Origin: Prevotella lacticifex
Lineage (GTDB): Bacteria > Bacteroidota > Bacteroidia > Bacteroidales > Bacteroidaceae
Assembly: GCF_019973375.1 (NCBI RefSeq)
Contig: NZ_BPTV01000001.1
Coordinates: forward strand, 372,001-436,000
Direction of reading: 5' to 3'
DNA length: 64,000 nt
The notes below the pieces were generated by a model that saw only the letters and a program-made list of their open reading frames with translations, made no database searches and had not been told where the DNA came from. Each line of letters starts with the position of its first letter. The stretch's first letter is position 1. The position numbers and the translations under genes are program-made. Positions 1 to 64,000 of this stretch are shown one piece after another.

Positions 1-1212
1 GGATTCTTCCTTCAACGCTTTTGCAGGAGAGTCTATTTTGAGGTAACAGTCGTCATTCTTGGCCGTTGTTACGCGTTGAAGCGTTATCTCGCGCTTCAAG
101 CAATCGCAAACTGTGACTTTGGGAGCATTCTCGGGGGTGGTGTATTCGGTAAGAGCTTTGCGGGATACACAAAGATAGTTGTATCCTTTGTCCCTTATAG
201 TCTTGAGGTTATCTTCAGTTGAGATACCTGCGTCAATGACTACAAGCACTCCCTCGTTATCGGGACATTTGGCCGGATTCTCAGCAATAAGCTCGTCCAC
301 CATGTTGGGAAGTGACTTTGGATCGGCGGTATTGCCTTCCAGTACCGCACTGTAACGTATGAAGCCGTCAGTATTGATGCATAGCGCGAGGACAAGCAGC
401 TTGCAGTCGCTGCGTTTCTCCTTTGAACGGCCAAAGGCAGCCTTCTTGCTGCCGGTCTTGCGTCCCTCAAAATAAAAGTTGGTGAGATCGAAGAGCATAA
501 TGCGGTTGGTCGGTTTGAAGAGGTCATCGGTCTTGTGGCAAAGATACTTCTCAAGCTTATCCTTTATGGAATAAAGGTCATCGGCAACTCGATATATCCT
601 CCTTGGAGTTATTTTGGCCATAGGAAGGTCAAGGAGTTCGCACACTGCAGAGTTCTCTTTTATAATGGATATTGACTTTAATTCGGACGGAGTATAGGCC
701 GCCCTCGTAATAAGATGGGCCAAAGTGACCTTCACCTTGTCCTCAGACCATCCCAAAGAACGGAGAAATGTATCCAGACCAAGTTTACGAATCGTTTGCA
801 GGCATAGCCATTCGCAGCCGACTTCCCTTGCGTCTGTATGCCTCATAGTGTCAACATCTATCCGTTTCCTGGCCTTGGACTTGCTTCTCTCGTAGGCGTT
901 GCCCACAATATCAAGTTTTTCCTCCTCGACAAGTCTGGCCCAGTACGCATGCACTCTGTCACGAACCACTTCCGAGTAACCTTGCAGTTTCTCATCCCAA
1001 AGTTGGACATCCTTCTGGTGATTGTACAGATACGTCAGTCCACGCGCAACATCTCTTATCTGCTCTGGGGATAGGTCATGTATAAACCCGACATTGAGCA
1101 ATATCAAAGTACATACCCTACCGCTGGCATCGCGATAGGACTCCTTCAGACGGTAATACTTCTCGTCTTTACACGTCTGTGGGTTGTAACGTATTTGGGA
1201 CGTAAAATTCAT
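1..1212 (-). CDS. IS1634/IS4-type DDE transposase, C-terminus cut by window edge
   Basis: A single open frame of 404 codons starts at ATG 1212 (MNFTSQIRYN) and runs without a stop off the left edge. It shows a first DDE motif LFDLTNFYFEG near residue 245 and a second VVIDAGIS near residue 325, the spacing and context seen in IS1634-type IS4 transposases. The third acidic residue would be outside the window. It is a cut-and-paste transposase. It is followed upstream by the interrupted gene at 1353, so this copy is the likely cause of that truncation. The exact IS family is inferred from motifs only. Confidence 0.75.
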   Translation of the reverse strand, partial: MNFTSQIRYNPQTCKDEKYYRLKESYRDASGRVCTLILLNVGFIHDLSPEQIRDVARGLTYLYNHQKDVQLWDEKLQGYSEVVRDRVHAYWARLVEEEKLDIVGNAYERSKSKARKRIDVDTMRHTDAREVGCEWLCLQTIRKLGLDTFLRSLGWSEDKVKVTLAHLITRAAYTPSELKSISIIKENSAVCELLDLPMAKITPRRIYRVADDLYSIKDKLEKYLCHKTDDLFKPTNRIMLFDLTNFYFEGRKTGSKKAAFGRSKEKRSDCKLLVLALCINTDGFIRYSAVLEGNTADPKSLPNMVDELIAENPAKCPDNEGVLVVIDAGISTEDNLKTIRDKGYNYLCVSRKALTEYTTPENAPKVTVCDCLKREITLQRVTTAKNDDCYLKIDSPAKALKEES

Positions 1213-1340
1213 GCCGCAAAGATAAGCAATCCCTACGACATTGCTGTGTTCTACATTGCGATTTTGAGCAGTTTGACCACGCAAACCCCTATAAACACTG
1301 GAAAAAATTCTGAAAAAAAACATTAGAGCGTCAAACTTGG
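1..1340 (-). mobile_element. IS1634/IS4-like insertion sequence, one end only
   Basis: The window opens inside an insertion sequence whose transposase reads off the left edge. Its end lies in the AT-rich stretch after the transposase start, probably between 1300 and 1350, where an open frame for a GLUG-repeat protein begins abruptly. The other end and any target duplication are outside the window, so the exact border is inferred. Confidence 0.6.
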
Positions 1341-1352
1341 GTTAATGTCAAG

Positions 1353-3728
1353 GTGGCCGAAGGCAAAGAAGTCAAAGGTGGCGATCGTACAGGTATCGTG
1401 ATCGGTCACTTTGCTAATGGTATCATTGATAATGTTACTGCATCGGGAACCGTCAATGGTTCTAAGAGATGCGGTGGCATTGTAGGTGTAGCTGATAATC
1501 TGAAGATAAGCAGTTCGAAGTTTGACGGCACATTGAAGTCAGATACTACGAATGCTATCTTAGGTGGAATTGTTGGTGAGATTCAAGGTGGAGAGATCAC
1601 CAAGTCTCAGGCAAGTTCAAAAATCACTGCTAAAGGCGATAGTACTATTGCCGGAGCATTAGTAGGAAAGAATAATTCGGCTGTCAGCTCATCTTTTGCA
1701 AGTGGAGCTGTTACGCTGACAGGCAAAAATTCATATGGTGGTGGCCTTATCGGTCAGAATATAGATAGTGCCTCTGTAGAGAATTGCTATTCAACCGCCG
1801 ATGCAACCTCTACGCTCTATGCTGCTGGTCTTGTGGCTTACAACTATGGAAAGGTTAGCAACAGCTATAGCAAGGGCAATGTGAATAGCGAGTTCTACGG
1901 TGCCGGTGCTGTAGGCTACAATGATGGTGCTAAGGCTACTGTCAACAATCTCGTGGCTGGCAACCCGCAGGTGAATGTCACAGACAAGAGTGGTTGGAGC
2001 ATCCGTGTGCTTGGCGGTTTCAAGAATGGAGCTGCACAGCCGGGAGAAAACAACTATGCACTTAGTACGATGATTCTTTCGGTCAATGGCGTGCCTAAGA
2101 AAGTGACGGATAACATCCTTGATGGCTATGCCAAGACGGAGGATGAGTTGAAGTCGAAAGCAACCTATGAGAAGCTTGGCTGGTCTTTCAGCCGTGTGTG
2201 GAAGATTGATGAAGGTAAGGCATGGCCTACGCTTGACATGACGGTTTACGGTCTTGTTACGAGTGTTACCTTGGATCAGAAGACGCTTACGCTGAAGAAA
2301 GGTCAGATTGCTACGTTGAAAGCAACGGTTAAGCCGGACGATGCAACGAACAAGACTATCGCATGGTCTTCTTCAGATACGAGTATAGCTACTGTTAAGG
2401 ATGGCGTTGTGAGAGGCGTCGGTAATGGTAAGGCAACGATTATTGCAACGTCAACGGATGGTTCGAACTTGTCCGATTCAGCAATCGTTACAGTCTATGC
2501 CCCGGTTAACGATACGATTGTGCTTAAAGATACGACCACGCTAAAGAACAAGACCATCATGTATCCGGTCTATCTGAACAACGAGGATCCTGTATGCAGC
2601 TTCCAGTTCGATGTCTATCTGCCGGACGGTATGGATATCGCCACGAACAGCAAGGGTAAATACGATATCCAGTTTGCAGGGAGACAGGAAGATACACACT
2701 CTATCACCTCGAATAAGGTAAGTACTGGTGCCATTCGTGTCATTGCTTTCTCAATAGCTAATGATAATTTCTCAGGAAAGAGTGGTGCTCTTGTCAATAT
2801 TCCTATTACAATTGGGGATGTTGCGAAAGGCGATTACAATATCAGTATCCGCAACATCGTTTTAGCAGATGCTTCAGAAAAGGAATATTACTGTCAAGAT
2901 GCTACTGGCGTTATCCATGTTAACGATGTTATAATGGGTGATGCTAACAGTGACGGAAAAGTTTCGCTTGCAGATGTGAACAGTACAGTGAACTATATTG
3001 CGGAGAAACCGTCAGAGAACTTCTGTTTTGCTGCGGCAGATATGAACAACAATGGTATTATCAATGTGTCTGATGTGAATGCTATCGTTAATGTTCTCGC
3101 TGAGGTAAAGACGCCTGCATCGGCTAAGAAGAATATCTTGGCAGCAGCCAATGAGGTTACTACAAACGACAAGATGTATTGCGGTAATATAACAGTTGCT
3201 CCGGGAGAGACAGCTACCTTGCCAGTCAACCTTGACAACAGTGGCAAGTATTGTAGCTTCCAGTTCGATATTCTTCTTCCAAAGGGTATCACTGTAGATA
3301 GCACCGTAAACCAAAGCGGAAAAGTTCGCTATTCTGCTTCTTTAGTTACTTCAAGGTGTGTAGACCATTCTCTGACTTCGAATCTTATCAGGGGTAACCG
3401 CTTCCGTGTAATTGTATTCTCACTTTCCAATACTGATGTTGATGGAGTTAATGGTCCAGTTGTCAATATCAAGTTGAAGGCTGAGAAAGATGCAGCAGAA
3501 GGTGATTATACACTTAAGATGGAGCGCGTCGTGCTTGCCACTGCCGATGAGAAGGAGTATTACCCTGCCGACAGTGAATCAACGGTTACCGTCTCTACTG
3601 ATACAGGTATCAATGGTATCACCGTAGATCCTTCATCAGTGAAGATCTATGACTTGCAAGGTCGCAAGGTGAATAAGCCCACTCAAGGCGTTTACATTGT
3701 AAACGGCAAGAAGGTCGTTGTCAAGTAA
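1353..3728 (+). CDS. 5'-truncated secreted GLUG/Big2/cohesin/dockerin protein
   Basis: The frame is open from 1314 but the protein lacks a signal peptide and begins in the middle of GLUG repeats (GGIVGV, GGLIGQN, AAGLVAYN; residues 1-200). A bacterial Ig-like Big2 domain follows (about 300-385; VTLDQKTLTLKKG to GKATIIATSTDG), then a cohesin-like beta domain (about 390-525), a type I dockerin-like pair of calcium loops (DANSDGKVSLADVN and ADMNNNGIINVSDVN, about 530-585), a second cohesin-like domain (about 615-750) and a C-terminal tag (IYDLQGRKV, VNGKKVVVK) of the kind found on Bacteroidota secreted proteins. The GTG at 1353 is only the first start-like codon; the true start was probably lost to the upstream IS. 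It is best read as a gene remnant. The intact protein would have been a cell-surface or secreted scaffold or adhesin. Confidence 0.7.
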   Translation: MAEGKEVKGGDRTGIVIGHFANGIIDNVTASGTVNGSKRCGGIVGVADNLKISSSKFDGTLKSDTTNAILGGIVGEIQGGEITKSQASSKITAKGDSTIAGALVGKNNSAVSSSFASGAVTLTGKNSYGGGLIGQNIDSASVENCYSTADATSTLYAAGLVAYNYGKVSNSYSKGNVNSEFYGAGAVGYNDGAKATVNNLVAGNPQVNVTDKSGWSIRVLGGFKNGAAQPGENNYALSTMILSVNGVPKKVTDNILDGYAKTEDELKSKATYEKLGWSFSRVWKIDEGKAWPTLDMTVYGLVTSVTLDQKTLTLKKGQIATLKATVKPDDATNKTIAWSSSDTSIATVKDGVVRGVGNGKATIIATSTDGSNLSDSAIVTVYAPVNDTIVLKDTTTLKNKTIMYPVYLNNEDPVCSFQFDVYLPDGMDIATNSKGKYDIQFAGRQEDTHSITSNKVSTGAIRVIAFSIANDNFSGKSGALVNIPITIGDVAKGDYNISIRNIVLADASEKEYYCQDATGVIHVNDVIMGDANSDGKVSLADVNSTVNYIAEKPSENFCFAAADMNNNGIINVSDVNAIVNVLAEVKTPASAKKNILAAANEVTTNDKMYCGNITVAPGETATLPVNLDNSGKYCSFQFDILLPKGITVDSTVNQSGKVRYSASLVTSRCVDHSLTSNLIRGNRFRVIVFSLSNTDVDGVNGPVVNIKLKAEKDAAEGDYTLKMERVVLATADEKEYYPADSESTVTVSTDTGINGITVDPSSVKIYDLQGRKVNKPTQGVYIVNGKKVVVK

Positions 3729-3744
3729 CATCTTCGTATCAATG

Positions 3745-3794
3745 CATAAGAATGAGCCTGCAGCGGTATTAACCGTGGCAGGCTCTTTCTTATG
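3745..3794 (+). terminator. Terminator hairpin after truncated surface protein
   Basis: GAGCCTGC and GCAGGCTC form an 8-bp stem with an inner GGT/ACC pair, extended by CATAAG/CTTATG, 16 bp after the stop codon. A T-rich run sits in the 3' arm. Confidence 0.7.
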
Positions 3795-3857
3795 TACTTA
3801 ACTGTTGCCGCGGTTGCATCAACGGTTTCGTTGCGCGAACAGCGACCTTCGGTTCCT

Positions 3858-3975
3858 ATTGTTTTCCCTAAAAGAAAATCAGTAACCTAAGAATTGTCTT
3901 AAGTTGCTGATTTTCAGAGTGAACCAGCTAGGGCTTGAATCTAGGTCCACAAATTATGAATCATCAAGACCAGCA
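3858..3975 (-). repeat. Decayed duplicate of tRNA-Met 3' half plus its terminator
   Basis: About 105 bp here match the segment near 5733-5850 with scattered substitutions: the hairpin ending in GTTGCTGATTTTC, the run AGGGCTTGAA of the T arm and ATTATGA of the anticodon region. The 5' half of the tRNA is missing and the anticodon arm is disrupted, so it cannot be functional. Together with the intact tRNA it brackets the ATPase gene, as attachment-site duplicates would. Confidence 0.7.
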
Positions 3976-4063
3976 TTACTTGAATATCTGCCTCTGATGC
4001 AATCTCATCCGGCGATTGGTGTTTGAACGCCCCATCATCCATCATAGAATAATTATAGTGCGC

Positions 4064-5401
4064 TTATATCAGTCCTGCCATATAAATAGGTATCAGCAGT
4101 GTGTTGCCATCTTTCCGGAGATCCTTGGTATAGATAAGGTAGCGATTGCTGACCCTTTCGGAGTATTTCTGGCAGAATTCATCAAGCGAAGCATGGGTAG
4201 AGTAACCCGAAGATTTTACCTCTACAGGACATAGCTTGAAGCCCCGGGAAAGTAAGAAATCGATCTCATAAAGATGGTTGTTCTTATCAAGCCATGTATA
4301 ATAGAATAGCTTGTTTCCTGAAGATGCTATAGCCTGTGCTACTGCATTTTCATAAACGTAACCGAGATTCGTATCGAGTTTGTCATTTAAGAGCTTCTGA
4401 TAGATGATATTCTCAGTGAAATCTTTATCCCAAAAAGCCAGTGTCACGAAAAGACCTGTATCACAAACGTACATTTTGAACGATGACTTGTTGGTTGAAA
4501 GTTCCATACCCACATTGGGGTCGTCAGCATGGTAGGCTACATTCACAGTCTTGCTGTCTTCTATCATCTCCACTAAGCCCCGACTTGTGTTGCTGCTAAT
4601 CTTACCTATAATCGTTGTCGTTTGAAAGCGAGATGCATTCTTATGAAGTTCCGCAGGTATTGCCTTGAATAAAGCCTTGGCTTTATCTGTCTTGTCCAAC
4701 TTATGGAAATCCTGTTCATAGATGCGGATTATCCCTCTCTTGACCCTGTCAACTGCACTGAGATCGTGGGTCTTGATATATTTGTCAACGGCTTGAGGCA
4801 TGCCTCCCACTAACATATAAAGGCGATAGTCCCGCATCAGCTTTCTGTTCACTGCGTCGCCCAAAGATTGTCGCTTTTCGAGCATCTGTCTGAGCAAAGG
4901 GATGGTTGCAGTGTCTCCAAGCACCCACTTAAACTCCTCGTAGTCCATAGGATACATACTGACCGGTTCTTCTTCACTCGGAATGACGATGTTGTCGACA
5001 TTGCGATGAATGCTGATGAGCGATCCCGTCTCAATATAGTCATACCGTCCATCTTCAACAAGATACTTGATTGCTTGACGGGCCTTGGGGTGCTCTTGTA
5101 CTTCATCGAATATAATCACGGATTGCCGTTCGTAGAGCGATACACCCTCGAGAAGCATGAGGCGGGTGAAGAACATATTAAGATCGGAGATGTCGTTGAA
5201 GAGATTTATCTCTTCTGAAGAAGCTTTCGCAAAGTCAATGATTACGTGACTTCTATACTCCTCTTCTGCGAATGTCCTTGCAATAGTAGATTTACCTACA
5301 CGGCGTGGACCTTCTATCAACAGAGCCGTTCCACCTGCCGAATTTTTCTTCCAAGCAAGCATCTTGTCGTAGATCTTTCTCTTAAAAAGCGTTTCTGCCA
5401 T
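4064..5401 (-). CDS. Orphan AAA ATPase with DUF4143 domain
   Basis: 445 residues from ATG 5401. The N-terminus carries a Walker A (GPRRVGKST, about residue 32) and Walker B (VIIFDEVQ, about 103) of the AAA_14 type; the C-terminal third has the DUF4143 signature with a nuclease-like core (YEIDFLL, CPVEVKSS). Such proteins are abundant, multi-copy and poorly characterised in Bacteroidales; roles in DNA metabolism or defence are guesses. A frame extension to TTG 5425 is rejected because that codon lies inside the -7 box. The gene is alone, flanked by 33-bp tandem repeats upstream and by tRNA-Met duplicates on both sides, which suggests horizontal arrival. Confidence 0.85.
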   Translation of the reverse strand: MAETLFKRKIYDKMLAWKKNSAGGTALLIEGPRRVGKSTIARTFAEEEYRSHVIIDFAKASSEEINLFNDISDLNMFFTRLMLLEGVSLYERQSVIIFDEVQEHPKARQAIKYLVEDGRYDYIETGSLISIHRNVDNIVIPSEEEPVSMYPMDYEEFKWVLGDTATIPLLRQMLEKRQSLGDAVNRKLMRDYRLYMLVGGMPQAVDKYIKTHDLSAVDRVKRGIIRIYEQDFHKLDKTDKAKALFKAIPAELHKNASRFQTTTIIGKISSNTSRGLVEMIEDSKTVNVAYHADDPNVGMELSTNKSSFKMYVCDTGLFVTLAFWDKDFTENIIYQKLLNDKLDTNLGYVYENAVAQAIASSGNKLFYYTWLDKNNHLYEIDFLLSRGFKLCPVEVKSSGYSTHASLDEFCQKYSERVSNRYLIYTKDLRKDGNTLLIPIYMAGLI

Positions 5402-5422
5402 AGCTCGTATTCCTATTTTTGG

Positions 5423-5430
5423 CAAAGTTA
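5423..5430 (-). promoter_or_regulatory. -7 box of the DUF4143 ATPase gene
   Basis: On the minus strand the sequence reads TAACTTTG, matching the Bacteroidota -7 consensus TAnnTTTG, 21 bp before ATG 5401. This decides the start codon. Confidence 0.65.
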
Positions 5431-5478
5431 CTAATAATTAATAAGATACACAAATTTTTCCAGCTAAATATTGAATTT

Positions 5479-5603
5479 CCGCAGTTTTTATTATAATAAA
5501 ATATCGAATTTCCGCAGTTTTTGAATTGTCTTAATATCAACCTTCCGCAGTTTTTGTATTGTCTTAGCATCAACTCTCCGCAGTTTTTGCTGACTTTATG
5601 AAC
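5479..5603. repeat. 33-bp tandem repeats upstream of the ATPase gene
   Basis: CCGCAGTTTTT recurs at 5479, 5512, 5545 and 5578, exactly 33 bp apart. The second and third units share more (ATTGTCTTA, ATCAAC). On the minus strand the array reads in frame as an 11-residue peptide repeat (KNCGRLILRQF type). It lies 80-200 bp upstream of the ATPase start and could be an operator, a coding remnant or an iteron-like site. Confidence 0.8.
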
Positions 5604-5748
5604 ATGTTCAGTAGAAACAACGTGTTGACTATATGATATTCTCTGATCTGTTTTCCCGTTTGTTTTCCCGCCCGATTTTGGTGTCAAGATAAACGAAATA
5701 TCAGGGACGTATCAAGGAAGATGTGTTTTTCCATTGTTTTCCCTAAAA

Positions 5749-5790
5749 GAAAACCAGCAACCTAAGAATCGTCTTAAGTTGCTGATTTTC
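5749..5790 (-). terminator. Terminator of tRNA-Met
   Basis: A long hairpin with arms AGCAACCTAAGA and TCTTAAGTTGCT around a short loop (one mismatched pair), extended by GAAAA/TTTTC, starts five bases after the tRNA 3' end. On the minus strand it is followed by TTTTCTTTT. Confidence 0.75.
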
Positions 5791-5794
5791 AGTG

Positions 5795-5868
5795 TGGACC
5801 AGATAGGGCTTGAACCTATGACCTCCAGATTATGAGTCTGTTGCTCTAACCAACTGAGCTACAAGTCC
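5795..5868 (-). tRNA. tRNA-Met (anticodon CAT)
   Basis: The minus strand folds as a cloverleaf: acceptor GGACTTG with CTGGTCC (one U-U mismatch), D stem GCTC/GAGC with AGTTGGTTA loop, anticodon loop CTCATAA, T arm ATAGG TTCAAGC CCTAT, discriminator A. Encoded CCA is absent (ACA follows). Elongator methionine is most likely; a CAU tRNA-Ile modified by TilS cannot be excluded. Its 3' half is duplicated near 3.9 kb. Confidence 0.9.
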
Positions 5869-5891
5869 AGTGAATTTTTCAATTCGTGGTG

Positions 5892-5899
5892 CAAAGGTA
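5892..5899 (-). promoter_or_regulatory. -7 box of tRNA-Met
   Basis: TACCTTTG on the minus strand, 24 bp before the mature tRNA 5' end, matches TAnnTTTG. Confidence 0.6.
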
Positions 5900-5981
5900 A
5901 TAAAAAAGATGGGAGTAAAAAAGAATTTTAAGGAGTTTTTTGAAAAGAATTAAGAAAATGTTATTGAAAAAACGGAAAGTA

Positions 5982-6027
5982 TACGGCTCTTTCATTTAAA
6001 TTTTGACTGATATGGCCTGATGGTTGC
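5982..6027 (+). repeat. Solo end of an ISAs1-family element
   Basis: About 41 of 46 positions match the reverse complement of the right end of the complete IS at 48-49.7 kb, starting TACGG, then TCTTTCATTTAAATTTTGAC. No transposase or second end is nearby. It is either the scar of a decayed insertion or a genomic repeat shared with the IS. Confidence 0.7.
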
Positions 6028-6177
6028 ATTTGTTGCCTCCGACAGATGCTTATAGTATGCCATGGTGTAGATGCTGTGTTTTTTTTCATTTGTCAGTATT
6101 ATTTAGTATGGCCATGGAGCAACAAGAGAATACCGACAGCAAGTTGTTAAGATAATTCATATTATTTCGTCTGTTGT

Positions 6178-6345
6178 GTCGTCTTTGTATAACGTTGATT
6201 ATCAGTGGGTTGCTAATACATGCCATATTGCGTTCTAAAATGGTCTGTTTTAGGACGCAAAACGGCCCGTTTCGCAAGCTGAAACGGTCCGTTTGGGAAG
6301 CCGAAATGGTCTGTTTTGGAATGGTGTAAAGATATTTCGATATTG
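6178..6345 (-). repeat. 22-bp dyad element, copy 1
   Basis: Dyads AAAYGGNCYGTTT start at 6238, 6260, 6282 and 6304, exactly 22 bp apart. Read on the minus strand the flanks match the other copies: CTTTACAC on one side, then AACGC, TATGGCATGTATT and TGATAATCA on the other. It lies between the tRNA-Met locus and the 3' end of the glycan-utilization operon. Confidence 0.85.
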
Positions 6346-6385
6346 TTTTCGGGCTGTAAGTATGATAGAGATAACGCCATACTAT

Positions 6386-6429
6386 TAAAAAAGCCTGCCG
6401 AAACCATGAAAGGCTACGGCAGGCAAAAA
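6386..6429 (-). terminator. Terminator of the beta-glucan operon
   Basis: GCCTGCCG (6393) pairs with CGGCAGGC (6417) around a 16-nt loop, with TTTTTT on the minus-strand side. It follows the last gene of the operon by about 20 bp. Confidence 0.8.
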
Positions 6430-6450
6430 GAGAGTGTTGACGATAAGTAG

Positions 6451-7710
6451 TTATTGTACTGTTACTCTGTCGACATAGAATCCATGTCCGCCGACAAGGA
6501 ATCCGTCCTGTTGTTGTATGAGGTCGAGAGCGTCCTGCTGCAGAGTGTAGGTGTAGGCTCCTTCGCCGGTAATATCCATCTTCTGGCTTCCCGGCAGCAG
6601 TGTCCACCATGCAGTCATGATTTGCATCTGATGGTAGGTGTCAGATGGTTCCACTGAGTAGTAGACCTTCAATATTGTTCCGGCCTTCAACTTTGCAAAT
6701 ACGTCCTTGCCGATGAGGTTAAAGGTCTTGTTGGGGTCGCCGTCGGGCTTATCCCATGACACATAGTGATGGCCTTCCCAGAGTGTCTGCTCCGACGATA
6801 TGGTCACTGTCAGACTTGTGGCGATGCTGTCGCCACTGTAGAAGGTGAGATTCTTGCCGTCGCGTGTCTTTCCGGTTACGGTGTATTCGCCTTCGGCAAG
6901 AGCCGGGCAGACGAGCGTCAGTTCGCCGGCAGTCTGCTTGGTGAAGTTAGTGACGGTGGTTCCGCCAACGGTTACCGATGCCACCTTGTCGAGGTTGATG
7001 CCTTTGAGCGTCCACTCGGCATTGGCGTTGGCACGGCCGGCTCCGGTGGTGACGAGCGGCTGACTGGAAACGGTCACCTTGTCGGCACCATAGCTCTGTC
7101 CGTCGGCAGTGATGAGCGATACGCGGTAGGTGCCGTCGGCGAGACCGTCGGGCACGAGATATTGCAGCAACTGTCCGTCGTCGGTGTTCTCTATCTCGAT
7201 GTCGTTAACGGTTTGTCCGCCAATTGACAAGGCCTTCACACCGTCGAGGTTACGGCCATAGAGTGTAGCCACGGTTCCCGGAGCGATAATTCGCTCAAAA
7301 CTCTTAGTGGTTGTTGTGGGGTCGCCGTCGAGAGGTTTTACCACCACGAGTCCTTCGCGGCTTGTCGACTTTCCGGCTGTTGTCGTGGCCACAATCTTCA
7401 GGTCGTATGTGCCCGCCTCTAACTGCTGTTCTATTGCCTTACCTTCGTTCACCTGCACACCATCGAGGAACCACGTGCATGTGGTGTAGTCGGCCGGTGT
7501 CACGGTGAGTGTCATGCTCAGCTTATTGTCGCGGTTCAGTGTGGCGAAAGTGGCTAACTGTCCGTTCACACGGTCTGGGAATACGGGGTCGATGATGCGC
7601 GGGTCGTCGTCGGCGCTGGCCGTTGACAGCGGATCGTCGTTGCTGCATGAGGTAAGTACCGGCGCCATAAATGTCAAAGCCAGCAGGATGAAAGAAAATA
7701 TCTTTTTCAT
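6451..7710 (-). CDS. Surface glycan-binding lipoprotein of the PUL
   Basis: 419 residues with a lipoprotein signal (MKKIFSFILL, lipobox TSC, Cys22) followed by an Asp/Ser-rich surface-export-like stretch. A PKD-like Ig domain (about 50-125) precedes two IPT/TIG-type domains (about 135-300; IIAPGTVATLYGRNLDGV, WTLKGINLDKVASV), and a C-terminal beta domain rich in Trp and Tyr (about 305-419) that likely holds the glycan site. This is the SGBP architecture common downstream of SusC/SusD in beta-glucan loci. It is the fourth gene of the operon, 24 bp after the SusD gene, and is predicted to hold substrate at the outer surface. The family is assigned by layout and context, not by a named match. 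Confidence 0.75.
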   Translation of the reverse strand: MKKIFSFILLALTFMAPVLTSCSNDDPLSTASADDDPRIIDPVFPDRVNGQLATFATLNRDNKLSMTLTVTPADYTTCTWFLDGVQVNEGKAIEQQLEAGTYDLKIVATTTAGKSTSREGLVVVKPLDGDPTTTTKSFERIIAPGTVATLYGRNLDGVKALSIGGQTVNDIEIENTDDGQLLQYLVPDGLADGTYRVSLITADGQSYGADKVTVSSQPLVTTGAGRANANAEWTLKGINLDKVASVTVGGTTVTNFTKQTAGELTLVCPALAEGEYTVTGKTRDGKNLTFYSGDSIATSLTVTISSEQTLWEGHHYVSWDKPDGDPNKTFNLIGKDVFAKLKAGTILKVYYSVEPSDTYHQMQIMTAWWTLLPGSQKMDITGEGAYTYTLQQDALDLIQQQDGFLVGGHGFYVDRVTVQ

Positions 7711-7734
7711 TATGATTGCTTGTTGATGATTAAC

Positions 7735-9408
7735 TTATTGCTTTTGGTCCCACCATAGCGGTGTATGCCAATCGTTTTTACCTCCCATGCGACCGAGTGC
7801 CTCGTCGTAGTTTGCCTTGTTGTACGATGACTCCAGTACGGGATAGCAGAGGCGTACGGGGATGTCCTTACCACCGGTGAGCATAGAGCCCCATCCATAG
7901 GCATCGGGCGAGAGCAGCTTGGGATATCCCGACCGCCGCACGTTGGCCCAGCACTCTGCGGGGTTAGTGAAGTGGAGTATCCACGCCTGTGTGTTTATGG
8001 CCTCATCTTTCTGGTCATTGGTGTGGCCGATGCTGTTGTTGGCCTTATAGGTATTGAATTCCTCATCGCTGACGGGCTTACAGTCGTAGCGGTCGGAAAG
8101 GAGGTCCATGGCCTTGCGCACACCCTGCCAGTAGAGGTCGTCGACGGAGCCACGGCCTACATTCCATCCCTTCAGTGTGGCCTCGGCCAATAGGAAGTCG
8201 ACCTCGGCCGATGTCATGATTATTCCGGGATTATCGGTCTTGAGGAAGTTGTTGGCCAGTTTCGGGCGCACCTCACGAGCCAGCGACGGATTGATCTTTG
8301 AGTTCGTCTTCGCCATCTCGGTGAGCAGGTCGCTGGTGTAGCCTGTGGGCCATGCGTCCCACGAGTAGGCACCCGGGTCACAAGGCTCCATCTTCTGATG
8401 CTGGCTGATCATCTCGTCGGTGAGGTCGATACGGTTGTCAGGACCTGTGGCACTCATCAGACCATCGTAGTAGAACCGGCAGATGCGGTAGGTGCGCGGG
8501 TCGCCGGTGTCCTTGAGCTTGTTGAAGAATGTCGAGCAGATGTAGCTTGGGTTGTTTGCCGGGTCGTTACCGAAGAGCAACTGTGACAGACGGTTTCCGC
8601 GGTAGTCGGAATACGATTCCTGTCCGAAGCTCATCGACGTAGTCATATAATGAATATATGCGTCGTCGTCGGCACTCTCGATGATTCCTCCGTCAGCGAT
8701 GAGAGCCTTCTCGAATTCCTGACGGGCTTTGTCGGGCTCCACATTGGATATGCGCATGGCATAGCGTAGGCGCAGCGAGTTGGCGAGCTTCTTCCATTTT
8801 GCCACGTCGCCGTTGTAGATAACGTCGCCGGTTACTTTATCGTTGGCGGCGTTGAGTTCGCGGTCGGCACTGTCGAGCTGGTTGAAGAAGTCGTAATAGA
8901 TGTCCTTCTGCTCGTCGTATTTGGCATTGGATATGCCTTTGATGAAGCCGAGTCCGGCCTCTGTGTAAGGGCAGTCGCCGTAGATATCGGTGATTAGCGA
9001 CATGAGATATACACGGTAGACGCTGGCCACAGCCTTGAGGTTAGGCTTGCTGTCGGCATGGGCTATGGCGTCGACAATATTTTTTACGGCCGTGGGGTAG
9101 AGTGATGTCCAGACGCGGCTCATCTCGTTATTGTCTATGGTGTGGTGGCCGCCGTAGTTGGTTGTGTTCCAACAGCCCATCAGCTGCTGGTCGAACGCGT
9201 AGTGATAGTTGCGGTAGATCTCTACCATGCCGAGGTCGCCGTATGTCTGTAGCTCAGCTGTGGTTAGCTGGGCGTTGGGGTCCATGGTAGCTGCCTTCGA
9301 CGGATCGGTATTGATGTCGGTCATGGTGTCGTCGCTGCTGCACGATGCTGCAGTGAGCGAGGCTAATGCCACGACGGCAATACCAATATATTGATGAATC
9401 TTCTTCAT
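7735..9408 (-). CDS. SusD-like glycan-binding lipoprotein
   Basis: 557 residues, lipoprotein signal MKKIHQYIGIAVVALAS with Cys23 in the lipobox. The helical body has SusD/RagB features: N-terminal AELQTYGDLGMVEIYRN, TPR-like segments with DIYGDCPYTEA and KWKKLANSLRLRYAMRI, and a C-terminal LLAEATLKGWN region. It lies 32 bp downstream of the SusC gene and should cap that transporter, handing oligosaccharides into the barrel. The preserved DIYGDCPY and LANSLRLR blocks place it with the SusD-like_2 branch. Confidence 0.9.
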   Translation of the reverse strand: MKKIHQYIGIAVVALASLTAASCSSDDTMTDINTDPSKAATMDPNAQLTTAELQTYGDLGMVEIYRNYHYAFDQQLMGCWNTTNYGGHHTIDNNEMSRVWTSLYPTAVKNIVDAIAHADSKPNLKAVASVYRVYLMSLITDIYGDCPYTEAGLGFIKGISNAKYDEQKDIYYDFFNQLDSADRELNAANDKVTGDVIYNGDVAKWKKLANSLRLRYAMRISNVEPDKARQEFEKALIADGGIIESADDDAYIHYMTTSMSFGQESYSDYRGNRLSQLLFGNDPANNPSYICSTFFNKLKDTGDPRTYRICRFYYDGLMSATGPDNRIDLTDEMISQHQKMEPCDPGAYSWDAWPTGYTSDLLTEMAKTNSKINPSLAREVRPKLANNFLKTDNPGIIMTSAEVDFLLAEATLKGWNVGRGSVDDLYWQGVRKAMDLLSDRYDCKPVSDEEFNTYKANNSIGHTNDQKDEAINTQAWILHFTNPAECWANVRRSGYPKLLSPDAYGWGSMLTGGKDIPVRLCYPVLESSYNKANYDEALGRMGGKNDWHTPLWWDQKQ

Positions 9409-9440
9409 GATGAATGTTGTTTGAAGTCGTAAAATAAGGA

Positions 9441-12400
9441 TTAGAACTTAATATTGACATTGAATCCATAGCTCTTGCGCGATGGCAGCGAGCCGTACTC
9501 CAGTCCCATACCTGTGGTGTTGTTATAGTTTGAGTCAGGATCGATATCCGGGATATTCTTCCAGACGATGAACGGGTTTCTCGCCACGAACGACACGCTC
9601 AGCGCCTTTACCCAGTTGTGGAGCCATGCTGTCGGCACCTGATAGGTGAGTGTGAGCTCACGGCACTTGATGTACGAGTTGTCGTAGATGAACATTGACG
9701 GAGCGTTGCGGCATACGCTCATCCAGTAGTCCTCAGGATTTATCTTTATGTCGTTAGGACGGTATGTGCCGTCGCCGTTGTCGATGACTCCCGGCGCAAC
9801 GAATCCTCCTGTTGGTGTCCAGTTGCTCATTCCCTTTGCCACTCCGGCGGCCTCGCGCTGCTCTTCGGAACGATACCACTCGTCGCGGCCTTGCAGTGTG
9901 GCCTTGGCCTTGCCACTCTCGTAGGCAGCGCGCTCCGACATAGAGTAGAGGTCGGCTCCGACCTTGACATCGAAGATGGCGTTGAGTGAGAGGTTCTTAT
10001 AGCTTAGCGTTGTGGTCACACCTCCAGTCCAGTCCCAAGAGGCATTGCCCAATACGTGGTTGCTCTTGTCATACTCCGGCAGACCGGTCGACGGGTCGAT
10101 GAGCACCTGTCCTGCGTCGTTGCGCTTGAAGTCTGGTCCAACGATGGAACCGAAGTTCTCGCCGACCTTTGCGGCAACCTGTACGTCGAGCCATGATGCT
10201 TTCTCAAGTTCGAACATGTCCATACCGTCGACAAGCCTAACGACCTTATTGCTGTTCTTAGAGAAGTTGAAGTTCAGGTCCCATGCGAAATCCTTTGTCT
10301 GCACGGGTCGCGTGTTAAGGGTGATCTCCACACCTCTGTTGTCGATCTCGCCGGCATTGATGAGGCGGTAGTTATAACCTGATGTCCACGAGGTGGCCAT
10401 ACTCATGATCTGGTTCTTACTCTTCTGAGTGTAGTAGGTCACATCAAGGCCGAGGCGATTGTTGAGGAACTTTGTCTCCAGACCGATTTCGAACGAATTT
10501 GTCTTTGTAGGCTTGAGGTCCTTGTTCGGGATGACATTGTTGTTGATGTATCCTATGGTATATCCCGGATAGGTATATTTCGACTTGGTGTATACGAGTC
10601 CGAGCTGATAAGGATCGGTGTCGCTACCTACCTGTGCCCACGACATACGCAGTTTGCCGTAAGGCAGAATACGATTGGCCTTCAGCAACTCTGAGAATAC
10701 GAACGAGCCCGAGAACGACGGGTAGACGTAGACATTGTTGCTTGTCGGCAGCGTAGAACTCTGGTCGCCACGGAGTGTGGCATCGAGGTAGAGGAGGTGA
10801 TTCCATCCGATGCTTGCCGAGCCGAACAACGAGTTTATTCGCTTGCGATAGCTTGAAGGCTCAATGCTCGTCTCGTTGAAACTCATCAGCGTGACCACGT
10901 CGCGTATCTGCATGTCCTGAGCTGTTGTCACCGTTGTCTGGTTGTTAACCCTGTAGATATTGCCACCGGCGGTAGCGTTGAAGTCGAATTTTCCCCATGT
11001 ATTGTTGTATAGAGCGAGGAGCTCGAAATTGTACATTCTGTTGCGGAAGTTGCTTATCTGGAGTCGTCCGGCCTCAAATCCCGGTGTTGTAGGAGCCTTG
11101 AAATCGTTGAAGGTGAACCAGTTGAGGTCGCCGCCGAGAGTTGCCTGCAAGCGGAAGTGCTTGGTGACGTTCCATACGGCCTTGCCTGTCATGCGCAGAA
11201 GGTCCTTGCTTGAGTTGTTGAAATTCTTGTACAGGTCCCAGTATGGGTTGACATTGTATGGGTCCATGCCGTTCCAGTTCGAGTAGTTTCCATCCTCATC
11301 CTGATATGTACGGAGCCATGCCTGGTTGTATGTTGTGGCGAGCGTCATGAGGTTTTTACCTACATTCGACTTACTGTCGCCGAGGGCCGGACGGTTCTTG
11401 ACGTACTCGCGTGTGTAGTTGGCACTGAAGTCGAAGTCGACTTTTCCCATTGTGGTGTTGGCACGCAGGTTGAAGATGTCGCGGCTCATGTGAGTTTTTG
11501 GTACGATATCCTTGTTCCGCATGTCGGTGAAAGTAAATCTCACACCCGTCTTGCCATTATTCATTCCCACAACAGCGGTGTTCGAGGCTGTCAAACCTGT
11601 GCGGAAGAAGTCGGAAACATTGTCGGGAATGATGAGATAAGGTCTCTCCACTCCGTCGAAATATTTCAGCATGTTTGTTCCGTCGGCCTTTGGTCCCCAG
11701 CTCTTATTGGTGTTTGATACGGCATCAATGCTGTATTTTCCGTTGCTGCCCATACCGTACACCTTCTGAGTATTGTTCCATTTTGCGAGCTGAGTATCGA
11801 AGGTCAGCGAACCGTTGTACTCCACGCTCATCTTGTCTTTAGCCGCTTTCTTTGTCGTGATGAGGATTACGCCATGGCTGGCGCGGCTACCATAGAGAGC
11901 CGATGCAGCCGGACCCTTCAGCACCGACATCGACTCGATATCGTCGGGGTTGATGCTTGAGATGCCGTCGCCGAGGTCGAAGCCTCCGTTAGTGCCTGCG
12001 CTGCCAAAGTTGGTGTTGTCCAATGGCACCCCGTCGACGACGTAGAGCGGTTGGTTGTTTCCCGTCATCTCTGTGTTTCCGCGGAGTACCACACGTGTAC
12101 TTCCGCTTGCTCCTCCTGCCGTCTGGCTGACAACGAGTCCGGCTACCTTTCCGGCCAGCGAGTTGATGACGTTGGTTTCCTTGGCTTTCTTCAGCTCGTC
12201 GCCTTTCACCTCGCCGACACCATAGCCCAAAGCCTTACGGTCGCGCTTGATGCCCAAGGCCGTGACGACAACTTCATCAAGCGATTTTTCATCCTCTTTG
12301 AGCACGATGGTCATGCCTTTTCTTGCTTTCAGCACCTGCGACTTATAGCCCACGTAGCTCACCTCAATAAGTGTTCCGGGTCGTACATTCAGTTCGAAGT

Positions 12401-12626
12401 TACCGTCGAGGTCGGTGACGGCACCAGCCCCCTTTGTTCCTTTCACCATGACGCTTGCTCCTATAATGGGCTCGCTGCCATCGGTGACTTTTCCCGTTAC
12501 CGTTTCAGTCTGGTTGGAGACGGCTTGTGCCATCGTCGGGACGGCCAGCCGCGTTGCAATGCCAGGTGTCATAGTCAGGAGGCACATGCAAACGATCCGT
12601 GTAGCGTTTCGGTTTAATTGTTTCAT
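9441..12626 (-). CDS. SusC-like TonB-dependent oligosaccharide transporter
   Basis: 1061 residues. After a signal peptide (to about residue 35) come a carboxypeptidase-D-like domain (VTGKVTDGSEPIIGASVMVKG), a TonB-box-like stretch (LDEVVVTALG, about 116), a plug with the SusC signature (GNTEMTGNNQPLYVVDGVPL) and a 22-strand-type barrel ending in YGFNVNIKF with a terminal aromatic. It imports oligosaccharides across the outer membrane with energy from TonB. It is second in the operon, 17 bp after the GH16 gene, so enzyme and importer are co-transcribed. Confidence 0.95.
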   Translation of the reverse strand: MKQLNRNATRIVCMCLLTMTPGIATRLAVPTMAQAVSNQTETVTGKVTDGSEPIIGASVMVKGTKGAGAVTDLDGNFELNVRPGTLIEVSYVGYKSQVLKARKGMTIVLKEDEKSLDEVVVTALGIKRDRKALGYGVGEVKGDELKKAKETNVINSLAGKVAGLVVSQTAGGASGSTRVVLRGNTEMTGNNQPLYVVDGVPLDNTNFGSAGTNGGFDLGDGISSINPDDIESMSVLKGPAASALYGSRASHGVILITTKKAAKDKMSVEYNGSLTFDTQLAKWNNTQKVYGMGSNGKYSIDAVSNTNKSWGPKADGTNMLKYFDGVERPYLIIPDNVSDFFRTGLTASNTAVVGMNNGKTGVRFTFTDMRNKDIVPKTHMSRDIFNLRANTTMGKVDFDFSANYTREYVKNRPALGDSKSNVGKNLMTLATTYNQAWLRTYQDEDGNYSNWNGMDPYNVNPYWDLYKNFNNSSKDLLRMTGKAVWNVTKHFRLQATLGGDLNWFTFNDFKAPTTPGFEAGRLQISNFRNRMYNFELLALYNNTWGKFDFNATAGGNIYRVNNQTTVTTAQDMQIRDVVTLMSFNETSIEPSSYRKRINSLFGSASIGWNHLLYLDATLRGDQSSTLPTSNNVYVYPSFSGSFVFSELLKANRILPYGKLRMSWAQVGSDTDPYQLGLVYTKSKYTYPGYTIGYINNNVIPNKDLKPTKTNSFEIGLETKFLNNRLGLDVTYYTQKSKNQIMSMATSWTSGYNYRLINAGEIDNRGVEITLNTRPVQTKDFAWDLNFNFSKNSNKVVRLVDGMDMFELEKASWLDVQVAAKVGENFGSIVGPDFKRNDAGQVLIDPSTGLPEYDKSNHVLGNASWDWTGGVTTTLSYKNLSLNAIFDVKVGADLYSMSERAAYESGKAKATLQGRDEWYRSEEQREAAGVAKGMSNWTPTGGFVAPGVIDNGDGTYRPNDIKINPEDYWMSVCRNAPSMFIYDNSYIKCRELTLTYQVPTAWLHNWVKALSVSFVARNPFIVWKNIPDIDPDSNYNNTTGMGLEYGSLPSRKSYGFNVNIKF

Positions 12627-12643
12627 GTCAGATTGATTAAATT

Positions 12644-13657
12644 TTAGATGTTTCTTATGAGTTTCCTGCCTTGTCCGATGACCATACCGCGGTAGTCGGA
12701 GCTGACGCGCTGTCCGGCCATATTATACAAGGCTCCTGTCACGTTCTGTAAGTTATTGGTTGAGTTTTGATCTGATAGTTGCAGGTCGTTGATACCCGTG
12801 GTGACGTTGTTCTGGCCTTTCTTCTGGTAGATACGAACGTAGTCGACATACATTTTCGCCTCACTGCCATCGGCCGGCAGGGCTGTCACGGCGTCGGGTT
12901 GGAAGATGCCGGTGTAGTCGCCACCGACAGCCATATTTAGGATTATGAAGAACGGCTTGTGGAAATAGTCGCCGCTTCCGAATCCTTTTTTTATCATCTT
13001 CGTGAAGTAAGGCTCTGTAGAATTGTCGACATAGAACCTCAGATAGTCGTCGTCCCACACGGCGGTGAAGATGTGATAGTCGCCGGTGAGGTCGTGGTCT
13101 ATGGTCACGTTACCGCCCGAATACTGCTGATGGGAGCCTGCATTTTCGCCCCAGTGTATTGTTCCGGCCACAGTCCTTGATGTTGTTCCGTTGGCTATAG
13201 CCTCCTTCATTCCCATCTCCGAAATGTCGATTTCACCGCATTTCGGCCAGTCCACCTCGTCGAAGTCGTTGCCCATCATCCAGAAAGCGGGCCATAGTCC
13301 GTTGGCCAACTGTGGCAGTTTGATGCGTGCTTCGATCTTTCCGTGCGTGAACGCCACTCTGTGCTTGGTGTTGACACGTCCCGATGTGAATTTCTTCCCG
13401 CCCTGACTCTCCCGGCGCGCAGTCAGAATGAGGTTGCCGTCGGCCACGGTCACATTCTCCGGCCGTGCCGTATAAGCTTGCAACTCGTTGTTGTACGGAG
13501 CGTCGGTAGTCTCCACATTCCAGTTAATGCCGAGGCTGTTGGTGTCGAACTCGTCGCTCCACACCAGTTCATAGTCTTGCGCGCATACCGCATTACAGTA
13601 GAAAAGAAAAGATAACAACGGCGTGAGTCCGCCGCAAAGAAAGTTTTTTATATTCAT
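12644..13657 (-). CDS. GH16 beta-glucanase (laminarinase-like)
   Basis: 337 residues with a signal peptide ending near CAQ (residue 27). The GH16 catalytic motif GEIDISEMG places nucleophile Glu142, Asp144 and acid/base Glu147; ELVWSDEF and GLWPAFWMMG are typical of the endo-beta-1,3(4)-glucanase branch. The last 35 residues (LYNMAGQRV, GRKLIRN) form a C-terminal tag like those on two other secreted proteins here. It is the first gene of the PUL operon, behind a clear -7 box. It likely cuts laminarin or mixed-linkage beta-glucan outside the cell for the SusCD pair. Confidence 0.9.
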   Translation of the reverse strand: MNIKNFLCGGLTPLLSFLFYCNAVCAQDYELVWSDEFDTNSLGINWNVETTDAPYNNELQAYTARPENVTVADGNLILTARRESQGGKKFTSGRVNTKHRVAFTHGKIEARIKLPQLANGLWPAFWMMGNDFDEVDWPKCGEIDISEMGMKEAIANGTTSRTVAGTIHWGENAGSHQQYSGGNVTIDHDLTGDYHIFTAVWDDDYLRFYVDNSTEPYFTKMIKKGFGSGDYFHKPFFIILNMAVGGDYTGIFQPDAVTALPADGSEAKMYVDYVRIYQKKGQNNVTTGINDLQLSDQNSTNNLQNVTGALYNMAGQRVSSDYRGMVIGQGRKLIRNI

Positions 13658-13679
13658 AGTTGTTAGTTAAGTTTGGCTG

Positions 13680-13687
13680 CAAAGGTA
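13680..13687 (-). promoter_or_regulatory. -7 box of the beta-glucan operon
   Basis: TACCTTTG on the minus strand, 23 bp before the GH16 start codon. It would drive all four genes GH16, SusC, SusD and SGBP; the gaps between them are too short for other promoters. Confidence 0.65.
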
Positions 13688-13880
13688 ATGACTGAAAGCT
13701 CTTTAGCGGGTTTGATAGCTGACAATTATGGGTTTGTATTCTGACAAAACAATATCTCAGCAAGCCTTGCCACGACACTCTCGCCGAATATCTTGGATAG
13801 AAAGAGCCTTGTTTCTCCTGGAATTTATGGTTCATTGTTGCCTATTGCTGAAACCAGGCACATGGAAAAAGCCGATGAAA

Positions 13881-13922
13881 ACGCAAAAAGGCTGGCTCCG
13901 TTTGGAGTCCGCCTTTTTGCGT
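13881..13922 (-). terminator. Terminator after the HTCS gene
   Basis: ACGCAAAAAGGC pairs with GCCTTTTTGCGT around an inner TCC/GGA stem; both arms carry A/T runs, so it may work in either direction. It separates the HTCS gene from the operon promoter. Confidence 0.75.
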
Positions 13923-13927
13923 CCTAT

Positions 13928-14051
13928 ACTTGCTTATGGTACCCGCCGGGTACCGCCTTCCAATAGCTTTCTTTTTATTGATATCTTCTCGGTACCGTTT
14001 TTCAATATCATGTCGTTATTCGTGATACTTGCTCGGTACCACTCCAAAATA
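13928..14051 (-). repeat. Degenerate 42-44-bp repeats at the HTCS 3' end
   Basis: On the minus strand GGTACCGAGCAAGTATCA (ending 18 bp from 14040) recurs as GGTACCGAGAAGATATCA from 13996 and, more weakly, as GGTACC...AAGCAAGTAT from 13954. GGTACC positions are 14035, 13991, 13949 and 13938. The first unit contains the last codons and stop of the HTCS gene. The 13938-13954 part also forms a perfect GGTACCC/GGGTACC hairpin. Confidence 0.65.
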
Positions 14052-17000
14052 CTTCTTGAACACGGTACTGAAATATTTCGAGTTGACAAATCCCGTTTTT
14101 ATGGAGACATTGAGCACCGGCTGACCGTCCTTGAGCAGTGCCGCGGCGCGTTCCATCCTTATGCGGAGAATAAAATCGTGGGGCGAGAGACCCGTGAGCA
14201 TCTTCAGCCTGCCGTAGAACAGTGTGCGGCTCATGGCCATTTCGCGGCACAGCCGGTCGATGTTGAACTCCGTGTTACTGAGATTCGTGATGACAATGGT
14301 CGTCGCACGGTCGACAAACTCCTGGTCTGCGGGGTTCAGTGTGATGTCGGCAGGAATGCTGTCGGTGGCGTTCTGGCCATCGTCCACAGCCTTTCCATTG
14401 TCAGCCGACTGTCCTAAGGTGCCTTCTGTAGTGCCTTTGCCACCATTATCATCACTGGTATTCTGGGCCATCATCAGACTCTTCTGCATGTAATACTTGC
14501 TCAGCCGACGCCTGTTAGCCAGTATCGACGCTATCTTCGACTCCAAGAGCTCGGTGTCGAAAGGCTTTGCAATATAGTCGTCGGCACCTTTTTGCAGTCC
14601 TTCAATCATGAAATCCTTTGTTCCTTTGGCCGTCAGGAGGATTACCGGCAGCCATGACGTTTCTTTGTTTTCCTTTATTCGCCTACACAGTTCGTCGCCT
14701 TGGATTCCCGGCATCATAATATCCGAAACCACGATGTCGCATTCGTTCTTGCTCAGATAGTCGAGGGCAGCCTCACCATCGGCCACCGTCACGACGTTGT
14801 AGCTCCTTCCGAAGGCCATTCTCATGTACTGCCGCAGGTCGCTGTTGTCGTCGACGAAGAGTATGGTGTCACCTTTCTTGCTGTCGTCAGCCGCCTCGTG
14901 CCATTGCTGGTGCTCCGGCAGTGGCAGTGAGAGCGTGAAAGTGCTGCCCTTGCCCTCCTCGCTCGTCCACGTCAGCTTACCGCCGAGGCGCGTCGCGAGG
15001 TCGCGGGTGATATTCAGTCCGAGTCCGTAGCCCTTGCCCTTTCCGGCGTTCGTCGCCCTGTAAAAGGCTGTGAAGAGCTTTCCTCGCTCCTCTTTCGGAA
15101 TGCCTTTGCCTGTATCAGCCACATCGAAGTACACGTGTCTTGTGCCCACATGAGCCCTCAGTGTGATGGAACCTCCTGCTGGTGTGTACTTTATGGCATT
15201 CGAAATGAGATTCTCGAATATCAGGTCGAGGATTGTATTATCGGAGATGAACGACAGCTCCTTGTCCGGAACGTCGATGCTTAACGTTATTCCGTTGTCG
15301 GCGGCAGCAAGCATAAACCTGTCGGCCATGGCCCTGACATAATCGGCGGCGTTGAGGAGCTGCGGGTGGAAATCGTGTTTTGCCACACTTGCCTTCTGGA
15401 AATCAAGCAGTTGCGAGATTATCTCCATGAGTCTGTTTCCATTCTTTATGGCCATACCGAGGAACTGTCGGCTGCGCTGGCTGAGCCCTTTGTCGGCTGC
15501 AATGTCTTTCAGCGGCCCCAAGACGAGCGTCAGCGGAGTGCGGATATTGTGTGCCGTGTTGACGAAGAAGTTTATCTTCTCCTGGTCATAGCGCTGCTGC
15601 AGCCGGTTGCGGTAGTAGTGCCATCCCATGTAAACGAGCCATACGACGAACGCCGTGTACACCAACCACGCCCATATAGTGTTCCACCAGGGCTCCGCGA
15701 TGGTTATTTCCAGTGTGGCAGAACCGAGAATTCTCCGGCTGCTCATGCTTGCACTGCGCAGGTGAAGCTTGTAGTTTCCGGGCGGAAGATTGGCATATCT
15801 GACCTCCTGCTGGCGCCTGAACGGACTCCACTGCTTGTCGAATCCCTCGAGCAGACACTGGTATTGGATGTCGTTCTGATAGCGGTAGTTGATGCTTTCG
15901 AAGTGCACAGTGATGGTATTCCGGTCGTGGCTCAATCGTATGTCGCTCTTTTTCAGCATATTATAGAGTTCCTTGTGCCACAGGCTGTCCTCGTCGACAC
16001 CCTCAACGGTTATTCCCGTGATTCGTAACGGGGCCTGATAGACTATACCTACAGTCTGACTCGGATCGATGATTACCGCTCCCTGACTGCTTCCGAACAC
16101 GAGACGACCGTCAGCGGTGGCCGTTGCCGCCAACCGCTTGTATTCGCATTCGAGACCCTTCATGTAATTTATGTTCGTGATAATGCCACCTTTCAAGCAA
16201 GCCAGCCCCCTGTCGGTACCCATCCAGAGGTTGTGGCGGCCGTCGTAGACGAGCGACGATACCACGTTGGATGGCAGTCCGTTGGCCGTCGACATGTTGC
16301 TCACGGTTCCCCTCCGCAAGTCGTAACTGTAGATGCCGCCCCCGTCGGTGCCTATCCATAGCTTTCCGTTGCCGTCGAAACTCATGGCGTTAACGAAGTA
16401 GTTGTAGTCGACACCCTTGAACTCATCGGGGCTGAAGAATCTGCCGACACGTCCTGATACCATGTCGATGCGGTAGCAGCCGTTGCTCGTTCCGACGACC
16501 ACGCAGCTGCCGTCGGGCGATTCGAGCATGCACTGCACCTCCTTTATGGGATATTCCTGCCGTCCGTTGGCCGTGATGCGCGTCAGTGGAGCGTCGAGAC
16601 AGCCTATCCACAGGTCGCCGTTGTGGTCGGTGAGCAGACAGTAGACGTAGTTTGTCTTCAGATTTCCCTTCTCCATGGCATATTCGAGCGTACTGCTGCC
16701 GTCGGCGCCGACACTGAAAACGCCGTCGCCATAAGTTGATGCGAGCATGCGGCCGTGATATTCCGTCAGACTCAGCACTACCTTATTATATAGTGCGTGC
16801 GTCCATCCCCGTCCGCTGTGTCCGTCGTAGATGCTTACACCGCGGTCGGTAGCGTACCACAACCGGCCCTCATGGTCTTGGACGATGTAGTTGACGCTGT
16901 TGTTGATGAGGCTCTGCCCGTTGAGATATTCGTGCTTGACGAAGGTGAAGGCGTGGCCGAGCGGAACGGCGAGGTCGACGCCTCCGGAATAGCTTGCCAC

Positions 17001-17978
17001 CCAGAGGTTGCCCCAGTGGTCGCGCAGCAGGTCGTAGACACCATTGCCCTGGATGCTCGCCGTGGGTCTCCCGTCGGTGTTGAGCATCTCCTCTGGAGCA
17101 CCGCCCTGCCAGCTGAAACTGTAGACACCGGCCCCGTCGATGCCCAAGAATAGGGTGTTGGAGTCCCAGCCGAGGATGTCGCGCACCGGCATCATCGGTA
17201 TCTGCCGCAAAGCTTCGTTCTTTACGGGCCTGAACGTGCGGTCGTCGAGGGTGACAATACCGTCGTGGAAGTTTCCCAAGAGCAGTATGTGGCGCATCGT
17301 GTCGTCGTAGGAGCAGAGCACATTCCTCACGTCGGCCACCTTTCGCACTTTGTTGCCTCCGACCACGAACACCCCGTCGACTGCCCCGACGAGCATTCCG
17401 CCACCCACATTGGCCACGTGCTCAGCGTAATGGCCCTTCAGTAGCAGTGTCGGCCGCCCCGTTTTGTCGATGTGGCATACCCCCCGGTCGAGGACCACCC
17501 ATAGGGTGTTGTCGGCCGCGGCGCACACCTCGTTGACGACCATAGATCCACCCAATGTCGTGATGAGATTATGACGGGCGACGAACATGTCGAAAACAGC
17601 ACTGTACTCGTATATGTGGCCTTTGTTGTCGTAGGCGATTATTGCTCCGCGGGTGTCCTTGCAGAGCTTTATGACCACTCCGCTGGCATCGCTGAAGTGT
17701 TGCAGTCCGGGCAGCAGATAGTTCTTCACCGACAGCCCGTTGTACCGGTCGACACCGTGCTTCGTGCCAATCCATATCGCACCGTCGGCCCCTTCGAGAA
17801 CCGAATATGCCCTCGCACTCGACAATCCCTGGTCGGTATTTATGTTCGACGTAAGGAATGTGCCGCGCGTGAGCGCCATTGGCAGCTGGCCCCATGCCCG
17901 TCCTGGAATGACTACAAGCAGCAAAAAGAGCAGCCGTGCCAGGCATATTCCCTTGATTCTTCCTTTATTTCCGTTCAT
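14016..17978 (-). CDS. Hybrid two-component system regulator (HTCS) of the PUL
   Basis: 1320 residues in one chain. Signal peptide/anchor at 1-30, then a double beta-propeller sensor with many WIGTxxGV-type blades (about 40-670), a Y_Y_Y domain (about 680-755), a transmembrane helix (WNTIWAWLVYTAFVVWLVYM, about 775), HisKA with phospho-acceptor His810 in NTAHNIRTP, an HATPase (NLISNAIKYTP; DTGKGIP; GYGLGLN), a receiver domain with Asp near 1086 (VVSDIMMPG) and an AraC-type helix-turn-helix at the C-terminus. It senses oligosaccharides in the periplasm and activates the adjacent operon. Its own -7 box is at 18021. Nothing essential is missing. Confidence 0.95.
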   Translation of the reverse strand: MNGNKGRIKGICLARLLFLLLVVIPGRAWGQLPMALTRGTFLTSNINTDQGLSSARAYSVLEGADGAIWIGTKHGVDRYNGLSVKNYLLPGLQHFSDASGVVIKLCKDTRGAIIAYDNKGHIYEYSAVFDMFVARHNLITTLGGSMVVNEVCAAADNTLWVVLDRGVCHIDKTGRPTLLLKGHYAEHVANVGGGMLVGAVDGVFVVGGNKVRKVADVRNVLCSYDDTMRHILLLGNFHDGIVTLDDRTFRPVKNEALRQIPMMPVRDILGWDSNTLFLGIDGAGVYSFSWQGGAPEEMLNTDGRPTASIQGNGVYDLLRDHWGNLWVASYSGGVDLAVPLGHAFTFVKHEYLNGQSLINNSVNYIVQDHEGRLWYATDRGVSIYDGHSGRGWTHALYNKVVLSLTEYHGRMLASTYGDGVFSVGADGSSTLEYAMEKGNLKTNYVYCLLTDHNGDLWIGCLDAPLTRITANGRQEYPIKEVQCMLESPDGSCVVVGTSNGCYRIDMVSGRVGRFFSPDEFKGVDYNYFVNAMSFDGNGKLWIGTDGGGIYSYDLRRGTVSNMSTANGLPSNVVSSLVYDGRHNLWMGTDRGLACLKGGIITNINYMKGLECEYKRLAATATADGRLVFGSSQGAVIIDPSQTVGIVYQAPLRITGITVEGVDEDSLWHKELYNMLKKSDIRLSHDRNTITVHFESINYRYQNDIQYQCLLEGFDKQWSPFRRQQEVRYANLPPGNYKLHLRSASMSSRRILGSATLEITIAEPWWNTIWAWLVYTAFVVWLVYMGWHYYRNRLQQRYDQEKINFFVNTAHNIRTPLTLVLGPLKDIAADKGLSQRSRQFLGMAIKNGNRLMEIISQLLDFQKASVAKHDFHPQLLNAADYVRAMADRFMLAAADNGITLSIDVPDKELSFISDNTILDLIFENLISNAIKYTPAGGSITLRAHVGTRHVYFDVADTGKGIPKEERGKLFTAFYRATNAGKGKGYGLGLNITRDLATRLGGKLTWTSEEGKGSTFTLSLPLPEHQQWHEAADDSKKGDTILFVDDNSDLRQYMRMAFGRSYNVVTVADGEAALDYLSKNECDIVVSDIMMPGIQGDELCRRIKENKETSWLPVILLTAKGTKDFMIEGLQKGADDYIAKPFDTELLESKIASILANRRRLSKYYMQKSLMMAQNTSDDNGGKGTTEGTLGQSADNGKAVDDGQNATDSIPADITLNPADQEFVDRATTIVITNLSNTEFNIDRLCREMAMSRTLFYGRLKMLTGLSPHDFILRIRMERAAALLKDGQPVLNVSIKTGFVNSKYFSTVFKKYFGVVPSKYHE

Positions 17979-18020
17979 CGCACTTTGGCTTGAAGTTAGT
18001 TAGTTGCTGGTTTCTATGTG

Positions 18021-18028
18021 CAAATTTA
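18021..18028 (-). promoter_or_regulatory. -7 box of the HTCS gene
   Basis: TAAATTTG on the minus strand about 43 bp before the HTCS start codon, matching TAnnTTTG. Confidence 0.6.
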
Positions 18029-18060
18029 ATATTTGTCTGATACATAACCAAATATTTTTT

Positions 18061-18254
18061 GGTTTTCATCTTTATCTTTCTTCATTCTGCCGCGGCCGTC
18101 GCACGAAAATTATTCTGTAGTTCCGGCCGTTCTCCTCCAACTCTATTTCATTCAGCGAGATACCTTTCTGCCAGCAGCCGGAGATGGAAATGATGGGGCA
18201 GGGGAGTGTCCCATAGCGTCCTATAGCCACCCCACGGAAGAGCAAAAGGGCAAG
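18061..18254. other. Intergenic stretch without recognised gene
   Basis: Between the HTCS promoter and the 22-bp dyad element no convincing frame, RNA or repeat is visible on either strand. Confidence 0.5.
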
Positions 18255-18470
18255 TTCTATTGTAAAAATATTTCGCTTTGACGGGTGAATAATTTCGTCT
18301 CGCTAATCACTTGATACTCAACAAGATAGAAAAAGGGGCCGTTTCGCATTCTGAAACGGCCCTTTTTGTCGTCTAAAACGGACCGTTTTAGCGTGCGAAA
18401 CGGCCCGTTTTGGAACGCCAAACGGTATGTATTGCAATGCTGTTAATATTTTTCGCAAAGATAATACGTT
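18255..18470 (+). repeat. 22-bp dyad element, copy 2
   Basis: Dyads of the form AAACGGNCCGTTT start at 18332, 18354, 18376, 18398 and 18420, each 22 bp after the last; the final spacer is GGAACGCC as in the other copies and GGTATGTATT follows. The left flank is longer and less conserved than elsewhere. It sits between the divergent HTCS and ribF genes, just upstream of the ribF promoter. Confidence 0.85.
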
Positions 18471-18536
18471 TTACGAAACCATCCTAAAAAAATATAAAAG
18501 TGCCGGACAATTACCTTTAATATCTTCATAAACTTA

Positions 18537-18544
18537 TAACTTTG
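18537..18544 (+). promoter_or_regulatory. -7 box of ribF
   Basis: TAACTTTG, 19 bp before ATG 18563. A TTG inside this box would give an in-frame extension and is rejected as a start. Confidence 0.65.
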
Positions 18545-18562
18545 CAGTCTAATTGTCAGATT

Positions 18563-19513
18563 ATGAATAAGATATTCCTCGACGACAAGACCGTCGCCGG
18601 TGGCCCAAAGGTGGCCACGATAGGTTTCTTCGATGGTGTGCACCGCGGTCATCAGTACCTCATCAGTCAGGTGACGGCTGAGGCCAGGCGCAGAGGTATG
18701 GAGTCGGCAGTGATAACCTTCGACCGTCATCCGCGGCAGGTGCTGGCCCAGGACTACCAGCCTAAGCTGCTCTCCACCCTCGACGAGAAGCTCATCCTGC
18801 TCTCGCGGACGGGCATCGACAACGCCGTGGTGCTGCACTTCGACGAGTCCATGGCCTCACTGTCGGCGCGCGAGTTCATGGAGAAGATTCTCTTAGGGCG
18901 ACTGAACGTCAGGACGCTGATTATCGGCTACGACAACCGCTTCGGCCACGACCGCCGCGAGGGCTTCGACGACTACGTGAGGATTGGCCGCGAGATAGGC
19001 ATAGAGGTGCTGCGGAGCCAGGCTTTCACCCTCGATGGCGTCAATGTGAGCTCGTCGTATATCCGCCGGATGATTGAGGGCGGTGAGCTCGAGGTGGCCA
19101 ACAAGTGCCTGGGCTACGACTATACCATCGTCGGAAAGGTGGTGGCCGGACGGCAGGAGGGTCGCCGCTTAGGCTTCCCCACAGCCAATATCGACATGAC
19201 TGACTCGCCGCAATTAGTACCTGCGCGGGGCGTTTATGCCGTGAGGGTGAGACTGAAGAACTCGATGGAGTTCCGGAGGGCAATGATGAACATCGGTACA
19301 CGGCCCACCTTCGACAACGGACGGGTGTCGGTAGAGGCCTACATCTTCGACTTCTCCGGTGATATTTACGGCCAGACGCTCCTCGTGGCGTTCACCCACA
19401 GGATTCGCGACGAGCATAAGTTCGACAGCGCCGAGGCTCTCCAGGCTCAGATGAGGAAGGATGCAAAGATTGTAGAGGAACAGTTTAATAAGGAAACGGA
19501 TAATGAAGAATGA
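18563..19513 (+). CDS. ribF: Bifunctional riboflavin kinase / FAD synthetase
   Basis: 316 residues from ATG 18563. The N-terminal half is the FAD synthetase nucleotidyltransferase domain (IGFFDGVHRGHQYLI with the HxGH motif near residue 30); the C-terminal half is the flavokinase (GRRLGFPTANIDM, RGVYAVRV, EAYIFDFSGDIYG). It converts riboflavin to FMN and FAD in the cytoplasm. Length fits the family. Its 3' end overlaps the next gene by 11 bp, so the two are translated from one message. Confidence 0.95.
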   Translation: MNKIFLDDKTVAGGPKVATIGFFDGVHRGHQYLISQVTAEARRRGMESAVITFDRHPRQVLAQDYQPKLLSTLDEKLILLSRTGIDNAVVLHFDESMASLSAREFMEKILLGRLNVRTLIIGYDNRFGHDRREGFDDYVRIGREIGIEVLRSQAFTLDGVNVSSSYIRRMIEGGELEVANKCLGYDYTIVGKVVAGRQEGRRLGFPTANIDMTDSPQLVPARGVYAVRVRLKNSMEFRRAMMNIGTRPTFDNGRVSVEAYIFDFSGDIYGQTLLVAFTHRIRDEHKFDSAEALQAQMRKDAKIVEEQFNKETDNEE

Positions 19514-20339
19514 TTTAATAAGAGACATATTATATGTCGTTCTCTTCGCGGCAGTATTCTTTCTGCTGCAGTTTATAACTGAGGCCGCAGGTGCTGCCAT
19601 CTACGCTTTCGGCCACGGAATGAGTGTGGACAGTGTGACGAAGGCCATGGCCATGGGCCGCTATAGTGAACTGCTCACCGTGACGGTAGTCTTCAGCAGT
19701 CTGCTCACCATAGCCCTCTACGGTGCGCTGAAGTGGGCTCCGGTGTCGCGCTCCTACCTGCGGTCAAAGCCGTGGGGCGTGGTCTGCTGGGTAGTGTTCC
19801 TGGCCTTAGGCTCGGTGCTCCCGTTGGAGTGGGTCTACGAGCGCATAGCGCTGACGATGCCCGAGAGCCTGACGCAGCTCTTCGACGGGGTGATGAAGCA
19901 GCCGTGGGGCTATGCCGCCATCGGGCTGCTCGTTCCGGTGGCTGAGGAGATGGTGTTCCGCGGAGCCATCTTGCGGCGTCTGCTCAGCATCTTCGGTGAG
20001 CGGTGGCACTGGGTTGCCATAGCCGTCTCGGCGTTGATATTCGGTGCCATGCACGGAAACCTGGCCCAGGGACTGCACGCTTTCATCATCGGTCTTATTC
20101 TCGGATGGATGTACTACCGCACGAAGAGCATCGTGCCGACGGTGGCTTTCCACTGGGTCAACAACACGGTGGCCTACGTGATGTACAATATCATGCCGCA
20201 GATGAACGACGGTAAGCTCATCGACCTCTTCCACGGCGACAATAAGATGATGTATATGGGTATCGGCTTTTCGCTCTGCATCGCCATCCCGTCAGTCATT
20301 CAGTTGGCTGCAAGGATGAGGCCCGCCGGCGACAAATAA
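19503..20339 (+). CDS. CPBP-family intramembrane metalloprotease
   Basis: 278 residues with six to eight predicted membrane helices. The CPBP/Abi signature is complete: EEMVFR (Glu148, Glu149, Arg153), His184 in FGAMHGN and His217 in AFHWVNN. Members cleave prenylated or signal peptides in the membrane; the substrate here is unknown. It overlaps ribF by 11 bp and ends at a terminator shared with the gene on the other strand. Confidence 0.88.
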   Translation: MKNDLIRDILYVVLFAAVFFLLQFITEAAGAAIYAFGHGMSVDSVTKAMAMGRYSELLTVTVVFSSLLTIALYGALKWAPVSRSYLRSKPWGVVCWVVFLALGSVLPLEWVYERIALTMPESLTQLFDGVMKQPWGYAAIGLLVPVAEEMVFRGAILRRLLSIFGERWHWVAIAVSALIFGAMHGNLAQGLHAFIIGLILGWMYYRTKSIVPTVAFHWVNNTVAYVMYNIMPQMNDGKLIDLFHGDNKMMYMGIGFSLCIAIPSVIQLAARMRPAGDK

Positions 20340-20366
20340 CTGAAATTCAAATTGATATAACGAAAA

Positions 20367-20399
20367 CGAGGCTGTGCTCAGAGATAGAGCACAGCCTCG
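20367..20399. terminator. Bidirectional terminator between CPBP and WbqC genes
   Basis: CGAGGCTGTGCTC pairs perfectly with GAGCACAGCCTCG around a 7-nt loop. The WbqC stop codon lies in the stem. T-rich tracts flank it for the minus strand (CGTTTTCG); it can serve both convergent genes. Confidence 0.8.
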
Positions 20400-21058
20400 T
20401 TGCCTTCGTTGAACAGCAAGTCGAGGATGCTTAGATTGGGCACGAAGGCTTGCTTTTTTTGTCGGAATACCTGATAGTAGGGTTCTGGTTGGAACATAGG
20501 GTCGTCGCCGGGGTGCTTGGGGCGGATGACGTCGCGGTAGTCGTTGTCGGCCTCGGCGGCGTACTCCGTTGTCGGAACGATGTGAGGATGGATGTCGAGA
20601 AGCTCGCACATCTTCAGCGTTATGTCCCAGTTGAAGTCGAAGAGGTAGGTCCACCGCTTCTCGAAGAACGGGCGGAGGTCGTCGGCGTAGAACTCGAAGA
20701 ACGGGCTCTCGCCGTAGGCCGAGGCTATGGCGTTCCAGTGGATGTGGCGCCAGTTGCCGTGGTCGCTGATGCGGACGTCGCGTTCGAGGATCTTTCCGCC
20801 CTCTCCGGCTGTTCCCTCCACGGGTACGGTGAGTTTCTGCTGGCCTGAGGCCGTGGCTATGACGCAGCGGTTGCGGTAGGTTTGCTTCACGAAGTTGTCG
20901 CAGCGCTCTATGAGGCATGTGTCGTAGCGGTTCAGCTTCTGATACCACTGCACGGGTCCGAAGTAGGCTGTCGACAGCAGGGCACGGGTGCCTGAGGCCT
21001 GTTCGGGGGTGGCGGAGGCCGTGGGCGCACAGTGGTCGGTGGGGTTCTGTTCGTTCAT
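20378..21058 (-). CDS. WbqC-like family protein
   Basis: 226 residues from ATG 21058 (MNEQNPTDH). The frame is open further upstream but would run through the lepB terminator and into lepB, so the inner start is preferred. The body shows WbqC-family features: LLSTAYFGPVQWYQKLNRYD, KQTYRNRCVIATASG, LTVPVEG and the C-terminal VPNLSILDLLFNEG. WbqC proteins are found in O-antigen and glycan loci in other bacteria, but the biochemical role is unknown. In Bacteroidota it usually sits next to lepB and dapB, as here. Confidence 0.85.
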   Translation of the reverse strand: MNEQNPTDHCAPTASATPEQASGTRALLSTAYFGPVQWYQKLNRYDTCLIERCDNFVKQTYRNRCVIATASGQQKLTVPVEGTAGEGGKILERDVRISDHGNWRHIHWNAIASAYGESPFFEFYADDLRPFFEKRWTYLFDFNWDITLKMCELLDIHPHIVPTTEYAAEADNDYRDVIRPKHPGDDPMFQPEPYYQVFRQKKQAFVPNLSILDLLFNEGNEAVLYL

Positions 21059-21086
21059 AGTTGTCGTATTGTTGGTTTTTGAGAAT

Positions 21087-21125
21087 AAAAAAATCCTCCC
21101 CGGCGGGCGGAGAGGATTCTTTTTA
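21087..21125. terminator. Terminator between lepB and the WbqC gene
   Basis: AATCCTC and GAGGATT pair around an inner CCG/CGG stem, flanked by A7 on one side and T5 on the other, so it can stop transcription in both directions. It follows lepB by 10 bp, implying the WbqC gene needs its own promoter or read-through. Confidence 0.75.
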
Positions 21126-21134
21126 TGAGTAGCC

Positions 21135-22688
21135 TTACTTGATGTTTCCCACCCACTTGAAGAGCCGGCTCCAGCGAATGCCTCCAAAGCCGTGCCTGTC
21201 GGGGTCGGAACTCCACCAGATGAACAGTGGCTTGCCGACGATGTGGTCCTCGGGAACGAAGCCCCAGTAGCGTGAGTCGAGCGAGTTGTGACGGTTGTCG
21301 CCCATCATCCAGTAGTAGTCCATCTTGAAAGTGTAATGGTCGGTGAGTTTCCCGTTGATGTAGATGTTGCGGCCTCTGACTTTCAGGTCGTTACCCTCGT
21401 AGGCCGTTATGCAGCGCTCGTATATGGGAAGGTTCTCAAGGGTGAGCTTTATCGACTGTCCGCGCTTAGGAATCCATACCGGTCCGTAGTTGTCGCGGGT
21501 CCATCCGTAGTAGCCGTTGAGCGGGTAGACGGGTCCTGTGTAGATGTCCTTGTCGGTGACTATCTGCTCTGCCGTGACGATGTGGCGCTTGAGCAGCTGC
21601 TGAGCGGCGTTCTTCGTCAGGGGCATGTAGCCGTCATAGCGGTTCAGGACGGCGCTGTTGAGCACGCTGCCGCTCTCGACGCAGTAGCCGTGGAGCTGTC
21701 CGAGGCACTGCACGTCCTCCTCGCTGATACCCAGCTCCTTGCGGAGGGCATCGTAGTTGTCGCCGATGAGGTCGGTGGCGGTGATGCCGTTGGCAAACTT
21801 TATGAAGTATGTGTACTGCACGTTGTCGGGCTCCTTATTGGCCTTTCCGTCGAGATAGACGATGCGGTTGCGTATCTGGAGAGTCTGACCGGGCAGACCC
21901 ACGCAGCGCTTGACGTAGTTCTCCTCGCGGTCGACGGGCCGGTTGTCGAGCGGACCGAAGGTCTGGGGGTTGTTGATGACGTACTGACGGCCGAGGGCAT
22001 AGGCCTTGGCGTAGAAGTCGCGCTGTTGCTCAGCGTTCATCTTCGAGAGGTCGATGTTAGGGTTCTGCTGCGCCATGAGGGCCGTACCGTTCTGATATAC
22101 AATGCTGTAGTAGTCCTGAGCCTGGTACTGGTCGGCGGTCATGATGGTGTCGCCGTCGGGGAAGTTGAACACCACAATATCGTTGAGCTCCACCTGTCCC
22201 AAGCCTTTCATGCGGCGGTAGTCCCAGTGTGGCCAGGGAATATAGCTCTTGCAGCCGAACAGCGGGAGCGTGTGCTGGGTGAGAGGCATCGTCAGCGGGG
22301 TCTCGGGAATGCGCGGACCATAGCTCACCTTGCTCACGGCAAGATAGTCGCCGGTGAGCAGGCTCTTCTCCAACGAGCTCGAAGGAATGACGAAATTCTG
22401 GAAGCAGAAGAGGTTGATGAAGTAAACGGCGACAAGGGCGAAGACGATGGCGTCGACCCAGCTCATCACCGTGCGGGTGACGGCTGATCCGTCTTTCCAC
22501 CAGCTCCAGTGTATCTTCTTCGTTATGTAGACATCGAAGAAGAACAGGGCACCGATGATTGTCAGTATCCATCCAACGATACTGCGCGGTCCTACCCATG
22601 CTATGAAGAGCGCATAGAGAATTATTACGACGCTGAACTTCATCCACTGCTTGCGCGGGTTCAGCTTTTCTTTTTCCTTATCAATCAT
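21135..22688 (-). CDS. lepB: Signal peptidase I with large insertion
   Basis: 517 residues from ATG 22688 (MIDKEKEKLN); a GTG 45 bp upstream is less likely. Two or three N-terminal membrane helices are followed by the catalytic serine motif IPSSSLEKSL (Ser105), the catalytic lysine in YVKRCVGLPG (about 275) and the C-terminal box GDNRHNSLDSRYWGFVP. About 150 residues lie between the serine and lysine boxes and another 150 before the last box, making it longer than the roughly 320-residue E. coli enzyme; extended forms are usual in Bacteroidales. It removes signal peptides at the outer face of the inner membrane. Confidence 0.93.
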   Translation of the reverse strand: MIDKEKEKLNPRKQWMKFSVVIILYALFIAWVGPRSIVGWILTIIGALFFFDVYITKKIHWSWWKDGSAVTRTVMSWVDAIVFALVAVYFINLFCFQNFVIPSSSLEKSLLTGDYLAVSKVSYGPRIPETPLTMPLTQHTLPLFGCKSYIPWPHWDYRRMKGLGQVELNDIVVFNFPDGDTIMTADQYQAQDYYSIVYQNGTALMAQQNPNIDLSKMNAEQQRDFYAKAYALGRQYVINNPQTFGPLDNRPVDREENYVKRCVGLPGQTLQIRNRIVYLDGKANKEPDNVQYTYFIKFANGITATDLIGDNYDALRKELGISEEDVQCLGQLHGYCVESGSVLNSAVLNRYDGYMPLTKNAAQQLLKRHIVTAEQIVTDKDIYTGPVYPLNGYYGWTRDNYGPVWIPKRGQSIKLTLENLPIYERCITAYEGNDLKVRGRNIYINGKLTDHYTFKMDYYWMMGDNRHNSLDSRYWGFVPEDHIVGKPLFIWWSSDPDRHGFGGIRWSRLFKWVGNIK

Positions 22689-22757
22689 TTTTTCAGGAAG
22701 GGTTATTACGATTTTGCGGAGAGAGCCCGTCACTGTGGAAGGCCACTCCTAAGAGAA

Positions 22758-23513
22758 CTAAAATTTGAACAGGTCGCTCGTCGTGAGCAGTCCGGTGTGG
22801 TTCTGGGTGAATTCAGCGGCGAGAACGGCACCGAGGGCAAATCCCTTGCGCGAGTGGGCGTTGTGGGTGATGGTTATTTCGTCGGCATCGCTGTCGTAGC
22901 GGATACTGTGGATGCCCGGCACCTCGTCGTGGCGGACGCTGCGGATGAGCAGCTCGTCGGCATTGTGGTCGTCGGAACCGTCGACGTGACCGTCGTCCCA
23001 GCGTGTCGTGCCCTTCTTCCATGTCGACTTGCGGTCTACGTTCTCGACAATCTCCTCGGCAAGGGTGATGGCTGTCCCCGACGGTGCGTCGAGCTTGTGG
23101 ATATGGTGCGTCTCCTCCATATCGACGTCGTACTGAGGAAACTGGTTCATAATCTTGGCCAGATAGCGGTTGACAGCCGAGAAGATAGCCACACCGATGG
23201 AGAAGTTGCTGGCCCAGAAGAGGGTCTGCTTCCCGTCCTTCGTCAGGGCCTCCACGTCGGCCTTGTGGTCCTTCATCCAGCCCGTCGACCCGCTGACAAC
23301 CTTGACGTTGTGCTTGAAGGCACGAAGGTAGTTGGAGTAAGCGGCCGTAGGATTGGTGAATTCGATAGCTACATCGGCGTTAGCAAAGGCCGGTGAGTCG
23401 AAGTCTTCCTGGTTGTCGACGTCAATTTTGCATACGATTTCATGGCCACGCGCAAGGGCAATCTGCTCAATCATGTGCCCCATCTTACCGTAGCCGATAA
23501 GAGCAATTTTCAT
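22758..23513 (-). CDS. dapB: 4-hydroxy-tetrahydrodipicolinate reductase
   Basis: 251 residues. The NAD(P) loop GYGKMGHMIEQIA is at 8-20, and the active-site block EETHHIHKLDAPSGTA carries the catalytic His and Lys. The enzyme makes tetrahydrodipicolinate for lysine and meso-diaminopimelate, so it feeds cell-wall synthesis. It precedes lepB by 70 bp on the same strand and has a -7 box at 23547. Confidence 0.95.
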   Translation of the reverse strand: MKIALIGYGKMGHMIEQIALARGHEIVCKIDVDNQEDFDSPAFANADVAIEFTNPTAAYSNYLRAFKHNVKVVSGSTGWMKDHKADVEALTKDGKQTLFWASNFSIGVAIFSAVNRYLAKIMNQFPQYDVDMEETHHIHKLDAPSGTAITLAEEIVENVDRKSTWKKGTTRWDDGHVDGSDDHNADELLIRSVRHDEVPGIHSIRYDSDADEITITHNAHSRKGFALGAVLAAEFTQNHTGLLTTSDLFKF

Positions 23514-23546
23514 ATAAGTAGTCTTTTAATCCAATTTAAAACAATG

Positions 23547-23554
23547 CAAAGGTA
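23547..23554 (-). promoter_or_regulatory. -7 box of dapB
   Basis: TACCTTTG on the minus strand, 34 bp before the dapB start. Confidence 0.6.
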
Positions 23555-23598
23555 GTTTTTTTTTCTTTCTTTTACTTATATATTACGGAAATTTTATG

Positions 23599-23606
23599 TA
23601 GTTTTG
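23599..23606 (+). promoter_or_regulatory. -7 box of the DUF2851 gene
   Basis: TAGTTTTG, 23 bp before ATG 23629; it is divergent from the dapB promoter about 45 bp away. Confidence 0.55.
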
Positions 23607-23628
23607 CACTATTATAGTACTCAAAAGG

Positions 23629-24930
23629 ATGGAACAGCTATTGCATTACGTATGGAAACACAAGATGTTTCCACTCGACGGACTGCGAACCACCGACGGA
23701 CGGGAGGTGGAAGTCGTCGATCCCGGGCTGCACAACAGCAACGCGGGACCCGACTTCTTCAACGCTAAGGTGAAGATAGACGGTACGTTGTGGGTGGGCA
23801 ACGTGGAGATTCACGACAAGTCGTCGGACTGGTTTCTGCACGGTCACGACCACGATCCTCACTACGACAACGTGGTCCTGCACGTCGCCGGCATCGTCGA
23901 TACGGATGTGCGGACGTCGAACGGTATGACACTCCCGCAGATGCAACTCGACGTTCCGGAGACTGTCGCCAGCCACTACCATGAGCTGCTCACCACCGAC
24001 AGCTATCCGCCGTGCTACAAAGTCATCCCCAACCTCTCGCGACTGACCGTCCACTCGTGGATGAGCGCACTGCAAACAGAGCGCCTCGAACAGAAAACGG
24101 AGAAAATAGCCGAGCGGGCGCGGCGATGCAACGGGTCGTGGGAACAGGCTTACTTCGTGACGTTGGCTCGCAACTATGGGTTCGGCATCAACGGCGCGGC
24201 CTTCGAAGCGTGGGGCGAGGACATACCCCTCAACGATGTGGCGCACCACCGCGACGACATCTTCCAGGTTGAGGCGATGTTCATGGGGCAGGCAGGACTG
24301 CTCGATATAGCCACGGTGCCGGAGCGATACCGTAAGGATGCACTTGCCGAAGGATATTTTGCGCGACTCAGAAACGAATACGGCTATCTGGCACATAAGT
24401 TCTCGCTGAAACCCATTGACGCCGGACTGTGGCGCTTTCTCAGACTGCGACCGCAGAATTTTCCGCATATCCGCATATCACAATTAGTGAATTTGTACTT
24501 CAACAGGAAGACAAGCTTGGCGGCACTCACCGAATGCGACACACTGAAGAAGGCTCGCGAACTGATGAAAACGCATGTCACGCCATACTGGGAGACTCAC
24601 TATTCGTTTGGCAACGCGGGGGCAAAGAGTGCCAAAAATCTCTCGGAAGCATCGCTTAACCTCCTGCTTATCAATACAGTAGTGCCGATGCTCTTCGCCT
24701 ACGGACGCTATAAGGGCGACGAACGGCTGTGCGACAGGGCCTTCGACTTCCTCGAACAGCTTGGCGCCGAGAACAATCACATCACGCGAATGTGGCGCGA
24801 GGTGGGACTGCCTGTAGATAATGCTGGTGACTCGCAGGGACTTATCCAACTGAAAAACGAATATTGCGACAGAAAGGACTGCCTGAGATGTCGCTTCGGA
24901 TATGAGTATCTGAAAGGACGGCGCGGATAA
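23629..24930 (+). CDS. DUF2851 family protein
   Basis: 433 residues matching the Bacteroidota family DUF2851 in length and in its conserved opening: VEVVDPGLHNSNAGPDFFNAKV, VGNVEIHDKSSDW, HYDNVVLHV. The C-terminus has paired cysteines (CDRKDCLRCRFGYEYL) that could bind metal. Function is unknown; the N-terminal fold looks nuclease-like to the eye (acidic and histidine-rich blocks), but that is a guess. A 22-bp-period repeat follows the gene. Confidence 0.85.
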   Translation: MEQLLHYVWKHKMFPLDGLRTTDGREVEVVDPGLHNSNAGPDFFNAKVKIDGTLWVGNVEIHDKSSDWFLHGHDHDPHYDNVVLHVAGIVDTDVRTSNGMTLPQMQLDVPETVASHYHELLTTDSYPPCYKVIPNLSRLTVHSWMSALQTERLEQKTEKIAERARRCNGSWEQAYFVTLARNYGFGINGAAFEAWGEDIPLNDVAHHRDDIFQVEAMFMGQAGLLDIATVPERYRKDALAEGYFARLRNEYGYLAHKFSLKPIDAGLWRFLRLRPQNFPHIRISQLVNLYFNRKTSLAALTECDTLKKARELMKTHVTPYWETHYSFGNAGAKSAKNLSEASLNLLLINTVVPMLFAYGRYKGDERLCDRAFDFLEQLGAENNHITRMWREVGLPVDNAGDSQGLIQLKNEYCDRKDCLRCRFGYEYLKGRRG

Positions 24931-24983
24931 TAATATTTCGCCCGGAGGCAGCAGCGGCAGCGGAAAATGAATATAACACTAAT

Positions 24984-25075
24984 GCCGCCAGCCGTAAATG
25001 GCTTTGCGATTTGCCGTAAATGACAGCGCCGCCAGCCGTAAATGGCTTTGCGATGAGCCTGCACAGCCAGCGGTT
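24984..25075 (+). repeat. 22-bp-period tandem repeat after the DUF2851 gene
   Basis: GCCGTAAATG starts at 24991, 25013 and 25035, exactly 22 bp apart, and a weaker GCCTGCACAG follows at 25057. The first and third units share 27 identical bases beginning GCCGCCAGCCGTAAATGG. The core GCCGTAAATGGC is an imperfect dyad. It lies in the 200-bp gap before the thioesterase gene. Confidence 0.75.
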
Positions 25076-25130
25076 CTGCGCCATCAGTATTGAAGAAAAT
25101 TAACTAAAATAAACAAAGAAACAGCATAAA

Positions 25131-25535
25131 ATGGAGAAATATATCTTTGAAACCCGTATGGAGGTCCGGGACTATGAGTGTGACATTGAGGGCATAGTGA
25201 ACAACGCCAACTACCTCCACTATACCGAACACACACGTCACCGGTTTCTGAAGAGTATCGGTGTGAGTTTCTCAAAACTCCACGAGAAAGGCGTTGATGC
25301 CGTGGTAGCACGGATGAACCTGCAGTTTAAGTCTCCTCTGAGATGCGATGATGAGATAATATCACGGATGAATCTGCGGAAGGAAGGACTGCGATATGTG
25401 TTCACCCACGACCTCTACCGAGCTTCCGATGAACGGTTGTGCTTCCACTGCACGGCCGAACTTGTGACTCTCGTCAATGGCCGGCTGGCACTGAGTCAGG
25501 ACTATGAGGAGGCCTTCTCGCCGTATGTGAAATAA
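25131..25535 (+). CDS. Acyl-CoA thioesterase, hotdog fold (YbgC/4HBT type)
   Basis: 134 residues, the usual single-hotdog length. The conserved block CDIEGIVNNANYLHYTEHTRH carries the Asp and the VNN-x-Y-x-x-Y-x-E signature of 4-hydroxybenzoyl-CoA thioesterase-like enzymes. It hydrolyses acyl-CoA or acyl-ACP in the cytoplasm; the natural acyl chain cannot be read from sequence. It is followed 39 bp later by dprA, so the two may be co-transcribed. Confidence 0.88.
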   Translation: MEKYIFETRMEVRDYECDIEGIVNNANYLHYTEHTRHRFLKSIGVSFSKLHEKGVDAVVARMNLQFKSPLRCDDEIISRMNLRKEGLRYVFTHDLYRASDERLCFHCTAELVTLVNGRLALSQDYEEAFSPYVK

Positions 25536-25574
25536 CGTGCCGCCACAGCGGTATTTTAAACCTTGTCAATTGCT

Positions 25575-26717
25575 ATGCCAACAACAAACAGCGAACAGGA
25601 AACTCTCAACGCTATGGCGCTCACACGCATGGACCGTTTTCATCCGGCCGGAGTGAGAGAACTCTACAAGCGGCTCGGCTCGGCAACGGCTGTTATGGCC
25701 CACCGCAATAATATACGGGAGGCTATACCCGATGCCTCGCGCTATCTCATTGAGGGACTGGCCAATGCTGATGCAGCACTGGCACGTGCCGAGGAGGAGA
25801 TGGAATACGACCGGAAACATAATATAGCCATCATCGACATCTCGGATGAACGGTATCCGCAGCGACTGAGGGAGTGTGCCGACGCACCTCTGGTGCTGTA
25901 TTATCTCGGAACGGCCGACCTCAACCCGCGACACACTATAAACATCGTAGGCACACGGAGGTGTACGAACTACGGCAGGGACCTTATAAAGGCCTTTGTC
26001 ACTGACCTTCGCGAACTCTGTCCGGAGGTTCTCATCTTCAGCGGACTGGCCTATGGCATTGATATCTGTGCGCATACGGAGGCTCTCGACAACAGTCTCG
26101 AGACGGTGGGCGTTCTGGCACATGGTCTCGACGACATCTATCCGAGGGTCCATCGCGACACGGCCATAGCCATGATCCACCAGGGTGGGCTTCTCACCGA
26201 GTATATGACTCACACTCAGCCGGTTGCGAAGAACTTCGTCAGTCGTAACCGTATCGTCGCCGGATGCTCCGATGCGACAATCATTGTGGAGAGCGCGGCA
26301 AAGGGAGGTGGCCTGATAACGTGCAGCATGGCAAGAAGTTACAACCGTGATGTGTTCGCTTTCCCGGGTGCTGTAGGTGCAAAATACAGTGAGGGATGCA
26401 ACAATCTTATTCGTGACAACGGCGCTGCGCTCATCACCTCGGCCTACGATTTCGTCAATGCCATGGGCTGGAACGACGACGTGAGGCTGGCTGAAGCCCG
26501 GAAGAAAGGCATACAGCGCGACTTCTTCCCCGACCTGTCGGAAGGCGAGCAAGCCATCGTCGACGCTCTGAAGGATACCAACGACCAGCATCTGAATATG
26601 CTCTCGGCGGCCACATCGCTGCCCGTCGGACAGCTCTCGGCAATGCTCTTCGAGATGGAACTCAAAGGTATCGTAAAGCCGTTGGCCGGGAGTATTTATC
26701 ATCTTATAGGCCATTGA
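25575..26717 (+). CDS. dprA: DNA-processing protein DprA
   Basis: 380 residues from ATG 25575; a TTG four codons earlier is disfavoured. An N-terminal helical domain precedes the Rossmann-like DprA core with INIVGTRRCTNYG, FSGLAYGIDICAHTEAL, SRNRIVAGCSDATIIVESAAKGG and GCNNLIRDNGAALI. A C-terminal winged helix (LSAATSLPVGQLSAMLFEMELKG) follows. DprA loads RecA on incoming single-stranded DNA, so it serves transformation or recombination. Other competence genes are not in this window. Confidence 0.95.
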   Translation: MPTTNSEQETLNAMALTRMDRFHPAGVRELYKRLGSATAVMAHRNNIREAIPDASRYLIEGLANADAALARAEEEMEYDRKHNIAIIDISDERYPQRLRECADAPLVLYYLGTADLNPRHTINIVGTRRCTNYGRDLIKAFVTDLRELCPEVLIFSGLAYGIDICAHTEALDNSLETVGVLAHGLDDIYPRVHRDTAIAMIHQGGLLTEYMTHTQPVAKNFVSRNRIVAGCSDATIIVESAAKGGGLITCSMARSYNRDVFAFPGAVGAKYSEGCNNLIRDNGAALITSAYDFVNAMGWNDDVRLAEARKKGIQRDFFPDLSEGEQAIVDALKDTNDQHLNMLSAATSLPVGQLSAMLFEMELKGIVKPLAGSIYHLIGH

Positions 26718-26764
26718 CATTATTGAACACAACAAATTATTTCGTAATAAAAAACAGATTAAAA

Positions 26765-27298
26765 ATGAAGATAGCAGTTTTTTGCTCGGCAAACAACAGC
26801 GTCGTTGACGAGTTTGCCAAGGAAGTCGATGACTTCGGCGCATGGATTGGCCGCGAAGGCCATACGCTCGTCTATGGCGGAGCGAACACCGGACTGATGG
26901 AGCGGCTCGCGAATAGTGCCCACGAGGCCGGTGCCATGGTCATAGGAGTTGTGCCGCAGATACTCGAAAAGGGTGGGAGAGCGTCCGAATTCATCGATGT
27001 TGAGATACCCTGCGACAACCTTTCCGACCGCAAGGACCTAATGTTGGCACAGTCGGATGCCGCTGTCGTGCTGCCGGGAGGCATCGGCACACTCGACGAA
27101 CTCTTCACCGTCGCCGCGAGCCGGACCATCGGCTATCATCAGAAACCGTTGGTAGTGTATAACATCCGTGGATTCTGGGACAGTCTCAGAGCCCTCCTCG
27201 ACGACCTCCAGCAGCGTGGAATGATACGCGGGAAATACACCGACTGCATAAAATTCGTGGGCAGTCTTGATGAACTCGCAGCGGCAATAGCTGATTGA
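26765..27298 (+). CDS. LOG family nucleotide phosphoribohydrolase
   Basis: 177 residues from ATG 26765 (MKIAVFCSANN). It has the family motifs GGANTGLME and PGGIGTLDELF, including the Arg/Glu catalytic block near SRTIGYHQKPLV. LOG proteins split nucleoside monophosphates such as cytokinin riboside phosphate into base and ribose 5-phosphate; many bacterial members act on AMP-like nucleotides. The natural substrate here is unknown. It lies 47 bp after dprA. Confidence 0.88.
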   Translation: MKIAVFCSANNSVVDEFAKEVDDFGAWIGREGHTLVYGGANTGLMERLANSAHEAGAMVIGVVPQILEKGGRASEFIDVEIPCDNLSDRKDLMLAQSDAAVVLPGGIGTLDELFTVAASRTIGYHQKPLVVYNIRGFWDSLRALLDDLQQRGMIRGKYTDCIKFVGSLDELAAAIAD

Positions 27299-27341
27299 TG
27301 CCTTTTTTCGAGGTTTTCTTTGTTTTGTCGTCGTTATTTAG

Positions 27342-27349
27342 TACTTTTG
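27342..27349 (+). promoter_or_regulatory. -7 box of the RND efflux operon
   Basis: TACTTTTG about 100 bp upstream of the adaptor gene, leaving a longer than usual leader. Confidence 0.5.
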
Positions 27350-27449
27350 CATGACAGCGGCCGGACACGGCTTCTTTTCCTGCGGTCGCTGTACAAAGGC
27401 TTTGCAACAGCATTGCGAGGATGTGAAAGTATTAGGATAGACATTAATC

Positions 27450-28535
27450 ATGGACAAATCAGTCATGAAATTCTTACAGTCATTTTTCTTAGCCATGGCG
27501 ACTATTGCAGTCTGTGGCTCTTGTGGAAACAAGTATCCTGACAAATCGAATGCACCGGTGAGGGTGAAGGTCATGGAGGTAGGCTCCGTTCAGGTGAACG
27601 GTGAGAGCGGCTTCTCCGGCACGGTGGAGGAGGAGAGCGGTGTCAGTCTCAGTTTCTCCGTGGCAGGCACTGTCCGCACTATGGATGTCGATGAAGGCCA
27701 GACCGTCGGCAAGGGCCAGCTCGTGGCTACCGTCGACGGTGTCGATCAGGCCGGTGCCAGGGCATCGGCGCACGCCGTGACCGGCGAGGCGCTGGCTGCA
27801 CTGAGAAAGGCGCAGGACGACTTCAACCGTGCTCGCAGTCTGCATGCACAAGGAGTAATCTCCGAATCGAAGTACGTCTCGGCGCAGACGGTGCTCGAGG
27901 CGGCGAGGGAAGCCGTCAACTCAGCGGCGGCATTGGAGGGTATATCCAATAAAGCTGCTGACGATACGAGGCTCACAGCGCCTTTCAGCGGATATGTGGC
28001 AGAGAAGAACGCCGAAGTGGGACAGAACGTTATACCTGGAATGATGGTCGTCAAACTCGTCCATATAGATAAGGTAAAGGTGAAAATCAGCGTGCCGGAA
28101 GAGGAAATCGACAAAATACGGAAAGGCGAGATGATGATGGTCAGATGTGACGCCATTGGTGGTGCCGACTTCTATGGCCGGGTTGTGGAGAAAGGTGTAG
28201 ACGCCGATCCCCTCAGCCGTTCTTACAGCGTGAAGTTGCTTGTCGATAATCCTGACCACAAGCTGCTGCCGGGAATGATATGTAATGTATATACAAGTTT
28301 CACACGCGGACAGATGAGCATCTTCGTTCCGGCCAATGTCGTTCAGCTCAATCCTGACAACAGAATGTTCGTATGGATAGTTAAGAACGGCAGGGCTACA
28401 AAACGGTTTATCGACTACGTAGCCGACACGTCGCAGGGAGTGCGAGTTGGTGGAGGACTGGAACCGGGCGACAAGCTTATTGTAGCAGGACAGCAGATGG
28501 TTAGCGAGAATACTCCTTGTCAAATAATTAAGTAG
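27450..28535 (+). CDS. RND efflux periplasmic adaptor (membrane fusion) lipoprotein
   Basis: 361 residues. A lipoprotein signal ends near CGSC (Cys22 or Cys25). The order is beta-barrel/lipoyl half (VDEGQTVGKGQLVATVDG), a short coiled-coil hairpin (about 105-155), the returning lipoyl half (TAPFSGYVAEKNAEVGQNV) and the barrel and membrane-proximal domains. It links an inner-membrane RND pump to an outer-membrane channel. It is 12 bp upstream of the pump gene. A second ATG at codon 6 is an equally plausible start. Confidence 0.92.
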   Translation: MDKSVMKFLQSFFLAMATIAVCGSCGNKYPDKSNAPVRVKVMEVGSVQVNGESGFSGTVEEESGVSLSFSVAGTVRTMDVDEGQTVGKGQLVATVDGVDQAGARASAHAVTGEALAALRKAQDDFNRARSLHAQGVISESKYVSAQTVLEAAREAVNSAAALEGISNKAADDTRLTAPFSGYVAEKNAEVGQNVIPGMMVVKLVHIDKVKVKISVPEEEIDKIRKGEMMMVRCDAIGGADFYGRVVEKGVDADPLSRSYSVKLLVDNPDHKLLPGMICNVYTSFTRGQMSIFVPANVVQLNPDNRMFVWIVKNGRATKRFIDYVADTSQGVRVGGGLEPGDKLIVAGQQMVSENTPCQIIK

Positions 28536-28547
28536 AGGACTGGAACC

Positions 28548-31500
28548 ATGAGAAAGAAAAGAAGACCTTTTCAGGAAATATGCCTCTACTACAGGCAGAT
28601 AGTCATATTGTTGGTGACGAGCCTTGTGGCTCTCGGCGTCTTCGGACTCGTGCACATCAACAAGAATGAGTTCCCTGACTATACCGTCCGCGAGGGCATT
28701 GTTGCCGCCGTCTATCCTGGTGCGACCTCGGAGGAAGTGGAGCAGCAGGTGACAAAACCGCTGGAGAACTATATCTTCACATACAAGGAGGTGCTGAAGG
28801 AAAAGACGGTGTCGTACTCGCGTGCCGGCATGAGCATCATAGTGGTGGAGCTCAACGAGGATCTTGAGGACAATGACGAGTTCTGGTCGAAGTTCAAGCA
28901 TGGCGTGCAGACTTTCAAAGCCTCCAATCTGCCGGCTGGGGTCATAGCGCTGAGAGTACAGGACGATTTCGGTGATGTAAGCTCTGAACTCATATCCTTG
29001 GAAAGTAAGGACAAGACCTACCGCGAACTTAACGACTATATGAAGACCGTTGAGGACTCGCTGCGAATGATTCCCAGCGTTGGAAAGATGAGTGTAGTGG
29101 GTATGCAGATGCCGCAGATAGCCATCTATCTCGACAACGACAAGCTGGCACATTACGGGGTGACCTACATGTCGATAGCGCAGGTGCTGGCTGGAAAAGG
29201 ATTTACGAGCAGCGGCGGACGTATAGGCGGCTCCGACTATAAGAGTCCGATATATGTCGACCAAAGCCTGAACAAGATTTACGATGTCGAGAATGCCGTC
29301 GTCTACAGCGACATGCGCGGAAATATCGTGCGGTTGAAGGACGTGGCTGACGTGAAATATGAGTATCCCGACCTCGACAAGTATGTTACCGTCAACGGCA
29401 CTAAGGCGCTGATGCTCTCGGTGACAAACAAAAAAGGAAAAGATATCTCCAAAATGGGTACGCAGGTCAACAATAAGCTCGCCAATATCGAAAGGGAACT
29501 GCCTAAGGATGTGAAGGTAAGCAAGATCACAGACCAGAAGCAGGTCGTCGACGATTCAATCTTTGACTTCCTGCGTGAGCTGCTCATAGCCATCGTCACC
29601 GTACTGCTCGTCGTTGTGCTCATCATGCCACGGCAGGTGGCCGCGGTGGCTGCGGCGACAATGCCGGTGACAATCTTTATCTCACTCGGACTGTTCTACG
29701 TCTTCGACCTCGAACTGAACACCGTTACGCTTGCGGCACTTATCATGACCCTCGGAATGATTGTCGACGATTCCATCGTTATCATCGACGGATATGTCAA
29801 TAATCTTGCGGCGGGAATGACACGATGGAAAAGTGCCGTTGAGGCCACCAACCATTTCCTGAAGAGTATTTTCTCGGCTACGCTGTGCATAAGTATCACG
29901 TTCTTCCCGTTCCTCATTACAATGACGGGAATCATGCACGACTTCCTGAAAATGTTTCCGTGGGCCATATCCATTGTGCTCTTCATCTCGATGATAATCG
30001 CCCAGACACTGTTGCCTATACTTATGTACTACTGCATCAGGAAACCGATAAAGACGGGAGTAACGGTTAACGGGCGGAAAGCATTCAACCTGCTCGACTA
30101 TATGCAGGCGTTCTACAACAAGGCCATCGAGAAGTGCTTCGAGCACTATCGCATAACTATCGGCACCGCTGTGGCTACGATCATTGCGGGCGCCATAATC
30201 TTTGTCCATCTGCCACAGAAACTGATGCCGGTGGCACAGCGCGACCAGTTCGCTGTCGAAGTTTTCATGCCAACGGGAACAACCGTGGCGGGAACGAACA
30301 AGGTCACCGACTCGCTCGAACATATGCTCCGACGGGATCCAAGAGTGGTGTCGGTGGCTAATTTCCATGGAATGTCGTCGCCGAGATTCCAGACAACGTA
30401 CGCTCCTCAGATACCCGGTGACAACTATGCGCAGTTTATCGTCAACACCAAGAGCATGGATGCCACCGAGGATATAGTCAAGGAGGCCAAGAAAAAATAT
30501 GAAAACTACTTCCCGGAGGGAGTTGTAAAGATAAAACATCTGTCGTACAGCAAGGAAGAGAATCCTATTGAGGTGAGGCTGACGGGAAATAACCTGGCCG
30601 ATATTACTGCCGCTGCCGACAGCGTAGTGGCGCGCCTGCGGCATGTCGACGGGCTGGAACTCGTGCGTACCGACTTCCGGGAGCCACTCGCCACAACGCG
30701 GGTGAAGGTCGACGACAATACCGTCAGCCGGCTCGGACTGACTAACGCCATCGTCCAGATGACCCTTCTGTCGCGCTATTCCACCGGATTGCCAGTGTGC
30801 CAGATGTGGGACGGCGACTACGGACCGCAGGCTGTGATAAAGTCCAAGCGCAGCAACAATGCCTCAATCACCGACTTACTCAACGAGCAGATACCTGTTC
30901 TCGGAGGAATAAAGACTGTTCCGCTGAGGGAAATAGCTACCGTGGAGAACAAAATGGAGTACGGACAGATCGTGCACCGCAACGGACTGAGAACCATATC
31001 GGTCATTGCAGAGGTCGACCAGAACAAGAATGTCGAGAAGCTTACCGGACAAATAATGAATATGGTGAATGGTATGAAATTGCCGCCGAAGGTGCAGGTG
31101 AGCTACGGAGGACAGTATGAGGTCGACCAGGAGCAGATGCCGAACATTATCGTGGCACTGATTATCGCCATCGGCATAATCTTCGTCGTACTGATATGGC
31201 ATTTCCGTGATGTGAGGGAGTCGCTGATAATGCTCGCCAGCCTGTCGCTCTGCGTCTTCGGAGCTGCCGCCGGCATCATTCTCACCGGCATCGATCTGAG
31301 TCTCACATGCGTCCTCGGATTCGTGTCGCTGATGGGAGTACTCGTCAGAAACGGCATCATCCTCTTTGACTACGCCCATGAACTGTACAATAAGGAGCAG
31401 ATGACAATGCGCGACTCCATTCTCGAGGCGGCAAAAGAACGTATGCGCCCGATATTCCTGACGTCGGCATGTGCCTCGATGGGCGTCGTTCCGATGCTGC

Positions 31501-31661
31501 TGGGTGGCAGCAGTCTGTGGATGCCAATGGCCGCAGTCATCTTCTGGGGAACGATTATTACGATGTTCTTCATACTCGCTGTAATGCCTGTCGCTTACTG
31601 GAGATTCATGCAAGACCCCGCAAAACGACTCGGAAACGAGGTGAGGATGATGAGCCGGTAG
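28548..31661 (+). CDS. RND-family efflux permease
   Basis: 1037 residues, the full length for the HAE/AcrB family. Twelve membrane helices are expected: one near 20-35, six around 335-535, and the second set from 850 on. The proton-relay aspartates are in GMIVDDSIVIIDGY (TM4), and the porter-domain duplication is evident (FPDYTVREGIV; MPVAQRDQFAVEVFMP). It exports drugs, detergents or lipid-like compounds by proton antiport. A TolC-like channel gene does not follow; a hairpin terminator comes 77 bp after the stop. Confidence 0.95.
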   Translation: MRKKRRPFQEICLYYRQIVILLVTSLVALGVFGLVHINKNEFPDYTVREGIVAAVYPGATSEEVEQQVTKPLENYIFTYKEVLKEKTVSYSRAGMSIIVVELNEDLEDNDEFWSKFKHGVQTFKASNLPAGVIALRVQDDFGDVSSELISLESKDKTYRELNDYMKTVEDSLRMIPSVGKMSVVGMQMPQIAIYLDNDKLAHYGVTYMSIAQVLAGKGFTSSGGRIGGSDYKSPIYVDQSLNKIYDVENAVVYSDMRGNIVRLKDVADVKYEYPDLDKYVTVNGTKALMLSVTNKKGKDISKMGTQVNNKLANIERELPKDVKVSKITDQKQVVDDSIFDFLRELLIAIVTVLLVVVLIMPRQVAAVAAATMPVTIFISLGLFYVFDLELNTVTLAALIMTLGMIVDDSIVIIDGYVNNLAAGMTRWKSAVEATNHFLKSIFSATLCISITFFPFLITMTGIMHDFLKMFPWAISIVLFISMIIAQTLLPILMYYCIRKPIKTGVTVNGRKAFNLLDYMQAFYNKAIEKCFEHYRITIGTAVATIIAGAIIFVHLPQKLMPVAQRDQFAVEVFMPTGTTVAGTNKVTDSLEHMLRRDPRVVSVANFHGMSSPRFQTTYAPQIPGDNYAQFIVNTKSMDATEDIVKEAKKKYENYFPEGVVKIKHLSYSKEENPIEVRLTGNNLADITAAADSVVARLRHVDGLELVRTDFREPLATTRVKVDDNTVSRLGLTNAIVQMTLLSRYSTGLPVCQMWDGDYGPQAVIKSKRSNNASITDLLNEQIPVLGGIKTVPLREIATVENKMEYGQIVHRNGLRTISVIAEVDQNKNVEKLTGQIMNMVNGMKLPPKVQVSYGGQYEVDQEQMPNIIVALIIAIGIIFVVLIWHFRDVRESLIMLASLSLCVFGAAAGIILTGIDLSLTCVLGFVSLMGVLVRNGIILFDYAHELYNKEQMTMRDSILEAAKERMRPIFLTSACASMGVVPMLLGGSSLWMPMAAVIFWGTIITMFFILAVMPVAYWRFMQDPAKRLGNEVRMMSR

Positions 31662-31737
31662 AACGGACAAACCTTAAATAATAGTCCCCCTTGATTCCGC
31701 AACTATTAGCGCCATTTATTATCAATACTTTTTATAA

Positions 31738-31773
31738 GTCTTTGAGGAACAATGAGTTCCTCAAAGACTTTTC
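31738..31773 (+). terminator. Terminator of the RND efflux operon
   Basis: GTCTTTGAGGAAC pairs perfectly with GTTCCTCAAAGAC around AATGA, followed by TTTT. Confidence 0.9.
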
Positions 31774-32156
31774 ACTTCCTGTATTTCCACTGACTTTTTA
31801 GTATCAAACCAAAAGAAGCGATTCTCAATGACGTACGAGTTGGTTGGCAATCCCTGACTGCGCTCGCTCAGACTGGGCTAATTGGGAATTCAGAATCTTC
31901 GAGCCTGTAGCCGACAAATTGATTTGAGAAGTTCCACTTGCAACATTCACATACTATAGTGATGAATGCTTTACTTTCATTGGCGCTAACATCACCACAC
32001 AGATTGCTTTCTTCTACTTTTACCTTAGTTCTTTTTTGTTTTTAGTTTATTAATGTCCCAATTCAATAATGAGCAACATGCATGAATGTTGTCAATACCA
32101 AAATATATGGTTCTTCATTGTATGATGTTTCATTTGGTTTAAACCGAAAAATATAG
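31774..32156. other. AT-rich intergenic stretch without recognised gene
   Basis: No frame longer than a few dozen codons looks genuine, and I see no RNA gene. A small hairpin with arms GCAACAT and ATGTTGT lies near 32074. It may be decayed sequence. Confidence 0.45.
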
Positions 32157-32164
32157 TATCTTTG
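32157..32164 (+). promoter_or_regulatory. -7 box of ruvB
   Basis: TATCTTTG, 28 bp before the ruvB start codon. Confidence 0.65.
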
Positions 32165-32191
32165 CACGTCATAAGAAAGTAAAGGATATAT

Positions 32192-33223
32192 ATGCCAGAC
32201 GATTTTAATATAAGAGACGAGCACGTCAGCGCCGCCGAGAAAGAGTTTGAGAAAGCCCTGCGCCCTCTCAAATTCGACGATTTCAGCGGACAGAAGAACG
32301 TTGTCGACAACCTCCGCGTGTTCGTAGAGGCCGCCAAATACCGTGGCGAACCCCTCGACCATACGCTCCTTCACGGTCCTCCCGGACTGGGAAAGACCAC
32401 ACTGAGCAATATCATTGCCAATGAGCTTGGGGTGGGATTCAAGATTACCAGCGGTCCGGTGCTCGACAAGCCCGGTGACCTCGCCGGCATTCTTACGTCG
32501 CTCGAGCCCCACGATGTGCTCTTTATCGATGAGATTCACCGTCTGAGTCCCGTCGTCGAGGAGTACCTCTATTCGGCCATGGAGGACTATCGCATCGACA
32601 TAATGATAGACAAGGGACCGTCGGCGCGGTCTATCCAGATCGACCTTAACCCCTTCACGCTCATCGGAGCCACCACGCGCAGCGGACTGCTCACGGCCCC
32701 TCTGCGCGCTCGTTTCGGCATCAACCTCCACCTGGAGTACTATGATCCCGAAACCCTCCAGCAGATTATACGCCGCTCGGCGCGCCTGCTGAAGGTGCCC
32801 ATCGACGACGATGCCGCTGTGGAGATATCGAAACGCAGCCGCGGAACGCCCCGAATAGCCAACTCGCTGTTGCGCCGTGTGCGCGACTTTGCGCAGGTAA
32901 AGGGCAACGGACGCATCACGAGCGAGATAACGAAGATGGCTCTCCAGGCTCTGAATATCGACCAGTACGGACTCGATGAAACCGACAATAAGATTCTCCT
33001 GACCATCATCGACAAGTTCCGCGGGGGTCCCGTGGGAGTGTCGACGATAGCTACGGCCATCGGCGAGGATGCCGGAACCGTCGAGGAGGTGTACGAGCCG
33101 TTCCTCATCATGGAGGGATTCATCAAGCGCACACCGCGCGGCCGCATGGCCACACCGCTCGCTTACGAGCATCTCGGCCGCAATCCGTATAAGGGAAACG
33201 TCATGGAGCCGACGCTGTTCTGA
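32192..33223 (+). CDS. ruvB: Holliday junction branch migration helicase RuvB
   Basis: 343 residues. Walker [10 protein letters not shown] is at 62-70, Walker B VLFIDEIH at about 110, the sensor GATTRSGLL and arginine-finger region LRARFG follow, and the C-terminal winged helix ends with [17 protein letters not shown]. RuvB hexamers drive branch migration with RuvA during recombinational repair. RuvA is not adjacent, which is common in Bacteroidales. Three 66-bp repeats start four bases after its stop codon. Confidence 0.97.
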
Positions 33224-33226
33224 GCC

Positions 33227-33412
33227 TCCCGACTGCGACAAATCGATGAAATCGCGGAAAAGAAGCATCTTTGGGCTGCGTCCCTTGGCGCTTCCCCACT
33301 GCGACAAATCGATGAATTCGCGCAAAAGAAGCATCGGTAAGCCACGTATTTTTGGTTTCCCCGACTGCGACAAACCGATGAAATCGCAGAAAATAAGCGT
33401 TATTGAACCAAT
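33227..33412 (+). repeat. Three 66-bp tandem repeats between ruvB and coaD
   Basis: CGATGAAATCG starts at 33244, 33310 (one change) and 33376, exactly 66 bp apart. Around it a core of about 40 bp recurs: CCSACTGCGACAAATCGATG, then AAATCGCGGAAAAGAAGC; the remaining 25 bp differ between units. The related motif with the same 66-bp spacing recurs at 61.0 kb. Confidence 0.85.
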
Positions 33413-33433
33413 TCAGTTCAGAACATCTCAGTT

Positions 33434-33928
33434 ATGAAGAATAATGAAATGACAAATAACGACCAGCACCACAGCACACCGGCACCTGCTGGGCGCTGTG
33501 GCGTTTTCACTGGTACCTTCGATCCGTTCACCGTCGGCCACGACTCGATAGTGCGCCGGGCGCTCCCCCTTTTCGACCGTCTCGTCATCGCCGTAGCCAT
33601 GAGTAAGCTGAAGAATACGGAGGAAGAGATATCCCAGCGTGTCGATGAAATCGAGAAAATCTACAAGGATGAGCCGCGTGTGGAGGTCATAGCCTACAGC
33701 GATCTCACCATCGATATGGCCAAACGCGTCGGTGCCCGGTTCATCGTTCGTGGTGTCCGGTCGGTGAAGGACTATGAGTACGAGCGCGAGCAAGCCGAGT
33801 TCAACCGTAAGTTCGGGGGCCTTGAGACCGTCCTTCTCTTTGCCGAGCCGGGTCTGGAGAGTGTCAGCAGCACCCTTGTCCGTGAGCTCCGCTACTTCGG
33901 CCGCGACATCGACGAGTTCCTGCCGTAG
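33434..33928 (+). CDS. coaD: Phosphopantetheine adenylyltransferase
   Basis: 164 residues with the nucleotidyltransferase motif TGTFDPFTVGH at 26-36 and the later block GLESVSSTLVRE that replaces the usual YxxxSSSxxRE pattern. Conserved RFIVRGVRSVKDYEYE is the family signature. It makes dephospho-CoA from 4'-phosphopantetheine. An N-terminal extension of about 20 polar residues precedes the domain; ATG at codon 6 would shorten it only slightly, so true translation could begin later. The gene lies after the 66-bp repeats. Confidence 0.93.
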   Translation: MKNNEMTNNDQHHSTPAPAGRCGVFTGTFDPFTVGHDSIVRRALPLFDRLVIAVAMSKLKNTEEEISQRVDEIEKIYKDEPRVEVIAYSDLTIDMAKRVGARFIVRGVRSVKDYEYEREQAEFNRKFGGLETVLLFAEPGLESVSSTLVRELRYFGRDIDEFLP

Positions 33929-33964
33929 GCCGCAGGTGGTGCCGCCGGGCCTTACGATAAGTTT

Positions 33965-34150
33965 ATTCTTATTGCTGTTATTTGGGAAAAATCCTTACAC
34001 GGTTTCAATACATACCGTTTGGGATTGCAAAACGGCCTGTTTTAGCTTGCGAAACGGGCCGTTTTAGAGGCTGAAACGGCCCGTTTTAGAACGCCAAATG
34101 GCATGTTTCTGTAAGGTGTTGAATATCAATAGATTATAAGGATGGAAAGA
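33965..34150 (+). repeat. 22-bp dyad element, copy 3
   Basis: AAACGG/AAATGG units start at 34030, 34052, 34074 and 34096, with a degenerate unit at 34008. The left flank reads CCTTACAC and the right flank AACGCCAAATGGCATGT then GTTGAATATCA, as in other copies. It lies between the convergent coaD and HNH genes. Confidence 0.85.
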
Positions 34151-34234
34151 ACTGACCGTAATTCTGAATTGTCTTTACAAAAGAGAAGGAGGAAGATGGA
34201 TTGATTAGCCTGTCAAATGGAGGAGGAAAATTAT

Positions 34235-34475
34235 TCCTATAGCAGCCTATAGGAATTGTAGGGAGCTATAGGAATTGATAGGAGGCTATAGGAATTGATA
34301 GGAGGCGCTATAGGAGTTGATAGGGGGCTATATGAATTGATAGGGCCCTATAGAAATCTATAGCGGCTATAGCATCTATAGGAATTGATAGGGAGCCATA
34401 GGAAATGATAGGCATCAATAGGAATTTATAGGGCTCTATAGACCTCTATAGCGGCTATAGCATCTATGGAAAATT
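34235..34475. repeat. 20-bp tandem array rich in CTATAG
   Basis: About eleven copies of a unit like GGCTATAGGAATTGATAGGA with substitutions and one or two indels. CTATAG/CTATAR palindromes recur in most units, and CGGCTATAGCATCTA appears twice, near 34366 and 34453, so a larger block was duplicated. No frame through it looks coding. Confidence 0.85.
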
Positions 34476-34522
34476 ATGAAGAGCTGCTGCCGCGGGCCGC
34501 AGGGCGGGGGAGCAGAGTGCTC

Positions 34523-34559
34523 CTCAGCCCCATCAGAACGACCTCAGCCAGGCTTTGAA
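34523..34559 (+). repeat. 37-bp direct repeat, left copy, flanking the HNH gene
   Basis: This 37-bp segment (CTCAGCCCCATCAGAACGAC, then CTCAGCCAGGCTTTGAA) is identical to 35422-35458, which is the last eight codons, stop and 10 bp downstream of the esterase gene. The original esterase terminator-like hairpin (GGAGCA/TGCTCC at about 34509-34522) lies beside this left copy. Confidence 0.85.
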
Positions 34560-34675
34560 AAGCCAAATAATTATATTTTATTCGGTTTTTCAGCCCAATC
34601 GGACGGCCACAAGGGCCGCCCCTGCAAGTGGATTATAAGTTATTCCACGAAATAATAAATATTATTGTAGCTGCT

Positions 34676-35299
34676 TTATTTCTGTGTTGGCTCAGTTGTT
34701 TTGCTAAAACATTCTGGAAATATTTCCTCCGGTTGCGGATAATGGATAGGAATAAAACGCCAATTGAACGGAAGTTCCAGTAAGTCCATCTCTTCGGCAT
34801 GCTTGTCCATTAGTCCATTCTCCTTGCTGTATTGGTATATATTCTTCATATAATGTATAAGTATGTTCAATGGTGGCCAATGCTTTTGAACCTTGGAATA
34901 CCATTCGAACAAATCCATGTTACCTTTTGAAGAATTGCATGTCTTGCAGACCATGATTATGTTGTCCATGTCATTGTTGCCCCCTTTATTGCGTGGAAAG
35001 ACATGATCGATGGTCAACTTGCTTGGCGGCATCTCTTTGCCGCAATACCAGCAGAAGTTGTTTTCCTTAATCTTAGCCACGTTCAGTTGCATTAGGTCAT
35101 GGATATTCCATCTCCCTTCTTTGTATGCTTTGTACGCCTTGGCTCGTATCATGTAACACTTCTTGTCGTATTTCGGAGTGTTCGAGCCCAATGCATAGCA
35201 GAGCATTTGCAGGTTTGCGTAAGCATAATACAGCAATTCGCCGAAGTTGTTGTATTTGGCACGTTTGGTGGAACTTTTCTTATTATCAGTCATTTCCAT
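34676..35299 (-). CDS. HNH endonuclease family protein, inserted cassette
   Basis: 207 residues. The HNH domain (about 80-125) is complete: CWYCG and CKTCN zinc cysteine pairs, LTIDHVFPRNKGG with the catalytic His, and NIIMVC. Flanking regions are helical and unrecognised; the N-terminus is Lys-rich. The gene is clearly AT-richer than its neighbours and sits with its leader between two identical 37-bp copies of the neighbouring esterase 3' end. It could be a homing-type or solitary defence nuclease. Two ATGs (codons 1 and 3) are possible starts. Confidence 0.85.
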   Translation of the reverse strand: MEMTDNKKSSTKRAKYNNFGELLYYAYANLQMLCYALGSNTPKYDKKCYMIRAKAYKAYKEGRWNIHDLMQLNVAKIKENNFCWYCGKEMPPSKLTIDHVFPRNKGGNNDMDNIIMVCKTCNSSKGNMDLFEWYSKVQKHWPPLNILIHYMKNIYQYSKENGLMDKHAEEMDLLELPFNWRFIPIHYPQPEEIFPECFSKTTEPTQK

Positions 35300-35421
35300 T
35301 TGTTTTTGGCTTTTTTTACCTCATTTTATCCCCATAGCGGCTGTTTCCATTTCGAATGTAAGGTAATTCCTTAATTTAGAAGTTTAGATTTTTTCATCGC
35401 GCGCATAAAAGGAAATAGTTT

Positions 35422-35458
35422 CTCAGCCCCATCAGAACGACCTCAGCCAGGCTTTGAA
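35422..35458 (+). repeat. 37-bp direct repeat, right copy
   Basis: Identical to 34523-34559; here it is the true 3' end of the esterase gene. The pair brackets an 862-bp insert holding the HNH gene. Confidence 0.85.
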
Positions 35459-36256
35459 GTCGAGCATCATCTCGTCGTGATACTTAAACTTGAGGTTGCT
35501 GCCCCATCCGTGGCCTCCGCTGGGATAGACATGCAGCGATGCGCGGACGTCGTTGCGGTATAGCTCCATGTAGTAGTTCACACCGTTGGCGGGCGGCACG
35601 ACGTTGTCGTCGTCGCTGAGAGCGATGAATGCGCGGGGCGTGACGCGGGTGACATGCATGTCGGAGGAGTAGCGCTTCTGGTATTTCTTGCCGTCGTTAT
35701 CGCCGAGGAAGTTGTGGAAACTGCCCTCGTGGCCGTAGCCTTCCATCATTGTTATGACGGGATAGAAGAGAATCTGGAAGTTCGGTTTGGCATCGCCGGT
35801 GCTCTGTGTGGCTATCGTCGATGCGAGGTGGCCTCCCGCCGAGAATCCCATGATACCGACATTGTTGAGGTCGATGTGCCATCCCTTGGCGTTCATCCGC
35901 ACGAGTTTCATGGCCTGCTCGGCATCGCTGATGGGCACGTCGGGGTTGCCGTGGGGCATACGGTATTTTAGTACGATGGCGGCGATGCCGTTGTTCTGGA
36001 AGAACTCGGCCCAGTCGTAGCCCTCCTTCTTTATGGCGAGGTGGTCGTATCCTCCGCCGGGACAGATGACGACGGCGCGGCCAGTGGCCTCACTCTCCTT
36101 TGGTAGATAGACACGCACCTTGGCTGTGTCCTTCGGATCACCGTTGTCGTAGGTGGGACGGCCATTATACAGAGTGGCATCGAAAGTCTCCTGGGCGCTT
36201 GCTGCAACGGCTGTTGCGAGCATTCCCAGCACAAGAAGTATTTTAAAATGTTTCAT
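35432..36256 (-). CDS. Secreted alpha/beta-hydrolase, carbohydrate esterase-like
   Basis: 274 residues with a signal peptide (MKHFKILLVLGMLATAVAAS). The fold shows the oxyanion block CPGGGYDHLA, the nucleophile elbow GFSAGGHLA (Ser near 147), a late acid in SDDDNVVPP and catalytic His in PSGGHGWG. This is the BD-FAE/acetyl-xylan-esterase-like group found in Bacteroidota glycan degradation. It is divergent from a sialate O-acetylesterase-like gene with separate -7 boxes 43 bp apart, so the two esterases may serve the same substrate. Confidence 0.88.
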   Translation of the reverse strand: MKHFKILLVLGMLATAVAASAQETFDATLYNGRPTYDNGDPKDTAKVRVYLPKESEATGRAVVICPGGGYDHLAIKKEGYDWAEFFQNNGIAAIVLKYRMPHGNPDVPISDAEQAMKLVRMNAKGWHIDLNNVGIMGFSAGGHLASTIATQSTGDAKPNFQILFYPVITMMEGYGHEGSFHNFLGDNDGKKYQKRYSSDMHVTRVTPRAFIALSDDDNVVPPANGVNYYMELYRNDVRASLHVYPSGGHGWGSNLKFKYHDEMMLDFKAWLRSF

Positions 36257-36284
36257 AATCGTGTTAATTTCGTCTATAGCATTG

Positions 36285-36292
36285 CAAAGTTA
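36285..36292 (-). promoter_or_regulatory. -7 box of the alpha/beta-hydrolase gene
   Basis: TAACTTTG on the minus strand, 28 bp before the start codon. Confidence 0.65.
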
Positions 36293-36334
36293 CTAAAAAC
36301 CCCGTCACGTGTTCTGTGTTTTATAAAAAATTAG

Positions 36335-36342
36335 TATATTTG
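36335..36342 (+). promoter_or_regulatory. -7 box of the SGNH esterase gene
   Basis: TATATTTG, 24 bp before ATG 36367. Confidence 0.65.
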
Positions 36343-36366
36343 CACTCAGAACTAAAGACATTCTAT

Positions 36367-37815
36367 ATGTATAAACGATTTTTAATAATTGCCACCGCCC
36401 TCTTGGCGGTCTCGGCATCGTCGCAGGCCAAGGTGCGCCTGCCACATCTGTTGTCCGACGGTATGGTTATCCAGCAGAACACCAACGCTAACCTTTGGGG
36501 ATGGGCCAAGCCAAAGTCGGAAGTCACCGTGTCGGCCAGCTGGACGGCTGAGAAATTCCACGCTACGGCGGGTAAGGACGGTAAATTCATTGTTAAGGTT
36601 TCGACTCCGGCAGCCAGTTTCGAGCCCCTGACCATAACCCTCGACGACGGCGACGGTGCCGCGACGATAAGCAATGTCCTCGCCGGCGACGTGTGGATAT
36701 GTGCCGGACAGAGCAATATGGAGATGCCGGTGAAAGGATTCAACGGCTGTCCGGTGAAGGAATATAATAATGTGGTGGCCGACGCGGCCAACAACCGTGG
36801 TCTGCGCTACTGCAAGATTCCGAGTGTGATGAGCATGAAACCCCTCGCCGACGCCAACTGCCAGTGGCGCAATTCCGACATGCGGAATGTCAGCGACGAG
36901 TCGGCAACTGGCTACTTCTTCGGCCGGATGCTCTCGCGCAGTCTCAATATCCCTATAGGACTCATCGAGGCAAATAAAGGAGGTACGCGCGTGGAGAGCT
37001 GGCTCAACGAGGCCAGTCTGAAGAAATATACCGACGAGAAGCTCGACACGATGTCGATAGTACGCAACAGCCGCTACGACTACGAGCGCACGCTGGTATG
37101 GGGCAACGGTACCTTCGCCCCCGTCATCAACAGCACCATCAAGGGCATTATCTTCTATCAGGGCTGCGGCAATGTGGGCTACCACACCACCGACTACGCC
37201 TTCCGCCTGTCGAAACTCGTCGAGCAGTGGCGGTCGTCGTTCGGCGATGTGCCGTTCTATTTCGTCCAGATAGCTCCTTTCGACTACGGTCCCGGCATCG
37301 AGGCAGCCAAGCTCCGCGAGCAGCAGGCTAAGGCTATGGACCTCATTCCCAACAGCGACATGGTCTGCACCAACGACCTCGTATATCCTTATGAGCGCCA
37401 TCAGATTCATCCTTGCCAGAAACGGCAGGTCGGTGAGCGCCTCGCCTTCATCGCCCTTAACCACAACTACGGCTTCAGCAACCTCTACTGCGACAGTCCG
37501 GAGTTCGACAAGATGGAGATTTCGGGCGACACCTGCTTCATAAAGCTGAAGAAGGACTACGGCGGTCTGTCGCGCTATGACGGCATCGAAGGCTTCGAGG
37601 TGGCCGGTGCCGACAAGGTCTTCCATCCTGCTGAGGCCTGCCACTACTGGAAACAGGGCAACGATCCGCACAACGAATGGATTCAGGTCATATCGAAAGA
37701 TGTGAAGTCGCCGGTAGCCGTGCGCTATTGCTTCAAGAGCTTTCAGCTCGGCAACCTCGGCAATCAGGGCGGTCTGCCACTAATTCCGTTCCGTACAGAC
37801 ACATGGGACAAATGA
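36367..37815 (+). CDS. Sialate O-acetylesterase-like SGNH hydrolase
   Basis: 482 residues from ATG 36367 (MYKRFLIIATALLAV signal peptide); upstream codons lie in the promoter. A beta domain (VRLPHLLSDGMVIQQ) precedes the SGNH core with AGQSNMEMPVKGF (nucleophile Ser in GQSNM), GGTRVESW, YQGCGNVGYH and a C-terminal DxIHP-like block (ERHQIHPCQKRQVGERLA). It removes acetyl groups from sialic acids or other glycans outside the cytoplasm. Its stop codon overlaps the next start (ATGA). Confidence 0.9.
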   Translation: MYKRFLIIATALLAVSASSQAKVRLPHLLSDGMVIQQNTNANLWGWAKPKSEVTVSASWTAEKFHATAGKDGKFIVKVSTPAASFEPLTITLDDGDGAATISNVLAGDVWICAGQSNMEMPVKGFNGCPVKEYNNVVADAANNRGLRYCKIPSVMSMKPLADANCQWRNSDMRNVSDESATGYFFGRMLSRSLNIPIGLIEANKGGTRVESWLNEASLKKYTDEKLDTMSIVRNSRYDYERTLVWGNGTFAPVINSTIKGIIFYQGCGNVGYHTTDYAFRLSKLVEQWRSSFGDVPFYFVQIAPFDYGPGIEAAKLREQQAKAMDLIPNSDMVCTNDLVYPYERHQIHPCQKRQVGERLAFIALNHNYGFSNLYCDSPEFDKMEISGDTCFIKLKKDYGGLSRYDGIEGFEVAGADKVFHPAEACHYWKQGNDPHNEWIQVISKDVKSPVAVRYCFKSFQLGNLGNQGGLPLIPFRTDTWDK

Positions 37816-38351
37816 CCTCCCGGCTGTCTTTCTTTAAATTCTGTCCGCATTGTGGCAGTGCCCGCTTCGTCGACAACGACTTCAAGAGCCGGCACTGCCT
37901 CGACTGCGGATTTGTGTATTATATCAATCCCAGTGCGGCCACGGCGGCTTTCGTCGTCGACGGTGACGGTCGGATGCTCGTCGTCCGCCGCAAGCTCGAC
38001 CCGGCAAAGGGCACCCTCGACCTCCCCGGGGGCTTCAGCGATGTCGGTGAGAGCCTTGAGGAGGGCATCGCCCGTGAGGTTATGGAGGAGACCGGCCTTG
38101 AGGTCAGCGACCCGCGGTTCCTCTTCAGTCTGCCCAACGACTACCTCTATTCGGGATTCCACGTGCCCACCCTCGATTCGTTCTTCCTCTGCCGCACCCG
38201 CAATGCCACCGCAGTGCATGCCGCCGACGATGCCGCCAGTGCTGAGTGGGTCGATATCGGTAGTGTGCGGGCCGAACTTTTTGGTCTCGCGAGTGTCAGG
38301 AAGGCCGTGACGGAGTTCCTAAGAAATACCTCCAAATACTTAAAAAAATAA
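37812..38351 (+). CDS. NUDIX hydrolase with N-terminal zinc ribbon
   Basis: 179 residues from ATG 37812, which overlaps the preceding TGA as ATGA; longer upstream frames overlap the esterase and are rejected. A zinc ribbon (CPHCGS and CLDCGF, residues 10-35) precedes the Nudix domain with the full box GGFSDVGESLEEGIAREVMEETG written here in part: GGFSDVGESLEEG, REVMEETG. It hydrolyses a nucleoside diphosphate derivative; zinc-ribbon members include NADH pyrophosphatases, but the NudC signature is not complete. Confidence 0.9.
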   Translation: MTSRLSFFKFCPHCGSARFVDNDFKSRHCLDCGFVYYINPSAATAAFVVDGDGRMLVVRRKLDPAKGTLDLPGGFSDVGESLEEGIAREVMEETGLEVSDPRFLFSLPNDYLYSGFHVPTLDSFFLCRTRNATAVHAADDAASAEWVDIGSVRAELFGLASVRKAVTEFLRNTSKYLKK

Positions 38352-38392
38352 AAAAGTTGTCTATTATAATATGTGTAAGCAAAAGTTTTTCT

Positions 38393-38400
38393 TACTTTTG
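38393..38400 (+). promoter_or_regulatory. -7 box of topA
   Basis: TACTTTTG with TTG near 38357 upstream, about 60 bp before the topA start; likely drives topA-aroK-speA. Confidence 0.55.
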
Positions 38401-38462
38401 CGCCTTTGAGCTTACAGACGTATCGAAAGAGCTCAAGAATGTTGCACTTACCATCAATGATT

Positions 38463-40841
38463 ATGCAAGATAACTTAGTAATAGTAGAGAGCCCCGCGAA
38501 GGCTAAGACGATTCAGAAATTTCTTGGCAAAGACTATAAAGTCATGTCCAGTTACGGTCACATCCGCGACCTGAAAAAGAAGGAACTGAGCATAGATACT
38601 GACACCCTGGAACCTCATTATGTCATTCCGGAGGAAAAGAAAAAAGTTGTCAGCGAACTGAAGAAGAACGCTAAGGCCGCAAAGAAGGTGTGGCTCGCAT
38701 CCGATGAGGACCGCGAGGGAGAGGCCATCAGCTGGCACCTCTGCGAGGTTCTCGGTCTCGACGAGGCGAAGACGAGCCGTATCGTCTTCCATGAAATCAC
38801 AAAACCCGCTATCTTGGCGGCCATAGAGCATCCGCGTCACCTCGACATGAACCTCGTCAACGCCCAGCAGGCCCGCCGCGTTCTCGACCGTCTGGTGGGT
38901 TTCCGCCTCTCGCCGGTGCTGTGGAGGAAGGTGAAACCGGCCCTGTCGGCAGGACGCGTGCAGAGTGTCGCCGTCCGCCTTATCGTTGAGAGGGAACGTG
39001 ACATACAGAAATTCGAGAGTGAGCCGTTCTACCGAGTGAACGCCATCTTCGGCCTTACCAATGCCGACGGCTCGCAGAGTGAGGTGAAAGCCGAGCTCAA
39101 CCATAGGTTCAAGACCCACGACGAGGCCCTCGCCTTCCTCGACAAGTGCAAGAATGCTGAATTCAGAATTGCCGACATAGCCAAGAAACCGCTCAAGCGG
39201 TCGCCGGCACCACCTTTCACCACCTCCACCTTGCAGCAGGAGGCAGCGCGAAAGCTCGGATTCACCGTCAGCCAGACGATGATTGTGGCCCAGCATCTCT
39301 ATGAGAACGGACACATAACATATATGCGTACCGACAGCGTCAACCTCTCGTCGTTGGCCATTAACACCAGTAAGGAGGAGATTGTCAAGCTCTACGGCGA
39401 CACTTACAGCTATCCGCGCAACTACGTCACCCACAGTAAGGGAGCCCAGGAGGCCCACGAGGCCATCCGTCCGACGTTCATGAGCAAGCCCACCGTCGAC
39501 GGTACACCGCAGGAGAAACGCCTCTACGAGCTTATATGGAAGCGCACGGCAGCATCGCAGATGGCCGACGCAAGGATAGAAAAGACATCGGTCAACATCG
39601 AGGTAGTGCCCGCTGAAGCCGATGCCGACAAGGCTTTGGCACCAGTAAACGCCAAACAGCACCCGTCGCCGGTGTTCGTCGCCAGCGGTGAGGTGGTCAC
39701 CTTCGAGGGATTCCTGAAGGTATATAAGGAGTCGTCGGATGATGATGAGCAGTCGGCATCGGCCGACTCAGCGCAGAAACTGCCCGTGATGAAGGTCGGC
39801 GACCAGCTCACCCGCCGTGAGATAACGTCGACAGAGCGTTTCTCTATGCCCCCAAGCCGGTACACTGAGGCCAGTCTTGTGCATAAACTTGAGGAACTCG
39901 GCATCGGCCGTCCGTCGACTTACGCTCCTACAATATCTACAATCCAGCAACGGCAGTATGTTGAGAAGGGCGACCGGAAGGGTTCCCAGCGCAAGTATAC
40001 CGTCGATACGCTGAAAGGAAAGATTGTTACGACGAAGGAAAAAACGGAGATGGCCGGTTCAGACCGCGGCAAGCTGATACCTACCGACATCGGTATCGTC
40101 GTCAACGACTTCCTCATGGAGAACTTCCCGGAGATCCTCGACTATAACTTCACGGCCAAGGTGGAGAAGGACTTCGATAAGATTGCCGAGGGCGAAGCGA
40201 AGTGGAACAAGGAGATGAAGACCTTCTACAAGAGCTTTGAGCCTCAGGTTGAGAAGGTTATGAACGCGCGGTCGGAGCATAAAGCCGGTGAGCGCGAACT
40301 CGGTGTCGACCCGAAGTCGGGCAAGCCGGTGTACGTAAAGATTGGCCGTTTCGGTCCTGTGGTGCAGATTGGCGATGCCAACGACAACGACAAACCGCGG
40401 TTCTCGCAGCTTCCGGCCAACAAGAGCATGGAGACGATAACCCTCGATGAGGCTCTGGAACTCTTCAAGCTGCCGCGTACCGTGGGCCAGTTTGAGGGCT
40501 CCGATGTCACTATCGGCTCCGGACGCTTTGGCCCTTATGTCCTTCACGACAAGAGTTATGTAAGCATTCCGAAGACCATCGACCCCATGGCGATAACCCT
40601 CGACGAGGCCGTGGAGCTCATCCAGCAGAAGCGGGAGGCCGAGAAGAAACGTCATCTCAAGGCTTTCGACGAGGATCCGAAGATGGAAGTGATGAACGGC
40701 CGCTACGGTCCTTACATCGCCTACGACGGGAAGAACTACCGCCTCAATAAGGCTCAGCGCGAACGTGCGTCCGAACTCACCTACGAGGAGTGTAAGGAGA
40801 TTGTGGAGAATGCACCGGAACCAAAATCAAGAAGGAAATGA
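38463..40841 (+). CDS. topA: DNA topoisomerase I
   Basis: 792 residues from ATG 38463 (ATG 38457 is equally possible). The Toprim domain opens with LVIVESPAKAKTIQKFLG and has DEDREGEAISWHL; the catalytic tyrosine is in HITYMRTDS near residue 300. The C-terminus lacks cysteine zinc fingers and instead carries Topo I C-terminal repeats (GRFGPVVQIG, GRFGPYVLHD, GRYGPYIAYDGKNYRL), the typical Bacteroidota form. It relaxes negative supercoils. Its stop overlaps aroK by 4 bp. Confidence 0.96.
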   Translation: MQDNLVIVESPAKAKTIQKFLGKDYKVMSSYGHIRDLKKKELSIDTDTLEPHYVIPEEKKKVVSELKKNAKAAKKVWLASDEDREGEAISWHLCEVLGLDEAKTSRIVFHEITKPAILAAIEHPRHLDMNLVNAQQARRVLDRLVGFRLSPVLWRKVKPALSAGRVQSVAVRLIVERERDIQKFESEPFYRVNAIFGLTNADGSQSEVKAELNHRFKTHDEALAFLDKCKNAEFRIADIAKKPLKRSPAPPFTTSTLQQEAARKLGFTVSQTMIVAQHLYENGHITYMRTDSVNLSSLAINTSKEEIVKLYGDTYSYPRNYVTHSKGAQEAHEAIRPTFMSKPTVDGTPQEKRLYELIWKRTAASQMADARIEKTSVNIEVVPAEADADKALAPVNAKQHPSPVFVASGEVVTFEGFLKVYKESSDDDEQSASADSAQKLPVMKVGDQLTRREITSTERFSMPPSRYTEASLVHKLEELGIGRPSTYAPTISTIQQRQYVEKGDRKGSQRKYTVDTLKGKIVTTKEKTEMAGSDRGKLIPTDIGIVVNDFLMENFPEILDYNFTAKVEKDFDKIAEGEAKWNKEMKTFYKSFEPQVEKVMNARSEHKAGERELGVDPKSGKPVYVKIGRFGPVVQIGDANDNDKPRFSQLPANKSMETITLDEALELFKLPRTVGQFEGSDVTIGSGRFGPYVLHDKSYVSIPKTIDPMAITLDEAVELIQQKREAEKKRHLKAFDEDPKMEVMNGRYGPYIAYDGKNYRLNKAQRERASELTYEECKEIVENAPEPKSRRK

Positions 40842-41371
40842 CAATACCCAGAATTATCCTATTAGGCTATATGGGTGCCGGCAAGACAACCGTCGGAAAG
40901 GCACTGGCAAAGGCGTTGAACCTCCAGTTCTACGACCTCGACTGGTACATTGAGAACCGCATGCACATGACTGTGAAGCAGATCTTCGATGAGCGCGGCG
41001 AGGAGGGATTCCGGAAAATAGAGCACAATATGCTCCACGAGGTGGCCGAATTTGAGGATGTCGTCATATCCTGCGGAGGCGGAACACCCTGTTTCTTCGA
41101 TAATATCGACTATATGAACCAGCAGGGTGAGACCGTCTATCTGAAGGCCACACCCGATGTTCTCTATGGTCATCTGAAGATGGGACGCACCGTCCGCCCC
41201 CTTCTGCTCAACAAAACGCCCGACGAGGTGAAGGATTTCGTCAGCCGGCAACTTGCTGAGCGCGAGCCGTTCTACACGAAGGCAAAGCACGTTATCGACG
41301 TCAGTCTTATGGATAATTATGAGAAAATTGCAATAACAGTCGACAATGTACGTCGGCTGTTGGATATTTAA
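40838..41371 (+). CDS. aroK: Shikimate kinase
   Basis: 177 residues. Walker A GYMGAGKTT at 10-18, the shikimate-binding DLDWYIENRMHMTV, the EEGFRKIEH block with the conserved Arg, and SCGGGTPCF define the family; the lid holds GRTVRPLL. It phosphorylates shikimate for aromatic amino acid synthesis. It overlaps topA by ATGA and precedes speA by 7 bp, so the three genes form one transcript. Confidence 0.95.
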   Translation: MTIPRIILLGYMGAGKTTVGKALAKALNLQFYDLDWYIENRMHMTVKQIFDERGEEGFRKIEHNMLHEVAEFEDVVISCGGGTPCFFDNIDYMNQQGETVYLKATPDVLYGHLKMGRTVRPLLLNKTPDEVKDFVSRQLAEREPFYTKAKHVIDVSLMDNYEKIAITVDNVRRLLDI

Positions 41372-41378
41372 ATATAGA

Positions 41379-43274
41379 ATGAAGAATTGGACTATAGAAG
41401 ACTCTGAGGAGTTGTATAATATAAAAGGGTGGGGAACATCCTATTTCGGCATCAATAAGAAAGGCCATGTCTACGTGTCGCCGTGCAAGGACAATACGCA
41501 GATAGACCTCTGCGACATCATGGACGAGCTCGCCCTGCGCGATGTCCGTCCGCCAGTGCTGCTGCGTTTCCCCGATATTCTTGACAACCGGATTGAGAAA
41601 ATAGCCCAGTGCTACGAGAAAGCCCGTGAGGAATACGACTTCAAGGGCAAGACCTACGTTGTCTATCCCATCAAGGTGAACCAGATGCAGCCTGTCGTCA
41701 GCGAGGTCATCTCGCACGGCGAGAAGTATAATCTCGGCCTTGAGGCAGGCTCGAAACCTGAGCTCCACGCTGTCCTCGCCGTCCAGAACAAGAGCAACTC
41801 GGTCATTATCTGCAACGGATATAAGGACGAGAGCTATATCGAACTGGCTATGCTCGCCCAGAAACTCGGCAAGAAAGTGTTCATCGTTGTCGAGAAACTC
41901 AACGAGATAGAGATTATCGCCCGCACAGCCAAGCGCCTCAATGTCACCCCGAATGTGGGCATCCGCATCAAGCTTGCAGCCTCTGGCTCAGGCAAATGGG
42001 CCGAGAGCGGCGGCGACGCGTCGAAGTTCGGACTCACGCCATCGGAGCTCCTCAATGCCCTCAATCGCCTCGACGAGGTGGGACTGCACGACAGCTTCCG
42101 CCTGATACACTTCCACATAGGCAGTCAGATAACGAAAATACGGCGCATACAGTCGGCTCTGACCGAGGCCGGACAGTACTATGCCAACCTCCGGAAGATG
42201 GGATACAATATCGAATTCGTCGATTGCGGAGGCGGACTCGGTGTCGATTATGACGGCACACGGTCGTCGAACAACGAGAGTTCGGTCAACTATTCCATCC
42301 AGGAGTACATCAACGACTGCGTATACGCTTTCGCCGACATCGCCAACAAGAATGATATTCCGCACCCGAACATCATCACCGAGAGCGGACGCAGTCTGGC
42401 TGCGCATCATTCCGTTCTCGTTCTGAACGTCCTCGGTGCCGCCTCGCTGCCCGAAATGCCGGAGGAGTTTGAGGCTAAGCCCACTGATCATCAGCTCGTT
42501 AAGGACCTCTATGAGATTTGGGACAACCTCAATCCTAAGTCGATGCTTGAGGACTGGCACGACGCTGAGCAGATTCGCGAGGACTGTCTCGACATGTTCG
42601 CCCACGGAATGGTCGACCTCAAGACGCGTGCCGAGATAGAAGCGATGTACTGGAGCGTCTGCCACGAGATTAATGCTATTGCAAAGACGATGAAGCATGT
42701 GCCCGATGAGCTCCGCGGTCTCGATAAACTGTTGGCTGACAAGTACTTCTGCAACTTCTCCATCTTCCAGTCGCTGCCCGACTGCTGGGGTATCGACCAG
42801 CTGTTCCCTATCATGCCGATAGAGCGTCTCGACGAGAAGCCCACACGCAACTGCACCATCCAGGACATCACTTGCGACTCCGATGGAAAGATTACGAACT
42901 TCACCACCGGCGGATCGCTGTCGAATGTGCTGCCTGTCCATGCCCTGCGCCAGGGCGAGCAGTATCTCCTCGGAGTGTTCCTCGTAGGTGCTTACCAGGA
43001 AATTCTCGGCGATATGCACAACCTCTTCGGCGATACGACGGCGGCACATATAAGCGTTAAGGACTGCACCTACCACATAGACCAGATTATCGACGGCGAG
43101 ACTGTCGACGAAGTGCTCGAATATGTACAGTACAATCCTAAAAAGCTCGTCAGACAGTTGGAGCAGTGGGTCACCAAGAGCGTCCGTCAGGGGAAGATAA
43201 CCCTCGAGGAAGGCAAGGAATTCCTGTCGAACTACCGTTCCGGACTCTACGGTTACACATATCTCGACGTGTAA
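41379..43274 (+). CDS. speA: Biosynthetic arginine decarboxylase
   Basis: 631 residues from ATG 41379; an earlier in-frame ATG overlaps aroK and is less likely. PLP-binding lysine is in VVYPIKVNQM (about residue 99); the alanine-racemase-fold barrel continues with GLEAGSKPELHAVLA and HFHIGSQITKI, and the C-terminal barrel has NFSIFQSLPDCWGIDQLFPI. It makes agmatine from arginine, the first step of polyamine synthesis. argB follows after 142 bp, linking arginine supply to its use, an arrangement seen in Bacteroidales. Confidence 0.96.
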   Translation: MKNWTIEDSEELYNIKGWGTSYFGINKKGHVYVSPCKDNTQIDLCDIMDELALRDVRPPVLLRFPDILDNRIEKIAQCYEKAREEYDFKGKTYVVYPIKVNQMQPVVSEVISHGEKYNLGLEAGSKPELHAVLAVQNKSNSVIICNGYKDESYIELAMLAQKLGKKVFIVVEKLNEIEIIARTAKRLNVTPNVGIRIKLAASGSGKWAESGGDASKFGLTPSELLNALNRLDEVGLHDSFRLIHFHIGSQITKIRRIQSALTEAGQYYANLRKMGYNIEFVDCGGGLGVDYDGTRSSNNESSVNYSIQEYINDCVYAFADIANKNDIPHPNIITESGRSLAAHHSVLVLNVLGAASLPEMPEEFEAKPTDHQLVKDLYEIWDNLNPKSMLEDWHDAEQIREDCLDMFAHGMVDLKTRAEIEAMYWSVCHEINAIAKTMKHVPDELRGLDKLLADKYFCNFSIFQSLPDCWGIDQLFPIMPIERLDEKPTRNCTIQDITCDSDGKITNFTTGGSLSNVLPVHALRQGEQYLLGVFLVGAYQEILGDMHNLFGDTTAAHISVKDCTYHIDQIIDGETVDEVLEYVQYNPKKLVRQLEQWVTKSVRQGKITLEEGKEFLSNYRSGLYGYTYLDV

Positions 43275-43416
43275 GATCTCGGCGGAATTCGACCCCGGTG
43301 CCAATCCCAAGAGATAAACATATTACTGAGAATCAGCCACTTGGCCAATTTAAAGCGGTAAAAACGTTTTAGCGTTCGGTGGCTGTGAAATCTTGAGGTT
43401 ATAAAAAATATAGGTT

Positions 43417-44298
43417 ATGAAGGAAACAATGAGAGACAAAAGAGTGGAAAATTCCGTTGCCGCCCACAGCTCCACGGACTGCAAGGAGCGGCTTGTCGTC
43501 GTCAAGGTTGGCGGTGCCATCGTTGAGGATGAGGCCCGTCTGTCGGCCCTTCTCTCCGCCTTCTCGGCCATTGAGGGCCGCAAGGTGCTCGTCCATGGCG
43601 GTGGTCGTCGTGCTACAAAGGTGGCAGCAGCCCTCGGAATAGACACCCGCATGGTCGGCGGCCGCCGCGTCACCGATGCTGATATGCTCGAAGTCGTCAC
43701 GATGGTGTACGGTGGACTCGTCAATAAGAATATTGTTGCCCGTCTGCAGGCCTCCGGCATCGATGCCATCGGCCTCACCGGAGCCGACATGGACGTCATC
43801 CGCAGTCACCGCCGCCCGCCAGTCGAGGTCGCTCTGCCAGCCGCCGACGGTAGTCATTCAGAGCCGACGGTTGTCGATTACGGCTTTGTCGGCGATGTCG
43901 ATAAGGTCAATGCCGATGCCCTCGCGACGCTCCTCGATGCCGGAATAACCCCCGTCTTAGCTCCGCTGACCCATGATGGCCGTGGAAATATCCTCAATAC
44001 CAACGCCGACACCATTGCCGCGACAGCCGCCAAGGCCCTTGCCGCGCGCTACGACGTTACTCTTATTTATACGTTCGAGAAGGCCGGAGTGCTCCGCGAC
44101 CCCGACGACGACAGCAGTGTCATCCCCACCATCACCCGTTCTGATTTCCAGCGCTATGTCGCCGACGGCACTATCGCCGGCGGAATGATTCCCAAGGTCG
44201 AGAATGCCCTCTCTGCCGTCGACGCGGGAGTGGCCCGCGTCATAATCACCAGGGCTAATGCCATCGACGGCCGGCACGGGACGGTGATAAGCAAGTAA
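43417..44298 (+). CDS. argB: Acetylglutamate kinase family (possibly N-succinylglutamate kinase)
   Basis: 293 residues. The amino-acid kinase fold is shown by VVVKVGGAIVE, LVHGGGRRATKVAAALG, GLTGADMD, NTNADTIAATAAKAL and GGMIPKVENALSAV. Kinases of this family phosphorylate N-acylglutamate in arginine synthesis. In Bacteroides the pathway uses N-succinyl intermediates, so the acyl group here may be succinyl; that is inference from relatives. The N-terminus has an extra 25 polar residues, and a second ATG at codon 5 is possible. Confidence 0.92.
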   Translation: MKETMRDKRVENSVAAHSSTDCKERLVVVKVGGAIVEDEARLSALLSAFSAIEGRKVLVHGGGRRATKVAAALGIDTRMVGGRRVTDADMLEVVTMVYGGLVNKNIVARLQASGIDAIGLTGADMDVIRSHRRPPVEVALPAADGSHSEPTVVDYGFVGDVDKVNADALATLLDAGITPVLAPLTHDGRGNILNTNADTIAATAAKALAARYDVTLIYTFEKAGVLRDPDDDSSVIPTITRSDFQRYVADGTIAGGMIPKVENALSAVDAGVARVIITRANAIDGRHGTVISK

Positions 44299-44391
44299 CG
44301 ATAATATTGACTGTAACTGTCTCTACGACAACTATATATACACTATTATACGGGCCGGAACCACGGCTACGGCGATAATTAAACAACGATA

Positions 44392-44922
44392 ATGAAGAAT
44401 GTCAGTTTCCGCAACGATGTGCTGCCGTTGAAGAATGAGCTCTTCCGGCTGGCCTTGCGCATCACCCTCGACAGGGCTGATGCCGAGGATGTCGTGCAGG
44501 AAACGATGATCAAGGTGTGGAGCAAGCGCGACTCGTGGGACGATATCGACAACGTAGAGGCTTTCTCCATGACCATCTGCCGTAACCTTGCCCTCGACCA
44601 CGCCAAGCGGAGGGAGAACGACAACGAGCGCCTCGACGCCGACAATGTGCGAGAGCCGGTGGCACCGTCGAACCCCTTCGAACAGGCCGTCAACCAAGAC
44701 CGCGTGCAGATAGTGCGCCGCATCGTCGACAGTCTGCCCGAAAAACAGCGAAGCTGCATCCAGTTGCGCGACTTCGAGGGAAAGCAATATAAGGAGATTG
44801 CCAGTATCCTGACTATTACCGAAGAACAGGTGAAAGTCAATATCTTCCGGGCCCGCCAGACCATAAAACAGAAATTTCTTGAGGCCGAGGCCTTCCATGC
44901 AAAGCATAGAGAATCTAAATAA
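44392..44922 (+). CDS. ECF-type RNA polymerase sigma factor
   Basis: 176 residues with sigma region 2 (ADAEDVVQETMIKVWSKRD, about 28-47) and region 4 (LPEKQRSCIQLRDFEGK, then EIASILTITEEQVKVNIFRAR). Regions 1 and 3 are absent, which marks it as extracytoplasmic-function type. It directs RNA polymerase to stress promoters until held by an anti-sigma factor. The gene after it (74 bp) encodes a one-helix membrane protein that fits such a partner, and an ECF-like promoter lies between them. Confidence 0.93.
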   Translation: MKNVSFRNDVLPLKNELFRLALRITLDRADAEDVVQETMIKVWSKRDSWDDIDNVEAFSMTICRNLALDHAKRRENDNERLDADNVREPVAPSNPFEQAVNQDRVQIVRRIVDSLPEKQRSCIQLRDFEGKQYKEIASILTITEEQVKVNIFRARQTIKQKFLEAEAFHAKHRESK

Positions 44923-44944
44923 ATGTTAAAAGCGACGGCTCCTT

Positions 44945-44970
44945 TGTAACTTTTCATTCTTTCAGTCGTC
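44945..44970 (+). promoter_or_regulatory. Possible ECF-sigma promoter before the anti-sigma gene
   Basis: TGTAAC (44945-44950), 16 bp, then CGTC (44967-44970) matches the general AAC-N16-CGTC layout of ECF promoters, and it is not a TAnnTTTG site. It is 26 bp upstream of the start at 44997. It would let the sigma factor induce its own partner. Confidence 0.4.
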
Positions 44971-44996
44971 GAGTATTTAGAACCAAGGAATTAAAT

Positions 44997-45470
44997 ATGG
45001 ATTATAAGTACATAAAACAACTACTGGAGCGCTACTGGCGCTGCGAGACTTCTCTCGAAGAAGAGAAGATTCTCCGCACGTTCTTCTCCCAGAAGGACGT
45101 TCCTGCTGAGTTGCTCCCGTACAAGCCTCTGTTCGAGTATGAGCAGGAAGAAACGACGGCTGACGTATTGGGAGATGACTTTGACCAGATGATTCTTGCT
45201 AAGGTTGAGGAAGAAAAGCCCGTCAAGGCTCGCGTCATCACGATGCACCAGCGCCTCATGCCGCTCTTTAAGGCTGCGGCTGTCGTGGCAATCCTCCTTA
45301 CGTTAGGCAACGCCGTCCAGAGCTCTTTCGACGCTCAGAAGACGCCGACCGAGAGTGTTGCCAACGTCCAGAAACCGAAAGACGGACCTTCGGTAGCGAA
45401 GATCGACTCGATGACCAACTCCGATTCGGCCATAATATCGAAGTCAACGCCCGTCACAGCGGTCAAGTAA
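44997..45470 (+). CDS. Putative membrane anti-sigma factor
   Basis: 157 residues, no recognised domain. The N-terminal 80 residues are acidic and helical (QLLERYWRCETSLEEEKILRTFF), resembling the small cytoplasmic heads of Bacteroidota anti-sigma factors. One hydrophobic helix follows (LFKAAAVVAILLTLGNAV, about 90-107), then a polar Ser/Thr/Lys-rich tail outside the membrane. Position directly after an ECF sigma gene supports the call. Zinc-binding HxxxCxxC is absent, so the mechanism would be non-ZAS. A different role is possible. Confidence 0.6.
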   Translation: MDYKYIKQLLERYWRCETSLEEEKILRTFFSQKDVPAELLPYKPLFEYEQEETTADVLGDDFDQMILAKVEEEKPVKARVITMHQRLMPLFKAAAVVAILLTLGNAVQSSFDAQKTPTESVANVQKPKDGPSVAKIDSMTNSDSAIISKSTPVTAVK

Positions 45471-45575
45471 GTAAGACAATTTCTATGCTTTCTCTATAAA
45501 ATCATGTTTAGTAAAACAATGAAACTGTGAAGTTTCAAATTCTCTCAAATTTTTCATAACATACTAACGTAGAAG

Positions 45576-45608
45576 AGACCGGTGTCCTTGAGGATGCCGG
45601 TCTTTTAA
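45576..45608 (+). terminator. Terminator of the sigma/anti-sigma operon
   Basis: AGACCGG...CCGGTCT stem with further wobble pairs around TTGA, followed by TTTT, about 105 bp after the stop codon. Confidence 0.8.
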
Positions 45609-45744
45609 TTTTTAGGCCTTTCTGATAGAACGCCATTGGCCGCGGCGGCATCCTGTTTCTTCTTCTCAGTACCACCCTCCGGTTCCCGTTCCCGTCCCGA
45701 AATAACCGTGTGGTATTCCGTCGGCATCTGCAACGCGACGGTGG

Positions 45745-45930
45745 TCAGCACCTTTTATTATTCCGAAAAATCATTACACCAAAACCGTATGGGCCATTTG
45801 GCGTTGCGAAACAGCCCGTTTTAGGATGCGAAACGGGCCGTTTCAGGCTGCAAAACGGGCCGTTTCGCAACGCCAAATGGACTGTATTGGAAACGCATTG
45901 ATAGTCAGTGGATTACAAAGACGGTAAAAA
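45745..45930 (+). repeat. 22-bp dyad element, copy 4
   Basis: Units start at 45809, 45831, 45853 and 45875 (AAACAG, AAACGG, AAACGG, AAATGG), with a degenerate unit at 45787. The flanks CATTACACC on the left and AACGCCAAATGG, GTATTGGAA, TTGATAGTCAGTGGATTA on the right match the others. It lies between the convergent anti-sigma and acyltransferase genes. Confidence 0.85.
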
Positions 45931-45998
45931 GTGTGGGGTGGTGTGAATTTATTTTACAAACAATAAGAGCGTTTTCGAGCATTCTTCTGTCCTCCGTA

Positions 45999-47078
45999 TC
46001 ATCTGTCGCCGGTCAGTATTGCTGCCAGACGGGGCAGGTAGCGGTCGAGGATGTAGTATAGGAACACCCCCGTGACAGCCATCGACAGCGGCGACAAGAT
46101 ATATACTCCCAAGGCTGCGAGATCGTTGGTGATGGGTATGCGCCCGCTCTTGATGACATAGACGTATGCTCCCGAGAGCAGGGTGTGGTAGGCGAAGACG
46201 AAGAATGTCGACCTCTCGAGGAGTGAATTCATTGGCAGGCGTCCACTCGTGGCGTACTTGCCCAGCCAGCTGAAAGCTAAGAAGATGATGATAAGATAGC
46301 CCGTAAGGATGTACTGATAGTAGAAGGCTACGCACACCGACATGAGGAATGCGGCATCCATGCGGCGGAACACGCGGCAGATGTCGATGCCGTTGATGGA
46401 GAAATAAGCCCCTATGGCGAAGAAAACTGCCGGCGTGGCGAAGTCCTGCGGCCACCATCCGCAGCGGTCCATGCAGTAGAACAGCGGGAGCAGCAGACAC
46501 GTCTGGACGTAGATGTGGAGCTTGGAGTAGTATTTTACGGCCAGATAGATGATTGGTGACAACAGTGCCAGGACCATGAGGTCGCGGACAAACCACAGCG
46601 GAAGGTCTATCGGTGCGTGCAGAGCGCTGCTGTGGTCGATGAGCGAGATGTCGAAGAAGCAGTAGAGGATGTCGGCAATGCCCATGTCGCTGACGGGCTT
46701 GTCGATGCCCGGAGTGTGGCCCGTGAGCCGCTCCGCGACAAGGAGGAGGACGATGTACAGGGCGTTCCACACCACGTAGGGCAACAGCAGTGTGCGGCAG
46801 CGGCTCCGCAACTTCCGGCGGTAGATGTCGGTCGAGAATGTGCCCTCATGGAAAAAGAGCATTCCGCTGATGAAGAAGAATGTCCAGAGAGCCACTGGCG
46901 CTATGGTGCCTGAGACGTACTGCGATACCGCCGTGGCCACCGTCTGCTGCGCGAATGCTCCGCTCACCGTACTGAAGTTGCTGTGTATGAAGAGGATGAG
47001 GACGATGAGCGGGAAGCGCAGAAACGAGATGACGCGCCCCGCGACGGTGTTGCGGCCGTTGTTGAGGTATATAATCAT
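45999..47078 (-). CDS. Acyltransferase-3 family membrane protein
   Basis: 359 residues with about ten membrane helices. The N-terminal block RFPLIVLILFIHSNF contains the conserved histidine of the family, followed by FFFISGMLFF and RRKLRSRCRTLLLPYVVWN, the arginine-rich loop and PYVVWN pattern typical of these O-acyltransferases. Members transfer acetyl or other acyl groups to surface sugars. The substrate is unknown. It starts 3 bp after the PfkB-kinase stop codon, so they are one operon. Confidence 0.88.
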   Translation of the reverse strand: MIIYLNNGRNTVAGRVISFLRFPLIVLILFIHSNFSTVSGAFAQQTVATAVSQYVSGTIAPVALWTFFFISGMLFFHEGTFSTDIYRRKLRSRCRTLLLPYVVWNALYIVLLLVAERLTGHTPGIDKPVSDMGIADILYCFFDISLIDHSSALHAPIDLPLWFVRDLMVLALLSPIIYLAVKYYSKLHIYVQTCLLLPLFYCMDRCGWWPQDFATPAVFFAIGAYFSINGIDICRVFRRMDAAFLMSVCVAFYYQYILTGYLIIIFLAFSWLGKYATSGRLPMNSLLERSTFFVFAYHTLLSGAYVYVIKSGRIPITNDLAALGVYILSPLSMAVTGVFLYYILDRYLPRLAAILTGDR

Positions 47079-47081
47079 GGG

Positions 47082-48023
47082 CTATTTGTCGGCGGCCTGT
47101 CGGTATTTCTTTCCGAAGTCGACGCTGACGTAGTTGTAGATGTCGCGGCAGCAGTCGGCCGAGAAGTCGAGGGCGCAGCCTATGATGCTGTCCCATAGCT
47201 CCGGTGCCAGTCCCTGCTGGAGCTGCTCGCGCGTCACCCCGTTGTGTATCAGTCCGTAGATGAATCCCGCGTTGAAGTTGTCGCCGGCTCCTACGGTCGA
47301 TACGGTGTCCTCCTTTGGCACGTCGTAGCACTTGGCAAAGTTGGCAGTACCGCGCACCTCCACGGGCTCGGAGCCGTGGGTGTAGATGAAGTTGCGGCAG
47401 TAGAACGATATCTCGGCGTCGTAAACCTTGTCGGCGTTGTCCTTCTTGTAGAGCGTGAGGAAGTCCTCGTAGCTGCCACGCACTATGTCGGCGTAGTCGA
47501 GATTCTCTATGAGGTTCGGCGTAATCTTCATAATCTCGTTCTTGTGAGCCGGACGGAAGTTAACGTCGTAGTAGAGAATGGCACCGTGAGTCTTCGCATA
47601 GTCGAGGAAAGCCGCCACCTGCGGCCGGATGACGGGGTTGAGGGCATAGAACGAGCCGAAGAGGACGATGTCGCCGGGAGTGATGTCGGGATAGGCAAAC
47701 TCCAACTGGTCGTGGGGGTGGTCCTTGTAGAACACGTAGTCGGCGTCGTTGTTTTCGTCGAGAAACGCCAGTGAAATTGGTGATTTCGAGTCGCTGAAGA
47801 CGCTCACGTGGCTTGCGTCGGTGCCGTTGTCCTTCAGGAAGTTGATAATCTTTTCGCCCACACGGTCGTTGCCGGCCTCCGAGATGAATGTCGTCTCCAC
47901 ACCGGCGCGGGCCAGGGAGATGATGGCGTTGAACGTTGAACCGCCGGGCATGGCGCTCACCGGCTGTCCTTTCTTGAAGATGATGTCGAGAACTGTCTCG
48001 CCAATTCCTATTACTTTATGCAT
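47082..48023 (-). CDS. PfkB-family carbohydrate kinase (fructokinase-like)
   Basis: 313 residues. The ribokinase fold is shown by GGSTFNAIISLARAG (residues 27-41), a central Rossmann region and the catalytic signature DTVSTVGAGDNFNAGFIYG with Asp near 246. It phosphorylates a sugar, most often fructose for members this close to Bacteroides fructokinases, but the substrate cannot be read with certainty. It leads the operon with the acyltransferase and has a -7 box at 48052. A complete IS has landed just upstream. Confidence 0.9.
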   Translation of the reverse strand: MHKVIGIGETVLDIIFKKGQPVSAMPGGSTFNAIISLARAGVETTFISEAGNDRVGEKIINFLKDNGTDASHVSVFSDSKSPISLAFLDENNDADYVFYKDHPHDQLEFAYPDITPGDIVLFGSFYALNPVIRPQVAAFLDYAKTHGAILYYDVNFRPAHKNEIMKITPNLIENLDYADIVRGSYEDFLTLYKKDNADKVYDAEISFYCRNFIYTHGSEPVEVRGTANFAKCYDVPKEDTVSTVGAGDNFNAGFIYGLIHNGVTREQLQQGLAPELWDSIIGCALDFSADCCRDIYNYVSVDFGKKYRQAADK

Positions 48024-48051
48024 GGGATAGTCTTGATTTTTTTTGATGATG

Positions 48052-48059
48052 CAAAAATA
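48052..48059 (-). promoter_or_regulatory. -7 box of the PfkB kinase gene
   Basis: TATTTTTG on the minus strand, 28 bp before the start codon and only 10 bp from the IS target duplication. Any upstream -33 element would now be at or inside the IS. Confidence 0.55.
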
Positions 48060-48078
48060 AACGATTCCTAATAAACGA

Positions 48079-49732
48079 AGGGCTCTTTCATTTAAGCCGA
48101 CATAGAAGACAATATGTCACAATGTAATCCGTTTAAATGAATGTGACGATAGGCACAAACGCCCGAAGGCGGTTTCTCAACCGCCAGGCTCTTAATACCT
48201 TTTGTCATATATTTTTATTTTTGAAGAGGGGGTTTATGGTATTTGTGCGATTAGTGCACTTTGTGCCCCCTCTTCTTTTTACACTGCAAAGATACAAAAT
48301 AATTAGCTAATAACCAAACAATTACGCACTTTTATCATCTCGGATGCAACTTTTTCTTCCCTATAAGGGATTAAGAGTTTGGCGGTTGAAAAACCGCATT
48401 TGCTGAGCCGAGATTTGTTAAATTTTATCCACTCAGTACCAGATTATCGTAGGATGAACAAAGGCAACTGTAAACACAAGTTGTCCGACATGCTTCTGCT
48501 GGTTATTTTGGCCAGGGCATGCGGCTGCGAGACTCGCAAGGACATTGTGGCCTTTGGAACGATCCATTTGAGCTACTTGCAAGACCACCTCGGCATTCTT
48601 GCTAAGGGATGTCCGTCCGAGCCCACACTTTGCAGGATGGAAGGTGGAATCGACGACATTACTTTGGCCTCTTTGGTTTCGACATTATCACGAAAATACG
48701 TGTCGGAGCATGATGGAGCAAACAGACGGCACATTGCAATTGACGGCAAGTTCATGCTGGGTACGAAAATTGGCGACGGACGTTCTCCTGATGTTGTGAC
48801 CGCTTTCAGCGTAACCGATCGGTTGCCGCTTGACACTGAAATGTGTGAGGTGAAAAGCAATGAGATAAAGGCAACGCCAAAAATCATTGAGCGGGCTGAC
48901 TACATGAATGGATGTGTTATAACTGCGGATGCCATGTCGTGCCAAAGTTCTATCATCAAAGGCATCGTCGGGAAGGGAGCTGACTATCTTATTGCGCTGA
49001 AAGCCAACCAGAAAGCAGCAAGATGGTCGGTAGAGGACACAGTGCCTACGCTGCGTCCTAACGACGAATGGAAGTCGGAGTGGGAACTTGCCCACGGAAG
49101 GCTGTACCAACGCCGCTGCCGTGTGTATTCAGACATATCAGGCATCAAGGCACTTGAAAAATTCCTCAATGTCAAGGCTGTGGTTACAATAGACACACAT
49201 ACGATTGAAAAGAATAGCGGAACGGAACAAAACCAGACGAGGTACTATATAACCAGTTTGGAAGAAGGGGCACAGACGTTAGACCGAATCAGTCGCATGC
49301 ATTGGGGAATCGAGAACAATCTGCATTGGACGCTGGATGCAAGAATGAGCCAGGACAGCACAAAGAGAAAAGAAACAAAGTCTGCCAGAAACTTGGACTC
49401 GATCCAGAAACTTGTTTATATCATCTACACCATAGCCTCAAAAAAACACCTGCCAGAGGCAATCAGAAAGAGAAAAGAACTCTTGAAAGTCAAGTTCTCA
49501 GCCATTGCATCTTACGCCAAGAACAGCTTGGCCTATGCTATTTCTCTTCTTAGTCTGTAGATGTCGTTAATTTTGAGGGATATATAATAACTCCTAAGCT
49601 ACATCCGGCTTGGGTAGGGGATACTTTACCTATTGGCTATCAGACCTTTATCGTAAATAGAATTTATGCGGAGAAACGAGAGCTGAGCAATAATCATGCC
49701 ATGTCAGTCAAAATTTAAATGAAAGAACCGTA
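48079..49732 (+). mobile_element. Complete ISAs1-family insertion sequence
   Basis: About 1654 bp. Ends share GGYTCTTTCATTTAA as an imperfect inverted repeat (48080 inward; 49730 inward). It is flanked by a perfect 10-bp direct repeat TAATAAACGA at 48069-48078 and 49733-49742, within the 8-10 bp known for the family. The left 300 bp are non-coding, with an inverted repeat GAAGAGGGGG/CCCCCTCTTC and a GGCGGTT/AACCGCC hairpin. One intact transposase gene is inside. The end bases are uncertain by one or two. Confidence 0.85.
48379..49560 (+). CDS. ISAs1-family DDE transposase
   Basis: 393 residues, the usual family length, without frameshift. Motifs include SVPDYRRMNKGNCKHKLSDML at the start of the DDE_Tnp_ISAs1 N-terminal domain (written in part: VPDYRR, KLSDML), HIAIDGK (first Asp), VITADAMSCQ (second Asp) and HWGIENNLHWTLD with the catalytic Glu and final Asp. 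It begins at TTG 48379 because the nearest upstream in-frame codon is a stop and the next ATG would remove conserved sequence. The copy appears intact and could still be active. Confidence 0.92.
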   Translation: MAVEKPHLLSRDLLNFIHSVPDYRRMNKGNCKHKLSDMLLLVILARACGCETRKDIVAFGTIHLSYLQDHLGILAKGCPSEPTLCRMEGGIDDITLASLVSTLSRKYVSEHDGANRRHIAIDGKFMLGTKIGDGRSPDVVTAFSVTDRLPLDTEMCEVKSNEIKATPKIIERADYMNGCVITADAMSCQSSIIKGIVGKGADYLIALKANQKAARWSVEDTVPTLRPNDEWKSEWELAHGRLYQRRCRVYSDISGIKALEKFLNVKAVVTIDTHTIEKNSGTEQNQTRYYITSLEEGAQTLDRISRMHWGIENNLHWTLDARMSQDSTKRKETKSARNLDSIQKLVYIIYTIASKKHLPEAIRKRKELLKVKFSAIASYAKNSLAYAISLLSL

Positions 49733-49785
49733 TAATAAACGACAAAATAAAATAGGTTCTTTTTCATTGTTTTCCAAAAAAGCCG

Positions 49786-49793
49786 TAATTTTG
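49786..49793 (+). promoter_or_regulatory. -7 box of the M16 peptidase gene
   Basis: TAATTTTG ends only 11 bp before ATG 49805, so the message would have a leader of about five bases or none. Confidence 0.6.
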
Positions 49794-49804
49794 TACCTTT
49801 AACC

Positions 49805-51040
49805 ATGTACAATACTGCAACACTTCCAAACGGCCTGCGTGTCATTCACCTGCCGTCATCATCACCAGTGGTCTACTGCGGCTATGAGATAGCGGCAGGG
49901 TCGGCCTGTGAGGACAGTGCCCACGAGGGACTGGCCCATTTCTGCGAGCACATGACCTTCAAGGGTACGCGCCGCCGGACGTCGATTGACGTCATCGACG
50001 CCCTCGAGAGCGTCGGCGGAGATCTCAATGCCTACACTACGAAAACCGACACGGTGTACTATGCCGCAATCCTCAAGGACAGTCTGCCGCAGGCTGTCGA
50101 CGTGCTCACCGACATCGTATTCCACAGCACCTATCCCCAGAAGGAGATAGCAAAGGAGGTGGAGGTCATCTGCGACGAGATAGAATCGTACAACGACTCG
50201 CCGGCGGAGCTCGTCTACGATGAGTTCGACAATCTCGTCTTCAAGGGTACACCCCTCGGCCACAATATCCTCGGCACGGCACCACGAGTGAGAACCTACA
50301 CCACTGCCGATGCCGCCGCGTTCACCGAACGGCTGTACCGTCCGGCCAACAGCATCTTCTTCGCCTACGGCAGTGTCGACTTCGACGGTCTGTGCCGGAT
50401 GCTCGCAGCGATGGACTTTGGTCCGGCTGTCAGCCCTGTGGACGGTTCCGCCAGCGGAGAGGCCCCGGCAGAGGCTCCGTCGCCATACATCGGACAGATG
50501 GTGCGCATAGTGAAGAACACCCATCAGGCCCATGTCATGCTCGGATGCCGCGCCTATGGTGTCGACGACGAGCGCCGCATGCCCCTCTATCTGCTCAACA
50601 ATATCATCGGCGGACCGGGAATGAACGCGCGGCTGAACCTCAGTCTGCGGGAACGCCACGGCCTGGTGTACACCGTGGAGAGTACGATGGTGAGCTACGC
50701 CACTACCGGCACGTGGTCGGTCTACTTCGGTTGCGACCCTCATGATGTCGACGAATGTCTGAAACTCGTCAGGGATGAGCTCGACCATGCCGCCCAGCAC
50801 ACGATGACCGACGGGGAACTCGCCGCCGCCAAACGCCAGATAAAGGGGCAGATAGGCATTGCCTGCGACAACAGGGAGAATTTTGCCCTCGACTTCGGAA
50901 AGGCGTTCCTGCACTACGGATGGGAGAAGGACGTCGACAAACTCTACGAGAAGATTGACGCCATCACGGCCCCTCAGCTGCGCGACGTGGCCTGCGACAT
51001 TTTCGACAGCAGCCGTCTCACGACGCTCATCTTTGAATGA
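49805..51040 (+). CDS. M16-family zinc metallopeptidase
   Basis: 411 residues, a single M16 catalytic-plus-C-terminal unit. The inverted zinc motif HFCEH is at 45-49 with the distal Glu in EVICDEIESYNDSP (about 120-127); the RYTV-like block of the second half is GLVYTVESTM. No signal peptide is seen, so it is probably cytoplasmic, like the processing-peptidase or PqqL-type single-unit members. The substrate is unknown. The complete IS ends 62 bp upstream of the target duplicate's end, just outside the promoter. Confidence 0.92.
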   Translation: MYNTATLPNGLRVIHLPSSSPVVYCGYEIAAGSACEDSAHEGLAHFCEHMTFKGTRRRTSIDVIDALESVGGDLNAYTTKTDTVYYAAILKDSLPQAVDVLTDIVFHSTYPQKEIAKEVEVICDEIESYNDSPAELVYDEFDNLVFKGTPLGHNILGTAPRVRTYTTADAAAFTERLYRPANSIFFAYGSVDFDGLCRMLAAMDFGPAVSPVDGSASGEAPAEAPSPYIGQMVRIVKNTHQAHVMLGCRAYGVDDERRMPLYLLNNIIGGPGMNARLNLSLRERHGLVYTVESTMVSYATTGTWSVYFGCDPHDVDECLKLVRDELDHAAQHTMTDGELAAAKRQIKGQIGIACDNRENFALDFGKAFLHYGWEKDVDKLYEKIDAITAPQLRDVACDIFDSSRLTTLIFE

Positions 51041-51098
51041 AAATAGGGTGACGCGGCGGAAAATGCGGCGTTTTCTTGTCGTTGTCCACTTTTCTTGC

Positions 51099-51106
51099 TA
51101 CTTTTG
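51099..51106 (+). promoter_or_regulatory. -7 box of the rhamnogalacturonan lyase gene
   Basis: TACTTTTG, 60 bp before the start codon. Confidence 0.55.
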
Positions 51107-51166
51107 CATATTTATAAGCAATTGCGCCTCGCTGAAAAAACAAACTTACATACATAACGAACTACA

Positions 51167-53368
51167 ATGAAGAAAACTAAGCTATCACTGCTCTTGGCTT
51201 GCGGCATGGCCCTCACGGCAACGGGAACCATGGCGCAGGGACCTCACAGCACGTCACTGAAACAAATGGAAAAGCTCGACCGGGGACTCGTGGTCATACC
51301 CAACGGTACCTTGGGACGGGGAAACTTCATAAGCTGGCGCATGCTCGGCACCGACGATAAGAACGTCGGGTTCGAGCTGTACCGCAACGGCAGTCTCATT
51401 GCCGGAGGCACAAGCGGCAATCCACTCGACGGCGGCACATGCTACGTCGACACTACGGGAACGGCCAACGACTCCTACTCGCTGAAGGCCTACGCCACCG
51501 ATATGTCGGGAACGACGGTCGTAGGTACTGCCGAGGACGTGAGACCATGGTCGGGGTACTACAAGAAGCTGCAGCTGCAGGCCCCCGACCCGACTGTCAA
51601 CAACAACGACACACTGTACTATCCCAACGACTGCTCAGTGGGAGATGTCGATGGCGACGGACAGTATGAGATAATAGTGAAATGGGACCCGCAGGGAAAG
51701 GGACCGTCGAAGGACAACTCGCAGAAGGGAAAGACGTGCAACGTCGTCCTCGACTGCTATAAGCTCGACGGCACAAGGCTGTGGAGCATCAATCTCGGAC
51801 CGAACATCAGGGCCGGAGCTCACTACACCCAGTTCCTCGTCTACGACTTCGATGGCGACGGCAAGGCGGAGGTGATGTGCAAGACAGCACCCGGCTCGAA
51901 GGACGGACAGGGAAAATATGTCACCCTCGCGGCCGACGATGATGCTATAAAGAACGCCGACAACGCAAAGTCGTACCGCAACAGCAACGGCTATGTCAAC
52001 GATGGACCGGAATATCTCACGGTGTTCAACGGTGCCACGGGAGCCGCTGTCAACACGGTTTTCTACAATCCTAATCGCGCCGGAGGATTGGGTGGTGCGC
52101 CGAGTCATCCCTCAAAGTCGTTCTGGGGCGACAACTACGGCGGACGCGCCGACCGCTATCTCGCTACGGTGGCCTATCTCGCGGGAAAGGATGAGAACCC
52201 CTCAGCGGTGTTCGTAAGGGGCTATTACACACGCAGTTACTTCTGGGCTGTCGATTTTGACGGGTCGAAGTTGAAGACACGGTGGCTGCATGCGTCGACC
52301 GATAAGAACACGGTGACGGTGACTGACGCCGATGGTCATACTACCACAACGAAGCACTCTCAGAGTACAAGCGGCAAGGGCAGTGCCACGGCTTTCGGCA
52401 ACGGCAACCACAATCTGTCGTGTGCCGATGTCGACGGCGACGGCAAGGACGAGATAATAATGGGTTCGTGTGCCATCGACGATAATGGTTCGCTCCTCTA
52501 TGCCACCGGAATGGGCCACGGCGATGCCATCCATCTCGGCGACCTTAATCCCGACCGTCCCGGACTGGAGGTCTTTGAGGTTCACGAGGAGAAGAATATG
52601 CCCTACGGATGGGATGTCCACGACGCTGCCACTGGAGAGATTCTCTTCAGTGCTGCCGGCTCAAGCGATAACGGACGCGGTATGGCCGCCGACGTGATGG
52701 CGTCGGACCGCGGCTATGAATTCTGGTCGTCGAACGACAGAAGTCTGCGCAGTGCCGCCACCGGTGAGGTCGTGAGCACGAAGAGTCTGTCGCAGTGCTT
52801 CCGCCTGTATTGGAATGGTGACCTGCAGGATGAGCTCTTCGACGGAAAGTACAGTACCTCGACGGGAAAGTGCTCGCCACAGGTCGTGAGTCTCAACAGC
52901 AACGGAACGCAGACCGTAACGGAGAAGATAAATGGTTATTACTTCACTGACCATCAGCATCTTGGCACTCCGCAGACGTGCAATACAACGAAGGCGACAC
53001 CGTGTCTCATTGCCGATCTCTTCGGCGACTGGCGCGAGGAAATCGTGATGTGGGACTGGAGCGACAAGACATCGCTCGACATCTATTCGACGACGATACC
53101 TACCGACTATAGGATTCCGACGCTCATGCACGACCATACCTACCGCATGGGAGTGGCCTGGCAGCAGACAGCGTACAACCAGCCGGCGCATCTCGGATAT
53201 TATCTGCCCGACTATGCCGCTGAGTTCACCCCGGCAGGAATATCGGCGGTGACCACCGAAAACGGCACTGAGACCGACGGCAATGCTTACAACGTAGCCG
53301 GACAGCGCGTAGGAAAGGCCTTCAAGGGTCTCGTTATCGTCGGTGGCAAGAAGGTGATTAGAAGATAA
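51167..53368 (+). CDS. Rhamnogalacturonan lyase (PL11)
   Basis: 733 residues with a signal peptide ending near MAQG (24). The PL11 propeller is marked by calcium-binding loops DVDGDGQYEI, DFDGDGKAEV and DVDGDGKDEI and by DRGLVVIPNG, YPNDCSVGD and FGDWREEIV, all family hallmarks. It cleaves the rhamnose-galacturonate backbone of pectic rhamnogalacturonan I outside the cytoplasm. The last 35 residues (AYNVAGQRV, VGGKKVIRR) match the C-terminal tag on the GH16 enzyme. No SusCD pair is next to it, so it acts alone or with a distant pectin locus. Confidence 0.93.
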   Translation: MKKTKLSLLLACGMALTATGTMAQGPHSTSLKQMEKLDRGLVVIPNGTLGRGNFISWRMLGTDDKNVGFELYRNGSLIAGGTSGNPLDGGTCYVDTTGTANDSYSLKAYATDMSGTTVVGTAEDVRPWSGYYKKLQLQAPDPTVNNNDTLYYPNDCSVGDVDGDGQYEIIVKWDPQGKGPSKDNSQKGKTCNVVLDCYKLDGTRLWSINLGPNIRAGAHYTQFLVYDFDGDGKAEVMCKTAPGSKDGQGKYVTLAADDDAIKNADNAKSYRNSNGYVNDGPEYLTVFNGATGAAVNTVFYNPNRAGGLGGAPSHPSKSFWGDNYGGRADRYLATVAYLAGKDENPSAVFVRGYYTRSYFWAVDFDGSKLKTRWLHASTDKNTVTVTDADGHTTTTKHSQSTSGKGSATAFGNGNHNLSCADVDGDGKDEIIMGSCAIDDNGSLLYATGMGHGDAIHLGDLNPDRPGLEVFEVHEEKNMPYGWDVHDAATGEILFSAAGSSDNGRGMAADVMASDRGYEFWSSNDRSLRSAATGEVVSTKSLSQCFRLYWNGDLQDELFDGKYSTSTGKCSPQVVSLNSNGTQTVTEKINGYYFTDHQHLGTPQTCNTTKATPCLIADLFGDWREEIVMWDWSDKTSLDIYSTTIPTDYRIPTLMHDHTYRMGVAWQQTAYNQPAHLGYYLPDYAAEFTPAGISAVTTENGTETDGNAYNVAGQRVGKAFKGLVIVGGKKVIRR

Positions 53369-53483
53369 GAACACTATATATAATATGTATTGAACAGTAC
53401 TCTCCCCGTGGCGGTGCGATGGCGGCAGCGAAATGCCGTTGTCAGCGCCACGCAGCAGGATGGGCACGGAAAAGAACAGAACA

Positions 53484-54713
53484 ATGGTACTCAACTATAT
53501 TTGGATAGCATTCTTCGTCGTTGGCTTCGCCTTCGGCATCGTGGGACTGTGCACCGGCGACACTACTCTCTTTCAGAAGATGGTCGATGCAACCTTCGAC
53601 TCGTCGAAAACGGCCTTCGAGACATCCCTCGGACTGACGGGGGTGCTGGCTCTCTGGCTCGGAATAATGAAGATTGGCGAGAGAGCCGGGGCCGTGAACG
53701 TGCTGGCGAGGATGCTGAGTCCGGTATTCACGAAGCTCTTTCCGGATATCCCTAAGAACCATCCCGTCATGGGAAGTATATTCATGAACATCGCCTCGAA
53801 TATGCTCGGACTCGACAATGCGGCCACGCCGACGGGTCTGAAGGCTATGGCGCAGATGCAGGAACTGAACAAGAAGAAGGATACGGCGACAAATCCGATG
53901 ATTATGTTCCTTGTGCTCAACACCAGCGGACTGACCATCATACCGACGACAATCCTCGCTTTTCGTGCCTCTTACGGTGCCGCTCAGCCTACCGATGTGT
54001 TCATCCCCATACTCCTTGCCACTACTGTGGCGACGCTGGCCGGAATAATCATCACTGCGGCATGGCAGCGGATAAACATCTTCCAGCCCGTGCTCATTGC
54101 CACATTGCTCGGACTCTGCGCCTTCGTAGGGCTCGTAATATGGGGCTTTGGACGTATGGACAAGAATACGATGGCTACCGTAACGTCGGTGGCATCGAAC
54201 CTTATACTGCTGTCGGTGATAGTGACGTTCATCCTCGCGGGATTCTTCAAGAAAATCAATGTCTACGACGCTTTCATCGAAGGAGCCAAGGAGGGATTCA
54301 CCACCGCCGTGAGAATAATCCCCTATCTCGTGGCTATCCTCGTGGCTGTGGGCGTGTTCCGTGCCTCAGGAGCCATGGACATGCTTATCAACGGCATTAA
54401 GTGGTGCGTGCAGCAGTGTGGTCTCAACACCGACTTCGTGGGTGCCCTGCCGACAGCTTTCATGAAACCGCTGTCGGGAAGCGGAGCGCGCGGACTCATG
54501 CTCGAGGCCATGAAGAATTATGGTCCCGACTCGTTCGTAGGACGGCTGAGCTGCGTTTTCCAGGGCTCAACCGACACAACGTTCTATGTCTTAGCCGTTT
54601 ACTTCGGCTCGGTGAGCATAAAGTACACACGGCATGCAGTGGCCTGCGGGCTCCTCGCCGACCTCGCGGGAGTCATTGCGGCTATCGTCGTGGCTTACGT
54701 CTTCTTCGGGTAG
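53484..54713 (+). CDS. SpmA-SpmB fusion (nucleoside-recognition domain) membrane protein
   Basis: 409 residues from ATG 53484 (MVLNYIWIAF). The first half is SpmA-like (GLTGVLALWLGIMKIGERAG, NIASNMLGLDNAATPTGLKAM) and the second half SpmB-like (GFTTAVRIIPYLVAILVAVGV, GSGARGLMLEAM, GSTDTTFYVLAVYFGSV). About ten membrane helices are expected. In Bacillus the separate proteins affect spore core dehydration; in non-sporulating Bacteroidota the fused form is of unknown function, possibly transport. An upstream in-frame ATG inside a variable leader is rejected. Confidence 0.88.
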   Translation: MVLNYIWIAFFVVGFAFGIVGLCTGDTTLFQKMVDATFDSSKTAFETSLGLTGVLALWLGIMKIGERAGAVNVLARMLSPVFTKLFPDIPKNHPVMGSIFMNIASNMLGLDNAATPTGLKAMAQMQELNKKKDTATNPMIMFLVLNTSGLTIIPTTILAFRASYGAAQPTDVFIPILLATTVATLAGIIITAAWQRINIFQPVLIATLLGLCAFVGLVIWGFGRMDKNTMATVTSVASNLILLSVIVTFILAGFFKKINVYDAFIEGAKEGFTTAVRIIPYLVAILVAVGVFRASGAMDMLINGIKWCVQQCGLNTDFVGALPTAFMKPLSGSGARGLMLEAMKNYGPDSFVGRLSCVFQGSTDTTFYVLAVYFGSVSIKYTRHAVACGLLADLAGVIAAIVVAYVFFG

Positions 54714-54962
54714 ACGGCCACTGCGGGCGATTGGGCCTTGCACCTCATTCGGATAAATTGGCGATACGCTATATTCGACTCTCAGAACCGCTTAGAATAG
54801 ACGGCTGAGACAGACAAAAAGAGATAAAGAAACAATATAAAATAAACGTTCAATACATTAAAAAAGAAACATCGGCCGACCGCGTGAGAATGACGGCGAC
54901 AAAGGAATGACTTCGGAGTGCGCCCCGTCTTTCCATCTCCCGGCTACGATGTCGAAATGCTT

Positions 54963-56438
54963 ATGGCAAATTTAAAATCACTGGCTAAGGACACTGTAAT
55001 ATATGGACTGAGCTCTATCATGGCACGGTTCATAAACTATCTCCTTGTGCCAATCCAGACAGCGAAGTTCAATGCTGCCGGAGGACAATACGGAATCATC
55101 ACGAACGTCTATGCCTATGTGGCGCTCCTGATAATAATCCTTACCTATGGAATGGAGACAACGTTCTTCCGTTTCATGAGCAGGGAGGGTGAGGACCCTA
55201 AGAAAATATACTCCACGACACTGCGTACTGTCGCTACGACGTCGCTGACGTTTGCTCTGTTGGTAATAATATTCAACAAACAGATTGCCGGACTCCTCGG
55301 CTACAGCGACCATCCCGAGTATATTCTCGTCATGTATGTCACCGTAGCCATCGACGCTTTTGCCGCTATCCCCTTCGCTTATCTGCGTTATGCTCACCGC
55401 CCTATAAAGTTTGCGCTGTTGAAGATAATGAATATTGTGTTCAACATTAGTCTTAATGTGCTCTATCTCATTGTCTTCCCGCACTTTAAGATAAATCCTT
55501 TCGGCATATACGATGCCAACTTCACGCTCGATGTGGTGTGGGTGTTCTACATCAATATGTTCTGTTCGGTGGCCACACTGCTGTTGCTCTGGAAGGAGCT
55601 CCGCGGCTTCCGGTTCCCCTTCGATATGGCTGCCTGCAAGCGGATGCTGTCGTATACGTGGCCGCTGCTTATCATGGGACTGGCCGGACAGCTCAATCAG
55701 TGTGCCTCACAGATAATATTCCCCTTCGTCTACGACGGCACTCCCGCTGAGGCCCGCATGCAACTTGGCATCTACGGAGCCTGCATCAAGATAGCCATGA
55801 TTATGGTTATGATCACCCAGGCCTTCCGCTATGCCTACGAGCCCTTTGTCTTCGGTAAGTCGAAAGATAAGGACAATAAGGACACTTACGCCAAGGCAAT
55901 GAAGTATTACGTGGTGTTCACTCTCCTTGCCTTCCTCTGTGTGATGGGCTATATGGACGTGCTGAAATTCATTGTCGGCCGCAGTTACTGGGAGGGACTG
56001 GAGATAGTGCCGATAGTAATGGCTGCCGAGATAATGTTCGGCATATTCTTCAACCTCAGTTTCTGGTACAAACTGACCGACAGGACCATCTGGGGAGCCT
56101 ACTTCTCCGGTATCGGTGCCGTTGTCCTTATACTCATTGACATCATCTTCATCCCTAAGTTCAGCTATTGGGCCTGTGCCTGGGCAGGATTCATCTCCTA
56201 TGCCGTGAGCATGGTGCTCAGCTGGTTCTTCGGACAGAAATATTACCCTATCAACTATCCTATCAAGGAGATAACGTTCTATGTCGTGGTGTCGCTGATC
56301 ATCTTCGGAGCCATCTCGGCCTCCAACGCCTACCTCCCGATATGGGGAGCCTTAGCTGTCAACACGCTGATGGTGGTGGCTTTTGCCGCTTTAATCGTCA
56401 AACGTGACATGCCACAGCTGCTGAAAAGGAGAAAATAA
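54963..56438 (+). CDS. Polysaccharide flippase, MOP superfamily (Wzx-like)
   Basis: 491 residues from ATG 54963 (MANLKSLAKDTVIYGLSS); ATG 54957 is also possible. Fourteen membrane helices are expected, opening with the Polysacc_synt block DTVIYGLSSIMARFINYLLVP, typical of lipopolysaccharide and capsule O-unit flippases. It flips lipid-linked sugars across the inner membrane. No glycosyltransferases are adjacent, so it stands outside a capsule locus. Its 3' end is repeated twice downstream with a 44-bp period. Confidence 0.9.
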   Translation: MANLKSLAKDTVIYGLSSIMARFINYLLVPIQTAKFNAAGGQYGIITNVYAYVALLIIILTYGMETTFFRFMSREGEDPKKIYSTTLRTVATTSLTFALLVIIFNKQIAGLLGYSDHPEYILVMYVTVAIDAFAAIPFAYLRYAHRPIKFALLKIMNIVFNISLNVLYLIVFPHFKINPFGIYDANFTLDVVWVFYINMFCSVATLLLLWKELRGFRFPFDMAACKRMLSYTWPLLIMGLAGQLNQCASQIIFPFVYDGTPAEARMQLGIYGACIKIAMIMVMITQAFRYAYEPFVFGKSKDKDNKDTYAKAMKYYVVFTLLAFLCVMGYMDVLKFIVGRSYWEGLEIVPIVMAAEIMFGIFFNLSFWYKLTDRTIWGAYFSGIGAVVLILIDIIFIPKFSYWACAWAGFISYAVSMVLSWFFGQKYYPINYPIKEITFYVVVSLIIFGAISASNAYLPIWGALAVNTLMVVAFAALIVKRDMPQLLKRRK

Positions 56439-56549
56439 AGGTTCAAGTCCATCAGCCACGGCTGCTGAAAAGGAGAAAATAAAGGTCCGAGTCCTTCAGC
56501 GCTAACTGCTGAAAAGGAGAAGAAAATGGCCTGCGGCTACCTGCCGTGG
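56418..56549 (+). repeat. 44-bp tandem repeats of the flippase 3' end
   Basis: CTGCTGAAAAGGAGAAAATA starts at 56418 and again at 56462; a third, slightly changed copy starts at 56506. The step is exactly 44 bp both times. The first unit holds the last codons (LLKRRK) and stop of the flippase gene. The rest of the gap to 56729 shows nothing recognisable. Confidence 0.85.
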
Positions 56550-56729
56550 TTGCTCCTTCAGATGATGAAAAGGCCACTGCAGCATAGCCGGAAAGCCGAA
56601 ATGATGGTTCTGACCGCTTCTGCCGATTGAGCCAAAGATACCGTTCGGCGGAGAAAGGCGATAAAGATTATGGAATTAAAGAATATAAATAACAACAATA
56701 GTTTGCTCTTTTAAAACAACACAAGTATT

Positions 56730-58862
56730 ATGATTACATTGCGAAAACAATTTAGTAAAAAGGCCGGAGCGCTGGCAGGTTTGCTGTTGTTAGCAACTTC
56801 GGCCCTCGCCGACGAGGGAATGTGGACGCTCTACAACCTTCCCCAGGCCGTCTACGACAAGATGCAGGAGGAGGGATTCACCCTTCCTTACGCCGATATC
56901 TATTCGAGCGATAATGCCATCAAGAATAATGTTGTCAACTTCTCGGGCTATTGCACGGGAGTGGTGGTATCGCCCGACGGGCTCGTCTTCACCAATCACC
57001 ACTGCGGTTTCTCTGCCATAAACAGCCATTCCACCGTCGAACACGACTACATGCTCAACGGATTCTACGCCAAGACGTATGCCGATGAGCTGCCAAACGA
57101 TAATATGTTCGTCAGTTTCATGCGCGACCAGCGCGACATTACTTCAAAGATTCTGCCGCTGATAGCCGGAAAAAGCATTTTTCAGAAGGCCGCTGTCATC
57201 GACTCTGTGGCCAATGCGCTGACCGATTCCGTAAAGGCTGTCGACAGCACACTGCACGTTGACGTCGATCCTTTCTTCGAGGGTAACCGCTATTATGCCA
57301 CTACCTATCAGGACTTTACCGACCTTCGCCTCGTCTTTACCGTCCCGAAGTCGATGGGAAAGTTCGGTGGCGAGACCGACAACTGGATGTGGCCGCGTCA
57401 GACTTGCGACTTTTCGGTGTTCCGTATCTATGCCGACAAGAACAACCGTCCGGCCCCTTACAGCAAGGACAACGTACCCTATCACCCCAAGAGCTGGGCA
57501 CCGGTGTCGCTCGAGGGCTACCGCGAGGGTTCCTTCTCCATGACCGTCGGCTATCCGGGGTCGACCGAACGCTACCTCTCGTCCTACGGCATTGAGGACA
57601 TGAAGACCACCGAGAACGACACCCGCATCCGCGTCCGTGCCGTCAAACTCGCCATCCTGAAGAAATATATGGACAGAAACGAGAAGGACCGCATAAACTA
57701 CGAGAATGCCTTTGCCAACTCGGCCAACTACTATAAGAACTCCATCGGCATGAACCGTTGTATCGATTCCATCGGCATCTACCACCAGAAGCAGGCCTTC
57801 GAGAAGCGTATCCGCGAATGGCAGGATACTGCCGACTATAAGGAAAAGGTCGACTTCGGTCTGCTTAAGAAGCTCTACGCCAAGCGCCGTCCCATGAAGA
57901 GTGCTATGTTCTACTTCAACGAGTGCTTCCGCCGCAGCTCCGAGTTCCTCCGCCGGGCTATGCTGTTAGCCGGTGGAACGATGAAACCGGTCAATCCCAC
58001 TTCCCCGCTGAAGAAACAATATGTTCAGTTTGAGGACAACAGCGACAAGTGGAACATCGAACTCGATAAGGAACTGACGGCAGCAATGCTTGAAACCTTC
58101 GCCCGCAATGTGCCGAAACAGTATCTCCCCGTGTTCTACACGGAGATAAGAAAGAAGTATCTTAACAACTACAAAGCATACGTCGAAGATCTCTACAGCA
58201 AGAGTAAGCTCCTCCGCCCGGGAGCAAAATTCCATATCGTCAGATGCCCCGAAAAGCTTGATCCGGGCGCAGAATTAGGTGCCGACCTTCAGAGTGCGAT
58301 GACCGTTCTGCAGATGGTGAATCTCAACCAGTCGAAGAAGATCGACGAAGAGGAGCGAAAGCTCTGTGCCGCCAAGATGCGTATGGAGCAGGATCTGCCC
58401 CACTATAGCGACGCAAACTTCACGATGCGCTTGTCGTACGGACAGGTGAAGGGCTACCGCATCGGCAACCGCGTAACCAACTACTATACTGATGCAAAGA
58501 GCATCGTCGACAAGATGGACCGCGCTACGGACGTTCCCGACTATAAGGCTGAGGCAGAAATGCGCAACCTTCTGTCGCAGAGTGACTTCGGTCGTTATCA
58601 GGACAAGACTACAGGCAAGATGCAACTGTGCTTCCTAACTACCAACGACATTACCGGCGGCAACTCCGGCAGCCCGATGTTCGATGGAAAAGGACGCCTC
58701 ATTGGTCTCGCCTTCGATGGCAACTGGGACAGTTTGGCTTCCGACATCAACTTCGACAGCGTCCTGTCGCGGTGCATAGGTGTCGACATCCGCTACGTCC
58801 TCTATATGATGGACAAATGGGGCCATGCCGACCGACTGCTCAAGGAGATTAATCCGCAGTAG
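56730..58862 (+). CDS. S46-family dipeptidyl peptidase (DPP7-like)
   Basis: 710 residues with a signal peptide (to about 27). The trypsin-like triad is present: His in VFTNHHCGF (about 90), Asp in WMWPRQTCDFS (about 222) and Ser in TGGNSGSPM (about 645). After the serine, AFDGNWDSL has Gly where DPP11 has Arg, which predicts DPP7-like preference for hydrophobic residues. The enzyme releases dipeptides in the periplasm for amino-acid use. The block around the Asp reads PRQTCDF where relatives usually have PRHTGDF, an unusual double change. Confidence 0.93.
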   Translation: MITLRKQFSKKAGALAGLLLLATSALADEGMWTLYNLPQAVYDKMQEEGFTLPYADIYSSDNAIKNNVVNFSGYCTGVVVSPDGLVFTNHHCGFSAINSHSTVEHDYMLNGFYAKTYADELPNDNMFVSFMRDQRDITSKILPLIAGKSIFQKAAVIDSVANALTDSVKAVDSTLHVDVDPFFEGNRYYATTYQDFTDLRLVFTVPKSMGKFGGETDNWMWPRQTCDFSVFRIYADKNNRPAPYSKDNVPYHPKSWAPVSLEGYREGSFSMTVGYPGSTERYLSSYGIEDMKTTENDTRIRVRAVKLAILKKYMDRNEKDRINYENAFANSANYYKNSIGMNRCIDSIGIYHQKQAFEKRIREWQDTADYKEKVDFGLLKKLYAKRRPMKSAMFYFNECFRRSSEFLRRAMLLAGGTMKPVNPTSPLKKQYVQFEDNSDKWNIELDKELTAAMLETFARNVPKQYLPVFYTEIRKKYLNNYKAYVEDLYSKSKLLRPGAKFHIVRCPEKLDPGAELGADLQSAMTVLQMVNLNQSKKIDEEERKLCAAKMRMEQDLPHYSDANFTMRLSYGQVKGYRIGNRVTNYYTDAKSIVDKMDRATDVPDYKAEAEMRNLLSQSDFGRYQDKTTGKMQLCFLTTNDITGGNSGSPMFDGKGRLIGLAFDGNWDSLASDINFDSVLSRCIGVDIRYVLYMMDKWGHADRLLKEINPQ

Positions 58863-58936
58863 GGTGTCAGCCCCTGTCGGTTGCCCGCTGACGACGGTGA
58901 ATATTCCATAATGATGAACCTAAAATACTGAAAGCT

Positions 58937-59869
58937 ATGGAAGTAAGGGATATTTTCAAACTGAGGAAGGAGGGAAAAATCGAGGAGGCCTATGCCGCTA
59001 TCCGCACGAGATATGCCACCTACAAAGGCCATTACACCACCATCTGCATGTTCTGGGTGGGGGTCGATATGATGGAATTGCGCTATAAGCAGCGACGGTT
59101 GGAGGAAGCTCACAAGATTTTCCTTGCTCTCCTGCGCCTCTATCCCACGATGGACGACCAGGACCGCCGCGGCCAAAGTGCCATTATGCGCGCCGCCATC
59201 CTCGTCTTCGACCATAATCCAAAGTTTTCGATGCTCGACTTCATCACCAAGTGGGATATCACCCGTCTTACGGCCGACGACTGGGTCATTCAGCGCGTCA
59301 ACAACCACCCTGTGCCGTCGTTGGGAATGCGTATCGTAGGGAAGGTTTTCAAGGAGGTGGCCGATAATCCCACCACCGAGATGGCACTGAAAGCGGCACC
59401 CATCCTTGCCGAGGCTTTGCGCCACAGTCCGTACAACGTGAACAATCAGCGCTACAAAGCTCTCATCTATAAGATTATGGGTAAGACCGACAAGGCCATA
59501 AACATCTACCGCCACATCATCGCCCACCACAACCAGAGCTACCTCTTCACTGAGTTTGCCGACCTCGTCGGCGACACCGCGGTGAAGACTGCGCTCCTCT
59601 GCCGGGCTATAGCCACACAGCGCGAGCAGAAGTTCACCCAGAAAGCCCGGTGGCAGTTGGCCAATCTCCTCTACACCGTCGACAAGCCTCGGGCCCGCTA
59701 TGAGCTCGACCGCTGCATCGCTATCCGCAAGGCCGCCGGCTTTGCCATCTCGTGGCAGATGCAGAACCTCGATGCCAGTCTGCAGGGAGTGGAGCCCGTC
59801 AACGAGAAAAACCAGCGCGAATATTACCGGCAGCAGACACTGACTGTCGACAAATTGAAGATTTATTGA
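58937..59869 (+). CDS. TPR-like helical protein of unknown function
   Basis: 310 residues, no signal peptide and no named family recognised. The sequence is almost all amphipathic helices with TPR-like pairs: EGKIEEAYAAIRTRYATYKG, RRLEEAHKIFLALLRLYP, YNVNNQRYKALIYKIMGK and DKAINIYRHIIAHH. A cysteine/histidine-rich zone (TALLCRAIATQREQKF) follows. It is probably a cytoplasmic scaffold. It ends 6 bp before dusB, so the two are likely co-transcribed, which hints at a tRNA or translation role, but this is only context. Confidence 0.7.
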   Translation: MEVRDIFKLRKEGKIEEAYAAIRTRYATYKGHYTTICMFWVGVDMMELRYKQRRLEEAHKIFLALLRLYPTMDDQDRRGQSAIMRAAILVFDHNPKFSMLDFITKWDITRLTADDWVIQRVNNHPVPSLGMRIVGKVFKEVADNPTTEMALKAAPILAEALRHSPYNVNNQRYKALIYKIMGKTDKAINIYRHIIAHHNQSYLFTEFADLVGDTAVKTALLCRAIATQREQKFTQKARWQLANLLYTVDKPRARYELDRCIAIRKAAGFAISWQMQNLDASLQGVEPVNEKNQREYYRQQTLTVDKLKIY

Positions 59870-59875
59870 ATCATA

Positions 59876-60850
59876 ATGAAGATAGGAAATATTGATTTTG
59901 GCGAGCGCCCACTGTTCCTCGCTCCCATGGAGGACGTCACCGACATTGGCTTCCGGAAGATGTGCAAGCGCTTCGGAGCCGCAATGGTGTACACCGAGTT
60001 CGTCTCCGCCGATGCCATCATCCGCAGTATCAAGTCGACATTGGCTAAGATGCACATCGACGACGAGGAGCGTCCCGTGGGCATACAGATATACGGCCGC
60101 GACGTCGAGTCGATGGTTGAGGCCGCGAAGATTGTAGAGAGCGTCCATCCCGACATTATCGACATCAACTTCGGCTGCCCCGTCAAGAAGGTTGCCGGCA
60201 AGGGTGCCGGAGCCGGAATGCTCCGCAATATCCCCCTGATGCTCGATATCACGCGATCCGTTGTCGACGCCGTCAGTACGCCGGTGACCGTGAAGACACG
60301 CTTAGGCTGGGACATGGACCACCTCATCATCACCGACCTTGCCGAACAGCTCCAAGACTGTGGCATACAGGCTCTTACCATCCACGGCCGCACACGCAGT
60401 CAGATGTACACCGGCGAGGCCGACTGGACACTCATCGGTGAGGTGAAACGCAACCCACGCATACACATCCCCATCATCGGCAACGGCGATGTCGTCGACT
60501 ATGCCACGGCCCGTGAGAAGTTCGACCGCTACGGCGTGGATGCCATAATGATTGGGCGCGCCACCTTCGGCCGTCCCTGGATCTTCCGCGAGATACAGAA
60601 CGAGGGCGACAGCGGCCTCACTATCGACGACAAGATTGATGTGCTCGAGGAGATGCTCCGCATCAACGTGGAGCGCATCGATGAATACCGGGGCATACTC
60701 CACACCCGTCGTCATCTTGCCGCCAGCCCCATCTTCAAGGGCATTCCCGACTTCCGCCAGACCCGCATTGCCATGCTCCGTGCCGACAAAATGGCCGATC
60801 TCATCGCTATTTTGGAGGATTGCAGGCGCATACTCAAAGCCAACAGTTGA
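59876..60850 (+). CDS. dusB: tRNA-dihydrouridine synthase (DusB-type)
   Basis: 324 residues. FMN-barrel motifs are complete: LFLAPMEDVTDIGFR, QIYGRDVESMVEAAK, the catalytic cysteine in INFGCPVKKVAGKGAG (about 101), TIHGRTRSQMYTG and IIGNGDVVDY, then GRATFGRPWIF. It reduces uridines in the D loop of tRNA using NADPH. The subfamily is called DusB from motif and neighbourhood. It is followed by a strong terminator. Confidence 0.93.
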   Translation: MKIGNIDFGERPLFLAPMEDVTDIGFRKMCKRFGAAMVYTEFVSADAIIRSIKSTLAKMHIDDEERPVGIQIYGRDVESMVEAAKIVESVHPDIIDINFGCPVKKVAGKGAGAGMLRNIPLMLDITRSVVDAVSTPVTVKTRLGWDMDHLIITDLAEQLQDCGIQALTIHGRTRSQMYTGEADWTLIGEVKRNPRIHIPIIGNGDVVDYATAREKFDRYGVDAIMIGRATFGRPWIFREIQNEGDSGLTIDDKIDVLEEMLRINVERIDEYRGILHTRRHLAASPIFKGIPDFRQTRIAMLRADKMADLIAILEDCRRILKANS

Positions 60851-60905
60851 GCCACAGGGTGGCCGTCGTGCAGCCACGTGCATCATCCAACATTATTATA
60901 TAACC

Positions 60906-60941
60906 AAAAAAGCCGCTTCGACCACTCGAAACGGCTTTTTT
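60906..60941. terminator. Terminator between dusB and the DEAD-box gene
   Basis: AAAAAAGCCG and CGGCTTTTTT pair around an inner TCGA/TCGA stem, with A/T runs on both sides; it can serve both convergent genes. Confidence 0.85.
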
Positions 60942-61005
60942 GTTGCATTGTTATCATGTCCGGATTCCTATGTTAACCAATTGGGAATCCATCTCTCATT
61001 TTCCC

Positions 61006-61082
61006 CGATTTCATCGACTCTGAGAGCAAAATCTCCCGATAATCAATCGGGATAAGAATGACAATTTTTTTCGATTTCATCG
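61006..61082. repeat. Two CGATTTCATCG motifs 66 bp apart
   Basis: CGATTTCATCG occurs at 61006 and 61072, spaced exactly 66 bp, with TTTTCCC or similar T-rich sequence before and CTCT/TTCT after. In reverse complement this is the CGATGAAATCG core of the ruvB-coaD repeats. A CCCGAT/ATCGGG hairpin lies between the two. Confidence 0.6.
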
Positions 61083-61134
61083 GTTCTCAAGTCTATTCTT
61101 GCCACCGAAAGAATCTTTTCCGTATTTTGTCGGC

Positions 61135-63000
61135 TTAGCCTTTCTTCGGTTTTCTTCTTGCCCATCCTTCCTCCGAGAAGTCGGGCTCGTCGCCTTTCAG
61201 CTTGAACGGCTTTCCAGCTATGAGCTCGCGCCAGTCGTCCTTGCCGTAGCGGGTCTTGGTTTGCTTTTTCCGGCTGTCAGCTTTCGCCTTGGCATCGCCC
61301 TTGTAGCGGCCTTCACCGCGGGCTCTGTCCTTGCGCTCTCCCTTTGTGGTCAGACGGCTGTCGGCATCGTTGCAGCGCACGCGGCGACCCTTATATACTG
61401 TTCCGTCGAGAGCCCGCATCACCTTCTTTGCGTCGTCGGCCGGTACCTCGATGTAGCTCTGGCGCTGCATGAGGTCGATATGGCCGACCTCCTGGCGTCC
61501 GCGCATGTGCTTGTTGATGAACTGCATGACCTCGCCGGGGTAGAAACCGTCGGTTTTACCGAGGTTGATGAACAGCCGGGCGAAGCCCTTCTCCGGCTCG
61601 TGGCGGCCGGCAGAGCCCCGGCCCTCTTTCTGTCTCGTAGTGGTCTTGCCGCCCCGTGAGCCCTTGCCCGTAACCGGTTTCTCGATGACGGGAGCGTCCT
61701 TGTAGTAGTCGAGGAAGCGGCCGAAGGTCACCGTGACCATCTTCTTGATGATGTCCTCCTTGTCGATGTACTCAAACTGCCGCTTGATGTCCTGCCAGTA
61801 AGGAGCAATCTGTTCCTCGTCGACGTCGGTCTTGAGAATCTCGTCCATCGTCCTGTAGAGCTGCTTCTTGCAGATTTCCTCCGGTGTGGGCAGTGTTCCG
61901 TCGACGAATTCCTTTCCTATCTCCTTCTCTATCTGCCTGATTTTGAACTTCTCCCTTGTGTGGATGATGCTTATCGAGGTGCCTTTTTTGCCGGCGCGTC
62001 CCGTTCGTCCGCTACGGTGGGTGTAGCTCTCTATGTCGTCGGGCAGTCCGTAGTTGATGACATGAGTGAGGTCGTCGACGTCGAGACCGCGGGCTGCCAC
62101 GTCGGTAGCCACGAGGAGCTGCGTCAGGTGGCTGCGGAACTTCTGCATCGTGAGGTCGCGCTGCTGCTGCGAGAGGTCGCCGTGGAGTGCCTCGGCATTG
62201 TAGCCGTCGTGGATGAGCTTGTCGGCAATCTCCTGGGTCTCCCTCTTTGTGCGGCAGAAGATGATGCCGTAGATTTTCGGGTAGAAGTCGACTATGCGCT
62301 TCAGGGCGAGATACTTGTCCTTGGCGTTGACGAGATAGTATATGTGGTTCACGTGTTCGGCACCCTCGTTGCGCGATCCCACCACAATCTCCTTATAGTC
62401 ATGGAGATAGCCTTTGGCCACCGTCTCTATCTGCTTGCTCATCGTTGCCGAGAAGAGCAGTGTGTTGTGGTCGTCGGGCACGCCGGAGAGAATTTCCGTT
62501 ATCGAGTCCTGGAATCCCATGTTCAGCATCTCGTCGGCCTCGTCGAGCACCACGTTGTGCACGTTCTCGAGCTTGGCCTTGCCGCGCTTCATTAGGTCGA
62601 TGAGTCGTCCCGGTGTGGCTGCGATGATCTGCGCGCCGTGGCGCAGCGACCGTATCTGCTCCTCGATGCTGGCGCCGCCGTACACTGCCGCGATGTGCAT
62701 GTGGGGAATATACTTCGAGAACTCATTCAGGTCGTCGCAAATCTGCAGGCACAGCTCGCGCGTAGGGCTCAGGACAATGGCCTGAGTCTCACGGCTCGAT
62801 GTGTCGATGCGCTGAAGGAGTGGAATGCCGAAGGCGGCTGTCTTTCCCGTTCCTGTCTGCGCCAAGGCTATGACGTCGTTGCGATTGCCCAGGAGATAGG
62901 GGATTACTTCTTCTTGTACTGGCATTGGCTGTTCGAAGCCAAGCTCTTCAATGGCCTTTCTGATTGGCTCAGAAACACCTAATTCTTCAAATGTCTTCAC
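61135..63000 (-). CDS. DEAD-box RNA helicase with DbpA-like RNA-binding domain
   Basis: 621 residues. Q motif near FEQPMPVQ, Walker A AQTGTGKT, DEAD box LDEADEML, FSATM and HRSGRTGRAG are all in place, covering residues 1-370. A C-terminal DbpA/CsdA-type RRM (about 480-560; RLFINLGKTDGFYPGEVMQFI, YIEVPADDAKKVM) and a basic tail follow. It unwinds RNA, likely in ribosome assembly or cold adaptation. It has a -7 box at 63111 and a long leader. CsdA/DeaD is the closest functional match by layout. Confidence 0.94.
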   Translation of the reverse strand: MKTFEELGVSEPIRKAIEELGFEQPMPVQEEVIPYLLGNRNDVIALAQTGTGKTAAFGIPLLQRIDTSSRETQAIVLSPTRELCLQICDDLNEFSKYIPHMHIAAVYGGASIEEQIRSLRHGAQIIAATPGRLIDLMKRGKAKLENVHNVVLDEADEMLNMGFQDSITEILSGVPDDHNTLLFSATMSKQIETVAKGYLHDYKEIVVGSRNEGAEHVNHIYYLVNAKDKYLALKRIVDFYPKIYGIIFCRTKRETQEIADKLIHDGYNAEALHGDLSQQQRDLTMQKFRSHLTQLLVATDVAARGLDVDDLTHVINYGLPDDIESYTHRSGRTGRAGKKGTSISIIHTREKFKIRQIEKEIGKEFVDGTLPTPEEICKKQLYRTMDEILKTDVDEEQIAPYWQDIKRQFEYIDKEDIIKKMVTVTFGRFLDYYKDAPVIEKPVTGKGSRGGKTTTRQKEGRGSAGRHEPEKGFARLFINLGKTDGFYPGEVMQFINKHMRGRQEVGHIDLMQRQSYIEVPADDAKKVMRALDGTVYKGRRVRCNDADSRLTTKGERKDRARGEGRYKGDAKAKADSRKKQTKTRYGKDDWRELIAGKPFKLKGDEPDFSEEGWARRKPKKG

Positions 63001-63110
63001 TTGTTAAATGGTTTATTATCCTAAAAACAAAGGGACATAAACCACCAACACCCGTCTGACACAACCCTCTCATAACTCATTGTAGGGTGGTTCGTCCCCA
63101 AAATTGCGTG

Positions 63111-63118
63111 CAAAGGTA
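63111..63118 (-). promoter_or_regulatory. -7 box of the DEAD-box helicase gene
   Basis: TACCTTTG on the minus strand, about 110 bp before the start codon. The long leader is common for cold-responsive helicases; no fold was tested. Confidence 0.55.
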
Positions 63119-63364
63119 CTGCAAATGAGCGACATAGCCAAAGAAAGTTCGAACTTTGTGAGAACTTTCTTTTGGATATGTCCGAATGCAGCGTACCTTA
63201 TCCAAAGGTCAAATATGATTGCGGATGGTCATAAGAGCCACTATTGCAAGGGGGAAAATTAATGCGCTAACATAAGGAAAATCGCAGAAAAACAGAAGAG
63301 AATTTTGGGACATCAAATTGAAAGTTCTATTTCAGGACAGTACTTCTGAATCACCGGTTTGACT

Positions 63365-63540
63365 ATTGTAAAATTGCGATAAATCTTTACACAAAAATAA
63401 AACCTACCGTTTCGGCTTGCGAAACGGTAGGTTTTAGGCTCTGAAACGGCCCGTTTTGGCTTGCGAAACGGGCTGTTTTGCAACGCAATTTGGCATCTTT
63501 TGTAATGCACTGTCAATCAGTGCGTTGCAAGGGTACTATC
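63365..63540 (+). repeat. 22-bp dyad element, copy 5
   Basis: AAACGG units start at 63422, 63444 and 63466, with degenerate end units at 63400 and 63488. The first central unit has a different inner sequence (AAACGGTAGGTTT) yet keeps the spacing. Flanks TCTTTACAC on the left and AACGCAATTTGGCATCTTTT, TCAATCAGTG on the right match the others. It lies between the helicase promoter and the P-type ATPase 3' end. Confidence 0.85.
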
Positions 63541-63548
63541 AAATTGTG

Positions 63549-64000
63549 TCAATGTTCAAATTTCTTTACATCAAACTTCTTTGTCTGTAATGCTCTCATG
63601 GCATTGAGGACACACAGAATCATGACGCCAACGTCGCCGAAGACAGCCAATGCCATTGCCAGTGAACCAAGCAGTCCTGTGGCGGCGAGGATGAGGATGG
63701 CCACCTTCACGGCTATGGCGAACCAGGCGTTCTCGCGGGCTATGCGTATCGTGCGGCGCGCTATCTTGATTGCACGGACAATCTTCAACGGCCGGTCGTT
63801 CATTATCACCACGTCGGCAGCCTCGATAGCCGCATCGCTACCGACACCGCCCATAGCTATTCCGATGTCGGCACGGGCTAAGACCGGTGCGTCGTTGATG
63901 CCGTCGCCGACAAAAGCGAGAGTTCTTCCCTTGGTCTTCGTCTTCAGCAATTCCTCGACGTATCTGACCTTATCGGCCGGAAGAAGCTCGGAGTGGTACT
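63549..64000 (-). CDS. Heavy-metal P1B-type ATPase, C-terminal part (cut by window edge)
   Basis: The frame is open to the right edge (150 codons seen). The segment has ELLPADKVRYVEELL, the hinge motif FVGDGINDAPVLARADIGIAM in part (GDGINDAP), DAAIEAADVVIM and the two last membrane helices, ending in TKKFDVKKFEH. This is the cytoplasmic P-domain and C-terminus of a Zn/Cd/Pb or Cu exporter; the CPx motif that would help choose the metal is outside the window. The true start lies beyond base 64000. Confidence 0.88.
   Translation of the reverse strand, partial: YHSELLPADKVRYVEELLKTKTKGRTLAFVGDGINDAPVLARADIGIAMGGVGSDAAIEAADVVIMNDRPLKIVRAIKIARRTIRIARENAWFAIAVKVAILILAATGLLGSLAMALAVFGDVGVMILCVLNAMRALQTKKFDVKKFEH

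What the first reader, a model, noticed from the sequence alone, without database searches (positions are those of the whole stretch)
34523..35458. HNH nuclease gene bracketed by a 37-bp copy of its neighbour's 3' end
An AT-rich insert with the HNH gene is flanked by identical 37-bp repeats. One is the true 3' end of the esterase gene; the other lies next to the terminator-like hairpin that probably once followed that gene. Arrival by recombination at a gene 3' end, restoring the reading frame and stop, is the simplest reading. This is how some homing-type or site-specific cassettes insert without harm.
Basis: partly seen in the sequence, partly recalled or inferred. Interest (0 to 1): 0.58.

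Follow-up and report, generated by a model that had tools for sequence, protein, structure and literature searches.

The report
Solo HNH gene, duplicated target end
In a Prevotella-like gut bacterium a lone nuclease gene sits behind an esterase gene with an exact 37-letter copy of that gene's tail on its far side, most likely the scar of a recent insertion; close relatives of the nuclease usually stand at the head of interchangeable anti-virus defence genes.

Summary
Window 34523-34559 and 35422-35458 are identical over 37 bp; the sequence occurs exactly twice in the genome even with 3 mismatches. The right copy is the native 3' end of an esterase gene; 17 orthologues end alike. The 862 bp between hold one HNH gene. 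Best reading: recent insertion with a long target duplication. The empty site could not be shown.

'Homing-type or site-specific cassette' is not supported. In 25 other close-family loci (10 with cut flanks) and 5 distant ones no comparable duplication was found. In 464 kb of the same contig three other genes (AAA_14/DUF4143 ATPase, DDE transposase, a 340-aa gene) are bracketed by copies of a neighbour's 3' end, 62-467 bp, so the route looks general, not HNH-driven.

Unexpectedly, in 19 of 26 loci another gene follows the HNH gene within 60 bp, in 16 of them with a restriction/defence- or nuclease-type gene first or second: type ISP, MmeI, GmrSD, McrBC, EcoRI-type methylase. At one chromosomal site in two species the DNA behind the HNH gene is completely exchanged. 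The window's copy belongs to a solo lineage.

The parts
35422..35458 (-). proximal 37-bp copy: native 3' end of the esterase gene, stop codon and 10 bp beyond
   Evidence: orthologues end alike
34523..34559 (-). distal 37-bp copy, identical, non-coding, beside the hairpin
34560..35421 (.). 862-bp insert between the copies; 61% A+T; no terminal inverted repeats above shuffles
34676..35299 (-). HNH nuclease gene, 207 aa, HNH core residues kept, same direction as the esterase
34601..34622 (-). GC-rich hairpin 3' of the HNH gene, inside the insert
   Evidence: fold of 34560-34680, z -3.1, 1 of 200 shuffles as good
35432..36256 (-). intact AxeA1-like esterase gene (BD-FAE), 274 aa, the target gene
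   Evidence: NCBIfam score below cut-off
34509..34523 (-). hairpin GGAGCACTCTGCTCC next to the distal copy, no T run
34478..34503 (+). degenerate copy (21 of 26) of the coaD 3' end at 33911-33936; possible older duplication on the other side of the hairpin
   Evidence: suggestive only
33434..33928 (+). coaD, convergent neighbour
   Evidence: PF01467; the gene name is recalled
5729..5838 (-). parallel case: 3' part of tRNA-Met (5794-5868, -) and sequence beyond, proximal copy
3853..3962 (-). parallel case: distal copy of the tRNA-Met 3' part, 97 of 111 columns identical
4064..5425 (-). parallel case: AAA_14/DUF4143 ATPase gene between those copies

Best explanation
A solo HNH nuclease gene entered the gap between the convergent genes coaD and esterase by insertion with a long target duplication. 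The break or crossover lay at the esterase 3' end. A 37-bp target segment ended up on both sides, so the esterase kept its last codons and stop while the displaced old tail stayed beside the hairpin. The insert carries no recognisable recombinase gene, no terminal inverted repeats and no end sequence shared with the other inserts. The machinery was therefore probably supplied in trans or by general recombination, for example a circular intermediate or repair synthesis at offset nicks. Shown: the duplication, intact genes, native tail at the esterase, patchy family, similar inserts elsewhere in the genome. Inferred: direction and recency (37 of 37 identical although the distal copy is non-coding) and the enzymology. 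The protein is probably an active HNH nuclease or nickase of the host-defence sphere, since close relatives head restriction/defence gene sets; its substrate is unknown.
For: Exact 37-bp repeat, two copies in the genome. Esterase tail conserved in 17 of 17 orthologues printed. HNH beside the esterase in 1 of 30 esterase loci examined, the window's own. HNH family in 18 of 398 genus genomes and, at a looser limit, 7 of 393 genomes drawn from the order. The insert's DNA similarity to 14 other HNH loci is confined to the reading frame. HNH is the only ORF over 100 aa in the insert. No TIR above shuffles (132 of 300 as good) and no clear shared ends with the other inserts. In 464 kb of the same contig three further genes are flanked by duplicated 3' ends: tRNA-Met, 97 of 111 columns, ATPase; a transposase gene, 55 of 63 columns, DDE transposase; X25-domain gene, 467 bp with 451 matches, 340-aa gene. 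Precedent: R-M systems inserting with long, variable target duplications and individual component genes appearing mobile (PMC3874152 passages; PMC3031569 passages).
Against: No empty site seen; no strain of the same species was available. Other loci of the family lack the duplication, though 10 of 25 have cut flanks. A duplication at a gene 3' end is also what integrase elements leave. One of the three parallels is a transposase gene next to another transposase gene, and the tRNA case is a classical integrase target (recalled). Only four events in one genome are seen. Two of 12 end comparisons between inserts are mildly above shuffles (7 and 11 of 300 as good).
Confidence: 0.55

Rival explanations
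1. Remnant of an integrase-type element (IME or island): the 37-bp copies are attL and attR at a gene 3' end; the integrase and other genes were deleted and only the HNH cargo is left.
For: Direct repeats at gene 3' ends that restore the gene are typical att sites (recalled); the same window has a tRNA-Met 3'-part duplication around another gene.
Against: No recombinase-sized ORF besides HNH in the 862 bp; the four duplications differ in length (37, 62, about 110, 467) and share no clear end sequence; the 37-mer matches the other 25 close-family loci no better than about shuffled level (best 24 of 37).
Confidence: 0.22
2. The HNH protein drives its own spread: it nicks the target and its gene is copied in, in the manner of a free-standing homing endonuclease.
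For: HNH core residues conserved in the 15 aligned members; solo copies recur in distant families between genes that look like housekeeping genes by eye; the window's sister L102 starts about 20 bp behind a conserved gene's stop.
Against: Insertion sites differ; no family-wide duplication; a like architecture occurs around genes that encode no HNH protein.
Confidence: 0.12
3. Relic of a defence cassette: an HNH-led restriction/defence gene set inserted here and lost everything but its first gene.
For: Close relatives mostly head such sets; HNH genes there decay, with in-frame core deletions in L107 and L108.
Against: The window copy is sister to another solo copy (L102, 99/98) and the distant relatives are counted solo too; outside the HNH frame the insert has no DNA similarity to 14 other HNH loci.
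Confidence: 0.08
4. Chance or assembly artefact.
For: None beyond the genome being in 49 contigs.
Against: 0 expected; the window lies inside a 2.66-Mb contig of a genome listed as 100% complete, 0.44% contaminated.
Confidence: 0.03

Closest known systems
Insertion of restriction-modification genes with long target duplication (Nobusato 2000, Furuta 2010; neither read, seen only through passages of PMC3874152 and PMC3031569)
   Same: gene without transposase flanked by a long direct repeat of the target; defence-related family; variable duplication length; single component genes may move
   Different: here a solo HNH gene, 37 bp rather than on the order of 100 bp; empty site not shown
Genes flanked by direct repeats of genic target sequence in Arabidopsis (PMC2869330, abstract and outline only)
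   Same: single genes bracketed by copies of genic target DNA; a circle-insertion model could fit both
   Different: plant; shown there against an orthologous target site
IscB/Cas9-type and PtuB-type HNH nucleases
   Same: HNH core: NCBIfam Cas9d 2.1e-15, IscB 2.7e-11 (below cut-offs), PADLOC PtuB 1.5e-7; Foldseek and VIA-align best rows are mostly Cas9 HNH domains and the Gme HNH nickase, all weak (E 5e-3 or worse, Z up to 3.8)
   Different: 207-aa stand-alone protein without RuvC match; no PtuA-like neighbour
Integrase elements at gene or tRNA 3' ends (recalled)
   Same: gene tail duplicated and restored
   Different: no integrase, 862 bp, one gene

Membership tests
Insertion with long target duplication | insert bracketed by a long direct repeat of target sequence | tested here: met
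   37 bp exact, right copy native to the esterase
Insertion with long target duplication | no transposase/integrase and no terminal inverted repeats | tested here: met
   HNH is the only ORF over 100 aa in the insert; TIR score 16, reached by 132 of 300 shuffles
Insertion with long target duplication | single copy of the target at the empty site in a relative | tested here: inconclusive
   no close relative held; coaD and esterase not neighbours elsewhere in the listings
Integrase element (IME/island) | own tyrosine or serine recombinase | tested here: not met
   no ORF over 100 aa in the insert besides HNH
Integrase element (IME/island) | direct repeat (att) at a gene 3' end | tested here: met
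Homing endonuclease gene | same insertion site in relatives that carry it | tested here: not met
   in the all-against-all DNA comparison of 26 loci no other locus shares the window's flanks beside the HNH gene; both flanks are shared only by L085 and L089, with partial sharing in some other pairs
Homing endonuclease gene | protein cuts the empty site | not testable with these tools
   needs biochemistry
Insertion sequence or MITE | terminal inverted repeats and a short target duplication | tested here: not met
   TIR score at shuffled level; duplication 37 bp
HNH nuclease (PF14279/PF01844) | Pfam match above gathering score | tested here: met
   57.6 bits against 27.5 and 52.6 against 21.4
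Septu (PtuB) | PtuA ATPase next to PtuB (recalled) | tested here: not met
   neighbours are the esterase and coaD
Cas9/IscB effector | whole-protein score above the family cut-off | tested here: not met
   56.4 of 375 and 43.2 of 175 bits

The most novel reading that the evidence does not exclude
This HNH family is a mobile docking gene for bacterial defence in Prevotella. Solo copies are seeded at gene 3' ends by insertion with long target duplication. Once there, the conserved HNH gene serves as the homology arm, perhaps also as the nickase, at which whole restriction/defence gene sets are exchanged. L085 and L089 share both flanks and the HNH gene but show no DNA similarity in between; L088 shares its upstream side with L096 and its downstream side with L090, with breaks at or near the HNH gene borders.
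Probability: 0.2. Interest if true: 0.78.

Novelty: new variant of a known kind. Interest (0 to 1): 0.5.

Why it matters
How defence genes without transposase or integrase move is open. This genome offers several apparently inserted genes with duplicated neighbour 3' ends of graded length and identity, and an HNH family that heads many unrelated defence systems with the downstream genes swapped at a fixed site. Together they make 'how do defence cassettes change places' testable in strain collections of one genus.

Tried and rejected
Looked for the family elsewhere: viral contigs gave no pattern match (close relatives only); phages and plasmids hold only HNH proteins below 60% identity, none covering 80% of the query; a DNA search of phages gave nothing.

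Looked for flanking duplications at other HNH loci. Exact repeats of 14 bp or more between up to 6 kb upstream and all held downstream sequence in 26 loci: window 37; L106 33 at -4673/+1838 (a GC-rich repeat; related palindromes also lie on both sides of that HNH gene, and behind esterases of other genomes; discounted); L093 22; L090 17 and 17; the rest 15 or less. Ten of the 25 others have cut flanks: under 2.5 kb downstream in L086, L087, L088, L098, L102, L106, L107 and L064; under 150 bp upstream in L101 and L105. A far-end copy could be missed there. Approximate repeats within 400 bp in 31 loci: window 74 against a shuffled mean of 18; L137 29 (single-test p 0.015), L106 27 (0.01), L093 25 (0.05), the rest above 0.05. 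The L137 core occurs only at those two places in its genome but is one of 31 tests. The L093 right copy sits directly before a TnpB-like gene (name recalled); the eight other matches to that gene begin at its start, without the 22-mer (upstream read directly in two). Part of the 22-mer may belong to the element itself (compare L108), so it is left open. The five distant loci were tested only.

Empty-site searches: L099 flanks in 239 genomes gave a place where a relative (G073) keeps 20 bp of the HNH start and has other genes between the flanks; not an empty site. coaD/esterase adjacency was compared by eye on the listings (101 and 108 of 120 genomes with a match).

Control for 'defence genes behind HNH': 20 genes picked at random from 74 that follow another gene within 60 bp in 400 kb of the own genome. 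3 of 20 have any PADLOC match at 1e-5, all partial (IetA/DolB, subtilase, GlgB; best 1e-22). Of nine proteins from HNH loci, chosen by me, 8 match, 4 of them below 1e-100. Not a matched design.

Considered and rejected: HNH as the general cause of the duplication, because the parallels encode no HNH protein. A transposase (RAYT) identity of the 340-aa gene rests on a recalled motif; Pfam gave no match. No fold claim is made. L107 and L108 were left out of the tree for their deletions; its bootstrap had not settled and long branches meet at its base.

Full report
What is there. The window is 64 kb of a 2.66-Mb contig of a 4.19-Mb genome. That the host is Prevotella-like is inferred from the titles of most records carrying the closest relatives. 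Between the convergent genes coaD (33434-33928, +) and a 274-aa esterase (35432-36256, -; BD-FAE, best NCBIfam model AxeA1 but below its cut-off) lies an 862-bp insert whose only ORF over 100 aa is an HNH gene (34676-35299, -). It is bracketed by an exact 37-bp direct repeat that has only these two copies in the genome. The right copy is the esterase's own end. The 17 orthologues from other genomes printed end with the same peptide pattern, so that copy is native and the left one is the duplicate. The insert is 61% A+T against 43% for the esterase.

Is it more than chance? Yes. Shuffles give none, it is the longest exact direct repeat in the window, and of 41 window genes tested the esterase has the highest-scoring downstream copy of its own end. 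The hairpin next to the left copy folds as a 43-nt piece (-19 kcal/mol, z -2.2), but the 100 nt around it are ordinary (z -1.0) and there is no T run. A degenerate copy of the coaD end (21 of 26) lies just beyond that hairpin. If real, the old gap was coaD end - hairpin - esterase end and has been split on both sides of the hairpin. Within that gap none of 500 shuffles reached its score, yet among 41 genes it ranks only fourth, so I call it suggestive.

Insertion rather than old neighbour. Among the 30 best esterase loci, from 101 of 120 genus genomes with a match, an HNH match in the flanks (1.5 kb where the contig allows) is present only in the window's own. The close HNH family is found in 18 of 398 genus genomes at E 1e-30 and in 7 of 393 genomes drawn from the order at E 1e-25, five of those seven weaker than 1e-60. 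DNA similarity of the window to 14 other HNH loci stops at the reading frame. An orthologous empty site could not be found: the best esterase relative is 75% identical, and on the listings, compared by eye, coaD lies nowhere else beside the esterase (closest 2.3 kb, in G007). Direction and recency are therefore inferred, from 37 of 37 identity in a copy that is non-coding on the distal side.

Does the family always do this? No. In 26 loci of the close family (L085-L108, L064 and the window) only the window has such a repeat; ten of the other 25 have cut flanks. The next best are L106 33 bp (GC-rich, 4.7 kb upstream, discounted), L093 22 bp and L090 two of 17 bp. Allowing mismatches within 400 bp in 31 loci, only the window stands far above shuffles (74 against 18); L137, a solo copy in a distant family, has a 13-bp exact core on both sides that occurs nowhere else in its genome, one of 31 tests. 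So the duplication records this event; it was not found to be a trait of the family.

A general route in this genome? I scanned the window plus the next 400 kb of the same contig for direct repeats 300-6000 bp apart. Sixteen rows passed the score. Ten rows lie inside three pairs of equal-length neighbouring genes (taken as tandem paralogues) and one row repeats another; these were set aside. Five distinct repeats remain. Four bracket a gene, and in all four a copy contains a neighbour's 3' end. They are: the tRNA-Met 3' part plus following sequence (3853-3962 and 5729-5838, 97 of 111 columns) around an AAA_14/DUF4143 ATPase, with a 101-aa ORF beside it; the HNH case; a DDE transposase behind another transposase gene (62 bp, 55 of 63 columns); and a 340-aa gene without Pfam match, on the other strand, behind an X25-domain gene (467 bp, 451 matches). 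The fifth (64 bp) has no gene between. Terminal inverted repeats are at shuffled level in all four (48 to 272 of 300 shuffles as good). Of 12 end comparisons between inserts, two are mildly above shuffles (7 and 11 of 300) and the rest are not. Duplications of graded length, unrelated cargo and no clear common ends fit insertion with long and variable target duplication, described for restriction-modification genes (passages of PMC3874152, and PMC3031569, with a sentence in PMC3154945; the primary paper PMC2853133 is not held). A similar pattern with a circle model is reported for single genes in Arabidopsis (abstract of PMC2869330). Against this: a transposase and a tRNA are also ordinary targets or parts of other elements, and four events are few.

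What the HNH family does elsewhere. One search measured the distance to the next same-strand ORF. In 19 of the 26 close-family loci a gene starts within 60 bp (from -13 to +52); L099 also scores there, but by an ORF that lies opposite its DUF4923 neighbour, and is counted solo. The next gene is: type ISP methylase (L085; L086, L087 and L091 by DNA similarity), MmeI-type IIG enzyme (L089), GmrSD_N (L090; L088 and L107 by DNA similarity), DUF2971 followed by EcoRI-type methylase (L092; in L108 the DUF2971 was tested and the methylase is by similarity), PADLOC PDC-M30A (L093; the name TcmP is recalled), DEDDh exonuclease (L097, L103), AAA_5 followed by an McrBC component (L101), HNH_5 protein (L098). 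L096 has an unannotated gene, then an EcoRI-methylase-like one by DNA similarity. L094 and L095 have genes without matches (L094 has an Mrr endonuclease directly upstream). L106 sits before a CbiJ/CbiD gene. Of the remaining seven, L100 has Cas12a 198 bp downstream with Cas2 further on, L064 has a gene without Pfam match at 211 bp, and L099, L102, L104, L105 and the window are solo. So 17 of 26 (16 of the 19, plus L100) have a restriction/defence- or nuclease-type gene as first or second downstream gene, six of them judged by DNA similarity at least in part and three (L097, L098, L103) on a nuclease domain alone or nearly so. As a rough control, 3 of 20 random followers in the own genome have any PADLOC match, all partial, against 8 of 9 HNH-locus proteins that I chose.

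Exchange at the HNH gene. L085 and L089 share the left flank (96.5% over 4.7 kb), the HNH gene (93%, similarity ending at its stop) and the right flank (94 and 99.7%), but no DNA similarity was found between HNH and right flank. L088 and L096 share sequence to the HNH stop and then differ, while L088 and L090 share from shortly inside the HNH start onward and differ before it (L088 ends 0.3 kb downstream); L087 joins L085 and L086 from 17 bp before the match start. In L107 and L108 the HNH core is deleted in frame while the downstream set stays. This suggests recombination at the HNH gene; whether its activity is involved is unknown.

Where the window's copy belongs. In a 29-row tree (L107 and L108 left out) the window is sister to L102 (99/98), also solo. 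L102 starts about 20 bp behind a conserved metallophosphoesterase-domain gene whose orthologue in G095 (85%) diverges at the stop. The distant relatives L135-L139 and L106 are counted solo as well (L106 and L135 do have a gene close behind, not of recognised defence type). The label needs 4 changes against 9.1 when shuffled. The bootstrap had not settled and long branches make the deep part unsure. So the window copy is more likely a member of a solo lineage than a stripped defence set.

Protein. The model (pLDDT 79.5, pTM 0.74) has an N-terminal helical part and an HNH core; structural matches are weak and led by Cas9 HNH domains and the Gme HNH nickase; by sequence 4h9d leads with E 1.2e-8. 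Many core residues are invariant in the 15 aligned members. A DNA nickase or nuclease is the natural inference; its substrate is unknown.

Verdict. The insertion reading is supported short of an empty site. The homing/site-specific reading is not supported. The mechanism resembles long-target-duplication insertion. The bolder reading, an HNH docking gene for exchangeable defence sets, is not excluded. Literature searches aimed at the HNH-leader pattern showed nothing that describes it in the titles and abstract starts listed, but most papers outside the open library cannot be searched here.

Noticed in passing
window 3853-3962 and 5729-5838: Direct repeat, 97 of 111 columns: the 3' part of tRNA-Met plus following hairpin-like sequence, bracketing an AAA_14/DUF4143 ATPase gene (4064-5425, -) without a recognised recombinase.
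   Followed up: partly
L194 12478-15519 (G000:C1 668478-671519): 467-bp duplication (451 matches) of the 3' end of an X25-domain gene brackets a 340-aa gene on the other strand; a HUH-transposase-like motif is recalled, Pfam has no match.
   Followed up: partly
window 34233-34480: Intergenic array of CTATAGGAATTGATAGG-type units and palindromes between coaD and the hairpin; nature unknown, perhaps an older insert behind coaD.
   Followed up: no
window 33224-33421: Three diverged 66-bp tandem copies (GACTGCGACAAATCGATGAAATCGC...) between ruvB and coaD.
   Followed up: no
window 56417-56500: The 3' end of the gene 54918-56438 is repeated in tandem at 44-bp spacing.
   Followed up: no
L100 about 9115-14900: HNH family member 198 bp upstream of a Cas12a gene, with Cas2 further on.
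   Followed up: partly
L107 and L108: HNH genes with in-frame deletions of the catalytic core; the downstream genes remain.
   Followed up: partly
L085 and L089: Same chromosomal site in two genomes with entirely different DNA behind a conserved HTH and HNH pair.
   Followed up: partly
L099 and L152 (G073): The relative keeps only the first 20 bp of the HNH frame at the same left flank and has a DUF262-like gene pair (by sequence look only) near the right flank.
   Followed up: partly
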